A stretch of DNA of 64,000 nucleotides from Alkaliphilus serpentinus (GTDB lineage: Bacteria; Bacillota; Clostridia; Peptostreptococcales; Natronincolaceae): the NCBI RefSeq assembly GCF_009017255.1, contig NZ_WBZB01000025.1:1-64000 (forward strand). Reading direction: 5' to 3'. Numbering within the stretch: position 1 is the first letter of the stretch; the number at the start of each line of letters is the position of its first letter. Position numbers and translations under genes: made by a program. Below, in pieces: positions 1-64,000 of the stretch. The notes under the pieces were generated by a model that saw only the letters and a program-made list of their open reading frames with translations, had not been told where the DNA came from and searched no databases.

Positions 1-739
1 ATCCAATGTTGAGGTTCAGCTGTTAAATCAAATGATTAAGGGGGAACAAATCTAAATTTAAATACATCCAATGTTGAGGTTCAGCATGGCAGCTACTATG
101 GCATTGTTGAGGTTGTAAAGGGATTTAAATACATCCAATGTTGAGGTTCAGCGAGAAAAAATTCTTACCAAGTCGAAACTTGGAATAATTTAAATACATC
201 CAATGTTGAGGTTCAGCAAGCAAGATGCGTGGCCAAGGGTCTACAACTAAATATTTAAATACATCCAATGTTGAGGTTCAGCACTATTAAAGTTATCTCT
301 TTTTTATGGTTATTAGAAATTTAAATACATCCAATGTTGAGGTTCAGCCCGTATATGGCATTGTGGTAATCGTCTAGAGTTGTATTTAAATACATCCAAT
401 GTTGAGGTTCAGCATCACCTGTTGCGGCCATATCTGTAATAAAAAAAGGATTTAAATACATCCAATGTTGAGGTTCAGCTTGGAATGGGATACTGTACCA
501 TGTCAAGTTAGGGAATTTAAATACATCCAATGTTGAGGTTCAGCCGGTGTTGATTTATCTGATTGTATAGATTTTAAATCATTTAAATACATCCAATGTT
601 GAGGTTCAGCGTATAATAAGATAGTACTAAGGAAAGTAGCAAATATTTAAATACATCCAATGTTGAGGTTCAGCCTATGACTTCCGCAGAACGAGAATAC
701 TAAGCAAGAATTTAAATACATCCAATGTTGAGGTTCAGC
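1..739 (-). CRISPR. Type I-B CRISPR array (truncated by window edge)
   Basis: Eleven complete 30-bp repeats (starting at 56, 123, 188, 253, 319, 384, 450, 515, 581, 645 and 710) plus the last 20 bp of another at 1-20. Eleven spacers of 34-37 bp separate them, and the full repeats look identical. Read on the minus strand, the same direction as the cas operon, the repeat begins GCTGAACC and ends ATTTAAAT, the usual 8-nt 5' handle of type I-B crRNAs. The leader-proximal end is therefore at 739 and the array continues beyond the left edge. I could not search spacers for targets. Confidence 0.98.
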
Positions 740-941
740 TACTGAAAAGAAGCCATTTTTCTAGTGGAGTTTTCATCTTTAACCCTTAAATTACAAGAAT
801 ATGCAGCTTTTTTACCAAGTAAATCTATAGAATTAATAAATTCGTAAAATAAGCACTATAATCTTTAGAAATAGTTGTGTTGAAGAATATTATCAAATAA
901 GTCACTTGGTAAAACTAAAACAATACTATTTGCTCATTAGA
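740..941 (-). promoter_or_regulatory. CRISPR leader between cas2 and the first repeat
   Basis: AT-rich, non-coding stretch of about 200 bp between the cas2 stop and the leader-proximal repeat. By position it should hold the array promoter and the adaptation signals used by Cas1-Cas2. It contains a separated inverted repeat, TTTACCAAGT at 811-820 and ACTTGGTAAA at 904-913. I could not pick a convincing promoter by eye, and the array may partly be co-transcribed with the cas genes. Confidence 0.7.
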
Positions 942-1232
942 CTATAATATTAAATCTTCTCCAGTATCGTTTTGTTTATTCCCTAATATTTCTTCACCAT
1001 AAACATTGTCATTCATAAGTTTTATAATACATACGAAGTCCTCCTTTCGATCTATTACTTTATTTAAGTCTCTCTTTAATAACATCAATTTAGAGGGGGT
1101 TATCTCTCCCCTAAATACAGATTTTTGAAAATGTGACAAATACTTTTTACACACTTTAAAAACCTTATTAACTCTTTTAACATTAACATCATAAAAGAGA
1201 AATGTATAATTGTAGTTATAATCTTTTTTCAT
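942..1232 (-). CDS. cas2: CRISPR adaptation protein Cas2
   Basis: A 96-residue protein, the usual Cas2 size, directly downstream of cas1 and last in the operon. The N-terminal beta strand (TFLFYDVNVKRVNKVFKVCKK) carries the Asp seen after the first strand in Cas2 ferredoxin folds. Cas2 dimerises and bridges two Cas1 dimers to integrate new spacers at the leader end. It ends about 200 bp before the array, consistent with a complete adaptation module (cas4-cas1-cas2). Confidence 0.93.
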   Translation of the reverse strand: MKKDYNYNYTFLFYDVNVKRVNKVFKVCKKYLSHFQKSVFRGEITPSKLMLLKRDLNKVIDRKEDFVCIIKLMNDNVYGEEILGNKQNDTGEDLIL

Positions 1233-2231
1233 TTACATTTTCTCCCTTAAATCAAAAGGTCTAAATTCTACATCCTCTAGGATAAATTTAATCAGTTTGT
1301 AGCAGTCCAGTTTTATAGCTGTTTTATAGCTGGTTTTACGCTTAAGCCTGGTATGAAAGAATACACTTTCAAGTCTCTCCTCAAAAGCTGAGATAAAAAG
1401 TTTTCTTCCCTCTTCATTTAATAAACAATAGTTCAGTTTTTTATCAAAGTGCTTACTTACTTGTATTTTTCTATTATTAACTAACTCGAAAATTGTTTTA
1501 AAAACTAGTATTGGTTTGAAAACTTCACAAAGATCTAAACTTAGCGAAAATCTACCTTCTGAGGGGGCATGTAAAAAACTGATTCTTTGATCTAAATGAG
1601 TATTAAATATAGCGGTTATTGTTTTTGCATATAGCAATGTGTTGCCAAAAGACACTAAAGCATTGATAGGATTATCAGGTGGTCTTTTCACCCTTTTGTT
1701 CATCACAAAATCCTCTAATAAAATATGTTTAAATTCACCATAAAACCTTTGCCATAGTTCCCCTTCAACCTGCATTGTCTGAGGAATATTTTCTGCATTT
1801 TCTATGAGCCCCTGTATATCTTTATTAATCCAGTCAATTGTACCTTTAACCTCTTTTTTATTATGCTTGTAGTAGTGATATAAAACTTCATACATATTGT
1901 TTGCAATACCTTGTACAATCGCTTTAGCCACTATAAGACGTTTAGTATTATAGGCTTCTACTTGCTTTATAAGTATTTTGCCGCTATTATATTTCTGTTT
2001 AGGATAAAATGTACCACTATATCCCTCATAATAATTGAAAAAGTGAATAATTATATTGTTTTGAGAAATAAAATCTAAAAGTTTGCTATTAATGCTTACC
2101 TCAGACATACAGTAGATTTCTCTTGTATTTTCTACTGGTATGTAGACATTTTTATTGTTCTTTCTAAAACATAAAGAATTGTCTTTCCTGGTTAATTCTC
2201 CCATTGACGTTATATATCTCGTACTCCCCAT
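1233..2231 (-). CDS. cas1: CRISPR-associated integrase Cas1 (type I-B)
   Basis: A 332-residue protein with an N-terminal beta domain (NVYIPVENTREIYCM) and an alpha-helical integrase domain. The latter shows the family landmarks VSFGNTLLY, the His in FLHAPSEGRFSL and the Asp in LDLCEVFKP, which help form the metal site. It catalyses spacer integration with Cas2 and, in systems like this, works with Cas4. Its stop abuts the cas2 start and it lies 9 bp downstream of cas4, so it is one transcription unit. Confidence 0.97.
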   Translation of the reverse strand: MGSTRYITSMGELTRKDNSLCFRKNNKNVYIPVENTREIYCMSEVSINSKLLDFISQNNIIIHFFNYYEGYSGTFYPKQKYNSGKILIKQVEAYNTKRLIVAKAIVQGIANNMYEVLYHYYKHNKKEVKGTIDWINKDIQGLIENAENIPQTMQVEGELWQRFYGEFKHILLEDFVMNKRVKRPPDNPINALVSFGNTLLYAKTITAIFNTHLDQRISFLHAPSEGRFSLSLDLCEVFKPILVFKTIFELVNNRKIQVSKHFDKKLNYCLLNEEGRKLFISAFEERLESVFFHTRLKRKTSYKTAIKLDCYKLIKFILEDVEFRPFDLREKM

Positions 2232-2240
2232 GTCACCCTC

Positions 2241-2732
2241 CTATATGTAGCAATATTCAAAGTATGCACATTTCTTGCATTTTGGTTTATTAATTACCTT
2301 TGGTGCTTCTTCTTCTAGTAATAACGCTTCAATCTCTTTTATTACTCCTTGAAGTTCTGTTAATCTTTTATCATCTAATTCAACAATAATTGTACTTGTA
2401 CTCTTATTCTTTTCTACAAATTCTAGCTTCCCCTTTCTCTCAATTCCTTTGTCTCTTAGAACTTTCAAATATAATAACGTCTGCCACTTTGCAGCATCTA
2501 TGTCAGCGTCGGACTTTTTGACCTCTGTCAAGTATTCTTCGGTCAGTTTGTCTATTTTCACATTATCAATACTAATCTCGGTGGTTTTGTTACTTTGCTT
2601 TTTTACTTCATGAATTGCTTTCCCAATCTTTACGTCTTCGCTATTATCTTCTAAATTAATTCGATTCCCATGCAACCAGCACTGTCTTTTACAGTGATAA
2701 AAATAATTTATCAACGTTCCATTAACTTTCAT
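2241..2732 (-). CDS. cas4: Cas4 iron-sulfur exonuclease
   Basis: A 163-residue RecB-like nuclease. Cysteines near residue 14 (YHCKRQC) and a C-terminal cluster near 152, 155 and 161 (CKKCAYFEYC) form the [4Fe-4S] site typical of Cas4. A TEVKKSDAD stretch followed by KWQTLLYL matches the E-x-K plus QxxxY layout of the RecB nuclease core. Cas4 trims prespacers and helps choose PAM-bearing DNA for Cas1-Cas2. It is shorter than many Cas4s but both cluster halves are present, so it looks functional. Confidence 0.93.
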   Translation of the reverse strand: MKVNGTLINYFYHCKRQCWLHGNRINLEDNSEDVKIGKAIHEVKKQSNKTTEISIDNVKIDKLTEEYLTEVKKSDADIDAAKWQTLLYLKVLRDKGIERKGKLEFVEKNKSTSTIIVELDDKRLTELQGVIKEIEALLLEEEAPKVINKPKCKKCAYFEYCYI

Positions 2733-2740
2733 AACCCCTC

Positions 2741-5320
2741 CTATATAAAGTCCCCAATTCCCCTATTAAAATTATCTCTATCAAATTTTCCATCTGTAAA
2801 ATATTTTTCTCCATCAGCAATGTAAAAGATATCACCCACCCTTTCTTCGTAGGTAAAATCATCACTTTTTACTTGATAGATAAAATAATTGAGATTCGAA
2901 GTTATTCTAGATAGTTTTACCTTTTTTTCAGCAAAACTTAAGTAGTTGTTTTTAAGCAAGGAAACGTACTCTTTCCATACCTCTTCTCCATCTAGAACTT
3001 TGTTATATTCTAATTGAATAATTCTACTCAGAAATACTTTATATTTGTAATGTTCATCTATAAGCTGCATTTTTTCTTCAACTTTTTGGAAATTTAATCC
3101 TCTGACATTTACATTGATAAAATTCTGAAAGTTATTTTGATTTAATTTACTTGATTGTATTTTTAATCTTTTTAACACATCATCATAAAATAATTCAAAG
3201 TTCTTATTGATAAGAATATCTCTTATATGTTGGTTGGTTAAGCTAATAGTTTTATCTTTCCTAATATCATTCTTATAAACATTCGAAGCAGAGTCAATAT
3301 TGAAGAAGTATACCTTACACTTTTTCTTTTTACAGGATCGGTTAATTCTACCTAGGAATTGTTCTTCAGCATCTAGCATTGATATATCTTTATAACCCAT
3401 ATCCATATCAATATCTACGCCTGCTTCAATCACCTGGGTGGCTACGAGGATAATGTTTTTACTTGTTTTAACCTTTGCTATGATTGCGTTCCTATCAATG
3501 CTATTATCATCTCCTGTAATAAGCACTATTTCTTTTTTAATGCAACCCTCTAATAGTTCATTTTCTTCCTTTAGTCTCTTGAAAAATGTCATAGCACTCT
3601 TCTTGGTTATAAATTCAACTAAAATATTACCTTTGGTTTTTTTAGACCTGTCCAGTAAATGACTTAGTATTTCTTCCTGTGAATTCTTTTCAGAGTCTAG
3701 TAAGGAAAAATCTAATTGCACTCTATCTTTAAATATTGGATTACTAAAATATTTATCCCTATTTTCAATTAATTTTATGGTATCTGTTTCTTTATCTATT
3801 AGTCTGTTAAGATTAGGCAATGTGGCTGACATAATAATAAGTTTGATGTTTAGCGCTTCTGAATAGTAATTTAGAAAAGTGATAATTTCTTTCCATATAC
3901 TATTTTTATAGCTTTGTATTTCATCTAAAATGATTATACTATTTGCCATCTGATAGAGAGGAAATAAGTTCTCCTTTGAAGTTCCAAATAAATAATTGAA
4001 TATACTCACATGAGTAGTTAACACCATTGGATAGTGTAGGAATTGTCTATCTAAAAGAGATAATTCATAATCATCTTTTATTACATCGCTATCTTCTCCA
4101 TCCACTTTTCTCTTTGTTTTTATTGGGACTACAGAATTAATAACAGCAATATCCTCTAGCACAGAATGTTCTCCGAAGATATTATTAAGGGTATTCAAAT
4201 TCTGCTCAATGAGTGTGTTAAAAGGATATACATAAAATATTTTATTTAAAGATGGATGTAACTCTGCAAGTTTAAAACTTAGGTTCATGCTAACATTACT
4301 TTTTCCGCTACCAGTAGGAGCTTCTAAATAAAAGATGTTATTATCATAATTTTTACGTAAATTTTCTTCAGTCTCTAGAAATAATTCGTTTCTTAATATA
4401 TTGATATCTGTAACACCAAAAAATTCTTTTGATTTATGATAATGCTCCATCTCATACATACGTATACTCTTATACAATTCAGTGTTTTTATAAACCCGAT
4501 AGAAAAAGTCTATATCTCGAATTCCGTTAAAATTACTTATTTCTTTTTGGTTTTTGAAATGTGATGTTGCGTAATAATCACAGGATATTAATAAAGAAGC
4601 CAGAAACCTATTATATATGTAAAAATGCATAGAGTCTTCTTGTGCTACTTTATCATTCAAACTCTTGTTAACATTTACAAAAATATGCTTTAGAAAATTA
4701 TTTTCTACATTAAATAGTATTGGCTGCTTATAAATCTCATCATATATTCTGTTTTCCTCTGTATATAGCCTATACCCTTCTCCGTCCTCCTCTAAGAGTT
4801 TGCTTTTAAATTCAGCAAAACTATCAAGTTTACCATGATGCTTCGAAATCACATAGGCGTTTAATAGCATAAATATAACAAGTATTGCTTGATCCTCTTT
4901 TATCGTATGTTGCTGTATCTTACTAAAATAATGATTAATATAAATAAGAGACGAAAGCATAGAATGATTTGAGTTGTTAAAGTTTATACCATAGAATTCC
5001 TTAAAAGCTATGTTTTTCATCTTAATAAATTGAAAATTACAATTTATTTTTCCAACATCATGCATATAGATTGTGTTCAATAACATTTCTCTGTATACAT
5101 CTATCCCCCTATTGCTCAAATCTTTACATAATTGGTTTTCAAGGTTCAGAAAAACATTATCCAAGCGTTTTTCTTTAATAATTCTTTGTAAATACATAGT
5201 CGTTAATTCAACATGTTCTTTCAAGGTTTCCTTTCTGTCATCAATTACATGGGCATAAATTTGTTCATTATTTACAATAAATTGATCTAAATCAAATTTT
5301 TCAACACCATCAAAATACAT
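2741..5320 (-). CDS. cas3: Cas3 helicase-nuclease
   Basis: An 859-residue fusion of an HD nuclease and a superfamily 2 helicase. The HD domain has H36 and the H86-D87 pair (YMHDVGK). The helicase has Walker A APTGSGKS near 334-341, a DEIQ box near 466-469, MSATLP near 497-502 and motif VI QFLGRINR near 654-661. Cas3 is recruited to Cascade-bound R-loops and degrades the non-target strand. All expected motifs are intact, implying an active interference module. Confidence 0.97.
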   Translation of the reverse strand: MYFDGVEKFDLDQFIVNNEQIYAHVIDDRKETLKEHVELTTMYLQRIIKEKRLDNVFLNLENQLCKDLSNRGIDVYREMLLNTIYMHDVGKINCNFQFIKMKNIAFKEFYGINFNNSNHSMLSSLIYINHYFSKIQQHTIKEDQAILVIFMLLNAYVISKHHGKLDSFAEFKSKLLEEDGEGYRLYTEENRIYDEIYKQPILFNVENNFLKHIFVNVNKSLNDKVAQEDSMHFYIYNRFLASLLISCDYYATSHFKNQKEISNFNGIRDIDFFYRVYKNTELYKSIRMYEMEHYHKSKEFFGVTDINILRNELFLETEENLRKNYDNNIFYLEAPTGSGKSNVSMNLSFKLAELHPSLNKIFYVYPFNTLIEQNLNTLNNIFGEHSVLEDIAVINSVVPIKTKRKVDGEDSDVIKDDYELSLLDRQFLHYPMVLTTHVSIFNYLFGTSKENLFPLYQMANSIIILDEIQSYKNSIWKEIITFLNYYSEALNIKLIIMSATLPNLNRLIDKETDTIKLIENRDKYFSNPIFKDRVQLDFSLLDSEKNSQEEILSHLLDRSKKTKGNILVEFITKKSAMTFFKRLKEENELLEGCIKKEIVLITGDDNSIDRNAIIAKVKTSKNIILVATQVIEAGVDIDMDMGYKDISMLDAEEQFLGRINRSCKKKKCKVYFFNIDSASNVYKNDIRKDKTISLTNQHIRDILINKNFELFYDDVLKRLKIQSSKLNQNNFQNFINVNVRGLNFQKVEEKMQLIDEHYKYKVFLSRIIQLEYNKVLDGEEVWKEYVSLLKNNYLSFAEKKVKLSRITSNLNYFIYQVKSDDFTYEERVGDIFYIADGEKYFTDGKFDRDNFNRGIGDFI

Positions 5321-5367
5321 ACTTACCTCCTTATAATTGAATAATAGGAGGGTTGCCCCTCCTGATT

Positions 5368-6120
5368 TTAAAAAAAGTATAATGTATTTTCCTCACATTG
5401 ATATACCAGTAGATTCCCCTTGGGTATTAATGAAGCATTCGTATACAAAAATGTTTCGAGTTCATATTTATTAGTTGTTTTTTCTAAAGCAATCGGCAAC
5501 ATTTCTTGATATTTAAAAATCGGTGCACAATCAAAATCTATGTTAAAGATATCCGCTTCAATGGTTTGCATTTCAAATTTATCCTTTATAAACAGGCTGT
5601 CCACCTTATTCACATTAGCCATTTTTTGAATATTTTCTATCACTTTAATATTGGTAATATTAGCCATATGATCATTTTTTCCTAAGTAGGGTATGTATTG
5701 AAACCTCCTCTCTATTACCCTTTTTGCCAATTCTTCCGTAACTTCTCCTTCAATCAGAACGTATATATCCCATTTAGGTTCTTCTAACCATTGTTCTTTC
5801 ACAATTAGATTCCCCCCTTGTTCCTTCGAAGCATATCCTACAGAATTATTATAAATCTGCATTTTTTTGGGTATATATCCCTTTTCGTTTTTAGGTGCTA
5901 TGCTGAGCTTGATATCGTTAAGTTTTTCATAAAACTCAGGGTAGACTGCCTTATTCTCCTCTACTTGTTGATTGTATCCTTTGTAGCCAAGGATAGCACC
6001 TAAAATACCCAATAAAGCTATTTTGTGAATATTACCATAAGTGAAATAATAATAGGTATTTACATCTGGTTTTTTAAAAAAAGCTGTTTTTCCACTTAGA
6101 GTAAATTTTAAAGCCTTCAT
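5368..6120 (-). CDS. cas5: Cas5 (type I-B, Cas5h family)
   Basis: A 250-residue RAMP-fold protein beginning MKALKFTLSGKTAFFKKPDV followed by YFTYGNIHKIALLGILGAILG, the N-terminal signature of the Cas5h branch. In Cascade it binds the 5' handle of the crRNA and contacts Cas8. It starts just after the cas7 stop at 6123, so translational coupling is likely. The 47-bp gap to cas3 holds the cas3 ribosome-binding site. Confidence 0.93.
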   Translation of the reverse strand: MKALKFTLSGKTAFFKKPDVNTYYYFTYGNIHKIALLGILGAILGYKGYNQQVEENKAVYPEFYEKLNDIKLSIAPKNEKGYIPKKMQIYNNSVGYASKEQGGNLIVKEQWLEEPKWDIYVLIEGEVTEELAKRVIERRFQYIPYLGKNDHMANITNIKVIENIQKMANVNKVDSLFIKDKFEMQTIEADIFNIDFDCAPIFKYQEMLPIALEKTTNKYELETFLYTNASLIPKGNLLVYQCEENTLYFF

Positions 6121-6122
6121 TC

Positions 6123-7079
6123 TTACACCTCTTTTTTAGTAAAAATGTTCATTTTCTTAGCCCCTTTAATTTTTCCTTCAAGGACTGTAGTATAAGGATT
6201 GTAGTATATTTCAATATTGTGAATTTTATCTTGTAGATCATTGAGTAGTTCATCACATTTTAGTAATATAGTATTCTTCCCTTCTTCCTTTTGAAATTCT
6301 ATATATTGAGATAAGTCAGGAAGATATATATCTCTATCTGTTTCAACGAACAATGCAAATTCATTTTCACAACCTATTTTAGCATTGGTACTAAAAGAAG
6401 TAGCTGCCACAAGTGAAGCATCTTTAAACGTTTCGTAGTCTTCTTCTGTATATCCACCAGTTACTCCTAGGCTTTTAAACTCATCATAAGTGGCTGGATT
6501 AATTGCAAAGGGATAAAAATAGTGGGCTTCATTACTAACAATCTTAGTTCCAATTGTAGATGCTTTAGCATCTTCTTTTTCTTCATTGTCCTTCCCTTCT
6601 TTTTTAGACGCATCTCTAAAGGGCGAAAGGATTTGTTGTTCTTCTGCATTGGTTTCACAATGCTTGTTGAATCCTTGTCCAATTTGTACCGCTCCTGTTA
6701 TAGAAATGTTGTTTCCTTCCTCCGCGAAGGTAGCTCCAAAGTTTTTAACGTCTATCGCCATAAATAGATTTTTCAAGACTGCCTTACTATCCTTTTCTTT
6801 CTTTAAGTCCTCTACATCAAAAATATGTTCATACCTTTCCTTTAAAGATCTTGGAATCAGTTCTGTTTCTCCTTTTTTACTCTCATTTAATTTTAGAGAC
6901 TTTAAATATAAAACCTTTCTGCCCTGCTGCTCCCACATTTTTTTAATTGGATACTTAAATGCTTTATCGCTACCAAATACTTCACCACTGGAGGTTGTCT
7001 TTGGATAGCCTGTAAAGTCTGCATTCCAGTTGCTCATTCTAGAAACAATGCCTAGGATACCATATACCCTTTTATTCAT
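6123..7079 (-). CDS. cas7: Cas7 backbone subunit (Csh2 family)
   Basis: About 318 residues, starting MNKRVYGILGIVSRMSNWNADFTGYP, typical of the Csh2/Cas7 family of type I-B. Multiple copies form the crRNA-binding backbone of Cascade. I chose the ATG at 7079, which has a purine-rich ribosome-binding site (AAGGGGGAAGGGG) and overlaps the cas8b stop; a longer frame opens at 7109 without a better site. A Lys/Glu-rich insert (about residues 165-180) probably forms a surface loop. Confidence 0.95.
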   Translation of the reverse strand: MNKRVYGILGIVSRMSNWNADFTGYPKTTSSGEVFGSDKAFKYPIKKMWEQQGRKVLYLKSLKLNESKKGETELIPRSLKERYEHIFDVEDLKKEKDSKAVLKNLFMAIDVKNFGATFAEEGNNISITGAVQIGQGFNKHCETNAEEQQILSPFRDASKKEGKDNEEKEDAKASTIGTKIVSNEAHYFYPFAINPATYDEFKSLGVTGGYTEEDYETFKDASLVAATSFSTNAKIGCENEFALFVETDRDIYLPDLSQYIEFQKEEGKNTILLKCDELLNDLQDKIHNIEIYYNPYTTVLEGKIKGAKKMNIFTKKEV

Positions 7080-7470
7080 TTTCCCCTTCCCCCTTGTCAG
7101 ATTTTTCATAAATTAAGTTACTATGCAAATAACCTGCTATGATTAAATCCTCATTATTTTTATCCTCTGGTTCATAAGATGAAACCATCGCAAACAAATT
7201 TTTAAAACGAGTAGAACTTGTATTGATTGAGTAATTGTATTTTTTATAAAGTTTTTTTAGCTCTTCTTTTATTCTTTCATCCGACTTTGCATTGATAATT
7301 GGGTTAGCTAAAGAATGTACCTTGTTTTTTGACCTACTTAATGAGATAAAATAACTGGTAAGTTGTCCAACAGCAAAATTATATTCATTGTCATTTTCTA
7401 TCGTTGCAGTGCTATTTTGATTAATCTTTCTCCTTAATTTATTTTTCACATCTATTAAAATATCACCCAT
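7072..7470 (-). CDS. cas11b: Cas11b small subunit from an internal start within cas8b
   Basis: Inside cas8b, ATG at 7470 (codon 444) is preceded by AAGGGGG with 7 nt spacing, a far better ribosome-binding site than expected inside a gene. Translation from here gives a 132-residue, Lys-rich, mostly helical protein (MGDILIDVKNKLRRKINQN...). Type I-B, I-C and I-D systems are known to make their small subunit this way from the 3' end of the large-subunit gene. Size, position and signal all fit; expression is inferred. Confidence 0.75.
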   Translation of the reverse strand: MGDILIDVKNKLRRKINQNSTATIENDNEYNFAVGQLTSYFISLSRSKNKVHSLANPIINAKSDERIKEELKKLYKKYNYSINTSSTRFKNLFAMVSSYEPEDKNNEDLIIAGYLHSNLIYEKSDKGEGENE

Positions 7471-8799
7471 ATTATCGCCCCCTTCAAAATATTTTTTTAA
7501 AGCACATCTTAGGTTAAATTGATCACTGGCTTTTAACAAATATCCATTCTTGATAGAGCCTTTTATCAATTCTAAGCTACTATTATTAAGGATTTTCCAA
7601 GCATTTTGATTACTCCCCTTATAAAACCAAGTAAATAAAGCGGTTCTAGAAAGTAATAAGTTCCTTTTTAGAATATTATCATTTATTCTTATATCCTTAG
7701 CATCTGTAAAATAGTTTGTTGTTAAAAACTTACTGAAGAATATTTCATTGATTATGTTTTTAAGTGTTGATAGCTTATGAATCCGATTATATTGTAGGTT
7801 TGATTTTTCTAGACATAGTACATTTTCTAAATCTAATGGCTTAATTATTGCTTTATAAAGCCCAATGGTATCAAAATCATGTATTTCTATTTCTTTTCCT
7901 TTTTTTACTCTTAAATAGTAGCCACAGAAATCCTCTATAGGGATTTCATCGTTTGTATAGGCTTTGATTCCCTTTTCATCCACATAAATATTGGTTTTAC
8001 TAACCGCTACAAGATTGGCTAGAAAGTCAAAAAATTTCTTTTGCATCAAAACTTCCTCAACAGAAAGTAAGTAAGGTACTGTAATTTTTCTAGTTTTATT
8101 CTCCAAATAAGGCTTTTTAGCATTCAATCCCATATTGTCGTTTGGTAAACCATATGTTCTCTCGCCAATGACTTCGTTATAATCGGTACTGTTATAAATG
8201 TTAGCCAATATGTACCTTTCACTTTCTCTTTGATAGGTTAATAAATCATACTTGAAAAAGATCTTTAAATATGTTTTATCCTTAGTATCTTTATCTGTTA
8301 GATTAAAAATATTATTTTTGATCCAAGCTTCTATTTTTTCGATTTGTTCAATATCAGGTTGTCCGATTTTTTCTTGAATGGACAAATACAGTTTCTTCGA
8401 TTTTGGTTTTGAATATTTGATAAAAGGATTTTTTAATGTAGCATAGTATTTTTCGATAATCTCATTAGTCATTTTGCCATTATGTAGGTTTTCTTTTTTT
8501 ACAAAGAAAGTTAAATAGTTATTACTATGAATGTTTTTATCACTCAATGCCTTATTAGAATCTAAATATCGACTTAAATAATCTGCCTTTTGTATAAACT
8601 CAATATCATCAATAGTAAAGTCTATTGTCCTTGTCTTTTTGTTTAGCTTAATATGAATACGATTAGTAATTGTGAAATCATCTTGATAGGGATCAACTAT
8701 GATGTACTCTCCATCGGCAGGTATATAAGAATCCGTGATTAAATCGTCCCCATGTTCTTTATATACCTTTTCGAAAATCTTAACTGCATCAAATAACAA
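7072..8799 (-). CDS. cas8b: Cas8b large subunit of type I-B Cascade
   Basis: A 575-residue protein in the large-subunit position between cas6 and cas7. It starts with TTG at 8799 behind a G-rich ribosome-binding site. Cas8b recognises the PAM and opens the DNA. The sequence is divergent, as usual for Cas8, so the assignment rests on gene order, length, the Csh1-like look of the N-terminus and the neighbouring Csh2/Cas5h types. The last 132 codons are probably also translated separately as Cas11b. The stop overlaps the cas7 start. Confidence 0.88.
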   Translation of the reverse strand: MLFDAVKIFEKVYKEHGDDLITDSYIPADGEYIIVDPYQDDFTITNRIHIKLNKKTRTIDFTIDDIEFIQKADYLSRYLDSNKALSDKNIHSNNYLTFFVKKENLHNGKMTNEIIEKYYATLKNPFIKYSKPKSKKLYLSIQEKIGQPDIEQIEKIEAWIKNNIFNLTDKDTKDKTYLKIFFKYDLLTYQRESERYILANIYNSTDYNEVIGERTYGLPNDNMGLNAKKPYLENKTRKITVPYLLSVEEVLMQKKFFDFLANLVAVSKTNIYVDEKGIKAYTNDEIPIEDFCGYYLRVKKGKEIEIHDFDTIGLYKAIIKPLDLENVLCLEKSNLQYNRIHKLSTLKNIINEIFFSKFLTTNYFTDAKDIRINDNILKRNLLLSRTALFTWFYKGSNQNAWKILNNSSLELIKGSIKNGYLLKASDQFNLRCALKKYFEGGDNMGDILIDVKNKLRRKINQNSTATIENDNEYNFAVGQLTSYFISLSRSKNKVHSLANPIINAKSDERIKEELKKLYKKYNYSINTSSTRFKNLFAMVSSYEPEDKNNEDLIIAGYLHSNLIYEKSDKGEGENE

Positions 8800-8814
8800 T
8801 ACCTCACCCCCTGA

Positions 8815-9507
8815 CTAAAGAAATTTATAATTAATAAAACCATACCCTCGAGAATTCATCTCCCCTACTCCACTTGCTAATGAAAAATATGCAATTTTTT
8901 GAGCAATTTTATTTTCTGCAACATATAATGTAAGCTTGTCTCCCAAAAGCTTAACGTTTTTATAGGATGAACCTATGGGCTTATGGTTATTAAGCTCTAT
9001 TCTGTAAAATAACTCGAAATCTTCGTCAAGCTTGGTATTGAAATAATGGTTATATTTTTTGATTAAATTCTCTCGTAGGCGCCGATCATAATCCTCAATT
9101 GATAAGTGACCCTTCCAATAGCCCTGATCTGTTTTAATAATAGATGGGGTTATGCTATATAGCTTTTCAATATGTTTTTTTACCAGAATCCTACAATCTA
9201 GTGTCAGCCCTTTAATGTATTCTGTGTATGCATTAGCAAGATTCTTTTTAAAATGCTCAACCAACATTTCGTCTACAGTCCTAATCTTAACTGAATAGAT
9301 TTTTCCTGCCTTATAGACCTGGTCTTCTTCCAGCCTATAGAATGAGTTGAAGGTATAATGTTTAAAAGATTTACTATTGTGAAAATTTCGAAAATTCTCT
9401 GTAGAAATTAGAGAACTATCAATTATTTCTGTAATTCTCTCTAGAGTTTGTCCCTGATATATGTCCTTAAGTAAATATACTTTCAGTGTAAGCTCATATA
9501 CTTTCAA
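8815..9507 (-). CDS. cas6: Cas6 crRNA-processing endoribonuclease
   Basis: A 230-residue RAMP protein, first gene of the cas operon. It cuts the repeat 8 nt before its 3' end to leave the ATTTAAAT handle. I place the start at TTG 9507 (product (M)KVYELTLKVYLLKD...) because AGGTGG sits 7 nt upstream; the longer frame opening at 9576 runs through the promoter. The glycine-rich C-terminal loop (GVGEMNSRGYGFINYKFL) is the family hallmark. Confidence 0.95.
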   Translation of the reverse strand: MKVYELTLKVYLLKDIYQGQTLERITEIIDSSLISTENFRNFHNSKSFKHYTFNSFYRLEEDQVYKAGKIYSVKIRTVDEMLVEHFKKNLANAYTEYIKGLTLDCRILVKKHIEKLYSITPSIIKTDQGYWKGHLSIEDYDRRLRENLIKKYNHYFNTKLDEDFELFYRIELNNHKPIGSSYKNVKLLGDKLTLYVAENKIAQKIAYFSLASGVGEMNSRGYGFINYKFL

Positions 9508-9547
9508 TTTCCCACCACCTCTTTGTAAAATATCCCATCTATTTAAA

Positions 9548-9576
9548 ATTATAGTATTAAAATTAGTATATGTCAA
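9548..9576 (-). promoter_or_regulatory. Promoter of the cas operon
   Basis: A perfect housekeeping promoter on the minus strand: TTGACA (9576-9571), 17-bp spacer, TATAAT (9553-9548). Transcription should start near 9541, giving a leader of about 35 nt before the cas6 TTG. A consensus promoter would be strong if unregulated, which makes the crRNA-like target site 11 bp upstream of the -35 box more meaningful. Confidence 0.9.
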
Positions 9577-9587
9577 TATTATTTAAT

Positions 9588-9612
9588 TAATAATTTTAAT
9601 ATTAATTAATGA
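9588..9612 (-). promoter_or_regulatory. Putative Cascade target site (PAM plus protospacer) at the cas promoter
   Basis: Positions 9588-9609 match 9707-9728, the spacer of the nearby degenerate mini-CRISPR, in 21 of 22 bases. On the strand equivalent to the crRNA, the protospacer is preceded by TCA (9612-9610), a PAM known for clostridial type I-B systems. The single mismatch is spacer position 12, one of the every-sixth positions flipped out in type I Cascade. The last four spacer bases do not match. The region is nearly pure A/T, so chance similarity is the main caveat. Confidence 0.72.
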
Positions 9613-9650
9613 TAATAATAATTATTAATGAGTATTATGGTGATTAATTT

Positions 9651-9675
9651 GAAGAGACTAATTTCTAGTCTCTTC
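9651..9675 (-). terminator. Strong hairpin at the 3' end of the mini-CRISPR transcript
   Basis: A perfect 10-bp inverted repeat (GAAGAGACTA and TAGTCTCTTC) with a 5-nt loop. It overlaps the end of the second degenerate repeat by 3 bp and lies between that repeat and the cas promoter. There is no good U-tract on either strand, so it is either a weak terminator, a stabilising 3' structure for the small RNA, or an operator. Confidence 0.5.
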
Positions 9676-9764
9676 CTGTTACATCTTATGTTGAGGTTAA
9701 AGATCATAATAATTTTCATATTAATTAAATTTAAATACATCATAAGTTATGGTTAAAATAGATT
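9673..9764 (-). ncRNA. CreR-like RNA: degenerate mini-CRISPR (two pseudo-repeats, one spacer)
   Basis: On the minus strand the first pseudo-repeat (9758-9729) keeps the last 12 bases of the array repeat, GATGTATTTAAAT being preserved through the handle, while its 5' part has diverged. The second (9702-9673) keeps the central AACCTCAACAT and GATGTA but has lost the handle. Between them is a 26-nt spacer (9728-9703). This is the anatomy of CreA/CreR RNAs, which Cas6 processes and Cascade uses for repression rather than cleavage. A promoter ends just upstream. Function is inferred. Confidence 0.75.
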
Positions 9765-9770
9765 AATTTC

Positions 9771-9799
9771 ATTATAATATAAATTTCAATATACAACAA
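9771..9799 (-). promoter_or_regulatory. Candidate promoter of the CreR-like RNA
   Basis: TATAAT at 9776-9771 with TTGTTG at 9799-9794 and a 17-bp spacer. The -10 is perfect and the -35 matches three of six positions. Transcription would start near 9764, only about 6 nt before the first pseudo-repeat, as expected for a dedicated crRNA-like transcript. The flanking DNA is very A/T rich, so a chance -10 is possible. Confidence 0.6.
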
Positions 9800-9879
9800 A
9801 ATAATAATATAATTTAAAATATATAACTATTTTATATTTATTAGTGCACTTTAACAAAATTCCTAGTGAAATCCGGGTA

Positions 9880-10165
9880 AACCGCTAATCACTATCCAAC
9901 TTCCTATCATTGGCTCGATATTTTTTGTTCGACTGAAATTGCCAATGATCGGGATTATCGACACCATATATAATCTCGTCAAATGCGATACTAGTTAGGC
10001 TAGATGCCATCCCTGCAATTACAAGGGAAGGCCTAAAGTTTCCATTGACTTTTTTAATCCTACAGCTGCCAAACCTCCCCCTATTGCCACAATGTGGCTA
10101 TTGTCAATCACTTAATCATATATCCACCAACATATTGATACATTGTCCTCATGATTAGCTTCATA
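9880..10165 (-). pseudogene. Decayed gene remnant, unidentified
   Basis: No intact ORF, but minus-strand reading gives protein-like pieces in shifting frames. IDNSHIVAIGGGLAAVGLKK (from about 10110) continues after a shift in an A-rich run as VNGNFRPSLVIAGMASSL, and then reads on in that frame through DEIIYGVDNPDHWQFQSNK to a stop near 9885. A further fragment, MRTMYQYVGGYMIK, lies upstream. GC content is higher than in the surrounding intergenic DNA. I do not recognise the family. Confidence 0.55.
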
Positions 10166-10185
10166 TATCTTAATCCCCTATCAGC

Positions 10186-11289
10186 TTAAAATGTCATTCC
10201 TCGTGCAGTAACCTCAATTTCCCTTTCCAGTTGATTATTTCTTATGCCATATAGCTTATCGGCAGTATTTACGACTGTGCAGCTATGGTTGGGTATAATT
10301 TCTATAACCTGACCTATTTCAAGCTTCACCCTTTCTGGGTTGTACTCCAAACGCCCCAGCTCCTCTGATAACCCCTTTATAACAATATCCGGATATCCCT
10401 TGATTCTTCCAAAGCCCTTTATATGATCGTTTCCATGGGCCCCAGCATCTAAGCATAATATTTTACTTCCGGCATCCATCACAGCCCTACCTCCTTCAGG
10501 TATACTGATAATAGTAGCCAGAACCGACAAACTACAGCTTTCCTCGGTGGCAGCTCCTAGGGCCATTTGAACTGTATCATGAAAAACATAATTTCCAGGC
10601 CTTATTTGCTTGATTCCTTCAAAATCCTTTAGGGCCTTTATGGTGGGTGTTGAACCGATAGCAGCTACTTTACAACTTACCCCTATCTCCTCCAATTGGT
10701 TTACTGCATTTTTTATTGAAGAAACCTCCTGCTGGGCAGCAGCATCAACTTGAGTTTTATCTGTTGCTCCATAGACATGACCTCCATGGGTGGCCACCCC
10801 CACTATTTCAATGTTTTTCAACTCTTTAATTCTATTGTAAAACCCCTTTGTTTCATGGGGTTGTATCCCTAGCCTTCTAAGACCACTATCAACAATGATG
10901 ATGGTATTAAAGACCAAGTCCTTTTCCTTTGCTTTTTCATTTAAAATTATTGCAGCCTCAACAGAATCGACACTACAGTAAACCTCCACCCCTTTAGCCA
11001 ACTTACAAAGCCTCTCTAGCTTATTTTCTCCAATTATGGGGTAGGCCAGCATAACCCTTTTAACCCCTGCCGCTACCAGCTTTTCGGCCTCCGAAAGCTT
11101 AGCTACCAGGATACCCTTTGCCCCTGCCTTCAGCTGCTCTTCAACAATATATTGGCTTTTATGGGTTTTGATCATGGGCCATAGCTCTAGGTTATGGCTA
11201 TTAGCCAATTTCTGCATGTAATTAATATTTTTCTCCAGCTTATCTAAGTCTACCACTATACATGGTGTATCTAGATTTCTATAATACAT
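10186..11289 (-). CDS. D-threonine aldolase / D-serine dehydratase-family PLP enzyme
   Basis: About 367 residues of the fold-type III (alanine-racemase-like) PLP family. The N-terminal TPCIVVDLDKLEKNI and MIKTHKS stretch carries the PLP lysine, and the C-terminal PNHSCTVVN is the His/Cys metal site of D-threonine aldolases and eukaryote-type D-serine dehydratases. It likely cleaves or dehydrates a beta-hydroxy D-amino acid; the substrate cannot be read from sequence. I chose ATG 11289 (AAGGGGTG 8 nt upstream) over GTG 11298. It begins 25 bp after jetD on the same strand. Confidence 0.85.
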   Translation of the reverse strand: MYYRNLDTPCIVVDLDKLEKNINYMQKLANSHNLELWPMIKTHKSQYIVEEQLKAGAKGILVAKLSEAEKLVAAGVKRVMLAYPIIGENKLERLCKLAKGVEVYCSVDSVEAAIILNEKAKEKDLVFNTIIIVDSGLRRLGIQPHETKGFYNRIKELKNIEIVGVATHGGHVYGATDKTQVDAAAQQEVSSIKNAVNQLEEIGVSCKVAAIGSTPTIKALKDFEGIKQIRPGNYVFHDTVQMALGAATEESCSLSVLATIISIPEGGRAVMDAGSKILCLDAGAHGNDHIKGFGRIKGYPDIVIKGLSEELGRLEYNPERVKLEIGQVIEIIPNHSCTVVNTADKLYGIRNNQLEREIEVTARGMTF

Positions 11290-11313
11290 TACAATCACCC
11301 CTTACATTGATAT

Positions 11314-12615
11314 CTACTTAATTAAGTGTACCATTATATCCCTCTTCAACTTATGGATCAATAGCTCCTGATATCCAGCCCTTCTTATTTTCTGGATCTT
11401 ATGGGCGATGTTCTGTAATTGATTATCCTTTAATTTTTTCATCTTATTTAAACGATTTTGGTTAATTTCATGATTCGATAACGAGCCTATATAATCTTCT
11501 TGTGAATAATTCCATAGGTGTAAATTGTTGGTGAATCTATTTTTTAGCTTATCTGCAATTAATAGACCTTCTGGATCAAAGTCTCCTGAGTAGTAGATTT
11601 CTGTATTTGATTCTACGAGAATGTCTAGAAGCATCAGTGATGCAAGCTTTATTTGCCCATAGGTACATATTATTGGTGGCCTGCAGTCCTTTAATTCGTC
11701 AAGAATTCCACTGAAAACTGTTGGATTTTCCACAACAAATACCTTGCCGGAGGGACTGATTATTTTTTGAACCTCTGATAAGTTCCAGAGATTGATTTGC
11801 ATTGGTTCTCCCCTTTGATAGAAGGCTTCCCATCCCTTATGAATATTGCTATCGGTAAAGGCAATGAGTCCGTTCAAAGTGGTGAAATTAGATATGTCGT
11901 CCTTTATAATTCCAGCTTCATAAAAAAGCTCAGCCTTTTCCTCAGCATTATTGGGTAGCTTTGATTTTAATATATCTGCTAATGTGTAGGTTAACAGCTT
12001 GTTGCAGTCGGTTCCGTCATCAAAGGTATGGGGATTCTTGCTTATGCTTGATGAAAAAAAGGCCAAGCGTTGTTTATTATTTGTAAAAACAGGTAAAGCC
12101 CTTATTGCCTCAGCTAATATCAACAAATCCTTCTTTAGCTTGCTTTTGTCTGAGTCGTATCTTGAAATGAGAATTCTATATCCATTTTTCTTTTCTGCAA
12201 GCTGTTTATTCAACCATTTTGCAAAGTCTGAATATTGGACGTTGTCAATTAGATCAGCAAAAAATTTTTCTCTTTCTTGTTTATAGCTATTAAATTGATC
12301 TTTTTTGTATATTAATTCTTCATTAAAATAAGCTTCTATTATATCTTGCAGCTTAAGCTCTTCAAATTTTGTTCCTGACAATGCTTTCTGAATGGATTCC
12401 ACTTTAATGGATGCTGATTTTTGCTTTCTAAAGTCTTTCCTTAAGAGGCTAGACAGAGCTTCCTTTTCTTCATTGGCTAAATTGGTTAGTACCACCGTTC
12501 CCCCCATGGATCCTAAGGAATAGTATTTGTCTCGTATTTTATAAAACAATCTTCTATACCCTATATTGCTCTTAAAATAATCTACACACTGATTAAGCAA
12601 TATTTTCATCTCCAT
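11314..12615 (-). CDS. jetD: Wadjet JetD, topoisomerase VI-like nuclease (type II, TIGR02679-like)
   Basis: About 433 residues. The C-terminal half has a Toprim layout: VFVVENPTVFSGIL supplies the conserved Glu and YSGDFDPEGLLIADKL the acidic pair. JetD is the nuclease subunit that cuts circular DNA after JetABC has extruded it. I chose ATG 12615, which has GAGGAG 7 nt upstream and overlaps the jetC stop; a TTG-type extension to 12633 is less likely. The N-terminal half is helical and probably contacts JetC. Confidence 0.88.
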   Translation of the reverse strand: MEMKILLNQCVDYFKSNIGYRRLFYKIRDKYYSLGSMGGTVVLTNLANEEKEALSSLLRKDFRKQKSASIKVESIQKALSGTKFEELKLQDIIEAYFNEELIYKKDQFNSYKQEREKFFADLIDNVQYSDFAKWLNKQLAEKKNGYRILISRYDSDKSKLKKDLLILAEAIRALPVFTNNKQRLAFFSSSISKNPHTFDDGTDCNKLLTYTLADILKSKLPNNAEEKAELFYEAGIIKDDISNFTTLNGLIAFTDSNIHKGWEAFYQRGEPMQINLWNLSEVQKIISPSGKVFVVENPTVFSGILDELKDCRPPIICTYGQIKLASLMLLDILVESNTEIYYSGDFDPEGLLIADKLKNRFTNNLHLWNYSQEDYIGSLSNHEINQNRLNKMKKLKDNQLQNIAHKIQKIRRAGYQELLIHKLKRDIMVHLIK

Positions 12616-15600
12616 CCTCAAGCTCCTCTTCAAATAAATCCTCTTCTACTATTAACTCTCGAACCTTTCCGTTCCAGTGATAACGTATTACAGTTACATA
12701 GTCGGCATTATTAGGCCTTATTAGCTCACAGATTGCAAGGGACGATATTGTGTCATAGTCTCCCCATAGTATCTGAGAATTGATGATAAAGTTAAGCTTT
12801 AGTTCTTCCAACAACCTGAACATATCCCTAATATTGTTTTCATCGACACCTGCAAAGGCCTCATCTAAGGAAATGATCCTTGGGGATTCTTTTCTTGCTC
12901 CTTCATAGCGAGCATATACCGAAGAAAATAACGGTACATACATTGCCATTGCTTTTTCACCACCACTGAATCTATCAAAGGCGTTGTTGGTAAGCTCCTT
13001 TTTATTTTCTCCAGTTTTTTTGTAGAGGAGCTGAAATTCAAACCATTTTCTATAATCAAGTATATCCTTCATTATGCTGTGGAAGGTTTGAAGGCTTCCT
13101 GAATCTTCGGTACGTTTTCTTGCTTCTGTGATTTTTGATCGGAAGTGAATAGAAATTTTATTTAAATCTTCATAACGTAGCATATTAGCATCCATTTTCA
13201 AGAGCTCTACAAGCTCCCTCGTATCCAGTTGATCTTCTGTTTCTCGAACTTTCTGCTTCCAGCTTAGATTAAAGGCTAAGCCACTGGAGGTATTCATAGA
13301 TTCCATGAGTTGATTCATCTTGTTAACCCATTCTCTACTGTTATAAATCTTAGCCCTAATCTTTTTACCTATGGTATTTACTAAAATGTCTTCAAAAATG
13401 TTTCTATCGCTTTCCTTCAGTAGTTTTTCATTTTCTTCTATAGATTCTTCAATAAAGCTCATAAGGGAATAAAAGCTAACTTCCTTCCCCTGAATTCTGC
13501 CCTTTATTTCTAATCTCCTTTGCTTTCCAGTTACCTGCCATAATAGCTCATCCTCTAGCTCTCTATTGATAGAGGTGCTAGTGTAATCCATCATCATGTT
13601 ATACTCTACCAAATACTGTCGATTTATATGAAGCTTTTCCTGCAAATCAGATGAAAAACCTTCCTTATCTTTACCTACTTTATCTATAGACTTTAGCTCT
13701 TCATAAACTTTTTCTGCTAGTCTGTTTAAATCCTTCTCTTCCCTTGACTCATAAACGTATCCCAACTCCAGTTCCTTCTTAAAGCCTATATAATTGATGT
13801 TATAGAGCCTTTCCTGTGTCTCTATTTTTTCTTCTATGTCCTTCAGCTCATTTTCCTTTTGCTTATAATTAGCCTTTCCTTCTTCTCTTAAAGTGATCTG
13901 ATCTTCTATTTCAACAGGCAGATTCTTTAATTTTTCGATGCATACTTCTATTTCCTTCTTTATTTCCTCATAATCGGTAAGGTTAAGCTGTTTATTGTAA
14001 TTTTCCAATCTTTCTTTATTGATTTTAATGCTTCTATCGATATTATTAAAATCATATAGTAAATTTTCTATGTCTTGTAAAATCTCCTCATATTGTTGAT
14101 TTATAAGATTATTTTGGGATACCAACTCCACCAGCCTTATATGCTGATTTATTAACTCATTTAATTCCTCTTTATAGGCTTCTGAGTCCTCCCTTGCAGC
14201 CTCATAATCTTCTAGCCTCAAGGGAATACTCAGCCCTTTAGTAGCCTCTCGTACTGCAGCTCTACTGCTTTGCCAATTTTTATACTTATTCTCTACATCC
14301 TTTTCCTTCCTTACAATCTGTTCATCCTTTTGTTCAAATAGAAGACGGGTCTTCTTTACCTCATTTAAGGCTGTTTCAATATCCTCCTTAGATGGATAAT
14401 TGTTGTATTCCTCTGTAAGAAGCTTCAAACATTCTTCAATGTTTTCTATAGATCTATTTACTACTTGAATTTTTTCATTTATTTCATTAATTTCCAATGT
14501 AACTTCTTCTATTTTCTGAAACTGATGCTGTCTTCTTGCATGAGCACCTATATATTTGGGAATGTACTGGGTAGTGACCTTACCTCTTAATAGTCCAATG
14601 CCATACTGTCCCTCTTCGTTTATAAAGCATCCCTCTTCTTCTGAATCTAGTAATATGGTTTTTAAAGCTCCTTCAATTTCCGCCTCTGTTATTCCATTGG
14701 TATTATTTTTTTCTGCCTTTAATAATTGTGAAAGTTCATGTTTTAGATATTGGGGATTGGCAAAAATATATTTATCTGCCATGTCTTTATTAATACTTAA
14801 GGCTTCTTTTTTGAATCTTTGAGGTATTATTAACGCATCTAATATCCCCATATCCATTAGAGCCTCTTCAAGTATTCCCCTTATTTCATCAGGGACTTGG
14901 TTTTTGAAATCAATAGCCATGTAAAAGGGAATATGGGGTATAGCCATTTCTGCAAGCCTTTCTCTGTTCCTTACTACCTTAATTTCTCTGGGGGGCTCTG
15001 GGTCCTTCTTGTTTTTCCATTCTTCAAGCTCTAATTTTTTCTCCTTCAAATTCTCATTAAGCTGATTTTTCTCTGTTATGTAGCAGGATTTTTCTACATT
15101 CAGCTTTCCTTCATATTCATTAAAGGGCTTTCTTACTATACTTATAATGTCATCATAGCTGACATTTTCTCCATATAAATGTATTTTGTTGGTTAACTCC
15201 ACCAGAATATCCCTTGGCATTTTCAATATTTTGTTTTCTTTATCCCATTGATACATTTTTTCAACAAATTCATCTCTTGTTTCTGTTAAAAGACCTTCTG
15301 CCTTATATAATTGATTGACTATAGTTTCCCTTTCTTTCTTTAGGCCTTCCAGCTGTCCATAGGCCTCATCATAAAACTGCATGTTATTTTTTTCATCCTG
15401 TAGGAGCTTGCAGCCATTAATCACTTTATTGCTGTAGTTTTTTATCTGATTTTTTACATAAGTAAAGCTAAAGGGATCCTTTAAACTCTTTGTAAACTCC
15501 TCATTGAAGAAGACCTGTTCGTCAAAGTAAAATTCCTTGGCAAGACTATCCATTAGGCTTAAAATATTGATAATGGAGTCTTCCTGTTGTTGTATTTTCC

Positions 15601-16738
15601 CTTGGGTATCCTTTAGAGTTCTATTAAGGCTTCTTTCACTGCTGTTTTTTGTATCCAGCATTTTACCTTTTTTTTCTTTTTCATCCTTCTGTTCTATTAA
15701 AAGATTGTCAATAGCAGTAATCTGTTCCTTTAATTTAAAGCTGTCATGGTTTTTTAACTCATTTTCCTTTTCTTCTGTTAGCTCTAACTCATCTTTAAGT
15801 CTGTTGATTTTCTTATCTGCTTCAATAAACTGATTATAAAATTTATTGCGATCTTCTATTATCCTTTTATTCTGGGTATTAAGGGTATCCATAAGGGTCT
15901 TTGATTTAACCAATTCCTTTGATTTATCCATCAGCATATAACGATTATACTTGTCGTAGGAATCCTTTATTTTAGCTGCAGCCTTATAGCTGGCCTGTAG
16001 GGTTTCAAGCTGGCTTTTAACCTGATCCATGTTTTCTATTGCCTCTGAGATTGGTCTTAAATCATCATCAGATAGAGGTTGCAGAGAATTATTCATTATT
16101 TCATATATTACTGTTGGTTTAAAATCCTTTGATAGCTTGGGGGTTCTTAGTTGAATTAGTAGCTTTATTAGCTCATCATATTCCTCCACCTGATCAAAAC
16201 CAAAAAGGAGTCTATTCACCATCTTCATATAATCCTGTTGTCCTTCCTTTACTTCCCCTCCATCGCCTATTTTATTTTTTAGCTCTGTTTTGCTTAAAGG
16301 TATATCCTCTCCCATTTCTTTATAGAGAGCTATATCTTTACCGATCCTTCTACCATCTGTTACTGAAAAACCCCACGAATCCATGGGCTTTCCCCTTCTT
16401 GCCCTTAGCCCTAAGCCTATTGTAAGATAGTTGTCCGACTCTTCCTTTTTAAACTCAAGATATAAATAGCCTGTTCTCTCTTCTCTATTGTCCTCTTCAC
16501 CCAAAAGATAGTTTTCAATTTTTCTAGCCCTAGAGCCGAAGGGATCAAGCCTTTCTGGACTTTTGTTGCCATCCAACAATAAAGGGATAAAGCTCTGCAT
16601 GGTTACAGATTTTCCCGAACCGTTGGCACCCCTAAGAAGGAGCTTTCCATCGGAAAACTGGAATTCTTCTTTATCATAGTACCAGAAATTTATTAATCCC
16701 ATTCGGTTCATTATCCATCTGTTCATTATCAGTTTCAT
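12593..16738 (-). CDS. jetC: Wadjet JetC, SMC-like ATPase (type II, TIGR02680-like)
   Basis: About 1381 residues. Walker A RGANGSGKS lies near 36-44, then a very long coiled coil interrupted by a hinge-like region (about 590-780), then the signature FSGGEKAMAMY and Walker B IISLDEAFAGVD near the C-terminus. This is the loop-extruding motor of the condensin-like Wadjet complex, which recognises plasmids by size and topology. The N-terminus RWIMNRMGLINFWYYDKEEF resembles TIGR02680 proteins. ATG 16738 or 16726 could be the start; both overlap the jetB end. Confidence 0.93.
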   Translation of the reverse strand: MKLIMNRWIMNRMGLINFWYYDKEEFQFSDGKLLLRGANGSGKSVTMQSFIPLLLDGNKSPERLDPFGSRARKIENYLLGEEDNREERTGYLYLEFKKEESDNYLTIGLGLRARRGKPMDSWGFSVTDGRRIGKDIALYKEMGEDIPLSKTELKNKIGDGGEVKEGQQDYMKMVNRLLFGFDQVEEYDELIKLLIQLRTPKLSKDFKPTVIYEIMNNSLQPLSDDDLRPISEAIENMDQVKSQLETLQASYKAAAKIKDSYDKYNRYMLMDKSKELVKSKTLMDTLNTQNKRIIEDRNKFYNQFIEADKKINRLKDELELTEEKENELKNHDSFKLKEQITAIDNLLIEQKDEKEKKGKMLDTKNSSERSLNRTLKDTQGKIQQQEDSIINILSLMDSLAKEFYFDEQVFFNEEFTKSLKDPFSFTYVKNQIKNYSNKVINGCKLLQDEKNNMQFYDEAYGQLEGLKKERETIVNQLYKAEGLLTETRDEFVEKMYQWDKENKILKMPRDILVELTNKIHLYGENVSYDDIISIVRKPFNEYEGKLNVEKSCYITEKNQLNENLKEKKLELEEWKNKKDPEPPREIKVVRNRERLAEMAIPHIPFYMAIDFKNQVPDEIRGILEEALMDMGILDALIIPQRFKKEALSINKDMADKYIFANPQYLKHELSQLLKAEKNNTNGITEAEIEGALKTILLDSEEEGCFINEEGQYGIGLLRGKVTTQYIPKYIGAHARRQHQFQKIEEVTLEINEINEKIQVVNRSIENIEECLKLLTEEYNNYPSKEDIETALNEVKKTRLLFEQKDEQIVRKEKDVENKYKNWQSSRAAVREATKGLSIPLRLEDYEAAREDSEAYKEELNELINQHIRLVELVSQNNLINQQYEEILQDIENLLYDFNNIDRSIKINKERLENYNKQLNLTDYEEIKKEIEVCIEKLKNLPVEIEDQITLREEGKANYKQKENELKDIEEKIETQERLYNINYIGFKKELELGYVYESREEKDLNRLAEKVYEELKSIDKVGKDKEGFSSDLQEKLHINRQYLVEYNMMMDYTSTSINRELEDELLWQVTGKQRRLEIKGRIQGKEVSFYSLMSFIEESIEENEKLLKESDRNIFEDILVNTIGKKIRAKIYNSREWVNKMNQLMESMNTSSGLAFNLSWKQKVRETEDQLDTRELVELLKMDANMLRYEDLNKISIHFRSKITEARKRTEDSGSLQTFHSIMKDILDYRKWFEFQLLYKKTGENKKELTNNAFDRFSGGEKAMAMYVPLFSSVYARYEGARKESPRIISLDEAFAGVDENNIRDMFRLLEELKLNFIINSQILWGDYDTISSLAICELIRPNNADYVTVIRYHWNGKVRELIVEEDLFEEELEDGDENIA

Positions 16739-17885
16739 CCTCTCTAATTTCAAGCCCTTTAAGAAAATCGTCAGGATACTTTCCGATCATTTTTCCTACT
16801 ATCGGCATAATAATAACCTCTTTTGTTTCCTTTTCTAGTTTTATCATTTGAAAGCCTTCCATATAGCTGGTTACTTCATCATATAGCTTTGATGGAGACA
16901 TTTCTCGATATATTTTGCTCCAGCCCTCTTTGTATTTTCTTCTGACCCTATCCACCAGACCTTCAAAGGCTGAAGCAGAAGTAAGTATTCTGTCATCTTC
17001 TTTTATGGTAAGCTCTCCACCCTTTATGTTCTCTACAATTTCAAAGTTAACCAACAGAACAATATCGGAAATGGTTTTTGTGTTGGGAAAGGTGTCTTTG
17101 AAGTGCTGGTTTTGTCTAAGAATAAGTAGGGCACCATTTTTATGAAGATGAAAATCAGCGTCTAAGTATTTTTCTATATCCTGCTGCAGCATATTTCGGT
17201 AATTTTTAATGTATAAGTAATCAGAATCCTCTTGCCCTTCATTATATACAACAGGAGACATTATCAACCTTCTGTAAACACGATTTCTTCTGACTCTTCC
17301 CCTTTCTTTATCTAAATCCAACCATTCCTTTTCATCAATATCCTGCCATGAATTGTAATTTAGAATGTTGCCAGAAAAGTGCCTCATAAAATATCTAGAA
17401 ATCCCTGTGCTTTCATATAGCACCTCTACATCCTGCTGGTTAATGAACTGCTGTTGATCTCCATCATTTTTCCTAATTAACCCCATCTCTTCTATAAAGG
17501 ATATTACCTTTATAAGGGCCTTTCTGTGATGAAATAGTGTCCAATCAAGTTTTTCTTCCCCTGGATAAGTACCCTGTAAGAATTCAGTTATCTCCGATAA
17601 TACAAATTGCTCCTCTGCCCCCTTATCCTCTAGAAAAACCAGCATTAGACATAACAACCCATACTCAACCTTACTGTCAAAGGCATCTATCCCCATCCAT
17701 GGCTCTGGTTTCCCCGGTAGCTTTTCTAGCTTTATCAAGTAGGGATTAACTATTAACTGGTAACCAAGCTTTTCTTCAATAAGGGGCTTTATGGCCGTCA
17801 ATGAATCCTTCAGCTGATAGTAGAGCTCCTTATTGCCTTCCTTAATTATCCAATAGTTTTCCAATAGGGTTTCTAATTCTTTCAC
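16674..17885 (-). CDS. jetB: Wadjet JetB, kite-like subunit (type II, TIGR02678-like)
   Basis: About 403 residues. The start is GTG 17885, with AAAGGAA 9 nt upstream, rather than TTG 17894. The protein resembles TIGR02678 family members, with a central RRNRVYRRLIMSPVVY stretch and predicted winged-helix segments. In Wadjet, JetB dimers sit on the JetC heads like KITE proteins in bacterial condensins. Its 3' end overlaps jetC, indicating tight co-translation. Acidic C-terminus (EDETDNEQ). Confidence 0.85.
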   Translation of the reverse strand: MKELETLLENYWIIKEGNKELYYQLKDSLTAIKPLIEEKLGYQLIVNPYLIKLEKLPGKPEPWMGIDAFDSKVEYGLLCLMLVFLEDKGAEEQFVLSEITEFLQGTYPGEEKLDWTLFHHRKALIKVISFIEEMGLIRKNDGDQQQFINQQDVEVLYESTGISRYFMRHFSGNILNYNSWQDIDEKEWLDLDKERGRVRRNRVYRRLIMSPVVYNEGQEDSDYLYIKNYRNMLQQDIEKYLDADFHLHKNGALLILRQNQHFKDTFPNTKTISDIVLLVNFEIVENIKGGELTIKEDDRILTSASAFEGLVDRVRRKYKEGWSKIYREMSPSKLYDEVTSYMEGFQMIKLEKETKEVIIMPIVGKMIGKYPDDFLKGLEIREDETDNEQMDNEPNGINKFLVL

Positions 17886-17936
17886 TTTTATCAATTCCTT
17901 TCGCTGTTCAGAAACAAAGCAAAAAAGATCCTTAAT

Positions 17937-19421
17937 CTATTTCTCATCATAAAACTTAATGGTGTAGGCAGGCATTTCCAGCTGACCATCATCACAATTT
18001 AATATACATCTCTTATCATCCTTCGGCTTAATTACTTGATAGGATGTTCCTACTTCTGTTTTACCTCTTAAGGATTTATTTGAAATTCCCTTACTTAGCC
18101 AAGCTAGAAGGGTATTTCTTACATAGGCAGGAATCACTGGTAGGTTTTCAAAGCATATTTCATTATTTTTTATGTAAAGCTTTATTATTCCCTCTTCCCG
18201 CTGTCTCAGCTGTATCATCCTCTGCAGCATTTGATTTTTCCTCTGTCTGTTGTCAGGAATACTATTTCTTAAATTCTTTTCTTTATAATGTCTTATCCTT
18301 GGCTTAATGGTTAAAATCATTGGATCTTCATCGAAAACCCCGCTGTTTATGCTTTCTGTTTTTCTTTCAATATCCCCCTTGAAATGTCTGCTCTGGAATA
18401 TGCCAAAGGCAAGGGATGATAGATTATGGGCCTCTTCTATAGCTTTTGTGTTTAAAAACATCTGACAAAGTTTTTTATATTCTTCCTTTCTGTTAGCTGC
18501 GCTGTTTCTGCTTTCAACAATCTGAGCGGCATAGCGGGTTATTTTTCTTATTATTTCATTGGTCATATCGAATAGCTTTGAGGCCTCACTTACATCATTT
18601 ACAGTTCCCAAAAACCAATTCTTAAGGTTGGTCCATCTTCCTAGAATACTTTCCCACTGGAGCTCTAAAGGAGCTTCATTATCTATTCTTGGTATTGTCA
18701 GTCGATACTGGAAAACCTTTTTAAGAAGCTTTGTTACCATGTCTTCATCTAGCTTCATCAATATTTCCTCAATACCATAGGTGTTTTGCTGCAGACCCTT
18801 AACGAAATCTCTTAAATATGCAATGAACTTATCCTTAAACACCATAAAATCCCTAGTTTTCATCATTTCTTCTGCCTTAATGCTGTAAAGATCCCTTATA
18901 TAATCCTGATAGTTTTGGTTTAGCCTAATAAAATCACTATTTAAATCTCTCCACCATAAATCAACTGCTGAATCATCAGCCTCCAGTAGGGTAGTTATCC
19001 TCATAAGATGCTCTTTTATTCGTTCTAGCAAGGAGGGCTCTAGAGAGGCTCCCTCAACAAAGAGGTTTTCTAGCTTTACTGTCATGCGCTCTATCTCTAC
19101 CGAGTACTCTGATAATTTATATCGGAACTGTTTATTTTTAAATTCTTCAACAGTCTTAGCCTTTTTAGTATCCTGCATTGGCATCAGGTTTCCCCACTCC
19201 ACCAGTGCATCTAGGTCATTCTTCAGTTGATCCATAGAATACTCTTTAAAATAAGGGTATAGTTTCAGCTCTTCCATTACCTCTTCTTTATACATCCAAT
19301 ATTTGATTTTTTGGTATTGCATGTAAAAGGTGCGTATGATGCTCCTATATCGCCAAGAGTTCTCAGTAGTGAGATATTTGGTTTCAATTATTGGTTTTAA
19401 AACCTTTTCATTTATTGACAT
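17937..19421 (-). CDS. jetA: Wadjet JetA, kleisin-like subunit (type II, TIGR02677-like)
   Basis: About 494 residues, first gene of the operon. The start is ATG 19421 because AAGGAG lies 7 nt upstream; the frame is open to 19472 but lacks a site there. The N-terminal YLTTENSWRYRSIIRTFYMQYQ is characteristic of TIGR02677. JetA is the kleisin that closes the JetC ring and links to JetB and JetD. The four-gene order jetA-jetB-jetC-jetD with the TIGR02677-2680-like set identifies Wadjet type II. Confidence 0.88.
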   Translation of the reverse strand: MSINEKVLKPIIETKYLTTENSWRYRSIIRTFYMQYQKIKYWMYKEEVMEELKLYPYFKEYSMDQLKNDLDALVEWGNLMPMQDTKKAKTVEEFKNKQFRYKLSEYSVEIERMTVKLENLFVEGASLEPSLLERIKEHLMRITTLLEADDSAVDLWWRDLNSDFIRLNQNYQDYIRDLYSIKAEEMMKTRDFMVFKDKFIAYLRDFVKGLQQNTYGIEEILMKLDEDMVTKLLKKVFQYRLTIPRIDNEAPLELQWESILGRWTNLKNWFLGTVNDVSEASKLFDMTNEIIRKITRYAAQIVESRNSAANRKEEYKKLCQMFLNTKAIEEAHNLSSLAFGIFQSRHFKGDIERKTESINSGVFDEDPMILTIKPRIRHYKEKNLRNSIPDNRQRKNQMLQRMIQLRQREEGIIKLYIKNNEICFENLPVIPAYVRNTLLAWLSKGISNKSLRGKTEVGTSYQVIKPKDDKRCILNCDDGQLEMPAYTIKFYDEK

Positions 19422-19677
19422 AAAATTGCTCCTTATATAATTCATTGTGCTATAATTAATTACTTTATCCATAAGCTATTAAGCTATAGCTTAGTTTAAA
19501 TTAGTAACCTTCTATTATTATAACATTGTATTTGTAAAAATTTAAGGTAAGTTGTAGAAGAACCCATAGACTGGGCAAAATGCCTCCCAAACCCAAAAAC
19601 AATCTGATTATGTCAGATGGTAATTGCTACTTATAATTCTACTTTCTGAAACCTTTATTCTTCACTGATTCCTATTT
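19422..19677. other. Intergenic region upstream of jetA
   Basis: No gene seen. A TATAAT at 19522-19517 (minus) with a weak TTAAAT -35 at 17 bp could be the jet promoter. Around 19560-19625 there are no clear repeats. The U32 gene ends at 19678. Confidence 0.4.
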
Positions 19678-22068
19678 CTATTCCACTCCCCTATAATAAT
19701 GTCCTCTGGTGAATTCCTTAATAAAGGCTGGCTTTTTATCGCCGCTACTATCAAAGGCTGCTTCCATTAGTTGACCAATTTCCTGAGGTGATTCAGTGGT
19801 TATACTGAGGTTTAAGGGAGCTGGTTTAAGTTTTTTTAGGTCCTTTAATTTATCAAGCATATAAAGGGGCTGTGAATTTAATATAATGGTTCTTCCCCAG
19901 CTGTCCTTTCCAAAGGGAAAGTCGATTTTCTTTTCATCCTTTAGATACCAATTATAGCTATAGGTTTTTATGCTACAGCTATGGCAAAGGTTGTTACATT
20001 CCTTTCCTTCCCCCAAGGGACAATATTCAACAGTCATTACAGGTAGTCGGCCGTAGGCCATAACCTCTGCCTCTATTCCATCGGGAAGACTGATACTACC
20101 TAAACCCTTTAAATCTAATTCTGGTGATAATACCACTCCCTTTACTCCCCAAGCCTTTAATACCTCTAAGGAGGGGCTATTGAAGGGATTGATTGTATAA
20201 TCGGCAACTACAGGTATCTTAAGGATTCTAGTAGCAATATAGATTCCACTTAGATCACCAGCCATAATCCCATCGATGTCTATGTTTTTAATCTTATTGA
20301 TATATTCCTTGTTATTTTCCTCCCGCATAATATTGGAGCTTCGATAATAGATCTGCCACCCCTCCTCCTTACAATGGTTGCTGGCCTGCAGTAGGGTATT
20401 AATATCTCCATAGTAGATTCTAGATATTCTATGATCCTGTAAAGCCTGTAGCTTGTCGATATTGTCAACCCTTACTGCTATATCAGGAGAAGCTTTAAGA
20501 CTGAGGCCTTCACTTTTATGGGATATAAATTCAACAGCCTCCACTTTCCTTCTCTTATTTCTGTTTTTTCTAATATTAGATAACTCATCAATTGCTTCTC
20601 TTCTGAGGCTGTTAATGACAGATATGGGTACTGCAACACCCTCTTCTAGATGAATATTGAGTTCTTTAAATAGGTAGGGGGTATTTCCTAGCTTATTTAG
20701 GTTTTCCCTCACCCTTTCTTCAGTTATGGGTTGATTTTTTGCCCTTTCAACTATAAAGCTGGATTCTTTATAGAGGGTGTTACCAGCATCATCCCAGATG
20801 TACAGCTTCATGGTTTCATCCAAGGTGATGGTTGCCTCTCCACTGATTTTGATTTTCTTCCCTTCATCTCTATAGGTTTCCTGAAGCTCCTTTATCAGAT
20901 GAACATCGTGGGTTTTAAATACCCTATCTCCAATCTTCATGTTACCCTTTATTTCTATATCAACTAAATCGCCGGCTTTTCCTTCTTCCACTTGTTTTTG
21001 ATTTATGTATATTGCAGAAATTAAGCCACCGATATTCTCTGCTCCATGGATTTCTATTCCATCTCCCTTTGATAAGGGCTTTTCCAATAGGATGGAAATT
21101 CTGTTTCTTCCCTTAAGGGCCTTCACCTTTCCTATGAAAACCCCTCTATTACCAGGCTTTTCGGTGTTGATAACCTCTTGGTAGGAGCTACCTAATATAT
21201 AGCCCTTGGTAAATTTTCTGTTGAAGATTTGTTCCATTTCAGCTTCAGCCTTTGGGTTTTTATGAAGACTTCCGACTTTTAAATACTCATCTATGGCCCT
21301 TCGATAGTTCCTTACAATAGAAGCCACGTATTCAGGCTTCTTCATCCTTCCCTCTATTTTTAAGGATGAAACTCCACTGTCTATTAATTGATCCAACTGC
21401 TGAAGGGTATTTAAGTCTCGCATACTTAAATGATAAGCATTTTCTGTTGATTTCTTAGCGGATAGTAGCTGATAGGATCTTCTACAGGGTTGGGCACATC
21501 TACCTCTATTGCCACTTCTTCCTCCAATAAAGCTACTCATTAGACATTGGCCTGAATAGGATACGCAAAGGGCTCCATGAACAAAAATCTCTATCTCCAC
21601 GCCAGTTTTTCGATGAATTTCTTTTATTTCATTCAGAGGAACCTCCCTAGCCAAAACCACCCTTTTAATCCCAAGCTCCTTCACCATTTCTACTCCATAA
21701 GAGTTGTGGAGGGTCATTTGGGTGCTGGCATGAAGCTCAAAGTCTGGAAAGGCTTTAGAAACAACCGAAAGAACCCCAATATCTTGAATGATTAGAGCGT
21801 CTACATCAATGCTATATAGATAGGCAACATAGTCTAATAGATGATTCATCTCGAAATCCTTAATCAATGTATTAATGGTTACATAAACCTTCATATCCCG
21901 GATATGGGCATATTCCACAGCTTCCTTAAGGGTTTCCCGATCAAAATTTGAAGCATAGGCCCTTGCGTTAAAGGCTTGTCCCCCCAGGTATACGGCATCG
22001 GCACCACTTTGGAGGGCTGCCTTTAAGGCTTCATAGCTTCCAGCAGGGGCTAATAATTCTATGGTCAA
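19678..22068 (-). CDS. U32 peptidase-family protein (RNA hydroxylation type, RlhA/TrhP-like)
   Basis: About 796 residues. The N-terminal ELLAPAGSYEALKAALQSGADAVYLGG barrel start, the HASTQMT strand and the cysteine set C..SGQC...GNRGRCAQPCR are hallmarks of U32 proteins. The long form with a C-terminal extension resembles RlhA, which makes 5-hydroxycytidine in 23S rRNA; TrhP homologues act on tRNA. Despite the family name, RNA modification rather than proteolysis is the established role. The start is uncertain: TTG 22068 fits AAAGGCAG upstream, TTG 22098 does not. Confidence 0.85.
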   Translation of the reverse strand: MTIELLAPAGSYEALKAALQSGADAVYLGGQAFNARAYASNFDRETLKEAVEYAHIRDMKVYVTINTLIKDFEMNHLLDYVAYLYSIDVDALIIQDIGVLSVVSKAFPDFELHASTQMTLHNSYGVEMVKELGIKRVVLAREVPLNEIKEIHRKTGVEIEIFVHGALCVSYSGQCLMSSFIGGRSGNRGRCAQPCRRSYQLLSAKKSTENAYHLSMRDLNTLQQLDQLIDSGVSSLKIEGRMKKPEYVASIVRNYRRAIDEYLKVGSLHKNPKAEAEMEQIFNRKFTKGYILGSSYQEVINTEKPGNRGVFIGKVKALKGRNRISILLEKPLSKGDGIEIHGAENIGGLISAIYINQKQVEEGKAGDLVDIEIKGNMKIGDRVFKTHDVHLIKELQETYRDEGKKIKISGEATITLDETMKLYIWDDAGNTLYKESSFIVERAKNQPITEERVRENLNKLGNTPYLFKELNIHLEEGVAVPISVINSLRREAIDELSNIRKNRNKRRKVEAVEFISHKSEGLSLKASPDIAVRVDNIDKLQALQDHRISRIYYGDINTLLQASNHCKEEGWQIYYRSSNIMREENNKEYINKIKNIDIDGIMAGDLSGIYIATRILKIPVVADYTINPFNSPSLEVLKAWGVKGVVLSPELDLKGLGSISLPDGIEAEVMAYGRLPVMTVEYCPLGEGKECNNLCHSCSIKTYSYNWYLKDEKKIDFPFGKDSWGRTIILNSQPLYMLDKLKDLKKLKPAPLNLSITTESPQEIGQLMEAAFDSSGDKKPAFIKEFTRGHYYRGVE

Positions 22069-22110
22069 AGTAAACAACTGCCTTTCGTATAAACTCAAAT
22101 GTTGAATGAG

Positions 22111-22279
22111 GAATGTTGAATGTTGAATTCAGGTAGCTTCGAGTAAATCGAAGGAATTAGTTGATAAAACATTAAAAAGCGGTTAGATACTTGATGTAAA
22201 AATGAAACTAATGAATTACTTAATATCTTGAAAGTAATTTGAAAAGCAAATTACTACATAAATTCAACATTTAACATTT
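22111..22279. repeat. Short element with iterated inverted ends
   Basis: GAATGTTGAATGTTGAATTC at 22111-22130 is mirrored by AATTCAACATTTAACATTT at 22261-22279, about 150 bp apart. The ends are built from repeats of a GAATGTT unit. Similar iterated motifs recur near 62350-62640. It looks like a small non-coding mobile or slippage-derived repeat. Confidence 0.5.
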
Positions 22280-22303
22280 ATCATTCTTTTTTTATAGATG
22301 GCT

Positions 22304-22341
22304 ATAAAAAAAGTAGCAATATTATTATATCACTACTTTTA
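22304..22341 (-). terminator. Intrinsic terminator after zapA
   Basis: Minus-strand AAAAGTAGT and GCTACTTTTTTT pair around an A/T-rich loop, followed by further T residues. Located 18 bp downstream of the zapA stop. Confidence 0.7.
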
Positions 22342-22358
22342 CATACTAATAAATTAAA

Positions 22359-22901
22359 TTAGAACTTTTTGGTGTTTTCCAAATAGTCCTCAATTTGCTT
22401 TCGGGCTTCCACCAGCTTAATCTGGTTCTCGAAGAGCTTATTCTGAAGATCGTTGATAATCTCTTCAGCTTTATTAAGGTTTACTTCCTTTTCATTAAGG
22501 CTCTCCCTTAAACTGATCACTTCATTTTGATGATTATCCTTAAAGGCCATTAGATACTTCAACCGTTCCTCCAGCTTAAAGATTTCAGCATCCTTGTCCT
22601 CTAAGACCCTATTGGCTGCATCTAGATCTTCCTTTGCCTTTTCAAGCTCATTTAAGGGGGCATTAACCTGCGTCTGAAGACCATTCATTTGATCCTTCAG
22701 CTTTAAATATTGGTCAGCAATATTAATAGATGTTAAAACTGCAATCATGGCGGTACTTAGCCGCTTATTTCCTCTTGCAATTTCCTCCATTTGATCATCC
22801 ACATAGCTGCCAACCTTAAGTAGATACTCCTTTGGCTCTGATCCAACAATAGGGTATTCTTGTCCATTAATTTTGATAAGAATTTTATTTTTTCCCTTCA
22901 T
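22359..22901 (-). CDS. zapA: Cell division protein ZapA with extended coiled coil
   Basis: A 180-residue protein. The first 90 residues match ZapA (INGQEYPIVGSEPKEYLLKVGSYVDDQMEEIA, then AVLTSINIADQYLKL), a promoter of FtsZ bundling. The rest is a heptad-rich coiled coil much longer than in the roughly 85-110-residue classical ZapA; such extended forms are common in Clostridia. ATG 22901 follows GGGGAAG with good spacing. It lies downstream of pheT, a frequent clostridial arrangement. Confidence 0.9.
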   Translation of the reverse strand: MKGKNKILIKINGQEYPIVGSEPKEYLLKVGSYVDDQMEEIARGNKRLSTAMIAVLTSINIADQYLKLKDQMNGLQTQVNAPLNELEKAKEDLDAANRVLEDKDAEIFKLEERLKYLMAFKDNHQNEVISLRESLNEKEVNLNKAEEIINDLQNKLFENQIKLVEARKQIEDYLENTKKF

Positions 22902-23032
22902 AAATATCTTCCCCTTTAAATGGTTTGTTATCTCCCATCAACTATCTATTTCTTGAAAAAGGTTAAATATCCTTCAAGATTTATGAATTTTTTAAAGGAT
23001 TAAGACTGAAGGGACCTTAATCCTTTAAAAGC

Positions 23033-25429
23033 TTAATCCCTTAGGGTACCACCAAGCTGTTGGGTAATGGTGTCAACTATTGTTTCATGAACCTTGTTAA
23101 CATCCTCATCCGTTAGGGTTCTTTCCTTGTGTCTATAGGTTAAGGTGTAGGCAACACTCTTGCAACCCGCTGGTACCTGATTACCCCTATAAACATCAAA
23201 TAGCTTAAAGCTTTCAAGGATTTTTCCACCCTTGTCACTGATGATTTTTTCAATTTCCCTTACATAGAGATCTTCCTTCACTACGATGGCAAAGTCTCTG
23301 GTGATGGCAGGATATTTGGGTAGGGGTTGATATAGTTTATCCAGCCTTGTTAGGGCCATTAGAATACTAAAGTCCAATTCGGCACAATAGCATTTTTTAT
23401 GGATATCGTAATTTTCAAGAACTGAAGGATGCAATTCCCCCAAAACTCCGGCAACCCTATCATGAATCATAAGATTGGCACATCTACCTGGGTGATAGGT
23501 TGGATGATGCTTTTCAACCTCATAGCTGTAATCCTTTATACCCATGCCATCCAAAAGGGTTTCAATAACTCCTTTTAGAGTGTAGAAGTCTTCCCCTTCC
23601 CCATAAACACCAAGAACTAGATTTGGAATTTCATAGGGTAGCTCTTTACTTTCCTCTGATTTTGGGATAAATATTCTACCCAGCTCAAAGGCTCTAACCT
23701 CTTCATTCTTACGATTAAAATTTCTAGATAAAATATCCAACATATTAGGTAGAAGGCTGGTTCTCATGACACTGGTCTCATCCCCCAGTGGGTTTATTAG
23801 CCTTACAAAGTTTCGTTTAATACTGTCTGCTGGCAACAATATTTTTTCTACGCTTTTAGGGCTTACAAAGGAATAGCTAAGAACCTCATTAAAGCCCATA
23901 GAGTTCAATTGACTTTTGGCAAGCTCCTCCATCAATTGACCATTGGTCTTGCCACCAACGACAATATTCCCCCTTGCCATTGTCGGAACAATCTTATCGA
24001 AGCCATAAATTCTACCAATTTCCTCAACAAAGTCTGCCTCCATCTGAAGGTCATTCCTGAAGGTTGGTATATTTACTTTAATTTCTTCTCCCTCTTCAAC
24101 AGCTTCTATTTCAAGGGCCTTTAATATTTCCACCATGGCCTTTATAGATAAATCTGTACCCAATAACTGATTGATTCTATTAGGTCTTATGCTAGTTTGG
24201 ATGATTTCCTTCTTAGTTGGATAGACCTCCACCATTCCTTCTAATACTTCACCAATTTCAAGGTCTGTTATTAGCTGGCATACTCTATCGGCAGCAATAT
24301 CTGCCAAGTTAGGGTCCACACCCTTTTCAAATCTAGAGGATGCCTCTGTTCTTAGGTTAAGCCTTTTAGAGGTGCTTCTTATTAAATCGTTATTGAAGTT
24401 GGCAGATTCTAGCAAAATCCATTGAGTAGTCTCTGTAATCTCTGAATCCTCTCCACCCATGACACCACCTATGGCAAGGCTTCTTTCAGAATCGGTAATC
24501 ATAGTCATATCAGCATTCAGGATTCGATTAACTCCATCTAAGGTTTTGAATTCCTCCTGATCTTTAGCCTTTCTAATAATGATTGTATCCCCTGCGATCT
24601 TTTCTAAATCAAAGGCGTGGAGGGGTTGACCATACTCCAGCATCACATAATTGGTTACATCTACTACATTGTTAATGGGACGAACTCCGGCCTTCATGAG
24701 CCTTTGTTGCATCCATTGGGGAGATTGTTGAATTTTTACATTTTTAATCACTTTAGCCACATATCTTTGACAACCCTCTACATCCTCAATCTTAACCTTA
24801 ATTTTCTCAGCTGCCTTTTCCTTACCTTCCTTTAGCTGTATCTCAGGATATTTTAACTTTGTACCCAATGTTGCAGCTGCCTCTCTGGCCATTCCAAGCA
24901 TACTCAAGCAATCTGGGCGATTGGATGTAATTTCAAATTCTATGATTTCATCCTCAAAGGGGATTGCCTCCATAATATTCACACCAAGGGGGTATTCCTT
25001 ATCAAGAATCCAAATACCATCCTTTAGGGCTTCTGGGATAAGGTTCTTAGAAATTCCCATCTCCTCTTGAGAACACAGCATCCCTTCTGATGCCTCACCT
25101 CTAAGCTTACCCTTCTTTATTTTTAATCCACCCGCCAGCTTTGCACCATCTACTGCAACAGGGATATAATCTCCCTCTTTTATATTGGTGGCTCCCGTTA
25201 CAACTTGAAGCAATTGTTGGCCTATATTGATCTTGCATATAACCAGCTTGTCGGCATTGGGGTGGGGATTGATACTTTCAATTCTTCCCACAACAACCCC
25301 TTCAATTCCCTCTCCCATTTTTTCAATGGTTTCTACCTTCGAGCCAGACATTGTCATTTTATCTGCAAACTCTTTTGTATCTATGTCTATATTTACATAA
25401 TCCTTTAACCATCTTACAGGTACTAGCAT
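23033..25429 (-). CDS. pheT: Phenylalanine--tRNA ligase beta subunit
   Basis: A 798-residue protein of normal length. The N-terminal tRNA-binding (EMAP-like) domain (about 40-150) is followed by B3/B4 editing domains, B5 and a C-terminal ferredoxin-fold anticodon-binding domain (LPKYPAITRDFAIVV... to the end). It forms the alpha2beta2 synthetase with PheS and removes Tyr-tRNAPhe. It follows pheS with a 14-bp gap and shares its T-box leader. Confidence 0.99.
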   Translation of the reverse strand: MLVPVRWLKDYVNIDIDTKEFADKMTMSGSKVETIEKMGEGIEGVVVGRIESINPHPNADKLVICKINIGQQLLQVVTGATNIKEGDYIPVAVDGAKLAGGLKIKKGKLRGEASEGMLCSQEEMGISKNLIPEALKDGIWILDKEYPLGVNIMEAIPFEDEIIEFEITSNRPDCLSMLGMAREAAATLGTKLKYPEIQLKEGKEKAAEKIKVKIEDVEGCQRYVAKVIKNVKIQQSPQWMQQRLMKAGVRPINNVVDVTNYVMLEYGQPLHAFDLEKIAGDTIIIRKAKDQEEFKTLDGVNRILNADMTMITDSERSLAIGGVMGGEDSEITETTQWILLESANFNNDLIRSTSKRLNLRTEASSRFEKGVDPNLADIAADRVCQLITDLEIGEVLEGMVEVYPTKKEIIQTSIRPNRINQLLGTDLSIKAMVEILKALEIEAVEEGEEIKVNIPTFRNDLQMEADFVEEIGRIYGFDKIVPTMARGNIVVGGKTNGQLMEELAKSQLNSMGFNEVLSYSFVSPKSVEKILLPADSIKRNFVRLINPLGDETSVMRTSLLPNMLDILSRNFNRKNEEVRAFELGRIFIPKSEESKELPYEIPNLVLGVYGEGEDFYTLKGVIETLLDGMGIKDYSYEVEKHHPTYHPGRCANLMIHDRVAGVLGELHPSVLENYDIHKKCYCAELDFSILMALTRLDKLYQPLPKYPAITRDFAIVVKEDLYVREIEKIISDKGGKILESFKLFDVYRGNQVPAGCKSVAYTLTYRHKERTLTDEDVNKVHETIVDTITQQLGGTLRD

Positions 25430-25443
25430 CTTAATTCCTCCTA

Positions 25444-26463
25444 TTAAAATTGATTTAAGAAACGCATGTCATTCTCAAACAACAGACGAATATCATCAAT
25501 TTCATATTTATTCATAATTAAGCGGTCAATTCCCATACCAAAGGCAAAACCGCTGTAAATTTCAGGGTCTATACCACAGTTTCTAAGGACATTGGGGTGA
25601 ACCATTCCACACCCCAATAGCTCTATCCAACCGCTACCCTTACAAAAGCTACAGCCTTCACCTGCACATTTAAAGCAGCTGGCATCAACCTCAGCACTGG
25701 GTTCAGTAAAGGGGAAATTGTGGGGTCTAAACTTAACCTTTGTTTGGCTACCAAAGAAGTGTTTAACAAATACCTCCAGAGTTCCCTTTAAATCTCCTAG
25801 GGTTATTCCCTTATCTACAACTAAACCCTCCAATTGGTGAAACATTGGAGAATGGGTAGCATCCGGGGTATCATTTCTGAAGCATCTTCCTGGTGATATA
25901 ATCCTGATGGGAGGCTTCATTTTCTCCATGGTTCTAACCTGTACTGGTGAGGTTTGGGTTCTTAATAAAAGATCCTCTGTTATATAAAAGGTATCACTAA
26001 TATCCCTTGATGGATGATTTTTAGGTGCATTTAAAGCATCAAAGTTATAGTAGGCGGTATCTACCTCTGGCCCCTCCACCACCTTAAAGCCCATTCCGAT
26101 AAAGATGTTCTTGAGCTCATCCATCCCCTGAGTGATAGGATGCTTCTTACCAATTTTTACAGCCTTTCCTGGCATTGTAACATCAATAGCCTCTTTTTCT
26201 AATTTTTGTTGAAGTTCCTTTTCCTTCAACTGATCCTTGGCCTTTGAAAGAAGGTCTTCAATAGTTTCTCTAACCTCATTGGCAATCTTCCCAACAAGGG
26301 GTCTCTCTTCAGCAGAAAGGCTACCCATGCCTCTTAATACCTCTGTTAGCTCCCCCTTTTTGCCAAGATATTTAACTCTGGCCTTTTCCAACTCCTCTGT
26401 GGAAAGGGCCCTTTGAATCTCTTCACTGGCCTTTTGTTGCAGTTCTCTTAATTTTCCTTCCAT
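25444..26463 (-). CDS. pheS: Phenylalanine--tRNA ligase alpha subunit
   Basis: A 339-residue catalytic subunit. The N-terminal coiled coil leads into the class II core with motif 2 ([22 protein letters not shown]) and motif 3 ([15 protein letters not shown]). A cysteine-rich insert ([17 protein letters not shown]) looks like a zinc ribbon, as in many Firmicutes. Start ATG 26463 is chosen for AGAGGAG 7 nt upstream. Regulated by the upstream T-box. Confidence 0.99.
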
Positions 26464-26504
26464 TCTACTACTCCTCTCTAAAAATGTTTTCAAAAAATAT
26501 AAAA

Positions 26505-26730
26505 GCCTTCATCCCATAAGGGACGAAGGCATGCTCCGCGGTACCACCCTAATAGCGCATAATAGCACCACTCGTAATATATTTAACGGAATTACCCGGC
26601 AGGACCTACTACCATTTCAATCCTACAGCTCTGGAGTGAAATTCTATTGTACTTGTTATAAAGGTGCTTTCAGCCCAGTGGCACCTTCTCTCTAAAAAAC
26701 AGTCTACAATATACTTGTCTCCTTCTCTGC
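26505..26730 (-). promoter_or_regulatory. T-box leader (Phe) of pheST
   Basis: The minus strand carries the T-box sequence AGGGTGGTACCGCG (26550-26537). A terminator follows (GCCTTCGTCCC pairing with GGGATGAAGGC, 26530-26505) with a T-run before pheS. In Stem I, GAATTTCACTCC (26644-26633) presents TTC at 26640-26638 as the specifier, a Phe codon. Uncharged tRNA-Phe should favour the antiterminator and switch on pheST. Confidence 0.95.
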
Positions 26731-26767
26731 AAATAAGTATATGAATATGTTCATCAACACAAAATAA

Positions 26768-26857
26768 TTAATTCATAATCAGTTCTTTATAGATTAAATA
26801 GGCTGTTACGGATCCGGTAAGTTCAAAAATTCTCCAGAAAATTTCAGAGGTTTTCAT
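26768..26857 (-). CDS. YqzL-like microprotein (29 aa)
   Basis: ATG 26857 to TAA 26768, with AAGGAAGGAG 9 nt upstream, encodes 29 residues including FWRIFELTGSVTAYLIYKEL. The aromatic start, central TG and YLIYKE pattern resembles the tiny YqzL family of Firmicutes, whose role is unknown. It sits between the rRNA methyltransferase gene and the pheST T-box. The strong ribosome-binding site and family-like sequence argue that it is real despite its size. Confidence 0.75.
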   Translation of the reverse strand: MKTSEIFWRIFELTGSVTAYLIYKELIMN

Positions 26858-26966
26858 TATATTACACTCCTTCCTTAGCCATTATAGATTTATTATAGCA
26901 TAGGTTAAATGGCTTAACAAGGAGCTTTGCTGTTAGTTTTTAAGTTTTTTGAAATTTCTTACCATT

Positions 26967-27770
26967 TTATTGTTTTCCCTCTACTGCTTTATATATTAAG
27001 ATTGCTGCAGCTATAGAAGCATTAAAGGATTCAATTTTCCCATAAATAGGGATTTTAATTCTTTCATCGGCTTCCTCTAAAATCCTTTTGCTGATGCCGT
27101 TGGCTTCATTGCCGATAGCTATTGCAAACCGATTGCTATAATCTATATCTAGATATAGGGTTTTGGTATCAACATCACTGGCTATGAGCTTTATTTTCTT
27201 TTCTTTTAGAGTAGAGATCAGCTCTGCTTCGTCATCCTCCCATTGAATAACTGGTATATGAAATATGGCACCCATTGAGGCCCTTAGGGCTTTACTATTA
27301 TAGGGATCGACAGAGCCTTTAGTTAGAATAACACAATCTGCTCCAGCCCCTTCTGCTGTTCTGATAATGGTACCCATATTTCCAGGATCCTGAATTCTAT
27401 CAAGGGTCACAATAAATAGATTGTCTTTGTTAAAAAGCTTTTCTATATCAATGCTTTTTATACTTGCAACAGCTAATATACCCTGAGGATTTTCTGTATC
27501 TGAAAGCTTGTCCATAAGCTTATCATCAACTTTGTAGATTAAAAAATTATCCGATAGCCTAGTTAACAGCTGTGGTCCCCCATTGACCTTCAATAGCCCC
27601 TGGCTATAAAGAACCATTTCTAGATTTACGCCATTTCTTATGGCCTCCTCTAACATTCGTACTCCTTCAACCACAAATTGCTGTTGCCGTTGTCGATTCT
27701 TTTTAAGCTTTAAGCCATTTATGCTTTTGATTATGGGATTTCCTTCACTGGTGATGATTTGATCTACCAA
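26967..27770 (-). CDS. TrmH/SpoU-family RNA 2'-O-methyltransferase
   Basis: A 267-residue SPOUT enzyme. An N-terminal substrate-binding domain (QFVVEGVRMLEEAI) is followed by the SAM-binding knot: LDRIQDPGNMGTIIRTAEGAGAD, IAIGNEANGIS and ESFNASIAAAILIY. This resembles YsgA/RlmB-type methylases of 23S rRNA; the exact nucleotide is not deducible. It shares a cluster with the Ktr genes upstream and pheST downstream. Confidence 0.93.
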   Translation of the reverse strand: MVDQIITSEGNPIIKSINGLKLKKNRQRQQQFVVEGVRMLEEAIRNGVNLEMVLYSQGLLKVNGGPQLLTRLSDNFLIYKVDDKLMDKLSDTENPQGILAVASIKSIDIEKLFNKDNLFIVTLDRIQDPGNMGTIIRTAEGAGADCVILTKGSVDPYNSKALRASMGAIFHIPVIQWEDDEAELISTLKEKKIKLIASDVDTKTLYLDIDYSNRFAIAIGNEANGISKRILEEADERIKIPIYGKIESFNASIAAAILIYKAVEGKQ

Positions 27771-27779
27771 TTAAATCAC

Positions 27780-28430
27780 CTATTCCCTCTCTAGCTTCTT
27801 AAGATCATTATTATGACCAATAACCACTAGAACATCATCTTTGTTTATAATATCTTTAGCAGTAGGTGAAACATTTATTCTGTCACCCTCATGCTTTATG
27901 GCCATTACGTTAATACCATATTTAGATCTTATATTGATCTCTAAAAGACTTTTCCCTATCCAATCCTCTAGGGCAGTAACCTCCATAATACTATATTCTG
28001 GAGCCAATTCAATGTAATCTAAAATATTGGTATATACTAGATTATGGGCAACTCTCATTCCCATATCCCTTTCTGGAAATACCACCCTATCGGCACCAAT
28101 TTTATATAGAACCTTTGCATGCATTTCATTTTGAGCCTTTGCTACAACATATTTCACACCAAGCTCCTTAACAATTAATGTGGCCATAATTGAAGATTGA
28201 ATATCGGAGCCAATGGTTATAACTGCAACATCAAAGTTGCGTATGCCTAGTGATCTAAGGGCATGCTCATCGGTGGCATCTGCTTGAACAGCATGGGTAA
28301 CCTCCTCTGATATATTCTGAACTATATCTTCGTTTCCATCGATGGCCAAAACATCATGGCCCATCTTATATAGGGTTTTTGCTACACTGCTTCCAAAACG
28401 ACCACAGCCAATTACAATATACTGCTTCAT
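27780..28430 (-). CDS. ktrA: Potassium uptake regulatory subunit KtrA/TrkA family
   Basis: About 216 residues with an N-terminal RCK Rossmann domain (YIVIGCGRFGSSVAKTLYKMG) and a C-terminal TrkA-C domain. KtrA rings gate the KtrB channel in response to ATP/ADP, and TrkA-C in this family can bind c-di-AMP. ATG 28430 has AGAGGTG 6 nt upstream. It directly follows ktrB. Confidence 0.95.
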   Translation of the reverse strand: MKQYIVIGCGRFGSSVAKTLYKMGHDVLAIDGNEDIVQNISEEVTHAVQADATDEHALRSLGIRNFDVAVITIGSDIQSSIMATLIVKELGVKYVVAKAQNEMHAKVLYKIGADRVVFPERDMGMRVAHNLVYTNILDYIELAPEYSIMEVTALEDWIGKSLLEINIRSKYGINVMAIKHEGDRINVSPTAKDIINKDDVLVVIGHNNDLKKLERE

Positions 28431-28441
28431 TTTAAACACCT

Positions 28442-29791
28442 CTATCCAACAATAATTTTTTCCTCCGGATATCTTATCGTTCCTTTATTTTTTCGTTGCT
28501 GAGTGGCAAGGGCAAAGGCTATTGTCAGGGGTCCAAGCCTTCCAATAAACATTGCTATAATAATAATCACCTTACCCAACTCACTAAGCTTAGAGGTTAT
28601 TCCTAAAGATAAGCCTACTGTTCCTAAGGCTGATACTCCCTCAAACAACACCTCCATAAAGGTAAAGCCTCCGTCAGAAATGGTTAAGGCCATTGTTATA
28701 AAAATTATGAGTCCCATTCCTACAACTCCCAAGGTTAAAGCACGATTAACTGCAAATCTTGAAAGCCTTCTTCCAAATAGCTCTGTATCCTCCTTACCCT
28801 TTATAACAGAAATAATCGTAAACAGAATCACTCCGAAGGTTACCGTTTTAATACCCCCAGCTGTGGATGCAGGAGAACCCCCGATATACATAAGTATAAT
28901 CGTCAAAAGCTTAGATGCATTTGTAAGCTGACTCATCTCAATAGTATTAAAGCCCGCTGTCCTAGGAGTTACAGATTGAAAGGCTGAAGCCAGAACCTTA
29001 CTTCCAAAATCCAACTCCCCAATAGTATTGGGATTATTCCACTCCAATGCCATAAAGGCAAAGAACCCCATTGAGATAAGGAGGGCTGTCATAAATAGTA
29101 CGATTTTGGCATGAAGACTTATTTTTTTGAAGTTTCTAGTTCTTATCAATTCTACTATGACTGGGAAACCTAAGCCTCCAAATATGATTAAAAGCATTAT
29201 TGTAATATTCACCACAGGATCTGAAACATAGGGAATTAAGCTAACTCCCCCACCAACAATATCAAAACCGGCATTACAAAAGGCAGAAATAGAGTGGAAG
29301 ATGGAAAAGGCTAAGCCCTTAGACAAGCCTAATTGAGGTATAAACCTAGTGGATAATAATATGGCTCCAATACCTTCTATTACAAGGGTACCAATTAAAA
29401 TGTATTGGGTAAAGCGAACCAATCCCGATAGGGTATTTTGATTTAAAGCCTCCTGCATGATGAGCCTTTCCTTTAGTGAAGTTCTTTTTCCTAAAACAAT
29501 GGCAAATAACGTAGCCATGGTCATAAAGCCTAAACCGCCTATTTGTATGAGTATCAGTATTACGGTTTTTCCAAAGGCTGTCCAATAGGTGCCTGTATCT
29601 ACAACCACCAGTCCAGTTACACACACTGCAGAAGTAGATGTAAACAAAGCATCTAGGAAGCCAATACTTTTACCAGTAATTGAAGCGAATGGTAGATTTA
29701 ATAGAATTGCACCAATAAAAATAACGGATGCAAATCCCAAAATCAATACTTGAGTAGGGTCTAGCTTGTTGCCTTTAAATTTTTCCACCAT
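28442..29791 (-). CDS. ktrB: Potassium uptake membrane subunit KtrB/TrkH family
   Basis: A 449-residue polytopic membrane protein with four repeated M1-P-M2 units. Selectivity-filter-like turns include TSTSAVCVTGL (near residue 52), ISAFCNAGFD, VTPRTAGFNT and VSALGTVGLS, matching KtrB/TrkH. It imports K+ with Na+ or H+ under control of KtrA encoded just downstream. ATG 29791 is preceded by GAGGGGG. Confidence 0.97.
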   Translation of the reverse strand: MVEKFKGNKLDPTQVLILGFASVIFIGAILLNLPFASITGKSIGFLDALFTSTSAVCVTGLVVVDTGTYWTAFGKTVILILIQIGGLGFMTMATLFAIVLGKRTSLKERLIMQEALNQNTLSGLVRFTQYILIGTLVIEGIGAILLSTRFIPQLGLSKGLAFSIFHSISAFCNAGFDIVGGGVSLIPYVSDPVVNITIMLLIIFGGLGFPVIVELIRTRNFKKISLHAKIVLFMTALLISMGFFAFMALEWNNPNTIGELDFGSKVLASAFQSVTPRTAGFNTIEMSQLTNASKLLTIILMYIGGSPASTAGGIKTVTFGVILFTIISVIKGKEDTELFGRRLSRFAVNRALTLGVVGMGLIIFITMALTISDGGFTFMEVLFEGVSALGTVGLSLGITSKLSELGKVIIIIAMFIGRLGPLTIAFALATQQRKNKGTIRYPEEKIIVG

Positions 29792-29995
29792 ACTGTATCC
29801 CCCTCATTTGAGAAAATCATAATATATATAATATAGTTATTATAGCATTAAAGAAAAAATATGGAAAGTAATATGAAGAATTCTTAAATAAAGTATTGCC
29901 AAAGAATAACATATCATTCCCATTTTTATTGACCCATCAGAAATGATGAATTTTATAGTTCACAGTTATGGAAAGCCCCATAACCCTTTTACTAT

Positions 29996-30047
29996 AAAAA
30001 CCCAGCATTCTTACGTATTTATGTGTACGTTCCAATGACTGGGTTTT
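29996..30047 (-). terminator. Terminator hairpin after rplT (repeat-family type)
   Basis: AAAACCCAG at the left pairs with CTGGGTTTT at the right, with inner complementary blocks ACGTA/TACGT and CATT/AATG. On the minus strand the second arm ends in TTTTT, fitting termination of infC-rpmI-rplT. The AGCATTC..ACGTATTT arm resembles hairpins at 48971-49040 and within the MITE copies. The rest of 29792-30090 shows nothing further. Confidence 0.7.
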
Positions 30048-30090
30048 CCTATAACTGTTTTTTTAACAGTTAAACTATTCATACTGGATT

Positions 30091-30450
30091 TTATGCGTTT
30101 AATTTTTGCTTTACTGTTTCAACCAATTGAGCAAATCCCTCTTTATCATTAACAGCCATATCTGCAAGAACTTTTCTGTTCATTTGAATGCCGCTAGCCT
30201 TTAATCCATTAATGAATCTTGAGTAAGACAATCCATTTGCTCGAGTTCCTGCATTGATTCTTGTGATCCAAAGCTTTCTAAAATCTCTTTTCTTTTGCTT
30301 TCTTCCAATGTAGGCATACTTTAAAGCCTTCATAACAAACTGATTAGCTGGTCTAAAAAGTTTACTTCTTGCTCCTCTAAAGCCTTTAGCAAGCTTTAAT
30401 ATTTTTTTATGTTTTTTACGTGCATTTACAGCACCTTTTACTCTAGCCAT
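30091..30450 (-). CDS. rplT: 50S ribosomal protein L20
   Basis: A 119-residue basic protein ([33 protein letters not shown]) of exact family length and last gene of the infC-rpmI-rplT operon. Besides assembly of the 50S subunit, L20 in Firmicutes binds the operon leader and represses expression. Standard ATG and ribosome-binding site. Confidence 0.99.
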
Positions 30451-30477
30451 TGTATTAAACCTCCTTTTCTAAATTTA

Positions 30478-30669
30478 CTATGGTAGTAATTGCTGAATAC
30501 GTTTTTGGTCACCTTTTGAAACAATTGCTGCTTGTCGGAGATTTCTCTTTCTCTTAGCAGACTTCTTTGTTAGAATATGACTTTTAAAAGCTTTAAAACG
30601 CTTGATTTTACCTGTTTTAGTTTTTTTAAGTCTTTTTGCTGCTCCTTTATGGGTTTTCATTTTTGGCAT
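30478..30669 (-). CDS. rpmI: 50S ribosomal protein L35
   Basis: A 63-residue basic protein ([31 protein letters not shown]), normal L35 length, between infC and rplT with short gaps, the conserved bacterial order. Confidence 0.99.
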
Positions 30670-30689
30670 TGTGTGTTCCTCCCTTCAAA

Positions 30690-31208
30690 TTATGCATTCT
30701 TTGGTGCTAAAATCATGATCATTTGTTTCCCTTCAAGTTTTGCTTCTTTCTCTATAGTGCAAACCTCCGTAAGCAAAGAGGCAAATTCAGCGATAACCTT
30801 TTGGCCCATGCTGGTGTTGCTTAATTCTCTACCTCGGAACCTTAAAGTAACCTTTACTTTATCTCCACTCTTAAGGAATTTCAAAGCTTGATTGGCCTTA
30901 ACGTTTAAGTCATGCTCCTCTATGTTTGGGCTAAGTCTTACTTCTTTAACAGAAACAATCTTTTGCTTCTTTTTAGCTTCCTTTTCCTTTTTTGCAAGCT
31001 CATATTTGTACTTTCCGTAGTCCATGATTCTGCAAACGGGTGGCTTTGCTTGGGGAGCGATTTTAACTAGATCTAAGCTTTTACTAACAGCTAAGGCATA
31101 AGCTTCCTTACCTGACATAATTCCCAACTGCTCTCCTTCAGCATCAATTACCCTTACTTCACGATCTCTAATGTCTTCGTTAATTTGCAACTCATTCAAA
31201 TCCCTAAT
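30690..31208 (-). CDS. infC: Translation initiation factor IF-3 (AUU start)
   Basis: A 172-residue IF-3. The N-terminal domain (INEDIRDREVRVIDAEGEQLG) and C-terminal domain (KEVRLSPNIEEHDLNVK...) are complete. The best start is the rare codon ATT at 31208: GGAGGTG lies exactly 7 nt upstream, and the frame from there reads MRDLNELQINED. No ATG is suitably placed; the next candidate, TTG 31199, is too far from the site. AUU starts in infC allow IF-3 to repress its own translation in other bacteria. Confidence 0.97.
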   Translation of the reverse strand: MRDLNELQINEDIRDREVRVIDAEGEQLGIMSGKEAYALAVSKSLDLVKIAPQAKPPVCRIMDYGKYKYELAKKEKEAKKKQKIVSVKEVRLSPNIEEHDLNVKANQALKFLKSGDKVKVTLRFRGRELSNTSMGQKVIAEFASLLTEVCTIEKEAKLEGKQMIMILAPKNA

Positions 31209-31249
31209 AAGCTGACACCTCCAATTAAATTTTGTTTTATATTTTATAC

Positions 31250-31390
31250 AATAAAAAAAGCAAATACTAATGTATTCGCTTCAAAAATCATAGAAAAATT
31301 ATAAGTAACCAACTATAATCATCCTATTAACCCTGCTGGTCTTAAACCACAAGGTGAGAAGCGAAACTTCTACTTTGTTGTCATCTATAA
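31250..31390 (-). promoter_or_regulatory. L20-type leader (attenuator) of the infC operon
   Basis: Between promoter and infC the minus-strand transcript has GAAGTTTCGCTTC, CACCTTGTGG and TTTAAGACCAGCAGGG, resembling the Firmicute L20 leader. It ends in an intrinsic terminator (AGCGAATAC pairing with GTATTTGCT, then T7; 31280-31250). By analogy with Bacillus, L20 binding would favour termination. Confidence 0.75.
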
Positions 31391-31391
31391 T

Positions 31392-31420
31392 ATGTTATCA
31401 ATTCCCACAAGATTTGTCAA
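31392..31420 (-). promoter_or_regulatory. Promoter of infC-rpmI-rplT
   Basis: TTGACA (31420-31415), 17-bp spacer, TAACAT (31397-31392) on the minus strand. Start expected near 31385, immediately before the L20-type leader. Confidence 0.85.
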
Positions 31421-31638
31421 TAGTATTTTATATTATAGTATGCACCATTTCCTGATATTTTTCCATAGGTTTATCAATGAAGTGGTTTATCCAAGTAAAA
31501 AACTGATATAGTTTCAACATCAAATTAAGATTGCATTATCTACTTAATTTTTCCTGTCTTAATATTGCCTAAGTCTATAATTTTTTATATTCATTTGGGT
31601 TAACATATCATTAGAGACAATTATAAGGTGGTGCGGTA

Positions 31639-33210
31639 ATGAAAAAACGAATAATATTTGTACTCCTATGCATCTTTATAGCTTTGTCTGTAATGTCTGT
31701 GTTACCTTTATGGGGTGATACTGGTATAAAAAGCAAGCTCACCAGCTACGATAGAATTTTGGTAATCGGTATAACCTTTGTACTGTTTTTTTATTATAAC
31801 AAATTAGATCATTCTCCACAATATGCCCACGCAACAATCAATAACGATAAAAAGGAAAAGGATCAGCATAATGCTGAGATTTTCACAAAGCCCAAAATTA
31901 CCTTTGAAGATGTGGCAGGCTTAGATGAGGTTAAGGAGGAGCTTATTGAGGTTATTGATTTCATTAAGAAAACAGAGAAGTATAAGAAAATGGGAGCTAA
32001 GATCCCCAAGGGTATTCTGTTTTATGGCCCTCCCGGTACAGGAAAAACCCTTTTGGCATCAGCTGTAGCTGGGGAAACAAAATCTGCCTTTTTTTCTGCC
32101 AGTGGGTCTGAGTTTGTGGAAAAATATGTAGGTGTAGGAGCAAAAAGGGTAAGAGCCTTATTTGAGAAGGCTAAGAAAGAGGCCCCCAGTGTGATCTTTA
32201 TTGATGAAATAGATGCAATTGGGGCAAGGCGGCATTTGGAGAGCAACAACGAAAAGGATCAAACCCTTAATCAGCTGTTGGTTGAGCTGGATGGTTTTAA
32301 TACCGATCAGACGGTGGTAGTTATAGGAGCAACCAATCGATTAGATCTATTAGATGAAGCCCTGATGAGGCCTGGACGCTTTGATCGTCATATGTATATT
32401 GGCAATCCCAGCATGAAGGCTAGGGAGGATATTCTAAAGGTTCACACCAAAAACAAGCCTCTAAGCAGCGAAGTTTCTATAGCGGATTTGGCTAAGAAAA
32501 CCCATGGGATGAGTGGCGCCCATCTTTCAAACATAGCCAATGAAGCTGCAATAATCGCCGTAAGAGAAAATCAAGAGGTTATAAGCTCTAAGCATTTTGA
32601 CCTAGCAATTGAAAGGGTAGTTGCTGGTCTGCAGGTTAAAAATCCTAATGTTTTATTAAAAGAAAAGGAAATTGTATCTTACCACGAGGCGGGTCATGCC
32701 CTAATAGGTAAGCTTTTAAAAACCGATATGATCCAAAAGGTTTCTATTATTCCCAGGGGACAGGCGTTGGGATATGTGCTGCAAATGCCCCAAGAAGACC
32801 GATATATCCTTACTAAGGATGACTTAATTAAAAAAATGATGGTTATGCTGGGAGGCAGAGCATCGGAGGAGGTTGTATTTAACCACTTGTCAACAGGAGC
32901 TAAGGATGATTTGAAAAAGGTTACGGATTTAGCTGCCCAAATGGTATGTGAGTATGGTATGAGTGATTTAGGCTATATCAGCCAAGAACCATCTATGATT
33001 AAATCCTTAAGTAGAGAAATTAATAAGGAAATGAATAAAATAATAGATGGCTGCTATAAGGATACCCTTGAAACCTTAAAGAAGAATCAAAATCAGTTAG
33101 ATATCATTGCCACAGCCCTAATGGAAAGGGAAACCTTAAGCTTTGATGAGCTGAATGAGTTATTAATTGAAGATAGAGACACCCAAGAAGAAAAGCTAGC
33201 GGCAGTATGA
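31639..33210 (+). CDS. ftsH: FtsH-like membrane AAA+ metalloprotease (short form)
   Basis: A 523-residue protease. Two transmembrane segments (about 4-23 and 39-53) flank an external loop of only about 15 residues, far shorter than in canonical FtsH. Walker A GPPGTGKT is at 130-137, Walker B IFIDEID at 187-192, the second region of homology RPGRFDR near 244-250 and the zinc motif HEAGH at 349-353, with a later Asp ligand in AKDDLKK. It should degrade membrane and soluble proteins. Probably a paralogue of the main FtsH. Confidence 0.93.
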
Positions 33211-33211
33211 T

Positions 33212-33244
33212 GATAAAGGCCATGAGTAGCATCATGGCCTTTTA
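33212..33244. terminator. Terminator between ftsH-like gene and GGDEF gene
   Basis: AAGGCCATGA and TCATGGCCTT form a 10-bp stem with a 6-nt loop, followed on the plus strand by TTTTATATT. Serves the ftsH-like gene and may act for the convergent GGDEF gene. Confidence 0.85.
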
Positions 33245-33270
33245 TATTGACATATTCCTTAGACTACATG

Positions 33271-34430
33271 TTATTTACTTACACAATTTCTCCCCTTTTT
33301 CTTAGCGCGATACAATGCCTTATCTGCGTTTTTGAGAACATCTTGGGGTAATCTTGTGTCATTGGTCTTTTCCGCAACCCCAATGCTTATGGTTATACTT
33401 AATTTCTTTTGTTGACCATTGTTCTTAGTAACGGTTTTGGGCTTATTCTTTGGGCGATTCTTACCCCTTAGAACAAAGGAGCGCTTTTCGATTATTTGTC
33501 TTACCTCCTCCAGTAGGGGCAAGGCCTCAGATACTGTTTTACCTGGAAAAAGAATTGTAAATTCCTCACCACCATAACGATATGCCTTTCCATTTCCATG
33601 AACCTGCTTTATGTTGGCTGCCACCATTTTTAAGACCTCATCACCAACATCATGGCCATAACGATCATTGAATTTTTTAAAGAAATCAATATCCAGCATG
33701 GCAATAACATAGTTACCACTAAGTTTTAGCATGGCCTCTTTAAGGGCCCTTCTGCCTGGTAAGCCCGTTAACTCATCAAGATAGGACATATTATAGGTAA
33801 GTTGAATGATTGCACCAATTAAAATAATCCCTCCACCAGTAAAAAGATGGTAATTAGAGGATTATTTTCAACAAAATTTAGCGAAATAAAGGCCAGTGCC
33901 AAGACTCCCAATAGAAATGGCTCTAGAAAAGCCCTATATAGGATGGCCTTCATTAGTAATATCCCTCCCACAATAAAAAACAAGAGTATGGCATAATCAG
34001 GTACAGAGGTTTTTAACCAAGGAAATGCATTTGTAGAAAGTTTAGTAATTATTCCATTACTACCATTAAAATAAACCCAGACTAGAATCAAAGTCTGTAT
34101 GAATATAAAGGCAAATCTTAACAGACCCCATATGCTAAAGTAGCCCCTTTCCTTAAGAAGGGAAAAAATCAGGATATTTAAGGGTATAAAAAAAGAAATA
34201 GCTATATTTACATTGGGGTTATTCCATAGGGTATTAATGGCTATATAGCCAATAGATAAGGTTAGATAAAAAAAATTCGACTTCGGTTAAACCAAAAGGC
34301 CATAAGCATACCAAAGGAGAATATAACATAGGGGGCATACTGGGTTATTGTAACCATGGCTGGAGATAAGGAGTCTAAGAAAAAGTAGTATGCAATAGTA
34401 AGTGCTGTGACAATTATTGAAATAATCAAA
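33271..34430 (-). pseudogene. Membrane GGDEF diguanylate cyclase gene with two frameshifts
   Basis: The 3' part (33271-33789) encodes an intact GGDEF domain with the catalytic RYGGEEF. Upstream, hydrophobic segments continue in other frames. A start at TTG 34430 (GGAGG upstream) reads LIISIIVTALTIAYYFF until an A8 run at 34268-34275 breaks it. The next frame reads YLTLSIGYIAIN through MILVWVYFNG until an A5 run at 33841-33845, after which GGGIILIGAIIQLTYN joins MSYLDELTGLPGRR. One base lost in each run would explain it, either true decay or sequencing error. The intact protein would have about six transmembrane helices plus GGDEF. Confidence 0.8.
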
Positions 34431-34524
34431 TCTCCGCCTCCTTTTTATTCCTTCTTTAAGGAAATAATATGAGAATATCTATGATTAAATTATATCAATC
34501 TTTGACATTTTATTCAATAGATGT

Positions 34525-34553
34525 CGAAAGGGAGAAGCCTAAGCTTCACTCTT
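34525..34553 (-). terminator. Terminator after the 34.6-kb methyltransferase
   Basis: Imperfect stem AAAGAGTGAAGC / GCTTCTCCCTTT on the minus strand just past the stop at 34556. Confidence 0.55.
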
Positions 34554-34555
34554 TT

Positions 34556-35308
34556 TTACTTTTTTGAACATTCATATATCACTGTTTTGTCCTCTGGAGT
34601 TGCAGCTTCTTGGGTATATGCCCTTAGAGTTTTTAACATCTTAAAACCTACCTCTTCTAGTATTTCTTTAAATTCATGAATCCCATAAAGCATGATGTAC
34701 AAATCCATGGATTCTGTTTCAATTATTTCTCCTCCATCTATAAGCTCATACTTCAAAGGATACTTAATCAGCTTATTGCTTTGGTCATATTGAGATTGGT
34801 TACTTTCTACAATAACCTTACCATCTTCCCTTTCTAAAGCCTTAGATTGTTTCCAAGTATTATTATTACTGCCCTTAATGTTATCTGTTAGAATCTCTAT
34901 AACAAATTTCCCATTAGGTTTTAAACAATTATACATGCTTTTCAAGCTTTCTAAGAGCTTCTCCCTTTCTTTTATGGTGACAAAGGAGCCTCCCGGTGTA
35001 ATAATAAGGTCATATTTAATATCAGACTTAAAATCCTTAGCCTTTGAGTTCATCACTCTACAGTTTAAATTCCTTTTGCTAGCCTTCCTCCTACATGCAG
35101 CCAGCATATCTTCAGATAGATCAAAGCCTTCTATATCATATCCCATCTCTAAGAAGGGGATTAAAAACCTTCCTGAACCACACATGGCCTCTAATATTTT
35201 TATATCCTTATTTTTAAAGTATCCTAGATAAAAATCAAACTCATCTTCAGGAGGTTTAGGCTTATCTAAATCATACAACTGTGTACACAAGCTTCCGTAA
35301 AAATTCAT
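34556..35308 (-). CDS. Class I SAM-dependent methyltransferase
   Basis: A 250-residue protein. Motif I ILEAMCGSGRFLIPFLEMGYDIEGFDLSEDML lies near residues 35-68 and DLIITPGGSF is a motif II-like strand. The substrate is unknown. It resembles UbiE/Methyltransf_11/25-type small-molecule methylases. Flanked by a broken GGDEF gene and a truncated GyrI-like fragment, so it sits in a decaying patch. Confidence 0.85.
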   Translation of the reverse strand: MNFYGSLCTQLYDLDKPKPPEDEFDFYLGYFKNKDIKILEAMCGSGRFLIPFLEMGYDIEGFDLSEDMLAACRRKASKRNLNCRVMNSKAKDFKSDIKYDLIITPGGSFVTIKEREKLLESLKSMYNCLKPNGKFVIEILTDNIKGSNNNTWKQSKALEREDGKVIVESNQSQYDQSNKLIKYPLKYELIDGGEIIETESMDLYIMLYGIHEFKEILEEVGFKMLKTLRAYTQEAATPEDKTVIYECSKK

Positions 35309-35327
35309 ACTCTATCCCCTTTAAATT

Positions 35328-35498
35328 TTATATTTTTACAACTGGAATATATATTTCCATAATAACATCTGTTGCTGAATGGCATCTCTCATCATAGAAT
35401 TCAAATTCTACCCTTCCATCAGCAAATTCATAGCCTGAATTTTGAAACCATATTTCAAATATATACCTTCAAGTGTCCTTAATGGTTTTTACAAATCC
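35328..35498 (-). pseudogene. C-terminal fragment of a GyrI-like effector-binding domain
   Basis: The minus strand reads EIWFQNSGYEFADGRVEFEFYDER then SATDVIMEIYIPVV and a stop at 35328. This matches the end of the AraC-effector/GyrI-like domain (usual ...SGYE...EFE.YDER...EIYIPI). The upstream part has an in-frame stop and is replaced by the REP and RAYT gene beginning at 35501, so the gene was probably truncated by that insertion. Confidence 0.65.
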
Positions 35499-35500
35499 AT

Positions 35501-35523
35501 CACAACGGGGACGGTTCTCATTG
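35501..35523 (-). repeat. REP-like palindrome, copy 1 (at RAYT 3' end)
   Basis: Minus-strand CAATGAGAACCGTCCCCG then TTGTG; same core AACCGTCCC as the copies at 36432, 36568 and 51131 but in inverted orientation. It directly abuts the transposase stop codon. Confidence 0.85.
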
Positions 35524-36282
35524 CTACACCTTGGCTATGGCTCTTCTATTGATTCCTGTTATTCGCGATACCTGAAGTATCGAAACTTTTTCTAAAGCTT
35601 TTGCTTTCCGCAACAAATTATTTCTCTCTATCTTCTCCAACTTATGGATATCAGCGATATTTTTTAGATTTCCAAGCTGGATAATATGCCTTTTAACTTT
35701 TTCATCACTTAATCTGCTGAATTCATCTATTTCCATACACCTATCATTATTGATTTCCATCATATAATCAATATATCTTACTATGGCCTTTTCTCTATTA
35801 GTTGCTAACATATTTAAAAAGAAATCTGTATCTATTAATTCCTCATTATAGATATAACTTTTATAGCTACTCCATTTGAAGTCTTCTATATTTGCTATTC
35901 TTGCCTTTATTGGATTTTGATGAATGTACCTTATTACTGAATAAAAGTACTTATCATCTTCTACTACCTCGCTTTTATATCTATCCTGAAACAAATGCCC
36001 CACTCTTTCATATTTAGAATTAAAATAATAAACATAGCTTGTACTTATTTTCTTAATGATATCTGAAATATTAACCTCATCTTCCTTTAATAATAAATGA
36101 AGGTGATTATTCATAAGACAATAGGCATAGAGATTAAACATAGTTTCTTTCTTGAATCTTAATAATGTATCTAAGAATCTCTCCCTATCCTCATCATCCT
36201 TAAAGATATCTTGTTTATTTACTCCCCTTACCATTATATGATAAATACCTGTATTGCTTTTTACTCGTGCTAAACGTGGCAT
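35524..36282 (-). mobile_element. REP-associated Y1 transposase (RAYT, IS200-like)
   Basis: A 252-residue Y1 HUH transposase. It begins MPRLARVKSNTGIYHIMVRG, has the HUH metal motif NNHLHLLL near residues 63-70, the catalytic-tyrosine region SVIRYIHQNPIKA near 113-125 and a C-terminal helix-turn-helix-like VSRITGINRRAIAK. RAYTs are single-copy domesticated relatives of IS200 that mobilise REP palindromes. Here REP-like sequences flank the gene in inverted orientation (35501 and 36432), supporting the assignment. Confidence 0.9.
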
Positions 36283-36431
36283 ATGATCCCCCTTATGAAT
36301 ATTTAATTTGATTTTAATGCTATAGTAAGCAACATCATACTATGATAGTTTTGTAAATACGCTAGTAATATTTACATTATAAGGTTATACATACTAATTG
36401 TAACATCGTTTCTTTTTATTGTAAATAAAAG

Positions 36432-36458
36432 GCGCAACGAGAACCGTCCCCATTGTGC
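36432..36458 (+). repeat. REP-like palindrome, copy 2
   Basis: A 27-bp sequence starting GCGCAACGAGAACCGTCCCC and ending ATTGTGC. Ends GCGCAA and TTGTGC are near-complementary, so the single strand folds with AGAACCGTCCCC in the loop. Bounds the 5' side of the RAYT gene. Confidence 0.85.
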
Positions 36459-36535
36459 CTTGGCTGAACTTCTTCGTTGCATCATTACTGATAAATTACC
36501 ACTTATAATACTTTCAACAGGTCTTAAATAAAACT

Positions 36536-36561
36536 AAAGGCGAAGCCGTAGCTTCACCTTT
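36536..36561 (-). terminator. Terminator after thrS
   Basis: On the minus strand AAAGGTGAAGC and GCTTCGCCTTT form an 11-bp stem with a TACG loop, followed by AGTTTTATTT. A REP copy lies between it and the thrS stop. Confidence 0.85.
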
Positions 36562-36567
36562 ATCCTT

Positions 36568-36594
36568 GCACAATGAGAACCGTCCCTATTGTGC
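36568..36594 (+). repeat. REP-like palindrome, copy 3
   Basis: GCACAATGAGAACCGTCCC followed by TATTGTGC; perfect GCACAAT/ATTGTGC ends. Sits 1 bp from the thrS stop. Confidence 0.88.
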
Positions 36595-36595
36595 A

Positions 36596-38515
36596 TTATA
36601 CTAAAATAACCTTCTTATCGATCTCTTCAATTAAATCCTTCATAAAGCCATCTATCTTAACAACCCCCAGCTCTCCCTTATCACGGGATCTTACTGCTAC
36701 GGTACCAGCCTCGGCTTCCTTTTCCCCTACCACCAGCATATAAGGTACTTTTTGTAGCTGGGCTTCCCGGATTTTATAGCCAATCTTTTCATTTCTAGCA
36801 TCCACCTCAACCCGTATATCCTTAGCTTGAAGCTTTTCCTTAATGGTATTGGCATAATCGTTGTATTTGTCTGTTATGGGCAATACCTTTACTTGAACTG
36901 GTGCCAGCCAGGCTGGAAATTTACCTGCAAAGTGCTCTATTAAAATCCCTATGAATCTTTCAATGCTTCCATAAAGAACCCTGTGGATCATAATTGGTCT
37001 ATGTTTTTCCCCATCTGCACCAACATAATTTAAGTCAAAGCGTTGGGGCATCTGGAAGTCCAGTTGGATAGTACCGCATTGCCAGGTACGACCAATACAA
37101 TCCTCAAGCTGGAAGTCTAGCTTAGGACCATAGAAGGCACCATCCCCCTCATTGATTTTATAGGGCAGACCCTTGGATTCCATAGCTTCCTTTAGAGCAT
37201 TGGTTGCCAAATCCCATTCTTCATCGGTTCCCATGGCCTTCTCAGGCTTAGTTGAAAGCTCAATGTGGTACTTAAATCCAAATAGCTTATACATGTAATC
37301 GATGAAATTAATCACCCCTATGATTTCATCCTTGATTTGCTCTGGCAGCATAAATAGATGGGCATCATCCTGTGTAAAGCATCTCACCCTCATTAATCCA
37401 TGAAGAACTCCAGATAGCTCATGGCGATGAACCAAGCCTAGCTCTCCCATACGTATGGGTAGATCCCTATAGCTATGCATTTTCCGCTTATAGGTTAAAA
37501 TTGCTCCGGGACAATTCATAGGCTTAACGGCATAATCTCCTTCATCTATTTTAGTAAAGTACATGTTCTCCTGATAATGATCCCAGTGGCCTGACTGTCT
37601 CCAAAGCTGTTCATTTAAAATGATTGGAGTTTTAATCTCTTCATACCCCCATTTGACATGCTCTTTCCTCCATAGGTCCTCCAGCTGATTCCGTACAATC
37701 ATACCCTTTGGATGGAAGAAGGGGAAACCTGGACCCTCCTCTTGAAGACTGAATAAATCCAGCTCTTTGCCAAGCTTTCTATGATCTCTCTTTTTGGCCT
37801 CCTCCAGCCGGTGAATATAATCCTCGAGATCCTTTTTCTTTTCAAAGGAAGTTCCATAAATCCTCTGAAGCATTTTATTGTTTTCATTACCCCTCCAATA
37901 GGCCCCAGCCACACTTAGGAGCTTAAATGCCTTAACCTTTCCAGTGCTGGGTAGATGGGGGCCTGCACAAAGGTCAACAAAATCCCCCTGTTTATAGAAG
38001 GATATTATGGAATCCACTGGGAGGTCTTGAATAAGCTCAACCTTATAGTCTTCTCCCTGCTTTTTCATAAAGTCAATGGCTTCACCCCTTGGCAATTCAA
38101 ACCTTTCAAGGGACAAATCCTCTTTAACAATCTTCTTCATTTCATCTTCGATTTTCTCTAAATCCTCAGGAGTAAATTTATGGGGTGAATCAAAATCGTA
38201 GTAGAAGCCATTGTCTATTGCCGGTCCTATTGCCAATATGGTTTCTGGATATAGTCTTTTTACTGCCTGGGCAAGGATATGGGCACTGGTATGTCTGAAA
38301 AATTCCTTACCCTCCTCATCGTCAAAACGAAGGATGTTTAAATTACAATCCTTGGTTATATTGAAGCTTAAATCCACCAGCTGGTTATCTAATTCACCGC
38401 CAACGGCTACTCTGGCAAGGCCTTCGCTTATGTCCTTAGCCACTTCATATACCGAGGTACCCTTAGTTACCTCCCTAGAAGAACCATCCTTTAAAGTAAT
38501 TTTTACCATTTCCAT
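36596..38515 (-). CDS. thrS: Threonine--tRNA ligase
   Basis: A 639-residue synthetase of standard length with TGS domain (about 1-65), editing domain (HxxxH as RHTSAHILAQ, plus CAGPH), class II catalytic core (motif 2 VHRHELSGVLHGLMRVRCFTQDDAH) and C-terminal anticodon-binding domain (from about 540). Zinc-site residues (NCPG Cys and the two His) are present. ATG 38515 has AAGGAGG 8 nt upstream. Controlled by a Thr T-box. Confidence 0.99.
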   Translation of the reverse strand: MEMVKITLKDGSSREVTKGTSVYEVAKDISEGLARVAVGGELDNQLVDLSFNITKDCNLNILRFDDEEGKEFFRHTSAHILAQAVKRLYPETILAIGPAIDNGFYYDFDSPHKFTPEDLEKIEDEMKKIVKEDLSLERFELPRGEAIDFMKKQGEDYKVELIQDLPVDSIISFYKQGDFVDLCAGPHLPSTGKVKAFKLLSVAGAYWRGNENNKMLQRIYGTSFEKKKDLEDYIHRLEEAKKRDHRKLGKELDLFSLQEEGPGFPFFHPKGMIVRNQLEDLWRKEHVKWGYEEIKTPIILNEQLWRQSGHWDHYQENMYFTKIDEGDYAVKPMNCPGAILTYKRKMHSYRDLPIRMGELGLVHRHELSGVLHGLMRVRCFTQDDAHLFMLPEQIKDEIIGVINFIDYMYKLFGFKYHIELSTKPEKAMGTDEEWDLATNALKEAMESKGLPYKINEGDGAFYGPKLDFQLEDCIGRTWQCGTIQLDFQMPQRFDLNYVGADGEKHRPIMIHRVLYGSIERFIGILIEHFAGKFPAWLAPVQVKVLPITDKYNDYANTIKEKLQAKDIRVEVDARNEKIGYKIREAQLQKVPYMLVVGEKEAEAGTVAVRSRDKGELGVVKIDGFMKDLIEEIDKKVILV

Positions 38516-38575
38516 TCTCTACGCCTCCTTTTTCTTTAATATTTAAATTCGATTAATCTACTAAGGTCCAAAAAC

Positions 38576-38805
38576 AAAAAATCCCTCATCCTACTGATAG
38601 GACGAGAGACATATTTCCCGCGGTTCCACCTAAATTGATAAATCCACCTCTAATGACTATAACGGAGTCACCGGTTTAACTTTTGTCGTAGACTACTAAT
38701 AAACAGCTCCAAGGTTAGTTTTCAGCTAAACACATACAGAAGCACTTTCAGCCGAGGATGCTTCTTCTCTTTCTATAGGACTTAGCCTACTCTTCCTCTT
38801 CATAG
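38576..38805 (-). promoter_or_regulatory. T-box leader (Thr) of thrS
   Basis: Minus strand: T-box sequence AGGTGGAACCGCGGG (38631-38617), then terminator stem TCTCGTCCTA/TAGGATGAGGGA with T6 (38609-38576). In Stem I GAAAACTAACC presents ACT (38719-38717), a Thr codon, as specifier. The apical GCTGAAA and distal GGAG elements fit. Uncharged tRNA-Thr should relieve termination. Confidence 0.95.
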
Positions 38806-38886
38806 CATTTTTCATTTAATTTAGAATATTATAAAACTTTAATCTTCTTTTGTCAAGGTACTCTAATAGTGATTATTATTTAGAAT

Positions 38887-39489
38887 TTACAATAATACAA
38901 TAATTATTCCTTGAACCAAGCCTATAGAAAAGCCTAAAATACCTCCTAGTATTTCTATATGCTTTAATTCTTCCTTGGATATTTTCAACACTACCTCTTC
39001 TAGCTTTTCCACCGGAAAGGCTTTTATTCTTTCCTCCACCATTTCAGCTAAGTTAATGTTGGTAACAGCTTTATGAATCATGCCCTCCATAGTATGGGTG
39101 ATCATAGCTGCAGCTTCTTCTTCAATGATGGTATTGAAATATTTTTCAATACGTCCCTTTAGGGATGATGGTATAAATATCGGTAGCCTGTCCTTTATGA
39201 TTGCATTCACCTTTATTTTAATAAGTTCCACCAGTTCCTTTGGATTTTGCTGCTTGATGAATTTATCTATAATCTCTTCTATGGATAATAGTTCTTCCTG
39301 AATGGTTGCTCCTATGCTTTTAGCCATTTCTTCCTTTCGCTTAGGTATTAAGCCCTGAAACTGAAAGGGGATTAAGGGTAGCTTTATAGGATTAAAGGGT
39401 CTAAACAAAAGCTTTATGGCAAGAAGATTGGTAATCCATCCAATTAATGCACCAATTAATGAAAGTAGAATAATCTTAAATGCTACCAT
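38887..39489 (-). CDS. DUF445 membrane protein (YheB-like)
   Basis: A 200-residue protein with an N-terminal transmembrane helix (FKIILLSLIGALIGWITNLLAIKLLF), the conserved RPFNPIKLP and GLIPKRKEEMAKSIG blocks of DUF445, a central helical region and a C-terminal transmembrane helix (LGGILGFSIGLVQGIIIVLL). The family is linked to the spore or cell envelope in Bacillus but its function is unknown. Shorter than YheB (about 375), so a compact member. Confidence 0.85.
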   Translation of the reverse strand: MVAFKIILLSLIGALIGWITNLLAIKLLFRPFNPIKLPLIPFQFQGLIPKRKEEMAKSIGATIQEELLSIEEIIDKFIKQQNPKELVELIKIKVNAIIKDRLPIFIPSSLKGRIEKYFNTIIEEEAAAMITHTMEGMIHKAVTNINLAEMVEERIKAFPVEKLEEVVLKISKEELKHIEILGGILGFSIGLVQGIIIVLL

Positions 39490-39597
39490 ATTTTCACCTC
39501 ATTTTTATCTGGTGATATTATATCATATATAACTACTAGATTTCTCTTAGTTTATCCATCGTAGAATGATTAAATAATAAGAGAGAATCCTATTATA

Positions 39598-39629
39598 CAA
39601 AAAGAAACCTCGTTTTTAGACGAGGATTC
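39598..39629 (-). terminator. Terminator after ytxC-like gene
   Basis: Minus strand: ATCCTCGT and ACGAGGTT stem with a CTAAAA loop followed by TTCTTTTTG, right after the stop at 39632. Confidence 0.85.
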
Positions 39630-39631
39630 TA

Positions 39632-40552
39632 TTATTCATTGTTCTTAACCTTAGAATTTATGTTGCACCAATCACATCCATTACACAGCTTTACCTTTGT
39701 AGTAAAGACCTTGGCAATGGTTTTAATCATCTCAGGTTGCTGAATGCTGGAGACCTTATGAATGTAGATGATTGAAGGTGCCATGGTAATCAGGGTACTT
39801 ATTAGGATATCTTCATAGGTTAAATGATTATAGTCGGTTAGTTCTTTGGCAATTTCATTGAAACAGTTATTATCTATGGGCTTATTATGATTGTCATACA
39901 ATTTATATTTGTGATCCTCTTCATCCATTACAACATGAACTAAATCAATCTTTGATTCTTGAATATCTACAAAATACTTTAAAAGCTTAATGAACTCATT
40001 GTACTCACGATCCATTAAGAAATCCTCTATTGCCCTTTCTAAGGTATCCTCTAAGTCTATAAAATAATCCTTTAAGCGGAAGGTTATAAAGCCCTTTAGG
40101 TGTATTTCGTTGCTGTCTCTAAAATACTCTAGAAGATCCTTTATAATTTTAGCCTTCCTTGAAAACTTATCACCATTTATGGCAACATCCACATCATTAT
40201 CACTATTGAGTATATCTATAGCAATCCTCTCAATTTCTGCCCTTTCAGCCACTTCAAAATAATAAAATTCATCATCTAGAATTTTTTTAATCAGCTTTGG
40301 TTCTTCATGATGTTGAATATATTCCCATAGAGCATTTGCAATACAATATTTAAATAGATTTACAAAGTCACTAACGGGGTAGTTTTTTATGCTTTCAATC
40401 TTCACACTATAGGAGATATTAAAAGCTGAATCTACATTTATTATATTTTCTTCAAGCTGAATATCCTCATTAATAAAGGATTGAATCTGCTTATTTAATT
40501 TTTCTTTTAAAAATTCTAAATCTTCCTCTACTATGATTGACAGCAAATTCAA
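39632..40552 (-). CDS. ytxC: YtxC-like sporulation protein
   Basis: A 306-residue protein resembling YtxC, annotated as a putative sporulation protein and often encoded beside thrS in Firmicutes. Recognisable blocks include EYIQHHEEP, FITFRLKDY and DREYNEFIKLLKYFVDIQESK. The C-terminus has a CNGCDWCN cysteine cluster that might bind metal. No biochemical role is established. Mostly helical and soluble, with no signal peptide. Confidence 0.82.
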   Translation of the reverse strand: MNLLSIIVEEDLEFLKEKLNKQIQSFINEDIQLEENIINVDSAFNISYSVKIESIKNYPVSDFVNLFKYCIANALWEYIQHHEEPKLIKKILDDEFYYFEVAERAEIERIAIDILNSDNDVDVAINGDKFSRKAKIIKDLLEYFRDSNEIHLKGFITFRLKDYFIDLEDTLERAIEDFLMDREYNEFIKLLKYFVDIQESKIDLVHVVMDEEDHKYKLYDNHNKPIDNNCFNEIAKELTDYNHLTYEDILISTLITMAPSIIYIHKVSSIQQPEMIKTIAKVFTTKVKLCNGCDWCNINSKVKNNE

Positions 40553-40797
40553 AGTAAATCACTCCCTTCTGCTGTATTAGTAGTATATGTTCAAAGATGA
40601 TTCATATTCCCTTCAACAAGTTACAGTAACTTGAAATAAAACCATTTCCTTTATTAAAAGAAATTGCTTATATATTTCTTATACCCTACTTTCCTGTGAT
40701 ATACCTTAAAGATGCTTTTACTTTATTTAGTATATGTATAAATCATTACCTATGTTTATGATTCCTTTCACTAAACCAATATTTTTCAAAAAAATGA

Positions 40798-40823
40798 AAA
40801 AAGTAGTTGATCACTACTTTTTA
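40798..40823 (-). terminator. Terminator after tRNA-Cys
   Basis: Symmetric AAAAAGTAGT / ACTACTTTTT stem around TGATCA, immediately 3' of the tRNA on the minus strand, with T-run. Confidence 0.85.
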
Positions 40824-40827
40824 AAAT

Positions 40828-40902
<75 letters not shown>

Positions 40903-40993
40903 TTAATTACATCTTTAATTATACTATATTCCCCTAAATCGAATTATATTATAACATTAAAACAAACTGTATTTCAAGTGGATTTTTAAGGGT

Positions 40994-41878
40994 TTATTTT
41001 TTGGCTTGCTTAGCCAACTCTTCAAGCCTTTCTTCATTAAAGTAGTATTTTTTATTACAAAAATGACAAGTCATTTCTGCCCCGTGATCTTCCTCGATAA
41101 TCTCCCTTAATTCCTTATCTCCAAGACTTATAAGGGCCCTCTCAAGACGGTCCTCGTTACAATCACAAATAAAATCAACGGGATAGGTATATAAAACCTT
41201 CGGTTGAAAATCTCCCAAAAGGTGATGAATAACATCTTCTATAGACATACCCTTATCCATTAAAGTTGTAATGGGTTCCATTTGTCCTAATTTGTCTTCA
41301 AGAATATCCAGGGTTTCTTGTTCCACTCCTGGTAAAACCTGAATAATAAAACCGCCTGACGCCTTAATGCTATGATCAACATCAATTAATACTCCTAAAG
41401 CCACTGCCGATGGCTGTTGCTCTGAATAAAGAAAGTATGCTGCAACATCTTCACCTATCTCGCCAGTAGCCAGGGGATAGCTTCCTACATAGGGTTCTTT
41501 CAAACCAATATCTTTAATAATGGTTATACTGCCTTTTGTACCTACAGCTTTTCCTACATGAAGCTTACCGGGTTTTATATTGGTGGATTCAACCTGGGGA
41601 TTATCAACATAACCCTTTACGTTACCTTCAGAATCGCCGGTAACCAGTATTGTGCCAATATCACCACCACCATTTATCTTGACCGTTATTTTATGATGCT
41701 CCTCTTTTAGCATTAATCCCATTATAGATGTAGCCGTTAAGGTTCTTCCTAGGGCCGAGGATGCCACAGGAGATGTTACATGAAGCTTACTGGCCTTATC
41801 AACTAATGCTGTTGTATCGGCAAAAAAACCCCTTATAGTATTGTTTGCAGCAGTTATTCTAATTACCTTACTATTCAT
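40994..41878 (-). CDS. hslO: Redox-regulated chaperone Hsp33
   Basis: A 294-residue chaperone. The C-terminal zinc switch has DFICDCNEDR (CxC) and MTCHFCNKKY (CxxC), the four redox cysteines. Hsp33 is activated when oxidative unfolding releases zinc. ATG 41878 (MNSKVIRITAANNTIRGFFAD) with AGAGGTG upstream is preferred to the longer frame from 41917. Confidence 0.97.
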   Translation of the reverse strand: MNSKVIRITAANNTIRGFFADTTALVDKASKLHVTSPVASSALGRTLTATSIMGLMLKEEHHKITVKINGGGDIGTILVTGDSEGNVKGYVDNPQVESTNIKPGKLHVGKAVGTKGSITIIKDIGLKEPYVGSYPLATGEIGEDVAAYFLYSEQQPSAVALGVLIDVDHSIKASGGFIIQVLPGVEQETLDILEDKLGQMEPITTLMDKGMSIEDVIHHLLGDFQPKVLYTYPVDFICDCNEDRLERALISLGDKELREIIEEDHGAEMTCHFCNKKYYFNEERLEELAKQAKK

Positions 41879-41938
41879 CCTATTCACCTCTAGTGTTTTA
41901 ATGCTATTATTACCCATTTAATATATATAAAAAACCGA

Positions 41939-41971
41939 AAAAACAAGCTGGAATAACCAACTTGTTTTCAT
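41939..41971 (-). terminator. Terminator after the cold-shock gene
   Basis: Minus strand: AAAACAAGTTGG and CCAGCTTGTTTTTT form a strong stem with a 5-nt loop and T-run. Confidence 0.85.
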
Positions 41972-42022
41972 CTGGATCAAAACAAAGGATCTATATATCC
42001 AACTACATTATATCTTAAGCAA

Positions 42023-42223
42023 TTATGCTAAAGAAACGTTAGTAGCTTGTGGTCCTTTTGCTCCATCAACGATTTCAAACATTACACTTTGACCTTCTTG
42101 TAAAGTTTTGAAACCATCCATTGTGATTGCTGAAAAATGAACAAACACGTCTTCTCCATTTTCTCTTGAGATAAATCCGTAACCCTTTTCAGCATTAAAC
42201 CATTTAACTGTACCTTTTTCCAT
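42023..42223 (-). CDS. csp: Cold-shock protein (CspA/CspB family)
   Basis: A 66-residue OB-fold protein with RNP1 KGYGFISRE and RNP2 VFVHFSAI, exact family length. Binds single-stranded RNA/DNA as an RNA chaperone. Own terminator downstream; monocistronic. Confidence 0.98.
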
Positions 42224-42358
42224 CTAATGATTCCTCCTAAAAAAATAATTCAGATGATGATACCTACAATAATTGTCTATGTACCTTCATTCCAAATAAT
42301 TTTAACATATATACTATAAAGTGTCAACTATATCAGGCCTCTTACTTTTCCATATTCT

Positions 42359-43105
42359 TCAATCTCCACTACACATAAAAAATAACCTTTCACTTTCATT
42401 TGTTGGAGGTTTCTTTTTAAAATCTCCATATACTATTACTTTGTTAAAACCAGCAAGCTTTAAAGCTTCCATAATTTCCTTCTCACTATAGGCCCGTTGA
42501 ATATGCTGTTCTTCATACTTTCTATATAAGCTTCCCTCCTGCATAAAGAAGGCAATATCCATTTCCACCAACATGTTCTCATCATCAAAGTAGTTCTCCC
42601 ATAGATAACATAAGTCCCCTAGGTTTTCGCCAAAGGTATTATTACCAATTGTATTTTTAAGTTTATATAGGCTACTTATATCAAATAGGAAGGTTCCACC
42701 TTCAGAAAGATGGTTTTTTACCTTCTTAAACATTTTTATTAAGTCATTGGTATCAATAATATAGTTGATTCCATCACAGGCACATAGGATATTATCAAAG
42801 AAACCATTGATCTCAAGATTCACTATGTCTTGCTGTATTAGCAGTATATCGTCATAACCAAAACCAAACAGCTTATCCTTAGCTACAGCCAGCATATCTT
42901 CAGAGATATCTACCCCGATGATTTTATAACCCCTTTCTGCTAAGGCCAATGTTAGATTACCTGTACCACAAGCCAGCTCTAAAATTACTTGGGATTTTTT
43001 TATATTGGGCAATAGCTCTTCTATAAAGCTACACCAATGCCGATAGTCTACTTCTTCCATCAAGCGGTCATATAGATAAGCAAATTCTGCATATTGTTTT
43101 CCCAT
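42359..43105 (-). CDS. Class I SAM-dependent methyltransferase
   Basis: A 248-residue protein with motif I VILELACGTGNLTLALAERGYKIIGVDISEDML near residues 40-72 and acidic LIQQDIVNL. It begins MGKQYAEFAYLYDRLMEEVDYRHWCSFIEEL, typical of a conserved Firmicute group often near ribosome or RNA genes. Substrate unknown. It lies between the SASP gene and csp on the same strand. Confidence 0.87.
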   Translation of the reverse strand: MGKQYAEFAYLYDRLMEEVDYRHWCSFIEELLPNIKKSQVILELACGTGNLTLALAERGYKIIGVDISEDMLAVAKDKLFGFGYDDILLIQQDIVNLEINGFFDNILCACDGINYIIDTNDLIKMFKKVKNHLSEGGTFLFDISSLYKLKNTIGNNTFGENLGDLCYLWENYFDDENMLVEMDIAFFMQEGSLYRKYEEQHIQRAYSEKEIMEALKLAGFNKVIVYGDFKKKPPTNESERLFFMCSGD

Positions 43106-43140
43106 AATTTCTCTCCTATACTACTGATCATCTATCAATA

Positions 43141-43338
43141 TTATATCTTATCAGCCTTATTATAGGAACTCTTCTTTTTTCTGACCGTCATCAACCCACC
43201 GATTCTTCCAGTTTCTTTAGCAGTTAAACCTCCCCAACCAAGTTTCTTGACCTTATCGATTAAGCCTAACTCTTCTGCAATTTCATATTTCATTAAAAGA
43301 TCTGGTGTAAATTCTTTGTTTTGAATATCTTCTTTCAT
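43141..43338 (-). CDS. Small acid-soluble spore protein, alpha/beta type
   Basis: About 65 residues. MKYEIAEELGLIDKV resembles the SASP germination-protease site region, and LTAKETGRIGGLMTVRKKK is the conserved C-terminal DNA-binding motif (usual GxxGGxM). These proteins coat spore DNA in the A-like form. ATG 43338 is chosen because GGAGGG lies 6 nt upstream; the upstream open frame to 43377 is unlikely. Evidence that the organism sporulates. Confidence 0.85.
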   Translation of the reverse strand: MKEDIQNKEFTPDLLMKYEIAEELGLIDKVKKLGWGGLTAKETGRIGGLMTVRKKKSSYNKADKI

Positions 43339-43377
43339 GATCATCCCTCCATTATCTATTATGGTGGGATATTTCAT

Positions 43378-43688
43378 AAATTATACAGCTCTAGTCGTAA
43401 TTTCACCCATTGGTTTATATTCCCTAAAGTTTTATTGCGATTTAGTAATAGAACAAAGGGAAATGTTAAACTTATGTCACATTTACATTAGCTTGTTGCT
43501 TGTATGATTTTTTAATGATAAATTATAAATGGTTAAAAAACCTAGTCTTATTTCTCACTCCCCCGTGAAAAATAGATAAAGAAAGGACTGCTCACCCCAG
43601 TCCTTTTTTGTTTTTTGATTTTTCCCAACCAGCTTATGTCCTTTTACTCTTTCATTAGATTATGGTTAACGTTTTTTTCGCTATCTAA
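43378..43688. other. Intergenic region with a bidirectional terminator
   Basis: The only structure seen is AAAGGACTG / AGTCCTTT at 43580-43606 followed by T-rich sequence on both strands' far sides. It separates the CPBP gene (ending 43689) from the SASP promoter region. No ORF supported. Confidence 0.6.
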
Positions 43689-44684
43689 TTATCCTAAGCT
43701 TATGATTTCACTGATTTGAAAATAGATTATGTATATCAATATTGGAGTTACCAGTAAGAGGGGAAAATACTCTATAGCTCTAGGTTGTTTATCTATAATT
43801 TCAGGATCTTCATCCTCTATTATTGTAATATCAGACTCCAACTCTTTGTTTTTAACAGCTGCCATGTCCTTTTTAATGATTTTAATCAGCAAAATGGCAA
43901 TAAAAACTGTTACAGTTGCAATTATGGCAAATACTACAACACTGCTTAGCATCGCAATGGTGGTAGATACCTCTTCTGTAGCTGGGGCTACCCCTTCTAG
44001 ATCGATATCCTCCATTATTTTCATCAATTTATTCAGCAGAAAGTTTAGAGTAACTGCAAAGCCATTATTGGCTATATGTCCAATAATTCCCGCGAATATT
44101 GAGTCAGTTATAGTAACCAGATAGGCAAACACTACTCCAATTACTATTGGACCCATCAAATTATATAGATTAAAGTGAAAAATACCAAATAAAACTGATG
44201 AGAAAATGATTGCCTTTTTTTGACCAAGCCTTTCATAACCGGATAACACAAAGCCCCTAAAGAAAACCTCTTCACAAATACCAGGTGTTACTGCCATTAA
44301 TATCATTAAAAATAGATATTCTGACGTGTTGTTAGCCGAGGGTAATTCAGGAATATTTAAATTACCCAATAAACTTAGGAGGAGCATCATAATTGCATTT
44401 CCTACTACTGCCAGAGGATATATTAACAAAGTTATGGCTATTATTAAAAACCCATGTTTTACTCTAATCTTATTTAGCCTAAGGGTTTTTTTAAGATTTA
44501 AACCCTTTATCTTAATATAAATTATTGGAGGCAGGAGAATTACCAACAATTGAATAATGACAACAGAATAGCTGAAGCTTTTATCTCCAATAAACAGACT
44601 AAAGGCTACAAAAAGATAGGCACCTATAAAATATAAAATGTTTGAATCTATAACCTTTAAAACCTTTTCCTTCAAATTATTCAC
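43689..44684 (-). CDS. CPBP-family intramembrane glutamic endopeptidase
   Basis: A 331-residue polytopic protein. The Abi/CAAX (CPBP) signature is present: EEVFFRGFVL (about 139-148), FGIFHFNLYN and HIANNGFAV. Such proteases process prenylated or peptide substrates in the membrane; some confer bacteriocin self-immunity. A charged cytosolic stretch (KDMAAVKNKELESD...) precedes a final transmembrane helix. It starts 3 bp after the M20 deacetylase stop, so co-expressed. Confidence 0.9.
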   Translation of the reverse strand: MNNLKEKVLKVIDSNILYFIGAYLFVAFSLFIGDKSFSYSVVIIQLLVILLPPIIYIKIKGLNLKKTLRLNKIRVKHGFLIIAITLLIYPLAVVGNAIMMLLLSLLGNLNIPELPSANNTSEYLFLMILMAVTPGICEEVFFRGFVLSGYERLGQKKAIIFSSVLFGIFHFNLYNLMGPIVIGVVFAYLVTITDSIFAGIIGHIANNGFAVTLNFLLNKLMKIMEDIDLEGVAPATEEVSTTIAMLSSVVVFAIIATVTVFIAILLIKIIKKDMAAVKNKELESDITIIEDEDPEIIDKQPRAIEYFPLLLVTPILIYIIYFQISEIISLG

Positions 44685-44687
44685 CCC

Positions 44688-45848
44688 TTATTTTTCCAAA
44701 GCACCTCGTTGCTTTAATATATTTATGTAGGCATTTAAGCCGAAGGCCAAAATGTCTTCATTAAAGTTAAATCGATTGTTATGTAAAGAATGATTAAACT
44801 CTTTACTTCCGCTTCCTAAGAATAAAAATACTCCAGGTACAGATTTTTGATAATATGAAAAGTCCTCAGCCAGCATTACCGGTTGAATTTCTTCAATAAC
44901 ACCAGGGTCTTGACCCTTTATGAGTTCTTCAGTTAAATACTTATCGTTCTCAACAGCTGGGTACATATCTCTAAATATTATGCTGATTTCACAATTATGG
45001 ATGAGCCTTAGACCTTTAGTATAGTTCTCCATTTCTTGTTTAATTTTATCATAAACCTCCTGACTAAAGCTCCTAATGGTACCCTCTAATATTGCTTCGC
45101 CAGCAATTACATTTCTTCTTTCACCAGCTATAACCCTTCCTATGGTAACCACAGAAGGTTCAATTGGATTAATGCTTCTGCTGACAATAGTCTGAAGACC
45201 AGAAATCAATTGTGCAGCAATTACAACACTATCTATTGATGTGTGGGGCATTGCTCCATGTCCGCTTACGCCCTTGATCAGAATGTCAAATTCTCCAGTT
45301 TGAGACATCATGGGTCCTGGCTTTACCCCCATTTTCCCCTCTTCTATTCCAGGATATATGTGTATCCCATAAATCTCATCCACATGATACTTTTTCAAAA
45401 AACCTTTTTCTACAATAGGTTGAGCTCCCCCGATACCCTCTTCTGCTGGTTGAAAGATCAGCACCACATCATCATTTAATTGATGGATATTTTCTTTTAA
45501 ATAGGCGGCCAAACCTATTAGCATAGCCATATGTCCATCATGACCACAGGCATGCATTTTCCCACTATGACTTGAAATATAATCCGATGCGTTCTTCTCC
45601 TCTATTTCAAGGGCATCCATATCTGCTCTAAAGGCAAGGGTTCTTTTCCCTTCTCTTCCTTTAATATGGGCTATGATTCCGGTTCCTATAACCTGTTCCT
45701 CGAAATCTACACCTATTTCCCTTAGCGAGTCCGCTATATATTTGGAGGTTTTAACCTCTTGGAAGGCCAGCTCAGGTATTCTATGGAGCTCTCTTCTATA
45801 TTCTTTCATCTTATAAGCTAACTGTTTCAAATCATTTTTTATAAGCAC
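44688..45848 (-). CDS. M20-family amidohydrolase, possibly N-acetyldiaminopimelate deacetylase
   Basis: A 386-residue M20D peptidase with metal motifs FRADMDALEI, MHACGHDGHM, QPAEEGIGGA and the late LAEDFSYY. Related enzymes deacetylate N-acetyl-diaminopimelate or hippurate. The gene is divergent from dapH, the acetyltransferase of the same lysine branch, which favours the DapL-type role, but substrate choice cannot be proven. Start GTG 45848 has AAGGGGTG 5 nt upstream. Confidence 0.85.
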   Translation of the reverse strand: MLIKNDLKQLAYKMKEYRRELHRIPELAFQEVKTSKYIADSLREIGVDFEEQVIGTGIIAHIKGREGKRTLAFRADMDALEIEEKNASDYISSHSGKMHACGHDGHMAMLIGLAAYLKENIHQLNDDVVLIFQPAEEGIGGAQPIVEKGFLKKYHVDEIYGIHIYPGIEEGKMGVKPGPMMSQTGEFDILIKGVSGHGAMPHTSIDSVVIAAQLISGLQTIVSRSINPIEPSVVTIGRVIAGERRNVIAGEAILEGTIRSFSQEVYDKIKQEMENYTKGLRLIHNCEISIIFRDMYPAVENDKYLTEELIKGQDPGVIEEIQPVMLAEDFSYYQKSVPGVFLFLGSGSKEFNHSLHNNRFNFNEDILAFGLNAYINILKQRGALEK

Positions 45849-46078
45849 TTAATCACCCCTTAGTTTTTTAGATGTTTTTAATAAGATTAACCTCTTCCAT
45901 TTTATCACGTTATTGTGGTTAAATACCATATATAGCTTTTAGTTTTTCATTTTTTTAATGGAATTGCTAAAAACAGTATTTTTATCAGTAATCATAAATA
46001 TATATATTAAAAAGAGCATTCCCTAAAATTTCGATAAATAATTAAACCAAATAAATAATATGGAAAGGACTGAAGACT

Positions 46079-46819
46079 ATGGGCAGTCAATCAACTAAGA
46101 TTAAGACCGAAATTGATTTAACTTCTGCTGAATCCATCGCAAGATCAATAAAAAAGGCTAAAAAAAGTACTCCAGTTAAGGTTTATATACAGGGTTACTT
46201 AGCAAATCTAGATTCTAATGACCTTCTAATCTTTGGCAATGATCAATTTAGAATTATCATTGGTGATTATACTGAAGTTAAAAAAATCCTGGATGAAAAT
46301 CAAAATTTTATTAGTCATTTTCATATAGAGTATGATAGGCGCAATTCTGCAATTCCTCTTTTGGAAACCTTAGAACTTCAGGCTAGAATAGAACCGGGTT
46401 CAATCATTAGAGATAGTGTTGCTATAGGTAAAAATGCAGTAATCATGATGGGAGCAGTCATAAATGTTGGTGCTGTCATTGGAGAAAACTCTATGATTGA
46501 TATGAACTGTGTAATTGGTGCAAGGGGTATTATTGGAAGAAATGTCCATGTTGGAGCAGGAACTGTAATTGCAGGGGTTTTGGAGCCTCCCAGTATTAAG
46601 CCAGTAATCATCGAGGATAATGTGTTTATAGGTGCCAATTCAGTGGTTTTAGAGGGGATACAAGTTGGTGAGGGTGCGGTAATTGCAGCAGGATCCGTTG
46701 TTACAAGGGATGTGCCTCCAAATACCGTGGTTGCTGGAATGCCTGCAAAAATCATTAAGGTTAAGGATGAAAGAACCCAGGATAAGGTGAAGTTATTAGA
46801 GGATTTAAGAGGACTTTAA
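46079..46819 (+). CDS. dapH: 2,3,4,5-tetrahydropyridine-2,6-dicarboxylate N-acetyltransferase
   Basis: A 246-residue left-handed beta-helix acyltransferase with hexapeptide repeats ([24 protein letters not shown]...) and the DapH N-terminal extension. It acetylates tetrahydrodipicolinate in the acetylase branch of diaminopimelate and lysine synthesis, feeding the cell wall. Its partner deacetylase may be the divergent M20 gene. Length and order fit DapH rather than the succinylase DapD. Confidence 0.95.
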
Positions 46820-46821
46820 GT

Positions 46822-46943
46822 AGACTGTTGAAAACCCAACATCTTTTTTGTCGCATCAAAAAACCAGCATCCTCACTTATTATAGTATAAGCTCCGGTGC
46901 TGGTTTTTCTTACTTCGTAAATCTAATAACTTTTGAACAGTCT
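46822..46943. mobile_element. MITE-like element, copy A (122 bp)
   Basis: Terminal inverted repeats AGACTGTTGAAAA (46822-46834) and TTTTGAACAGTCT (46931-46943). The core holds a hairpin, AAAACCAGCA pairing with TGCTGGTTTT, that doubles as a terminator for convergent dapH and hpt. The core and right end match, in reverse complement, the element at 57252-57515. No coding capacity. Confidence 0.8.
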
Positions 46944-46968
46944 GTTGAGAGTTTAACCCTAAAATTCT

Positions 46969-47508
46969 TTATCTATCCTTATCCGTTACAACAAATACGT
47001 AGGGGACGTTTCTATAATAATCTCCATAATTTAGGCCATATCCTACTACAAACTTATCTGGTATGGTAAAGCCAAGGTAATCCGGGACGATATCAACCTT
47101 TCTACGTTCTGGTTTATCTAGTAAAACACAGCACTTCACACTGGCTGCATTCTTTTTGGAAAGATGCTCCATAACAAACTTCATAGTAAGGCCCGAATCG
47201 GTTATATCATCTACAACCAATACATCATAACCAGTAAGGTCCTTCTTGATATCATTTATAATATTGATAATCCCACTGCTTTCTTCACCATGTCCATAGC
47301 TGGAAGTTGTCATAAATTCGATCTTTACAGGAATGGATAACTGTCTAACTAAATCCGCAGTAAAAATAAAACTACCCTTTAATAAAGAAACCACCACCAG
47401 CTTTTTATTTGCATACTCTTCTGAAAGCTGTTGACCCAGCTCTTTAGTTCTCCTTCTTATATCCTCTTCCGAAAGAAGGATTTCCCACACTTTTTTCTCT
47501 ATATCCAT
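46969..47508 (-). CDS. hpt: Hypoxanthine phosphoribosyltransferase
   Basis: A 179-residue purine salvage enzyme with the PRPP motif VLVVDDITDSGLT and the SLLKGS loop, converting hypoxanthine/guanine and PRPP to nucleotides. Start ATG 47508 has GGAGGG 7 nt upstream; the frame to 47523 is not needed. Convergent with dapH. Confidence 0.97.
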   Translation of the reverse strand: MDIEKKVWEILLSEEDIRRRTKELGQQLSEEYANKKLVVVSLLKGSFIFTADLVRQLSIPVKIEFMTTSSYGHGEESSGIINIINDIKKDLTGYDVLVVDDITDSGLTMKFVMEHLSKKNAASVKCCVLLDKPERRKVDIVPDYLGFTIPDKFVVGYGLNYGDYYRNVPYVFVVTDKDR

Positions 47509-47652
47509 TGGACTTCCCTCCATATAGTTTCTAGTTATTATTATTATTCTAATTTAAATATTTTCTCTTGTCAAAATTTTTTTATAGGATTTTTTCAATA
47601 TATTAACCATAATAAGGAATTGTTAATTTTTTGACTTAGTTACAAATATGTG

Positions 47653-47681
47653 TTGATATTGAATCTCAATAATAGTACAAT
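47653..47681 (+). promoter_or_regulatory. Promoter of the nucleoside-recognition gene, with operator-like inverted repeat
   Basis: TTGATA (47653-47658), 17-bp spacer, TACAAT (47676-47681). The spacer contains TATTGA-ATC-TCAATA (47657-47671), a perfect 6-bp inverted repeat that could bind a dimeric repressor. Confidence 0.7.
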
Positions 47682-47708
47682 AAATTGTATTCTTCAGGAG
47701 GTGTACTA

Positions 47709-48917
47709 ATGAAAAGCATCGATTTTGCAGAAGCAACCGCCGTGTCATCAGTTAAAACCAAGAAATCAGTGTCGAAGGAAACCTATATTTTTATACTCAT
47801 TGTTGTAGGGGCCTTCTGGTATATGGGTAAAACCATGGGAGTCGGCACAATGTTTGATGTCATTATGAAAACTGCCCACGACCTATTACTCAACACAGTC
47901 TTTTTTATTTTAGCAATTTCAGTATTGGCAGGATCATTGTCTGCATTATTATCAGAGTTTGGTGTGGTGGCTTTAATCAATAAGATTATTTCCCCTATTA
48001 TGAAACCCTTATATGGATTACCAGGGGCTGCATCAATAGGAGCAATAACCACATATCTATCAGATAATCCTGCTATCATATCTTTGGCTAAGGATAAAGG
48101 GTTTATAAAATATTTTAAAAACTACCAAGTACCTACCTTATGTAACCTTGGTACTGCCTTTGGCATGGGCTTGGTATTAACCACCTATATGATGAGCTTA
48201 GGACAGCAATTTTTTATTCCTGCCCTTATTGGAAACTTAGGTGCTATAGTTGGTAGTATAGTAAGTGTTCGTATTATGACCTATCATACAAAAAAATATT
48301 ACGGCATTGAGGGATCCGATGATATTGAAGATAAAAAGCAAATAATTGATTATGGAGCAACCAGGGAAATTAGAGAAGGAAATGTATTTGAAAGAAGCTT
48401 AGATGCAATTTTAGAGGGGGGTAAAAGCGGAGTTGAATTAGGCCTTGCCATCATTCCAGGTGTACTATTCATCTGTACAATTGTAATGCTTTTAACCTTC
48501 GGGCCAAGTGGTGTTGAAAATGGTGTATCCGTCTATCAAGGCCAAGCCTATGAGGGGGTTGCCCTATTACCTAAGCTAGGGAAATACATTTTCCCCGTTA
48601 TTAAGCCCCTCTTTGGATTTGAAAGTGTTGAAGCCTTGGCCCTTCCAATAACCTCATTGGGTGCAGTTTCTGCTGCTATGGGCTTTGTAAAGAGCTTTAT
48701 TGATAACGGCTTAATTGGCCCTAAGGATATAGCAGTATTTACTGCCATGGGGATGTGCTGGAGTGGTTATTTAAGTACCCACGTAGGTATGATGGATGCC
48801 CTTAATGTAAGGCAGTTGACCAATAAGGCAATCTTTTCCCATACCATTGGTGGAATTGCAGCAGGAATAGCTGCCAATTATGGATATATGCTTTATTCAC
48901 TGCTCTTTATAAAATAG
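47709..48917 (+). CDS. Nucleoside-recognition (Gate) domain membrane protein
   Basis: About 402 residues with eight or so transmembrane segments in two Gate-domain repeats (NLGTAFGMGLVLTTYMMSLG and ITSLGAVSAAMGFVKSF). It belongs to the YjiH/SpmA-related group whose transported substrate is unsettled. ATG 47709 with AGGAGGTG 5 nt upstream. Own promoter and a downstream hairpin; monocistronic. Confidence 0.8.
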   Translation: MKSIDFAEATAVSSVKTKKSVSKETYIFILIVVGAFWYMGKTMGVGTMFDVIMKTAHDLLLNTVFFILAISVLAGSLSALLSEFGVVALINKIISPIMKPLYGLPGAASIGAITTYLSDNPAIISLAKDKGFIKYFKNYQVPTLCNLGTAFGMGLVLTTYMMSLGQQFFIPALIGNLGAIVGSIVSVRIMTYHTKKYYGIEGSDDIEDKKQIIDYGATREIREGNVFERSLDAILEGGKSGVELGLAIIPGVLFICTIVMLLTFGPSGVENGVSVYQGQAYEGVALLPKLGKYIFPVIKPLFGFESVEALALPITSLGAVSAAMGFVKSFIDNGLIGPKDIAVFTAMGMCWSGYLSTHVGMMDALNVRQLTNKAIFSHTIGGIAAGIAANYGYMLYSLLFIK

Positions 48918-48970
48918 AGGATCCTATAATATCCTCATATGATTCTTATAATTAACCATTAATAACTTCT

Positions 48971-49040
48971 AAACCTAGCATTCATGCGTATTTCCCTAAA
49001 CACTTATCACAAAGGGGTATAGGCTGTAATAGCTAGGTTT
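48971..49040 (+). terminator. 3'-end hairpin of the AGCATTC family
   Basis: AAACCTAGC (48971-48979) pairs with GCTAGGTTT (49032-49040) around a 52-nt loop; T-rich sequence follows. The left arm AGCATTCATGCGTATTT closely matches AGCATTCTTACGTATTT at 30004-30020. Confidence 0.6.
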
Positions 49041-49169
49041 ACTTTATTGAAAACATTAAACTGCTTTAACTCAAAGGAGGATTTTAATAGTTTTGAACTT
49101 TACACTTCTTTTTTAGAAAAATTGTGGTAAAATAATATTAGTTTATTATGAAGGAAGGAGAATACATAG

Positions 49170-49637
49170 GTGGACAAGGATAAGAAAAGAGTACTATTTA
49201 AAGAACTGGAGTTAAAGGCAAAGAACTTAATTGAAAATGAATCAGACATTGATAAAGTGTTTCAGGGTATCGTTGAATTGTTAGATGAAAATATTCCTTA
49301 TTATGACTGGACAGGTTTTTATATGATAGAAAACGGAGAGTTGGTTTTAGGTAATTATGTTGGCAAACCTACCGATCATGTTAAAATACAAGTAGGTCAA
49401 GGTATTTGCGGACAAGCCGCCGATAGAAAGGAAACCTTTATTGTTGACGATGTTACAAAGGAATCTAATTACTTAGCCTGTAGCTTCGAAACGGCTTCTG
49501 AAATTGTTGTACCCATCATAAAAAATGATGTAGTGCTGGGTGAAATTGATATTGATAGCCATACTCCAGCAGCCTTTGATGAATATGATCAGGAATTATT
49601 GGAATCAATTGCCAATATGCTGATTATAAGATTTTAG
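49170..49637 (+). CDS. GAF-domain protein, possible free-methionine-R-sulfoxide reductase
   Basis: A 155-residue single GAF domain (NIPYYDWTGFYMIENGELVLGNY). Cysteines in GQGICGQAA and YLACSFETASEIVVPI align with those of fRMsr enzymes, which reduce free Met-R-sulfoxide. Starts with GTG 49170 behind GAAGGAGAA. Length matches fRMsr (about 150-165). Function is inferred from family. Confidence 0.85.
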   Translation: MDKDKKRVLFKELELKAKNLIENESDIDKVFQGIVELLDENIPYYDWTGFYMIENGELVLGNYVGKPTDHVKIQVGQGICGQAADRKETFIVDDVTKESNYLACSFETASEIVVPIIKNDVVLGEIDIDSHTPAAFDEYDQELLESIANMLIIRF

Positions 49638-49649
49638 AAAAGAGAAATA

Positions 49650-49680
49650 AAATCCTGATAATTTCAGGATTTTTTTATTT
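49650..49680 (+). terminator. Terminator after GAF gene
   Basis: AAATCCTG / CAGGATTT stem with an ATAATTT loop then TTTTTATTTT, 15 bp past the stop. Confidence 0.88.
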
Positions 49681-49706
49681 TCATAATTAATGTTAACTTG
49701 TTATAG

Positions 49707-49847
49707 TTATTGCAAGTCGTCGTCATAATGTTGATTTAAAAGAATTCTTTTGATATCCTTTAGCAGTACAATGATTCTATTTAGTGAATACTGAATTGAT
49801 ATTAATACAATAAAGAGTATGACAATAGGCACGATAATTTTTTCCAT
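49707..49847 (-). CDS. Small single-pass membrane protein (46 aa)
   Basis: From ATG 49847 (GGAGGG 5 nt upstream) a 46-residue protein with one hydrophobic helix (IIVPIVILFIVLISIQYSL) and a basic/acidic tail ending HYDDDLQ. No recognised family. The longer frame from 49916 lacks a site and overlaps the promoter area of the divergent gene. Confidence 0.6.
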   Translation of the reverse strand: MEKIIVPIVILFIVLISIQYSLNRIIVLLKDIKRILLNQHYDDDLQ

Positions 49848-49951
49848 AGAATCCCTCCTCATGACTATTATAATACGATTCGTTTTTTTTACAACACCTT
49901 TTTTTACTCCCTTCATAATATATAGTGAAATATGAAGGGAGGGTAAGTAAT

Positions 49952-50191
49952 ATGTCTAACATAAAGTGTCCACCACCTACCTCATGTCCAACATTACCAG
50001 GAACCCTTATTAAAATCAACGTTCCTGCTGGAGCAGTGATTAACCTCTTTAACATAATAGAACTAGTATCTCCCAGTGGAATTTGCTTAATAATTAGAAT
50101 TCCTACTCAAACTAATAATGCAACTGTCCTAAGCACAATAGTAGATGGAATAAAGGCTAGTGGTGGCACCATTGAATTTTTAACCCAATAA
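49952..50191 (+). CDS. Hypothetical protein (79 aa)
   Basis: ATG 49952 with GGGAGGG 8 nt upstream. A compact protein with Cys/Pro-rich N-terminus (IKCPPPTSCPTLPGT) followed by beta-like strands (LIKINVPAGAVINL, SPSGICLIIRIP) and VDGIKASGGTIEFL. Not recognised; a small clostridial orphan, possibly exposed or oligomeric. Confidence 0.65.
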   Translation: MSNIKCPPPTSCPTLPGTLIKINVPAGAVINLFNIIELVSPSGICLIIRIPTQTNNATVLSTIVDGIKASGGTIEFLTQ

Positions 50192-50230
50192 TTAAGCAGG
50201 AGGTAGATACCATGATCTACCTCCCTCAGG

Positions 50231-50860
50231 TTATTCATCAACTTTTTCCATTTTAGATATGGAAACTTCATAGGCTACTTTATTTAAGACATTTCCATCA
50301 GATAGTTTCTTCTGGTAGCTTCTGCTTTGTATCCTACCCCAGCTCTTTATATGATCACCGATATCTAGCTTTGAGGAGAATCTGGCATTTCTACCCCAAG
50401 CTATACATGGTATATAGTCAGATTTATTATAGGCCCTGTTTACAGCCAATAAAATATCTGTAATTTCTCTACCGAAGGGAGTTTCCCTATAAACAGGAGA
50501 TTTACAAACATAACCTTCAAGGTAGATTTGATTGGGATTTTTAATATCCCCCTCATCTTCTAAAATGGCCAAATCCCTCACAAATATTGTTAGTACCAAT
50601 CTATTGCTACCATCAATATATTTATTATAAGATCTTAGTTGACCCTCCACCTTAACCATAGCTCCAGACCTAATATTCTCATCAACCAAAAGCCTTTCGG
50701 ATATTGTTAGAGGTAAAAAATCACTGTTCTCACTTAATCGAGGTATTTCAATTTTATAGGTATAAAACCCCTCCCCAAACATCTCGTGGCTAAATTCCTT
50801 TTCTCCAGCGATCTTTCCAACAAGTGTTACGACATTGCTGTTAATAATGTTATTAGACAT
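50231..50860 (-). CDS. Single-stranded DNA-binding-like protein with two OB folds
   Basis: A 209-residue protein. Residues about 8-100 (VVTLVGKIAGEKEFSHEMFGEGFYTYKIEIPR) and about 108-200 (NQIYLEGYVCKSPVYRETPFGREITDILLAVNR ... CIAWGRNAR) each look like an SSB/PriB OB fold; the second carries the typical SSB strand WGRNAR. It lacks the usual acidic C-terminal tip of the main SSB. Probably an accessory ssDNA-binding protein; target unknown. Confidence 0.8.
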   Translation of the reverse strand: MSNNIINSNVVTLVGKIAGEKEFSHEMFGEGFYTYKIEIPRLSENSDFLPLTISERLLVDENIRSGAMVKVEGQLRSYNKYIDGSNRLVLTIFVRDLAILEDEGDIKNPNQIYLEGYVCKSPVYRETPFGREITDILLAVNRAYNKSDYIPCIAWGRNARFSSKLDIGDHIKSWGRIQSRSYQKKLSDGNVLNKVAYEVSISKMEKVDE

Positions 50861-51162
50861 TCACCCCAAGCCCCCTTCTATTCTTATGTTTCTTTTAATA
50901 TAATCTATAAACATATTTATTCGTTGGACTTGAGGATTATGTTTTTATATATAAGTTTTTTTTATTTTTTTGCTGAAACATCCTTCTGATTATTTTGGGT
51001 TTGAACCCCTTCTTATCGACATGATAAATAAATTTCTAGATTATTCTTAAAATGCTATCTTATGATAGATAAAAGCAAGCTATGAGATGTTTTATCCTTA
51101 AAACGACTATGCATGCCTTTGTTGTTACATGCACAAAAAGAACCGTCCCCGTTGTGCTGTTC
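50861..51162. other. Intergenic region holding REP copy 4
   Basis: AT-rich promoter region of the SSB-like gene on the right side of which a REP-like palindrome lies at 51131-51157. No gene supported. Confidence 0.6.
51131..51157 (+). repeat. REP-like palindrome, copy 4
   Basis: GCACAAAAAGAACCGTCCCC followed by GTTGTGC; shares AGAACCGTCCC with the copies around the RAYT gene 15 kb away. Located just 3' of the MurE-like gene. Confidence 0.85.
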
Positions 51163-52620
51163 TTAATGATTAATTATTAAGTGTCTTTCTCTCTTTGCCA
51201 CTATATCCATAGCAAACTCTCTGCCCCCGTCCATACCTTGGGCACCTAGTAGCAGCAACAAATCACCCTCTTTTAACAGATTAACTGTTTTCTCGATTGC
51301 CTCCTTAAGGGTTTCTTCATAATCATAGGGTAATGAGGTATTTGAAAAGATATTCAGATAAGCATTCCTTTCCTCATCGGTAACTTGATCCTTAGAGGTA
51401 GAATGATCTTTGCTGGAGGTAATCAATACTTTTTCTACCCCCAATAGCTTACACCATTGTCTCAAAACTTCAGCGTTTTCCTTATTAATTTCTATTCCCC
51501 TATTTCCCCGTATTGCGTTTACGATATATAAGTTATTGTACTCCAAGCTTTGAACACTGGTTAATGCTGCCTCATAGCTGGCTGGATTGTGGCTGTAATC
51601 ATCAATTATCTTAAAATCCTTATCATATATAGTCTCCAGCCTTCTAGTGATGGGCCTACAATCCTTTAATGCCTGTGCAATGGAAGCTATGGGTATGTCC
51701 AACAATAATCCACAGGTAATAGCTGCTAATCCATTATATACATTGTGTTTCCCCAATAATGGCAACACTACTGGGTATTCAAATAGATCGATCTCTTTCC
51801 CTGATAGGGTAGTTATTCCTCTTTGTAGGCAGTAATTGAAACTGGTGACATTGAAGTAATCAATGCTGGAGGCAGTAATTGTTGATTTAGAATTTAATCC
51901 ATAACTAATTACAAAAATATCCTTATTCCCCTCCAATAGCTTCAATCCATGTTCATCATCAAAATTTATCACTGCATAGGTTCCTTTTTTTAATCCGTCA
52001 AATAGCAACTTCTTTGTATTAATATAATCTTCAAGGGTTTTGTGAAAGTTCATATGGTCCCTATCAATATTGGTATGAAGGGCTATATCAAATTCTATTC
52101 CGTAAACTCTTCTATTTTTAAGACCATGGGAGGATACCTCCATCACTAGAATCTCTACTTCTTTATCAACCATCTTCGCTAAGTAATAATAGATTTCTTC
52201 GGCAATTGGAGTTGTATATTGACACTGATAAACCTCATCATTGATCCTTATATCTAAGCTCCCCACCAAGCCTGCGGAGATTCCTTGATTTCTCAACATT
52301 TTATAAATCAGCTGAGTAGTTGTGGTTTTACCATTGGTTCCTGTAACCCCGATTATTTTCAGCTTTTTTGAAGGATAATCATAAAAGGTATTGCATAATG
52401 AAGCTAAGGCTTTTCTTGCATCCTCCACCTTTATAACAGGAATCCCTTCACAAAAGAAATTTTCTGCTGTATAGATCATCACTGCCCCTTTACTTATCGC
52501 TTCATCTATATAAGCATTACCATCAAATTCTTCGCCTTTTATTGCAACAAAAATATATCCTTCCTTTACCTTTTTAGAATTGCTGGTAACTCCTTGGATT
52601 TCTATTCCATTTATTTTCAT
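51163..52620 (-). CDS. Mur ligase family protein (MurE-like, atypical)
   Basis: A 485-residue Mur ligase with N-terminal UDP-binding domain (IQGVTSNSKKVKEGYIFVAIKG), ATP loop GVTGTNGKTTTTQLI near residue 105, central SSHGLKNRR and C-terminal domain. It lacks the DNPR motif that selects diaminopimelate in classical MurE, and the usual DYAHTPD is DYSHNPA. So it may add a different residue or act in a specialised pathway such as the spore envelope. A distinct main murE is expected elsewhere. Confidence 0.85.
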   Translation of the reverse strand: MKINGIEIQGVTSNSKKVKEGYIFVAIKGEEFDGNAYIDEAISKGAVMIYTAENFFCEGIPVIKVEDARKALASLCNTFYDYPSKKLKIIGVTGTNGKTTTTQLIYKMLRNQGISAGLVGSLDIRINDEVYQCQYTTPIAEEIYYYLAKMVDKEVEILVMEVSSHGLKNRRVYGIEFDIALHTNIDRDHMNFHKTLEDYINTKKLLFDGLKKGTYAVINFDDEHGLKLLEGNKDIFVISYGLNSKSTITASSIDYFNVTSFNYCLQRGITTLSGKEIDLFEYPVVLPLLGKHNVYNGLAAITCGLLLDIPIASIAQALKDCRPITRRLETIYDKDFKIIDDYSHNPASYEAALTSVQSLEYNNLYIVNAIRGNRGIEINKENAEVLRQWCKLLGVEKVLITSSKDHSTSKDQVTDEERNAYLNIFSNTSLPYDYEETLKEAIEKTVNLLKEGDLLLLLGAQGMDGGREFAMDIVAKRERHLIINH

Positions 52621-52788
52621 TGCCTCAGCTCCTTATATTCCTTAGCTTGTAGAGTCAAATTGATAATTATAGTGTGTATAAAGTCTCTTTAATCTATTCA
52701 ATGGGGGTGGTAAAAACTCTAGATTAATATTAAATACCCCTATAACATGAAAAAATCTCCCTTAGGAGATTCATGATAATTTTATTTT

Positions 52789-53556
52789 TTAATTTTTTAA
52801 TTTCTGACGACCTGCATGATCAATATAGTAGTTGTCTTTATAAATTAGATCAGATATTGGTACGATTTCATAGCCCTGTTGCTGTAGCTTTTCAATTACT
52901 AAAGGTAAAAATTCTGTGATATACTTCGCGTTATTGTGAAATAAAACGATGGATCCCGGCTTAACATTTCTAGTAACCCGATCAACCACCGGCCCTGTCC
53001 CCAACTCCTTCCAATCCAAGGAATCTACATCCCATTGAATTGTATGATAGCCTAATTCCTCTGCTGTTTCTATAAGCTGATTATTATAATCCCCAAAGGG
53101 TGGTCTAAAGACCGTTGGTTGTACCCCTATGATGTCATAGATTTTATCTCCGGTTTCTTTAAGCTCTTGAATAATCTCAGCTTTACTGATTTTAGACATA
53201 TGGGGATGGGTGCTGGAATGATTACCGATTTCATGGCATCTAGCATAGATTTCCTTAACCCAATCGGGATACTTATCTACCCAAAAGGCAACAAGGAAAA
53301 ATGTAGATTTCACATGATATTTATCAAGGGTATCTAAGATATCATCGGTGAATTCATCTCCCCAAGCTGCATCAAAGCTTATAGCGATCTTTTTATCCTC
53401 AGTATCAACACTATATATTGGCAATCTCTTTTGTGGAGAAAAAACATCCAGGACCTCAGTACCTATCTTGAAGTAATATATAATAGCAAATAATAGAACT
53501 ACTAATATAAGTCCGATGATCATCACTGTTTTTTTATTTAAAATCCATATCCTCAT
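52789..53556 (-). CDS. Polysaccharide deacetylase, PdaB-like
   Basis: About 255 residues: N-terminal membrane anchor (VMIIGLILVVLLFAIIYYF) then an extracellular NodB domain with ISFDAAWGDE (metal Asp), EIGNHSSTHPHM (H-x3-H), RPPFGDYN and FHNNA. These sites deacetylate N-acetylglucosamine-type polymers, often in spore cortex maturation. ATG 53556 preferred over the longer frame. Confidence 0.88.
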   Translation of the reverse strand: MRIWILNKKTVMIIGLILVVLLFAIIYYFKIGTEVLDVFSPQKRLPIYSVDTEDKKIAISFDAAWGDEFTDDILDTLDKYHVKSTFFLVAFWVDKYPDWVKEIYARCHEIGNHSSTHPHMSKISKAEIIQELKETGDKIYDIIGVQPTVFRPPFGDYNNQLIETAEELGYHTIQWDVDSLDWKELGTGPVVDRVTRNVKPGSIVLFHNNAKYITEFLPLVIEKLQQQGYEIVPISDLIYKDNYYIDHAGRQKLKN

Positions 53557-53809
53557 CTCTAATTCCCCCTGGAAAGTCCTTTTATACAAGTGTATTCAGG
53601 GAATTGAGATTTATGAATACTTATTGCTACCACAATGTATGGGTGGAAACTATTCACTCATCATGATTTCTATAAACAAAAAGACATAAAGGCTATTACT
53701 CTTGATTAGCATTTATGCCTTTCAGTTGAATTTAGTTATATATTGCATCTAAGTAGTTGCACTCATAGATTTTTTCTACTGCATCTACCTCTAGGGGCTC
53801 CCTCCTAAG

Positions 53810-55756
53810 CTATTTCTCATAATGAATGACAAGGTCCTTCACATGTTTTCGATTCATATCATGCTTTTTCTTCCTATTTTCCTTACTCTCAAGGACTATA
53901 TCCATGTCGTAATTATCTGGATACAGTTCTTCCTTATCGATATAGAGGCTTAATCGCTTATAATTAATTTTTAGCTTTTTCTTCATTATCATCACTCCAA
54001 CCTCACCCTTTGGATTGGCCTCTTCACAAACAATACCAGTTCGATTCAGACTCCTTATGAATACGCAATCTCCCACCTTGAAATTGATTTCTACCTTCTT
54101 TTCTTTTTCCTTTTTATAGTCATTAACTGTATGGTATTTTATGACCTCTGTTTCTAAAGCTACTGGTTTAACAGCCTCCAATTCCTTTGTATAGGATTCC
54201 AACTTAAATTGGCTATAATCCTTATCCTCTTTATAGGTAAGTCTATGGGCCCTTTCTATAATTCTTTTATCCATCCCAAGCCTTAGGGCAATTAAAAATC
54301 CATTACTCTCCCCAGCTTTACCTATACTCAAACGATATAAAGGCTTTAGGGTATGAATATCAAACTCCATGCAACCATTTTCAAAGCCCTCTGACTTAAA
54401 GGCAAATTCCTTAATCTCACTGAAATGGGAGGTGGCCATAATTATAGCACCTTTTTTATACAGAGCTTCAAGGATGGCTGTAGCCAAACCCATCCCCTCA
54501 CCCGGGTCCGTTCCTGCCCCCAATTCATCCACCAATACCAAGCTTTCTGGGGTAACCCTTTCTAAAATATAAATGAGATTCTTCAAATGGCCTGAGAAGG
54601 TACTAAGGGATTGCTCTATGCTTTGACTATCTCCGATATCAACTAGTATATCCTTAAATATTGGAAAGGAGCTACCTTCCTCTAGGGGTACATGCAATCC
54701 TGATTGCACCATTAAGGACATTAATCCTACAGTCTTTAATGAAACGGTTTTTCCTCCGGTGTTGGGGCCTGTAATCACTAAGCCCCGATAATCTAATCCA
54801 AGGGTTAAATTAATGGGCACGGCTTCTTTACCCAATAATGGATGCCTTCCATTGACAATTACCATCCTTTGCTGATGACTTAGTTGCACTTCATTACCAT
54901 CCATTTGTCTGCTTAGTTTGGCTCTTGCGAAGATAAAATCATAATTTGCCATAATCTCTACGTTTATTGATATATCCCGATGGTGATCCTCTGCCATGGC
55001 TGTTAGGTAGGATAGAATCTTATACTCCTCCTCCTCTTCCTCCATCCTAAGCTGACTCAATTGTCTTTGAAGGTTCTTAACCTCCTCAGGCTCAATAAAG
55101 ACCGTTGATCCTGTATTGGATCTATCTAGAACGTCACCATGAATATTCTTTGTATACTCCCTCTTTACTGGTATAACGTACCTACCTTCCCTTACTGAAA
55201 CTATATTATCCTGAAGATATTGATTATTACCTAAGGATTTCACAAGACTATCAAGCTTACTCTTCATACGATCCTCTAGGATAATGATCTTTTTTCTAAT
55301 TTTAGCTAGGCCTGAAGAAGCTTTGTCATCTACTCTATTGGCCTTTATACATCGGTCAATTTCCTCCACTAACCAATCCATTTCATGAAGGGATAATCCA
55401 TAGGAGGCCACCAATGGAGCAATATCCTCAGCCCTTTTCATAAAGGTCTTCATTCGTTGACTATATACCAAAAAATCCTTAATCAATGACAATTCGCTGG
55501 GCTGTAGGGCTGTTACAACCCCTAGCTTTTTTAAAATGTTTTCCATACCATTTAGGCTATATAGGGGGGTGGCTGATGGTCCATTTAATATTTGTTTTGC
55601 TTCAGCGGTTTCCCTAAGACTACTCTCTATTTTAGCCCTTATAAATCCTGGTTTCATATCCTCCACCAATTTACATCCTAAATCCGATAATGTGTATTCC
55701 TTCAGCATATCCTTAATTTTGTTATATTCTAATAGTTCTAAAGCTGTATTATTCAA
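53810..55756 (-). CDS. MutS2-like ATPase lacking the Smr domain (candidate inducible ribosome-rescue factor)
   Basis: A 648-residue MutS2-type protein: core and clamp helices, ABC ATPase with Walker A GPNTGGKTVSLKT near 325-337, Walker B SLVLVDELGAGTDPGEG and a KOW-like segment (VGDCVFIRSLNRTGIV near 560). Full MutS2 is about 785 residues; here the C-terminal Smr domain is missing, leaving a basic tail. In B. subtilis MutS2 acts on collided ribosomes. TTG start at 55756 follows GGAGG with 8 nt spacing. Expression is apparently controlled by a leader attenuator. Confidence 0.9.
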   Translation of the reverse strand: MNNTALELLEYNKIKDMLKEYTLSDLGCKLVEDMKPGFIRAKIESSLRETAEAKQILNGPSATPLYSLNGMENILKKLGVVTALQPSELSLIKDFLVYSQRMKTFMKRAEDIAPLVASYGLSLHEMDWLVEEIDRCIKANRVDDKASSGLAKIRKKIIILEDRMKSKLDSLVKSLGNNQYLQDNIVSVREGRYVIPVKREYTKNIHGDVLDRSNTGSTVFIEPEEVKNLQRQLSQLRMEEEEEEYKILSYLTAMAEDHHRDISINVEIMANYDFIFARAKLSRQMDGNEVQLSHQQRMVIVNGRHPLLGKEAVPINLTLGLDYRGLVITGPNTGGKTVSLKTVGLMSLMVQSGLHVPLEEGSSFPIFKDILVDIGDSQSIEQSLSTFSGHLKNLIYILERVTPESLVLVDELGAGTDPGEGMGLATAILEALYKKGAIIMATSHFSEIKEFAFKSEGFENGCMEFDIHTLKPLYRLSIGKAGESNGFLIALRLGMDKRIIERAHRLTYKEDKDYSQFKLESYTKELEAVKPVALETEVIKYHTVNDYKKEKEKKVEINFKVGDCVFIRSLNRTGIVCEEANPKGEVGVMIMKKKLKINYKRLSLYIDKEELYPDNYDMDIVLESKENRKKKHDMNRKHVKDLVIHYEK

Positions 55757-55784
55757 TGTTACATCCTCCTTCTAATTTTCACCT

Positions 55785-55821
55785 AATAAAAAAGCCATAA
55801 ATGAACACATCATCTATGGCT
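55785..55821 (-). terminator. Second leader terminator before the MutS2-like gene
   Basis: Minus strand AGCCATA-G-ATGA and TCAT-T-TATGGCT form a 12-pair stem with a 5-nt loop followed by TTTTTTATT. It lies only about 30 bp before the ribosome-binding site, so it must be overcome for expression. Confidence 0.85.
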
Positions 55822-55885
55822 ATCCTATATATATTTTCGGAACCAAAATAATTGGTATAATATACCATTTAATTGACACAAAAAA

Positions 55886-55902
55886 ACCGTGATTAACACG
55901 GC
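55886..55902 (-). terminator. First leader terminator of the attenuator
   Basis: Minus strand AGCCGTG TTAAT CACGGTT followed by T5-G; GC-rich 5-bp core with flanking pairs. The 5' arm GCCGTGTT can instead pair with AACACAGGC (55927-55919). Confidence 0.88.
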
Positions 55903-56010
55903 TATTCATTCCTATAGGGCCTGTGTTCTTAACATTTTATTCAGAGAAGGAGACAACAACAACTAAACCTGCCTTTAGCAGATTCTTAAAATCTCTTCTC
56001 TGATATTCAA

Positions 56011-56037
56011 TTACTTGTTAAGAACTCTATCCAGCAT
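56011..56037 (-). CDS. Leader peptide MLDRVLNK
   Basis: ATG 56037 with AAGGAG 8 nt upstream encodes eight codons (M L D R V L N K) then TAA. Its codons 5-8 overlap the attenuator segment A, so translation directly controls folding. No longer reading is possible. Confidence 0.8.
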   Translation of the reverse strand: MLDRVLNK

Positions 56038-56071
56038 AAAACAGTCTCCTTTTTCCTCTGGTTCCATAGTT

Positions 56072-56100
56072 ATTATATTCCATTCTATGGATATCGTCAA
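56072..56100 (-). promoter_or_regulatory. Promoter of the MutS2-like attenuator
   Basis: TTGACG (56100-56095), 17-bp spacer, TATAAT (56077-56072) on the minus strand, about 23 nt upstream of the leader ribosome-binding site. Confidence 0.88.
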
Positions 56101-56185
56101 CCTTAGTTTTCTTAATTTATATTAACTTATTCATTAATTCATAATTGTCTCTGTAAGGGACGTATATTTAGATGAGAGGGGGATT

Positions 56186-57121
56186 ATGATGATCTATAGC
56201 TTTACTACTGCAATCACTGGTTTAGGCCTATTTCTATTAGGAATGAAATATTTAACTATTGGTTTAAAATACCTAGTATCCTCCCAGATTAAAAATAAAA
56301 TTAAAGGGTTGACAATTCACCCCATATTGGGATTGTTTATAGGGGCTGTCACCACCATGCTACTACAATCCAGCAGTAGCACCACCATCATTATGGTAGG
56401 CTTAGTGGAGGCAGGGCTATTATCGATATACCAGGTTACTCCCATGATTATGGGTGCCAATATTGGAACTACAATTACAGCCCAAATAATTGCCTTCAAT
56501 ATTGGTCCTCTAGCTGCTATTATATTGCTTCTAGGTGTAATTCTTACCCTCTTGAAGGCTAATAAAAAGGTTCAATTATTAGGAGAGGTGCTTTTAGGAG
56601 TTGGGTTAATTTTTATTGGAATCAATCTTCTAGGGGAGGGCTTAGTTCCCCTAAAAGATTTTCTTGCCTTTAAAAATGTATTAGCTGAGCTGGGAAACAG
56701 GCCAATTTTAGGGGTACTTATGGGTTTTTCTACAACTGCCATCATTCAGAGCAGCAGTACTGGAGTGGCTATTCTCCAATCCTTGGTTATGAACAATACC
56801 ATTGCTGTAGCCTCGGCAATACCGATTCTGCTAGGTCAAAATATCGGCACCTGTGTTACAACCCTCATCGCCAGCCTTCATCTTGGAGGAGCAGGTAAAA
56901 AAGTGGCTGTTATTCATTTGTTATTCAATACCTTGGGAGTAATAGTGATCCTACCATTTCTACATCAGCTATATAACTTGGCTGTCTTTATGGCCCCCAC
57001 CAATTATGCCCGCCAGCTAGCCCACACCCATACATTGTTTAATGTAATAACAACCCTATTGCTTTTACCTTTGTTTCCCTTGATGGTGAAGGGGGTAGAA
57101 AAGATCATTAGAGACAATTAG
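56186..57121 (+). CDS. Na+/phosphate cotransporter family protein (compact NptA/PNaS type)
   Basis: A 311-residue membrane protein with two inverted Na/Pi repeats, each with the QSSSS/T signature: MLLQSSSSTTIIMVG near residue 60 and AIIQSSSTGVAILQ near 188. GANIGTTITAQ and GQNIGTCVTTL follow each. It lacks the cytosolic PhoU-like domain of larger homologues. Transports phosphate or a related anion with sodium. ATG 56186 after GAGGGGG. Confidence 0.9.
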   Translation: MMIYSFTTAITGLGLFLLGMKYLTIGLKYLVSSQIKNKIKGLTIHPILGLFIGAVTTMLLQSSSSTTIIMVGLVEAGLLSIYQVTPMIMGANIGTTITAQIIAFNIGPLAAIILLLGVILTLLKANKKVQLLGEVLLGVGLIFIGINLLGEGLVPLKDFLAFKNVLAELGNRPILGVLMGFSTTAIIQSSSTGVAILQSLVMNNTIAVASAIPILLGQNIGTCVTTLIASLHLGGAGKKVAVIHLLFNTLGVIVILPFLHQLYNLAVFMAPTNYARQLAHTHTLFNVITTLLLLPLFPLMVKGVEKIIRDN

Positions 57122-57150
57122 TAATGAGTAATAGTAATAGTAATGAGCCC
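57118..57150. repeat. Iterated AGTAATAGTAATGAG motif
   Basis: TAGTAATGAGTAATAGTAAT repeats directly after the Na/Pi gene; a related iterated sequence in inverse orientation lies near 62555-62596. Confidence 0.5.
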
Positions 57151-57251
57151 CCAATAAAAATCCATAAACAATCTTCCTCTACGCCTTGAGGTCAATGACT
57201 GACAAATTAACCAGTAACCTAAATGTAAAATCACCAAACATTGGAGTTTTG

Positions 57252-57515
57252 AGACTGTTCAAAAGCCTTTATATTCGAGGCGCAAGAAAAACCAACACCG
57301 GAGCTTATATAGTAATAAGTGAGGATGTTGGTTTTTGAAGCACAATTATTCAGATGAAAGAGGTTAGAAATCTCACAATTCAAAGCTTATTTAACTATAT
57401 GATGCTAGTTAATTTGATACAAAATAAGGAAGTATGTTTATGAAATCTTATATCAAATTCCTAGCTAAGTGACTGACACAAATCAGAGATTTGGTCATCT
57501 ACTTATCAACAGTCT
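57252..57515. mobile_element. MITE-like element, copy B (264 bp)
   Basis: Termini AGACTGTTCAAAA (57252-57264) and TTATCAACAGTCT (57503-57515). Positions 57285-57345 are the reverse complement of the core of copy A, including the hairpin AAAACCAACA/TGTTGGTTTT. It carries about 150 bp absent from copy A, so copy A looks like a deletion derivative. Non-coding, between convergent genes. Confidence 0.8.
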
Positions 57516-57522
57516 AATTATT

Positions 57523-59406
57523 CTAATTAATTAACTTCGTCATTATTTCATTACTTCTCCTTATAAACCTCTCCATAGCTTCAGGAGATAATGGTCTATG
57601 GCTGATGGTGGCTAAATCATAAATTTGTTGAGCCACCAATTTTAAGGTTTCTTCATCCTTTTCTCCATCCCCCATCATATACTGTAGCAATTGATGCTTT
57701 TTATTAAGAATAAGGGTTTCATCGGTGGGGATATGATCGAAATTCATCCCACCCATTCCATACATTTTCATCATTTCCTGCATACGTCGACTGTTTTCAG
57801 ACAATATAATGATCCCTGCAACATCATCAGACTTTAAGCCTTCCATCTTTAACTTTAGGTCATCCCTGCCAAGGGCCTTCTTAAAGATATCCGTTACCTT
57901 CTGGGAATTATTCTTCATAGCTTCCTGATCTTCTGCTTCTCCATCATCCTTCAATAACTCTGCCAGATCAGAATCTACCCTTAAAAATTTAATTTTTTCA
58001 TTTTTGGCCTCTAGCTGAGAGATAAAGGCGGAATCGATGGCATGGTCCAATATCACAGCCTGCAAATCATGCTCCTTTAAAAGCCTAATATATTGGGACT
58101 GTTGCATTTGATCAGTTGCATAGTAAACCTGATTCTCTAACTTTCCTTCCATGGCGGAAAGGTATTCTTCTAGGGTAACAGATTTCTCCTCTGTAGTTTT
58201 AAATAGGATAATCCCTTCTACTTGCTTAAGGAATTTATCATTTTTCAAGGAGCCGAATTTCACAAAGGGGCTGATATCATCCCAGAATTTCTTATAATCT
58301 GAGCGTTGAGACTTAAACAATTGATTGAGCTTATCAGCTACCTTCTTGGTGATATAATCGGAAATTTTCTTTACTGATCCATCATTTTGCAGGAAGCTTC
58401 TGGATACGTTAAGGGGTAAGTCTGGACAATCAATCACTCCCTTAAGGAGCAATAAAAATTCTGGAATAACCTCTTTAATGTTATCAGCAATAAAAACCTG
58501 GTTATTATATAGCTTAATTCTCCCCTCCAGTGTATCAAACTGGTTATTAAGCTTAGGAAAATACAAGATCCCCTTTAAATTGAAGGGGTAATCCATATTT
58601 AAATGAATCCAGAATAATGGTTCTCTAAAATCACTAAAGGTTTTTCGATAAAACTCCTGATACTCTTCATCTGTACATTCATTGGGCACCTTTAAATATA
58701 AAGGTTTGGGCTCATTTAGTGGCTTGATTTCTGGAAGTATTATATTGCCATCCTTGTCCTTTTCCGGATCTTTATCTGCAACATCTAAGTATATTGGGTA
58801 GGGCATAAAGGAGCAGTACTTTTCAATGGTTTCCCTGATTGTATATTCCTCTAAAAATTCAACCCCCTCTTCACCAATATGTAGGGTGATTTCTGTGCCC
58901 CTAGTTCTTCTTAAGCCCTTTTCAATTTCAAATTCTGTTCCTCCATCACAGGACCATTTAACAGCCTCGGCGCCTTCTTTATAGGAAAGGGTATCGATTT
59001 CTACGGTATGTGCCACCATAAAGGCTGAGTAAAAGCCCAATCCAAAGTGACCTATAATCTGATCCTTTTCTCCCTTGTCCTTATAGGTATTAAAGAAATC
59101 CTCTGCTCCAGAGAAGGCAATTTGATTAATATATTTATTGATCTCCTCCTCAGTCATTCCAATACCATTATCGATAAACTTAAGAGTTCTAGCGGTTTTA
59201 TCCAAAACAACCTTAATGCTAAAATCAGCATCCTCCTTTAAATCTGCCTCACCAAGACTATTTAATCGCTTTACCTTTGTTATGGCGTCACAGCCATTGG
59301 AGATTAGCTCCCTTATAAATATGTCTTGGTCGGAATACAACCACTTCTTGATTATCGGAAAAATGTTTTCACTATGAATAGACAAGCTACCTCTTTGTTT
59401 ACTCAT
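57523..59406 (-). CDS. htpG: Chaperone HtpG (Hsp90)
   Basis: A 627-residue Hsp90 with N-terminal ATP site (IRELISNGCDAI, DNGIGMT, GHFGLGFYSAFMV), middle domain and C-terminal dimerisation domain ending in HRPLSPEAMERFIRR. Note Gly-Cys in ISNGCDA in place of the common ISNASDA. ATG 59406 with GAAGGAG 8 nt upstream. A CIRCE-like operator upstream implies HrcA control. Confidence 0.97.
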   Translation of the reverse strand: MSKQRGSLSIHSENIFPIIKKWLYSDQDIFIRELISNGCDAITKVKRLNSLGEADLKEDADFSIKVVLDKTARTLKFIDNGIGMTEEEINKYINQIAFSGAEDFFNTYKDKGEKDQIIGHFGLGFYSAFMVAHTVEIDTLSYKEGAEAVKWSCDGGTEFEIEKGLRRTRGTEITLHIGEEGVEFLEEYTIRETIEKYCSFMPYPIYLDVADKDPEKDKDGNIILPEIKPLNEPKPLYLKVPNECTDEEYQEFYRKTFSDFREPLFWIHLNMDYPFNLKGILYFPKLNNQFDTLEGRIKLYNNQVFIADNIKEVIPEFLLLLKGVIDCPDLPLNVSRSFLQNDGSVKKISDYITKKVADKLNQLFKSQRSDYKKFWDDISPFVKFGSLKNDKFLKQVEGIILFKTTEEKSVTLEEYLSAMEGKLENQVYYATDQMQQSQYIRLLKEHDLQAVILDHAIDSAFISQLEAKNEKIKFLRVDSDLAELLKDDGEAEDQEAMKNNSQKVTDIFKKALGRDDLKLKMEGLKSDDVAGIIILSENSRRMQEMMKMYGMGGMNFDHIPTDETLILNKKHQLLQYMMGDGEKDEETLKLVAQQIYDLATISHRPLSPEAMERFIRRSNEIMTKLIN

Positions 59407-59462
59407 GTAAATCACTCCTTCTTATGTATTTAATTGAGGATAAATATCCCTTTTACAGATTT

Positions 59463-59491
59463 ATGATACAACTGAAGGAGTAATATGTCAA
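59463..59491 (-). promoter_or_regulatory. Promoter of htpG
   Basis: TTGACA (59491-59486), 17-bp spacer, TATCAT (59468-59463) on the minus strand. Confidence 0.88.
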
Positions 59492-59498
59492 TAAAAAA

Positions 59499-59525
59499 TT
59501 AGCACTCTCAATGGTCAAGTGCTAA
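59499..59525 (-). promoter_or_regulatory. CIRCE-like HrcA operator upstream of htpG
   Basis: TTAGCACTC, 9-nt spacer, AAGTGCTAA: one mismatch from the CIRCE consensus TTAGCACTC-N9-GAGTGCTAA. It lies 7 bp upstream of the -35 box rather than over the start site, an unusual position. Confidence 0.88.
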
Positions 59526-59533
59526 AAAAGATG

Positions 59534-59566
59534 AAAAATAAAACCCCAAGGAAATTGGGGTTTTAG
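59534..59566 (-). terminator. Terminator after korC
   Basis: AAAACCCCAA / TTGGGGTTTT stem with a 5-nt loop then ATTTTTC on the minus strand, 7 bp past the stop at 59573. Confidence 0.9.
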
Positions 59567-59572
59567 TATTAT

Positions 59573-60109
59573 CTATTGATTTTTAAACTCAAGCCCCTTA
59601 TTAATGGCGGTTAGGTTTACATCCATTAACTGTGGACGTTTAGCTGTAAGCTTTGTCATTGCCTTTTCTACCTTATTAAAATCGATTAACTTTAGATGGG
59701 GTATTAAAGCTCCAAGGCAAATCATATTGGCAATACTAGGGTTTCCTAGCTCATTGGCCATATCTGTGGCCGGTATTTCAATAACTGTGATATCATCCCT
59801 CTTGGATTCTAGCTTCGCTAGAGAGGAGTTTACAACCAGCACTCCGCCTGGCTTAACCCTTGGAGAAAACTTTTCATAGGCTGGTTTATTTAAAACAATT
59901 GCACAATCAGCATAATCAATAACATGAGAATAGATTTCCTCATCTGAAAGAATAACAGAACAGTTGGCTGTTCCACCACGCATCTCAGGTCCATAGGAGG
60001 GTATCCAGCAAAGCTCTAAATCTGAGCCCATTCCAGCATAGGCCATAACCTTACCCAAAAACATTACCCCTTGGCCTCCAAATCCGGCAATTATAACCTT
60101 ATCCATCAT
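59573..60109 (-). CDS. korC: 2-oxoacid:ferredoxin oxidoreductase gamma subunit
   Basis: A 178-residue protein starting VIIAGFGGQGVMFLGKVMAYAG, with PSYGPEMRGGTANCSVI, typical of gamma subunits. With the three upstream genes it oxidises a 2-oxoacid (2-oxoglutarate or branched-chain) plus CoA to acyl-CoA, CO2 and reduced ferredoxin. Overlaps korB by 4 bp; last gene of the operon. Confidence 0.93.
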   Translation of the reverse strand: MMDKVIIAGFGGQGVMFLGKVMAYAGMGSDLELCWIPSYGPEMRGGTANCSVILSDEEIYSHVIDYADCAIVLNKPAYEKFSPRVKPGGVLVVNSSLAKLESKRDDITVIEIPATDMANELGNPSIANMICLGALIPHLKLIDFNKVEKAMTKLTAKRPQLMDVNLTAINKGLEFKNQ

Positions 60110-60858
60110 AAGCTCTTTACCTCCTCTGTCACCTTTAATTCACCCATTTGATAAACAGGCATCATATTTTCACGCAGCCACTGTAAGCTGTCTACAGGAG
60201 AGATTCCCCAGTTGGTTGGACAGGTGGATAATACACTTACAAAGGCAAAGCCTAAACCTGCCATTTGTACTTGGAAAGCCTTTTTAATGGCCTTCTTGGC
60301 TTGATTAATATTCTTTGGTGAATCCACTGAAACGGCAGCTACATAAACTGCACCTTCTAGATTAGCAATCAGTCTTGGTAAATCTATTGGATATCCAGTG
60401 GTTGATACATCCTTCCCATAGGGGCTAGTTGTTGTCTTCATTCCCTCAAGGGTTGTTGGTGCCATTTGTCCACCGGTCATTCCAAAAATTGCATTGTTTA
60501 CCATTATTGAAGTAATTTTTTCCCCTCTGGCAGCAGCATGGATAGCATGCTGAGTACCTATAGCAGCAATGTCTCCATCCCCTTGATAGGTGAAGACAAT
60601 TCTATCTGGAAGGGATCTTTTTACACCGATTCCAACTGCTTGGGCTCTACCATGGGCAGCCCCTATAAAATCGCAGCTGAAAAAGTTTTGGCTAAAGCCC
60701 GCACATCCTACTGGGGAGATTCCTATAGTGTCCTCTATAATATCTAATTCTTCCATAACCTCTGCAATTAATCTCATAATGGTTCCGTGGGTACATCCAG
60801 GACAGAAGGAAAATGGAACATCTGTTAAGCCTTTACTTCTACCGAATATCTTTTCCAT
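60106..60858 (-). CDS. korB: 2-oxoacid:ferredoxin oxidoreductase beta subunit (TPP)
   Basis: A 250-residue thiamine-diphosphate subunit: FSFCPGCTHG supplies iron-sulfur Cys ligands, VFTYQGDGDIAAIGTQHAIHAAARGE is the TPP motif (GDG...N) and NNAIFGMTGGQMAPTT follows. Overlaps korC start; 2 bp after korA. Confidence 0.95.
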   Translation of the reverse strand: MEKIFGRSKGLTDVPFSFCPGCTHGTIMRLIAEVMEELDIIEDTIGISPVGCAGFSQNFFSCDFIGAAHGRAQAVGIGVKRSLPDRIVFTYQGDGDIAAIGTQHAIHAAARGEKITSIMVNNAIFGMTGGQMAPTTLEGMKTTTSPYGKDVSTTGYPIDLPRLIANLEGAVYVAAVSVDSPKNINQAKKAIKKAFQVQMAGLGFAFVSVLSTCPTNWGISPVDSLQWLRENMMPVYQMGELKVTEEVKSL

Positions 60859-60860
60859 TA

Positions 60861-61928
60861 CTACACCTCCCTAGCAGCTATGCCAAAGGTATTTTCAACA
60901 TAGTCTAATATTTCATGTTCTGTAGGTAGCATACCACCTTGTCTTCTGTATAAATGAACAGGTACTTTACACTCAACTGATAGTTTAACATCTTCAATCA
61001 TTTGACCAGTGTTTAGCTCTACTGTAACAATCCCTTTAACTTTATCTTTAAAGGGTAAAAAGGCTTTCTCAGGATAGGGCCATAAAGTAATAGGTCTAAT
61101 GAGTCCAAGCTTAATTCCCTTCTTGCGTGCATTTAATACTGTACTCTTACAGATTCTTCCGGTAATTCCATAGCTAACAAGAAGGTATTCAGCATCTTCT
61201 GTATAGAATTCCTCCCAATGCTGCTCCTTTTCTTGTATATCCTTATATTTAGCTTCCCAAACCAGATTATTAGCCTCACCAATTTCATTGGTTAAGGAAT
61301 AGCTGGCTAAAACTCTCTTTTCTCTTCCTCTAGCACCATCAACTACCCAGTCTCTATCCACTGCTGGTGCTTCTGGTCTTTCCTTTAAAACCACAGGCTC
61401 CATCGTTTGACCTAAGAAACCGTCAGTTAAAAGCAATACAGGATTTCTATATTTATCTGCTAAATCGAAGGCCATCATGGTATAATCATATAATTCCTGA
61501 GCCTTAGAAGGAGCTAAAACGATGGTTCTATAATCCCCATGGCCACCGCCCCTAGTTGATTGGAAATAATCGGATTGAGCAGGACCTAGTCCGCCTAGTC
61601 CTGGACCACACCTATTTACATTAACGATTACCATTGGTAGTCCTACAGCAGCACTATAGGAGATACCTTCTTGCTTTAAGCTTACTCCGGGGCTTGATGA
61701 AGCAGTCATAACCCTTGTTCCTGTACAGGCTGCTCCATAGCACATGTTTATAGCTCCTATTTCATCCTCTGCCTGAAGAACTGTACCTCCATGCTTAGGC
61801 ATATGGGCTGATAGGTATTCCACCACTTCTGTAGAGGGTGTAATAGGATATCCAAAAAATACTTTACAGCCTGATCGAATGGCAGCTTCGCCAATTATTT
61901 CATTACCCTTCATTAGTACCTTTTCCAT
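60861..61928 (-). CDS. korA: 2-oxoacid:ferredoxin oxidoreductase alpha subunit (VorB-like)
   Basis: A 355-residue subunit: KVFFGYPITPSTEVVEYL, QAEDEIGAINMCYGAACTGTRVMTASSSPG and RCGPGLGGLGPAQSDYFQSTRGGGHGDYRTIVLAP are diagnostic. Annotations split between VorB (branched-chain) and KorA (2-oxoglutarate); sequence alone does not decide. Upstream 25 bp lies the ferredoxin subunit gene. Confidence 0.95.
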   Translation of the reverse strand: MEKVLMKGNEIIGEAAIRSGCKVFFGYPITPSTEVVEYLSAHMPKHGGTVLQAEDEIGAINMCYGAACTGTRVMTASSSPGVSLKQEGISYSAAVGLPMVIVNVNRCGPGLGGLGPAQSDYFQSTRGGGHGDYRTIVLAPSKAQELYDYTMMAFDLADKYRNPVLLLTDGFLGQTMEPVVLKERPEAPAVDRDWVVDGARGREKRVLASYSLTNEIGEANNLVWEAKYKDIQEKEQHWEEFYTEDAEYLLVSYGITGRICKSTVLNARKKGIKLGLIRPITLWPYPEKAFLPFKDKVKGIVTVELNTGQMIEDVKLSVECKVPVHLYRRQGGMLPTEHEILDYVENTFGIAAREV

Positions 61929-61953
61929 GTATTATATCACTCCCATCTATACT

Positions 61954-62157
61954 CTATTTGTAAACCTCTATCGCTACATCTGGACACACAGTTGCGCATA
62001 AGGCACAGCTAATGCACTTTTCTTGATCTGTACAGACAACTGTAAAGTATCCCTTTTGATTTGACTTATCTCCGATTGCTAGAATTTTCTTGGGACAAAT
62101 ATCAACACAAAGGTTACAGCTTTTGCAGTACTGGCTTAATATTTTTACCTTTTCCAA
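61954..62157 (-). CDS. korD: 2x[4Fe-4S] ferredoxin-type delta subunit
   Basis: A 67-residue protein with two clusters: CKSCNLCVDICPKKIL and CISCALCATVCPDVAI. It carries electrons from the TPP/Fe-S subunits to ferredoxin. First gene of korDABC; promoter faces the divergent LysR gene. Confidence 0.95.
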   Translation of the reverse strand: MEKVKILSQYCKSCNLCVDICPKKILAIGDKSNQKGYFTVVCTDQEKCISCALCATVCPDVAIEVYK

Positions 62158-62665
62158 TCTAATCCCTCCTTTAATTCTTGATCTTATTTCTAAAAATATT
62201 TTAAGAAATAAAATTTAATCCTAACTATAGGATACAGAATATTAGCTACATTGTGAAATATGAGAATTAAATATCAGTAATAAGTAAAAGTGATTACTGT
62301 TGATGGATATAGAATAAAATGTTATTATTATATTGATTCAGCAGAGCTGAATCATAAATGAAGAATGTAGAATTTAGAATGTAGAAAATTATAGATTGAA
62401 AATGGAGAAATGACAATTGAAAATTGAAAACTAAGATAAAAATAAGAATGGTTTTAGAATGCCTATTTTAACTAAAATATAGGTTTTATAATTAACTTTA
62501 ACTCACCAATTTTTTATTTCATTTTACACTTTTAATTGTTACTTATCACTTATTATCTATTACTCATTACTAATTACTCATTACTCATTACTAATGATCT
62601 TTGTTATATTTCATTCTTCATTCTTAACTCATAATTCTTAATGATCTTACCGAAGGGGTGATTCC
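62158..62665. repeat. Intergenic region with iterated inverted repeats
   Basis: No gene. Iterated units, GAATGTAGAATTTAGAATGT from about 62363 and TTCATTCTTCATTCTTAACT near 62611, form inverted ends, and TTACTCATTACTAATTACTC-type tandem iterations occupy about 62555-62596. These resemble the elements at 22111-22279 and 57118. Promoters of korD and the LysR gene must lie here. Confidence 0.55.
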
Positions 62666-63577
62666 ATGGATATCCGCCAGTTACAATACTTTATAGCAGT
62701 AGCAGAAAATTTAAGCTTTACTGAAGCATCAAAAGAATTATTTGTGGCTCAATCAGCCGTTAGTCAGCAAATTGCCGATTTAGAAAAAAAGATTGGAGCC
62801 AAGCTATTTATTAGAAATAAGAGGACTGTTAAACTCACCAATGCTGGACAGGTTCTTTTAAAGGAAGCTATTGGTCTTGTAAATAAAACTCAAGAGGCCT
62901 TGGAAAAAACAAGACAAGCAGATTTGGGTATTATTGGGAATTTAAAGATAGGATTTTTAGGCTATACCGAAAGGCATTTTCTCCCCCATTTGATTAGACA
63001 ATTTAGAAGAAGTTACCCAAAGGTGGACCTACACCTAAATCAATTTAATCATGGCACTTTAATAGAGGCTTTAAAGGCAAAGGAATTAGACATAGGCTTT
63101 ACCTTATCCTTTGGAATTGATAATATTGGAGATTTAGAGGGTAAAAGGATATTTACTGAAACCATTTCTGTTGCCATGCATCAAAAGCATCCCCTAGCAA
63201 ATAAAGAAATTTTAAAACTTGAGGAGCTTGCCGATGAGCGTTTTATCGTGTTAAATAGATTGGAATCTCCCCAGGGCTTTAACAAAACCCTATTAATGTG
63301 TAGCAACAGTGGTTTCTCCCCCAATATCGTTAGGGAACCTAGGCTTATAAACACTGTACTTCTCTTAGTGGATGCCGGGATGGGAATCGCAATCGTTCCT
63401 AAAAGTCTAAAGCTATACTCCAGCCCCAGCCTTAGATTTATTGATATTGATGGGGAGCAGACGGAGGATCAGCTAGTGGCGGCATGGAACAAATCTAACG
63501 AAAATCCTTCTATTCCCTTATTTTTAAAGGAACTGGAAGGTATAAATGAAGAATATTTTCAAAGGTCCAGTATCTAA
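62666..63577 (+). CDS. LysR-family transcriptional regulator
   Basis: A 303-residue regulator with N-terminal HTH (MDIRQLQYFIAVAENLSFTEASKELFVAQSAVSQQI) and periplasmic-binding-like effector domain. It is divergent from korDABC across a 0.5-kb gap, so control of that operon is plausible but unproven. ATG 62666 has GGGGTG upstream. Terminator follows the stop. Confidence 0.93.
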   Translation: MDIRQLQYFIAVAENLSFTEASKELFVAQSAVSQQIADLEKKIGAKLFIRNKRTVKLTNAGQVLLKEAIGLVNKTQEALEKTRQADLGIIGNLKIGFLGYTERHFLPHLIRQFRRSYPKVDLHLNQFNHGTLIEALKAKELDIGFTLSFGIDNIGDLEGKRIFTETISVAMHQKHPLANKEILKLEELADERFIVLNRLESPQGFNKTLLMCSNSGFSPNIVREPRLINTVLLLVDAGMGIAIVPKSLKLYSSPSLRFIDIDGEQTEDQLVAAWNKSNENPSIPLFLKELEGINEEYFQRSSI

Positions 63578-63595
63578 CACTGGACCTTTATTATA
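63560..63595 (+). terminator. Terminator after LysR gene
   Basis: AAAGGTCCAG / CTGGACCTTT stem spanning the stop codon, then ATTATAAG. Confidence 0.85.
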
Positions 63596-63735
63596 AGCGT
63601 ATATCATTTCATCATCTCTGATAAAACTCTTATCTCCCCTTCTATTGCATCCACCTCTCTTTTTTTCTGTAGCAATAATGAGTTTTTCATCCGATGTCGA
63701 ATACTTGTAGTATCAACGACTTTGGAGGTAGTTAC

Positions 63736-64000
63736 ATGTCCGTAAATCTTATAAATATTAAAACTTATACAGATGGTAAAGCCGCTTTTTTAGTCGGTTC
63801 ATTAAAACAAATGGGTTTACCACAAATTATTGATAATCATATGATTAGCGAGATGTTCAGCCAAGTTGATGCTAATTCTTTTGTTCGATTTGGTATTAAG
63901 GTTCAGAGCGTTAACTTTGACACCATTTCCAAGGTTCTGTGGGGTACTTATGAAGTAGATTGTGAAGAGGATGGTGTCATTCAAATTGGTTATGGTTATA
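63736..64000 (+). pseudogene. IS1634-like transposase, partial and probably internally deleted
   Basis: ATG 63736 (GGAGG upstream) opens a frame that runs off the window: MSVNLINIKTYTDGKAAFLVG ... GLPQIIDNHMISEMFSQV, then directly VNFDTISKVLWGTYEVDCEE. The second block resembles the catalytic DTTSKVMWG region of IS1634-family transposases, normally about 100 residues further along, so an internal in-frame deletion is likely. The right end is not visible. Confidence 0.6.

Follow-up and report, generated by a model that had tools for sequence, protein, structure and literature searches.

Why does a clostridial type I-B CRISPR-Cas system carry, directly upstream of cas6, two decayed copies of its repeat around a short spacer that matches the promoter of its own cas operon? 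The question is raised by Alkaliphilus serpentinus contig NZ_WBZB01000025.1, of which positions 1 to 64,000 were analysed; this whole stretch of 64,000 nucleotides is referred to here as the window. RNAs that regulate cas genes, termed CreRs, were reportedly described by Liu et al. in 2023, and a preliminary description of the window had proposed a CreR-like circuit at this place, a reading that is supported by the shuffled controls and by the arrangement in relatives reported below. The cas operon and the array that it accompanies comprise the following features (profile matches in brackets):

1-739, minus strand: canonical CRISPR array with 30-nt repeats, running off the contig start
942-1232, minus strand: cas2 (TIGR01573)
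1233-2231, minus strand: cas1b (TIGR03641)
2241-2732, minus strand: cas4 (TIGR00372)
2741-5320, minus strand: cas3, HD and helicase (TIGR01587, TIGR01596)
5368-6120, minus strand: cas5b (TIGR02592)
6123-7109, minus strand: cas7 (TIGR01595, E 6e-9; matches below curated cut-offs)
7072-8799, minus strand: cas8b/csh1 (TIGR02591)
8815-9507, minus strand: cas6 (TIGR01877; call given as 8815-9510, start placed by eye at the TTG behind AGAGGTGG)
9548-9576, minus strand: cas operon promoter TTGACA-N17-TATAAT (promoter scan, 12/12 for sigma-70)

The presence of cas8b/csh1 together with cas5b, cas7, cas6, cas3, cas4, cas1 and cas2 identifies the system as type I-B, with cas7 recognized by sub-cut-off matches only, and the spacers in the two array pieces of the genome are 34-37 nt long. 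The promoter, which serves cas6, is one of eight sites returned by the promoter scan (shuffled mean 5.9), the seven others scoring 9/12 and not exceeding what shuffles yield. Close upstream of the cas operon lies a Wadjet type II set (JetD2, JetC2, JetB2 and JetA2 by PADLOC models; 11314-19472, minus strand), which together with the operon makes up a small defence island. The window also contains two T-box leaders (26516-26736 and 38595-38812, minus strand).

Within 300 bp upstream of cas6, two decayed repeats on the minus strand enclose a 26-nt spacer, referred to below as the guide. The parts of this mini-array, and the site that its guide matches, are as follows:

9588-9609, minus strand: target, identical to the guide in 21/22 nt, the single mismatch being position 12
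9610-9612, minus strand: PAM TCA, adjoining the target
9651-9675, minus strand: stem-loop of 10 bp (-14.1 kcal/mol, z -4.8) just behind pseudo-repeat 2, where the RNA may end
9673-9702, minus strand: pseudo-repeat 2 (psiR2), 19/30 to the array repeat; 17/22 in the would-be 3' handle part, 2/8 in its own decayed handle
9703-9728, minus strand: guide (spacer), 26 nt, against 34-37 nt for the array spacers
9729-9758, minus strand: pseudo-repeat 1 (psiR1), matching the array repeat at 22/30, with 8/8 in the 8-nt 5' handle ATTTAAAT and 14/22 in the part before it
9771-9776, minus strand: -10 hexamer TATAAT of the mini-array promoter, perfect (by eye)
9794-9799, minus strand: weak -35-like hexamer TTGTTG of the mini-array promoter, 3/6 to consensus, 17 bp from the -10 (by eye)

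The complementary decay of the two pseudo-repeats noticed earlier thus holds at these coordinates, psiR1 keeping the handle and psiR2 the part that precedes it. This division of the kept parts is the one described for CreA RNAs, whose 5' and 3' handles measure 8 and 22 nt (PMC8501985; papers cited by PMC number were available as excerpts, to which statements about them refer). A -10 of the mini-array's own had also been noticed and is perfect, whereas the -35 departs from consensus at half of its positions and the promoter is absent from the output of the promoter scan. No U-run or terminator tail was seen at the stem-loop when a terminator was sought behind psiR2, and a search of Rfam at the gathering threshold gave no match at the mini-array. 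Outside the arrays, the exact 13-mer GATGTATTTAAAT occurs in this genome only in the mini-array and at one place on contig C56; the latter was considered as a second mini-array and rejected, no second pseudo-repeat being seen there by eye. As in CreRs, what stands here is a mini-CRISPR with degenerate repeats, outside the array and beside the cas genes.

The match between guide and target, its mismatch at position 12 and the adjoining TCA were reproduced at the coordinates first reported for them, as was the perfect cas6 promoter, whose -35 begins 11 bp beyond the target. Past the paired stretch the guide mismatches at positions 23 and 24, and pairing involves 21/22 nt of the 26-nt guide. Like a CreR, the guide therefore shows partial complementarity, next to a PAM, to the promoter that drives its own cas operon, and this complementarity is shorter than the full spacer. 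In very A+T-rich DNA, a match of this kind might in principle arise by chance or through local duplication. The intergenic region has an A+T content of 84%, and taken by itself psiR2 does not reach significance, since in 5,000 dinucleotide shuffles of this 344-bp region the best repeat match was at least 18/30 in 937, at least 20/30 in 32 and 23 at the maximum; the case hence rests on the combination of features. In the same shuffles, the best 22-nt match with any PAM had at most one mismatch in 0/5,000 and two mismatches in four, while the best TCA-flanked match had at least four mismatches in every one, and the shuffled A+T-matched control proposed beforehand thus never reached the match seen in the window. 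The match is also unique, for in the genome (3.29 Mb, 83 contigs) TCA followed by the guide, with any base allowed at position 12, fits perfectly only at 9588-9612, and the sole other place within three mismatches is the mini-array itself. Chance or duplication is accordingly scarcely credible as the origin of the pair.

Several PAMs are reported for clostridial I-B systems, TCA among them (PMC4860712). A PAM was also sought through the array spacers, by comparing the array piece on contig C46 (1,400 bases; one of two pieces) with phage records; the 10 records found each shared one stretch of 27-29 bases, with E 0.1-0.4, which is chance level, and the PAM of the window's system therefore lacks an independent derivation.

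We read the mini-array, with a probability of roughly 0.9, as an autoregulatory guide of the CreR type that belongs to the type I-B system and is predicted from its sequence to repress its own cas operon, and we infer the following course of events. The mini-array would be transcribed on the minus strand, and Cas6, the product that makes the crRNAs and presumably the CreR, would cut both pseudo-repeats, releasing an RNA that consists of the ATTTAAAT 5' handle, a guide of 26 nt and a 3' part of 22 nt. Carrying this CreR, Cascade would bind the TCA-flanked site 9609-9588, which lies shortly before the -35 of the cas6-cas2 operon, and would keep RNA polymerase away from the operon. Because pairing extends over at most 22 nt, against 34-37 nt for the array spacers, no full R-loop would form and Cas3 would not be engaged, and the chromosome would be spared. 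In I-B Cascade every sixth guide base is flipped out, and a full R-loop is needed for Cas3 (PMC11096372). Repression without cleavage by I-B systems has been obtained with guides of up to 26 nt in Parageobacillus (PMC10551041) and up to 24 nt in Haloarcula (PMC10989794); the unpaired tail in the window begins only after 22/26 nt, on the margin of the lengths examined in these two organisms. Array crRNAs or an anti-CRISPR would draw Cascade away from the target, and cas transcription would go up. CreRs of other systems do answer to crRNA load and anti-CRISPRs (PMC12737573, PMC13131331), and by analogy the window's system may respond likewise.

The same kind of guide gene, in the same place beside cas genes, is found in CreTA modules, where repression falls on a small toxin gene instead of the cas operon and addicts the cell to Cascade. 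For the window such a module is improbable: behind the target a single strong promoter is present, and it is followed directly by cas6, which has its own ribosome-binding site, and no separate ORF of at least 20 aa lies on the same strand between the promoter at 9576-9548 and cas6, shorter ones having been sought by eye only. Within these limits no toxin RNA or gene was found behind the repressed promoter, and the absence of a linked toxin gene is as in CreRs.

If the mini-array serves as a CreR-type guide, related systems might maintain similar pairs with different letters. Cas6 searches yielded 75 clostridial cas6 loci (L numbers below) including the window's, 14 further Cas6 matches being left out; in nine of the 75 the sequence upstream of cas6 is shorter than 900 bp, down to 80 bp. 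Every repeat-like stretch with the handle, array repeats included, was taken to yield a guide, giving 232 guides in 55/75 loci, and targets were sought in the 900 bp upstream of the guide's own cas6 with positions 6, 12 and 18 free, no PAM required and an extent of at least 13. Repeat-like stretches were masked narrowly in this search, a broader mask hiding the targets of L030 and L047, which are also visible by eye. Twenty-six guides matched their own region at this extent, and TCA adjoins the match in 22 of them, from 22 loci. By comparison, guides swapped between loci reached this extent in 184/17,168 pairs, 0 with TCA, and random 26-mers of the same regions did so in 343/8,968, five with TCA (two at an extent of at least 17, none at 19 or more), although many of these 26-mer matches will sit in array repeats and some may overlap real guides. 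Own matches that lack TCA were not counted, namely L050, which looks like a local inverted repeat, L060 twice, with one array spacer present twice, and L062. The weakest of the 22 pairs is L069, whose guide consists of A and T alone.

Two further selections gave similar sets. Selection by the seed (positions 1-5 and 7-11) plus TCA found 24 own pairs in 23 loci, against 4/17,168 swapped pairs; L058, among these seed-selected pairs, is an out-of-step match and was not counted. A relaxed search with the 8-nt handle alone plus TCA found 25 matches in 24 loci, L075 being listed twice with guide and target swapping roles, and added L037, L042, L061 and L075; it missed L068, whose extent of 13 is below the minimum of 14 set there, and L069, because guides of only two letters were filtered out. 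As controls for the relaxed search, ten shuffled handles gave 0-12 matches in nine cases and 285 in one, and ten other PAMs gave 0-18 matches, except for CAT (769) and AAT (462), which are taken as array repeats. Over both scans, 26/75 loci are positive, and no such element was found with these scans in 49/75. Among the six cas6 loci of the window's family, it is present in L009, L011 and L013, and none was found in L010, L012 or the distant plasmid cas6 L029. The check for the arrangement in relatives suggested at the outset thus came out in its favour, with TCA-flanked pairs in 22 loci and, in the same-family genome G005, a spacer that differs from the window's yet matches its own cas6 promoter. 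That 21 other loci have a TCA-flanked pair of other letters, when swapped guides gave none, is a further point against a chance match in the window.

The 22 TCA pairs differ at particular positions. Mismatches at positions 6, 12 and 18 number 14, 14 and 12 (40/66, 60.6%; unrelated letters would give 60.9%), against 4/330 at the other positions of 1-17. Pairing fades after position 21, with mismatches in 18/66 at 19-21 and 51/66 at 22-24. Since these pairs had been chosen with positions 6, 12 and 18 free, the choice was repeated by plain mismatch count, at most 4 in 20 at TCA sites; this position-blind choice, whose cut passes 12/17,168 swapped pairs, gave 19 pairs, of which 11 differ at position 6, 12 at position 12 and 9 at position 18, against 2/285 mismatches elsewhere in 1-17. 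Individual pairs show the same regularity: the G005 guide mismatches at 6 and 12, then at 22 and 23, with none other in the first 21 nt, and that of L030, an inverted mini-array in a Syntrophomonadaceae MAG, at 6, 12 and all of 18 to 24. Positions 6, 12 and 18 thus differ as if under no selection, and the mismatch excess at 22-24 (77% against 61% by chance) hints that longer pairing is selected against. As far as sequences go, the anatomy, the match, its upkeep across relatives and the kept positions are established, and the pattern is consistent with a guide of type I Cascade in which every sixth base goes unread and pairing ends short of Cas3 recruitment.

This pattern also bears on the origin of the pair. 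A local duplication would neither stop at 21-22 nor spare all but every sixth base. Alternatively, the mini-array could be a decaying leftover of an old array, with a spacer taken by accident from the cas promoter and no present function, as the degenerate repeats, the loci without an element and the scatter of positive loci over the Cas6 tree might suggest; on this tree the label of the 26 positive loci requires 18 changes (shuffled mean 21.8; 26/500 shuffles as low), and gain, loss and missed cases are therefore not separable by it. However, the guides vary between species yet match their own targets, at the read positions only, whereas a dead relic would lose the match evenly, and we regard a relic as very improbable.

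The anatomy of the presumed CreR-type guides was also compared across relatives. Over the 22 TCA pairs, psiR1 agrees with the clostridial repeat consensus in 97% of the 8-nt handle and 65% of the rest, and psiR2, found in 19/22, in 78% of the first 22 nt and 41% of the last 8; the values of 97% and 78% are biased upward, psiR1 having been picked partly by the handle and psiR2 by the first 22 nt. The spacer between the pseudo-repeats is 23-30 nt in 15/19 loci with psiR2 and 33, 38, 43 and 45 nt in the other four, in most cases below the length of array spacers in the window's genome, the sole array set measured. A hairpin with at least five T in eight follows psiR2 in 6/22 loci.

Guide and cas6 point the same way in 19/22 pairs, and the target lies on the cas6 strand in 20/22. 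A promoter-like -35 starts 0-11 bp beyond the target in 13/22 (L009, L011, L013, L040, L041, L050, L060, L067, L068, L071, L076, L078 and L082), some of which will be chance in such A+T-rich DNA; in L030 a promoter-like -35 overlaps the target, and in L013 and L082 another ORF lies between the targeted promoter and cas6. In 11/13 loci the target and the -35 are separated by 0-1 or 8-11 bp, two classes about one helical turn apart, which may be chance; the other two loci have 4 and 5 bp. In L013 an IS200-like transposase gene (about -514 to -100 relative to cas6) lies between the targeted promoter and cas6; guide, target and promoter all remain there. In L016, L053, L045 and L072 the target appears by eye to lie in the 5' leader. 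The first gene behind the target, before cas6, encodes an HTH protein of 67-86 aa (HTH_11/Rrf2-like) in L045, L047 and L072, possibly a second layer of cas control.

Some relatives have targets other than the cas6 promoter. In L040 a single guide fits two sites next to TCA: one at the cas6 promoter, the other directly behind the guide's own psiR2 and ahead of a DUF3791-like ORF (Pfam match below cut-off). In L042 (about -300 to -50), L075 (-320 to -60) and L069 (-335 to -75, all relative to cas6), the guide matches an opposite-strand TCA site upstream, with strong ribosome-binding sites and short ORFs nearby, in L042 GGAGGAAG followed by ATG TTA CTA TAG (by eye). These three elements could be CreTA-type toxin modules rather than CreRs, and the tiny ORFs near the targets of L042 and L075 are the point among the relatives that lends the toxin reading some weight.

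Taken further, these results raise the proposal that CreR self-repression is old and general in clostridial I-B systems whose repeats have the ATTTAAAT handle, with positions 6, 12 and 18 free, 1-21 otherwise fixed and pairing beyond 21-22 counter-selected against Cas3, and with the module redirected in the course of evolution to promoters of cas genes, 5' leaders, genes for small HTH regulators or toxin-like mini-ORFs; to this general proposal we give about even odds. Natural sequences alone indicate which bases I-B Cascade likely reads on a chromosomal target, namely 1-21 minus 6, 12 and 18, and also the natural pairing length when the target must survive. The combination of handle, TCA and hexad-blind match also provides a discovery route that needs neither a known guide nor a known target. 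Where endogenous clostridial I-B systems are used as tools, a built-in throttle on Cas supply is to be expected in some.

Clostridial CreR spread and the hexad signature are undescribed in the excerpts of the related literature found, the original 2023 CreR paper being outside that scope, and the words sixth, mismatch, flipped and Clostridium are absent from the main text of the CreTA paper PMC9458426. The scaRNA of Francisella Cas9 (PMC9458426) resembles the mini-array in being a degenerate-repeat guide that represses host genes, but it belongs to a Cas9 system and has another origin and another target. CreTA and its CreA (PMC8501985, PMC9458426, PMC10097628) have in common with it two degenerate repeats, the 8-nt and 22-nt parts, a partial promoter match and Cascade as repressor; the target in the window is the cas operon, with no toxin gene, and whereas CreA of H. 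hispanica matches an 11-bp seed (PMC10989794), the window's guide matches 21/22 nt. The closest likeness is to CreRs, which have been reported for types I-B, I-E and V-A (PMC13131331) and share the crRNA-like guide, the partial cas-promoter complementarity and the Cascade repressor, I-B included (PMC12737573, PMC13131331); the case here differs in its clostridial host, and its function is predicted from sequence. The CreR kind itself is already known, and what clostridia add is the upkeep of guide and target, an unusually clear evolutionary signature.
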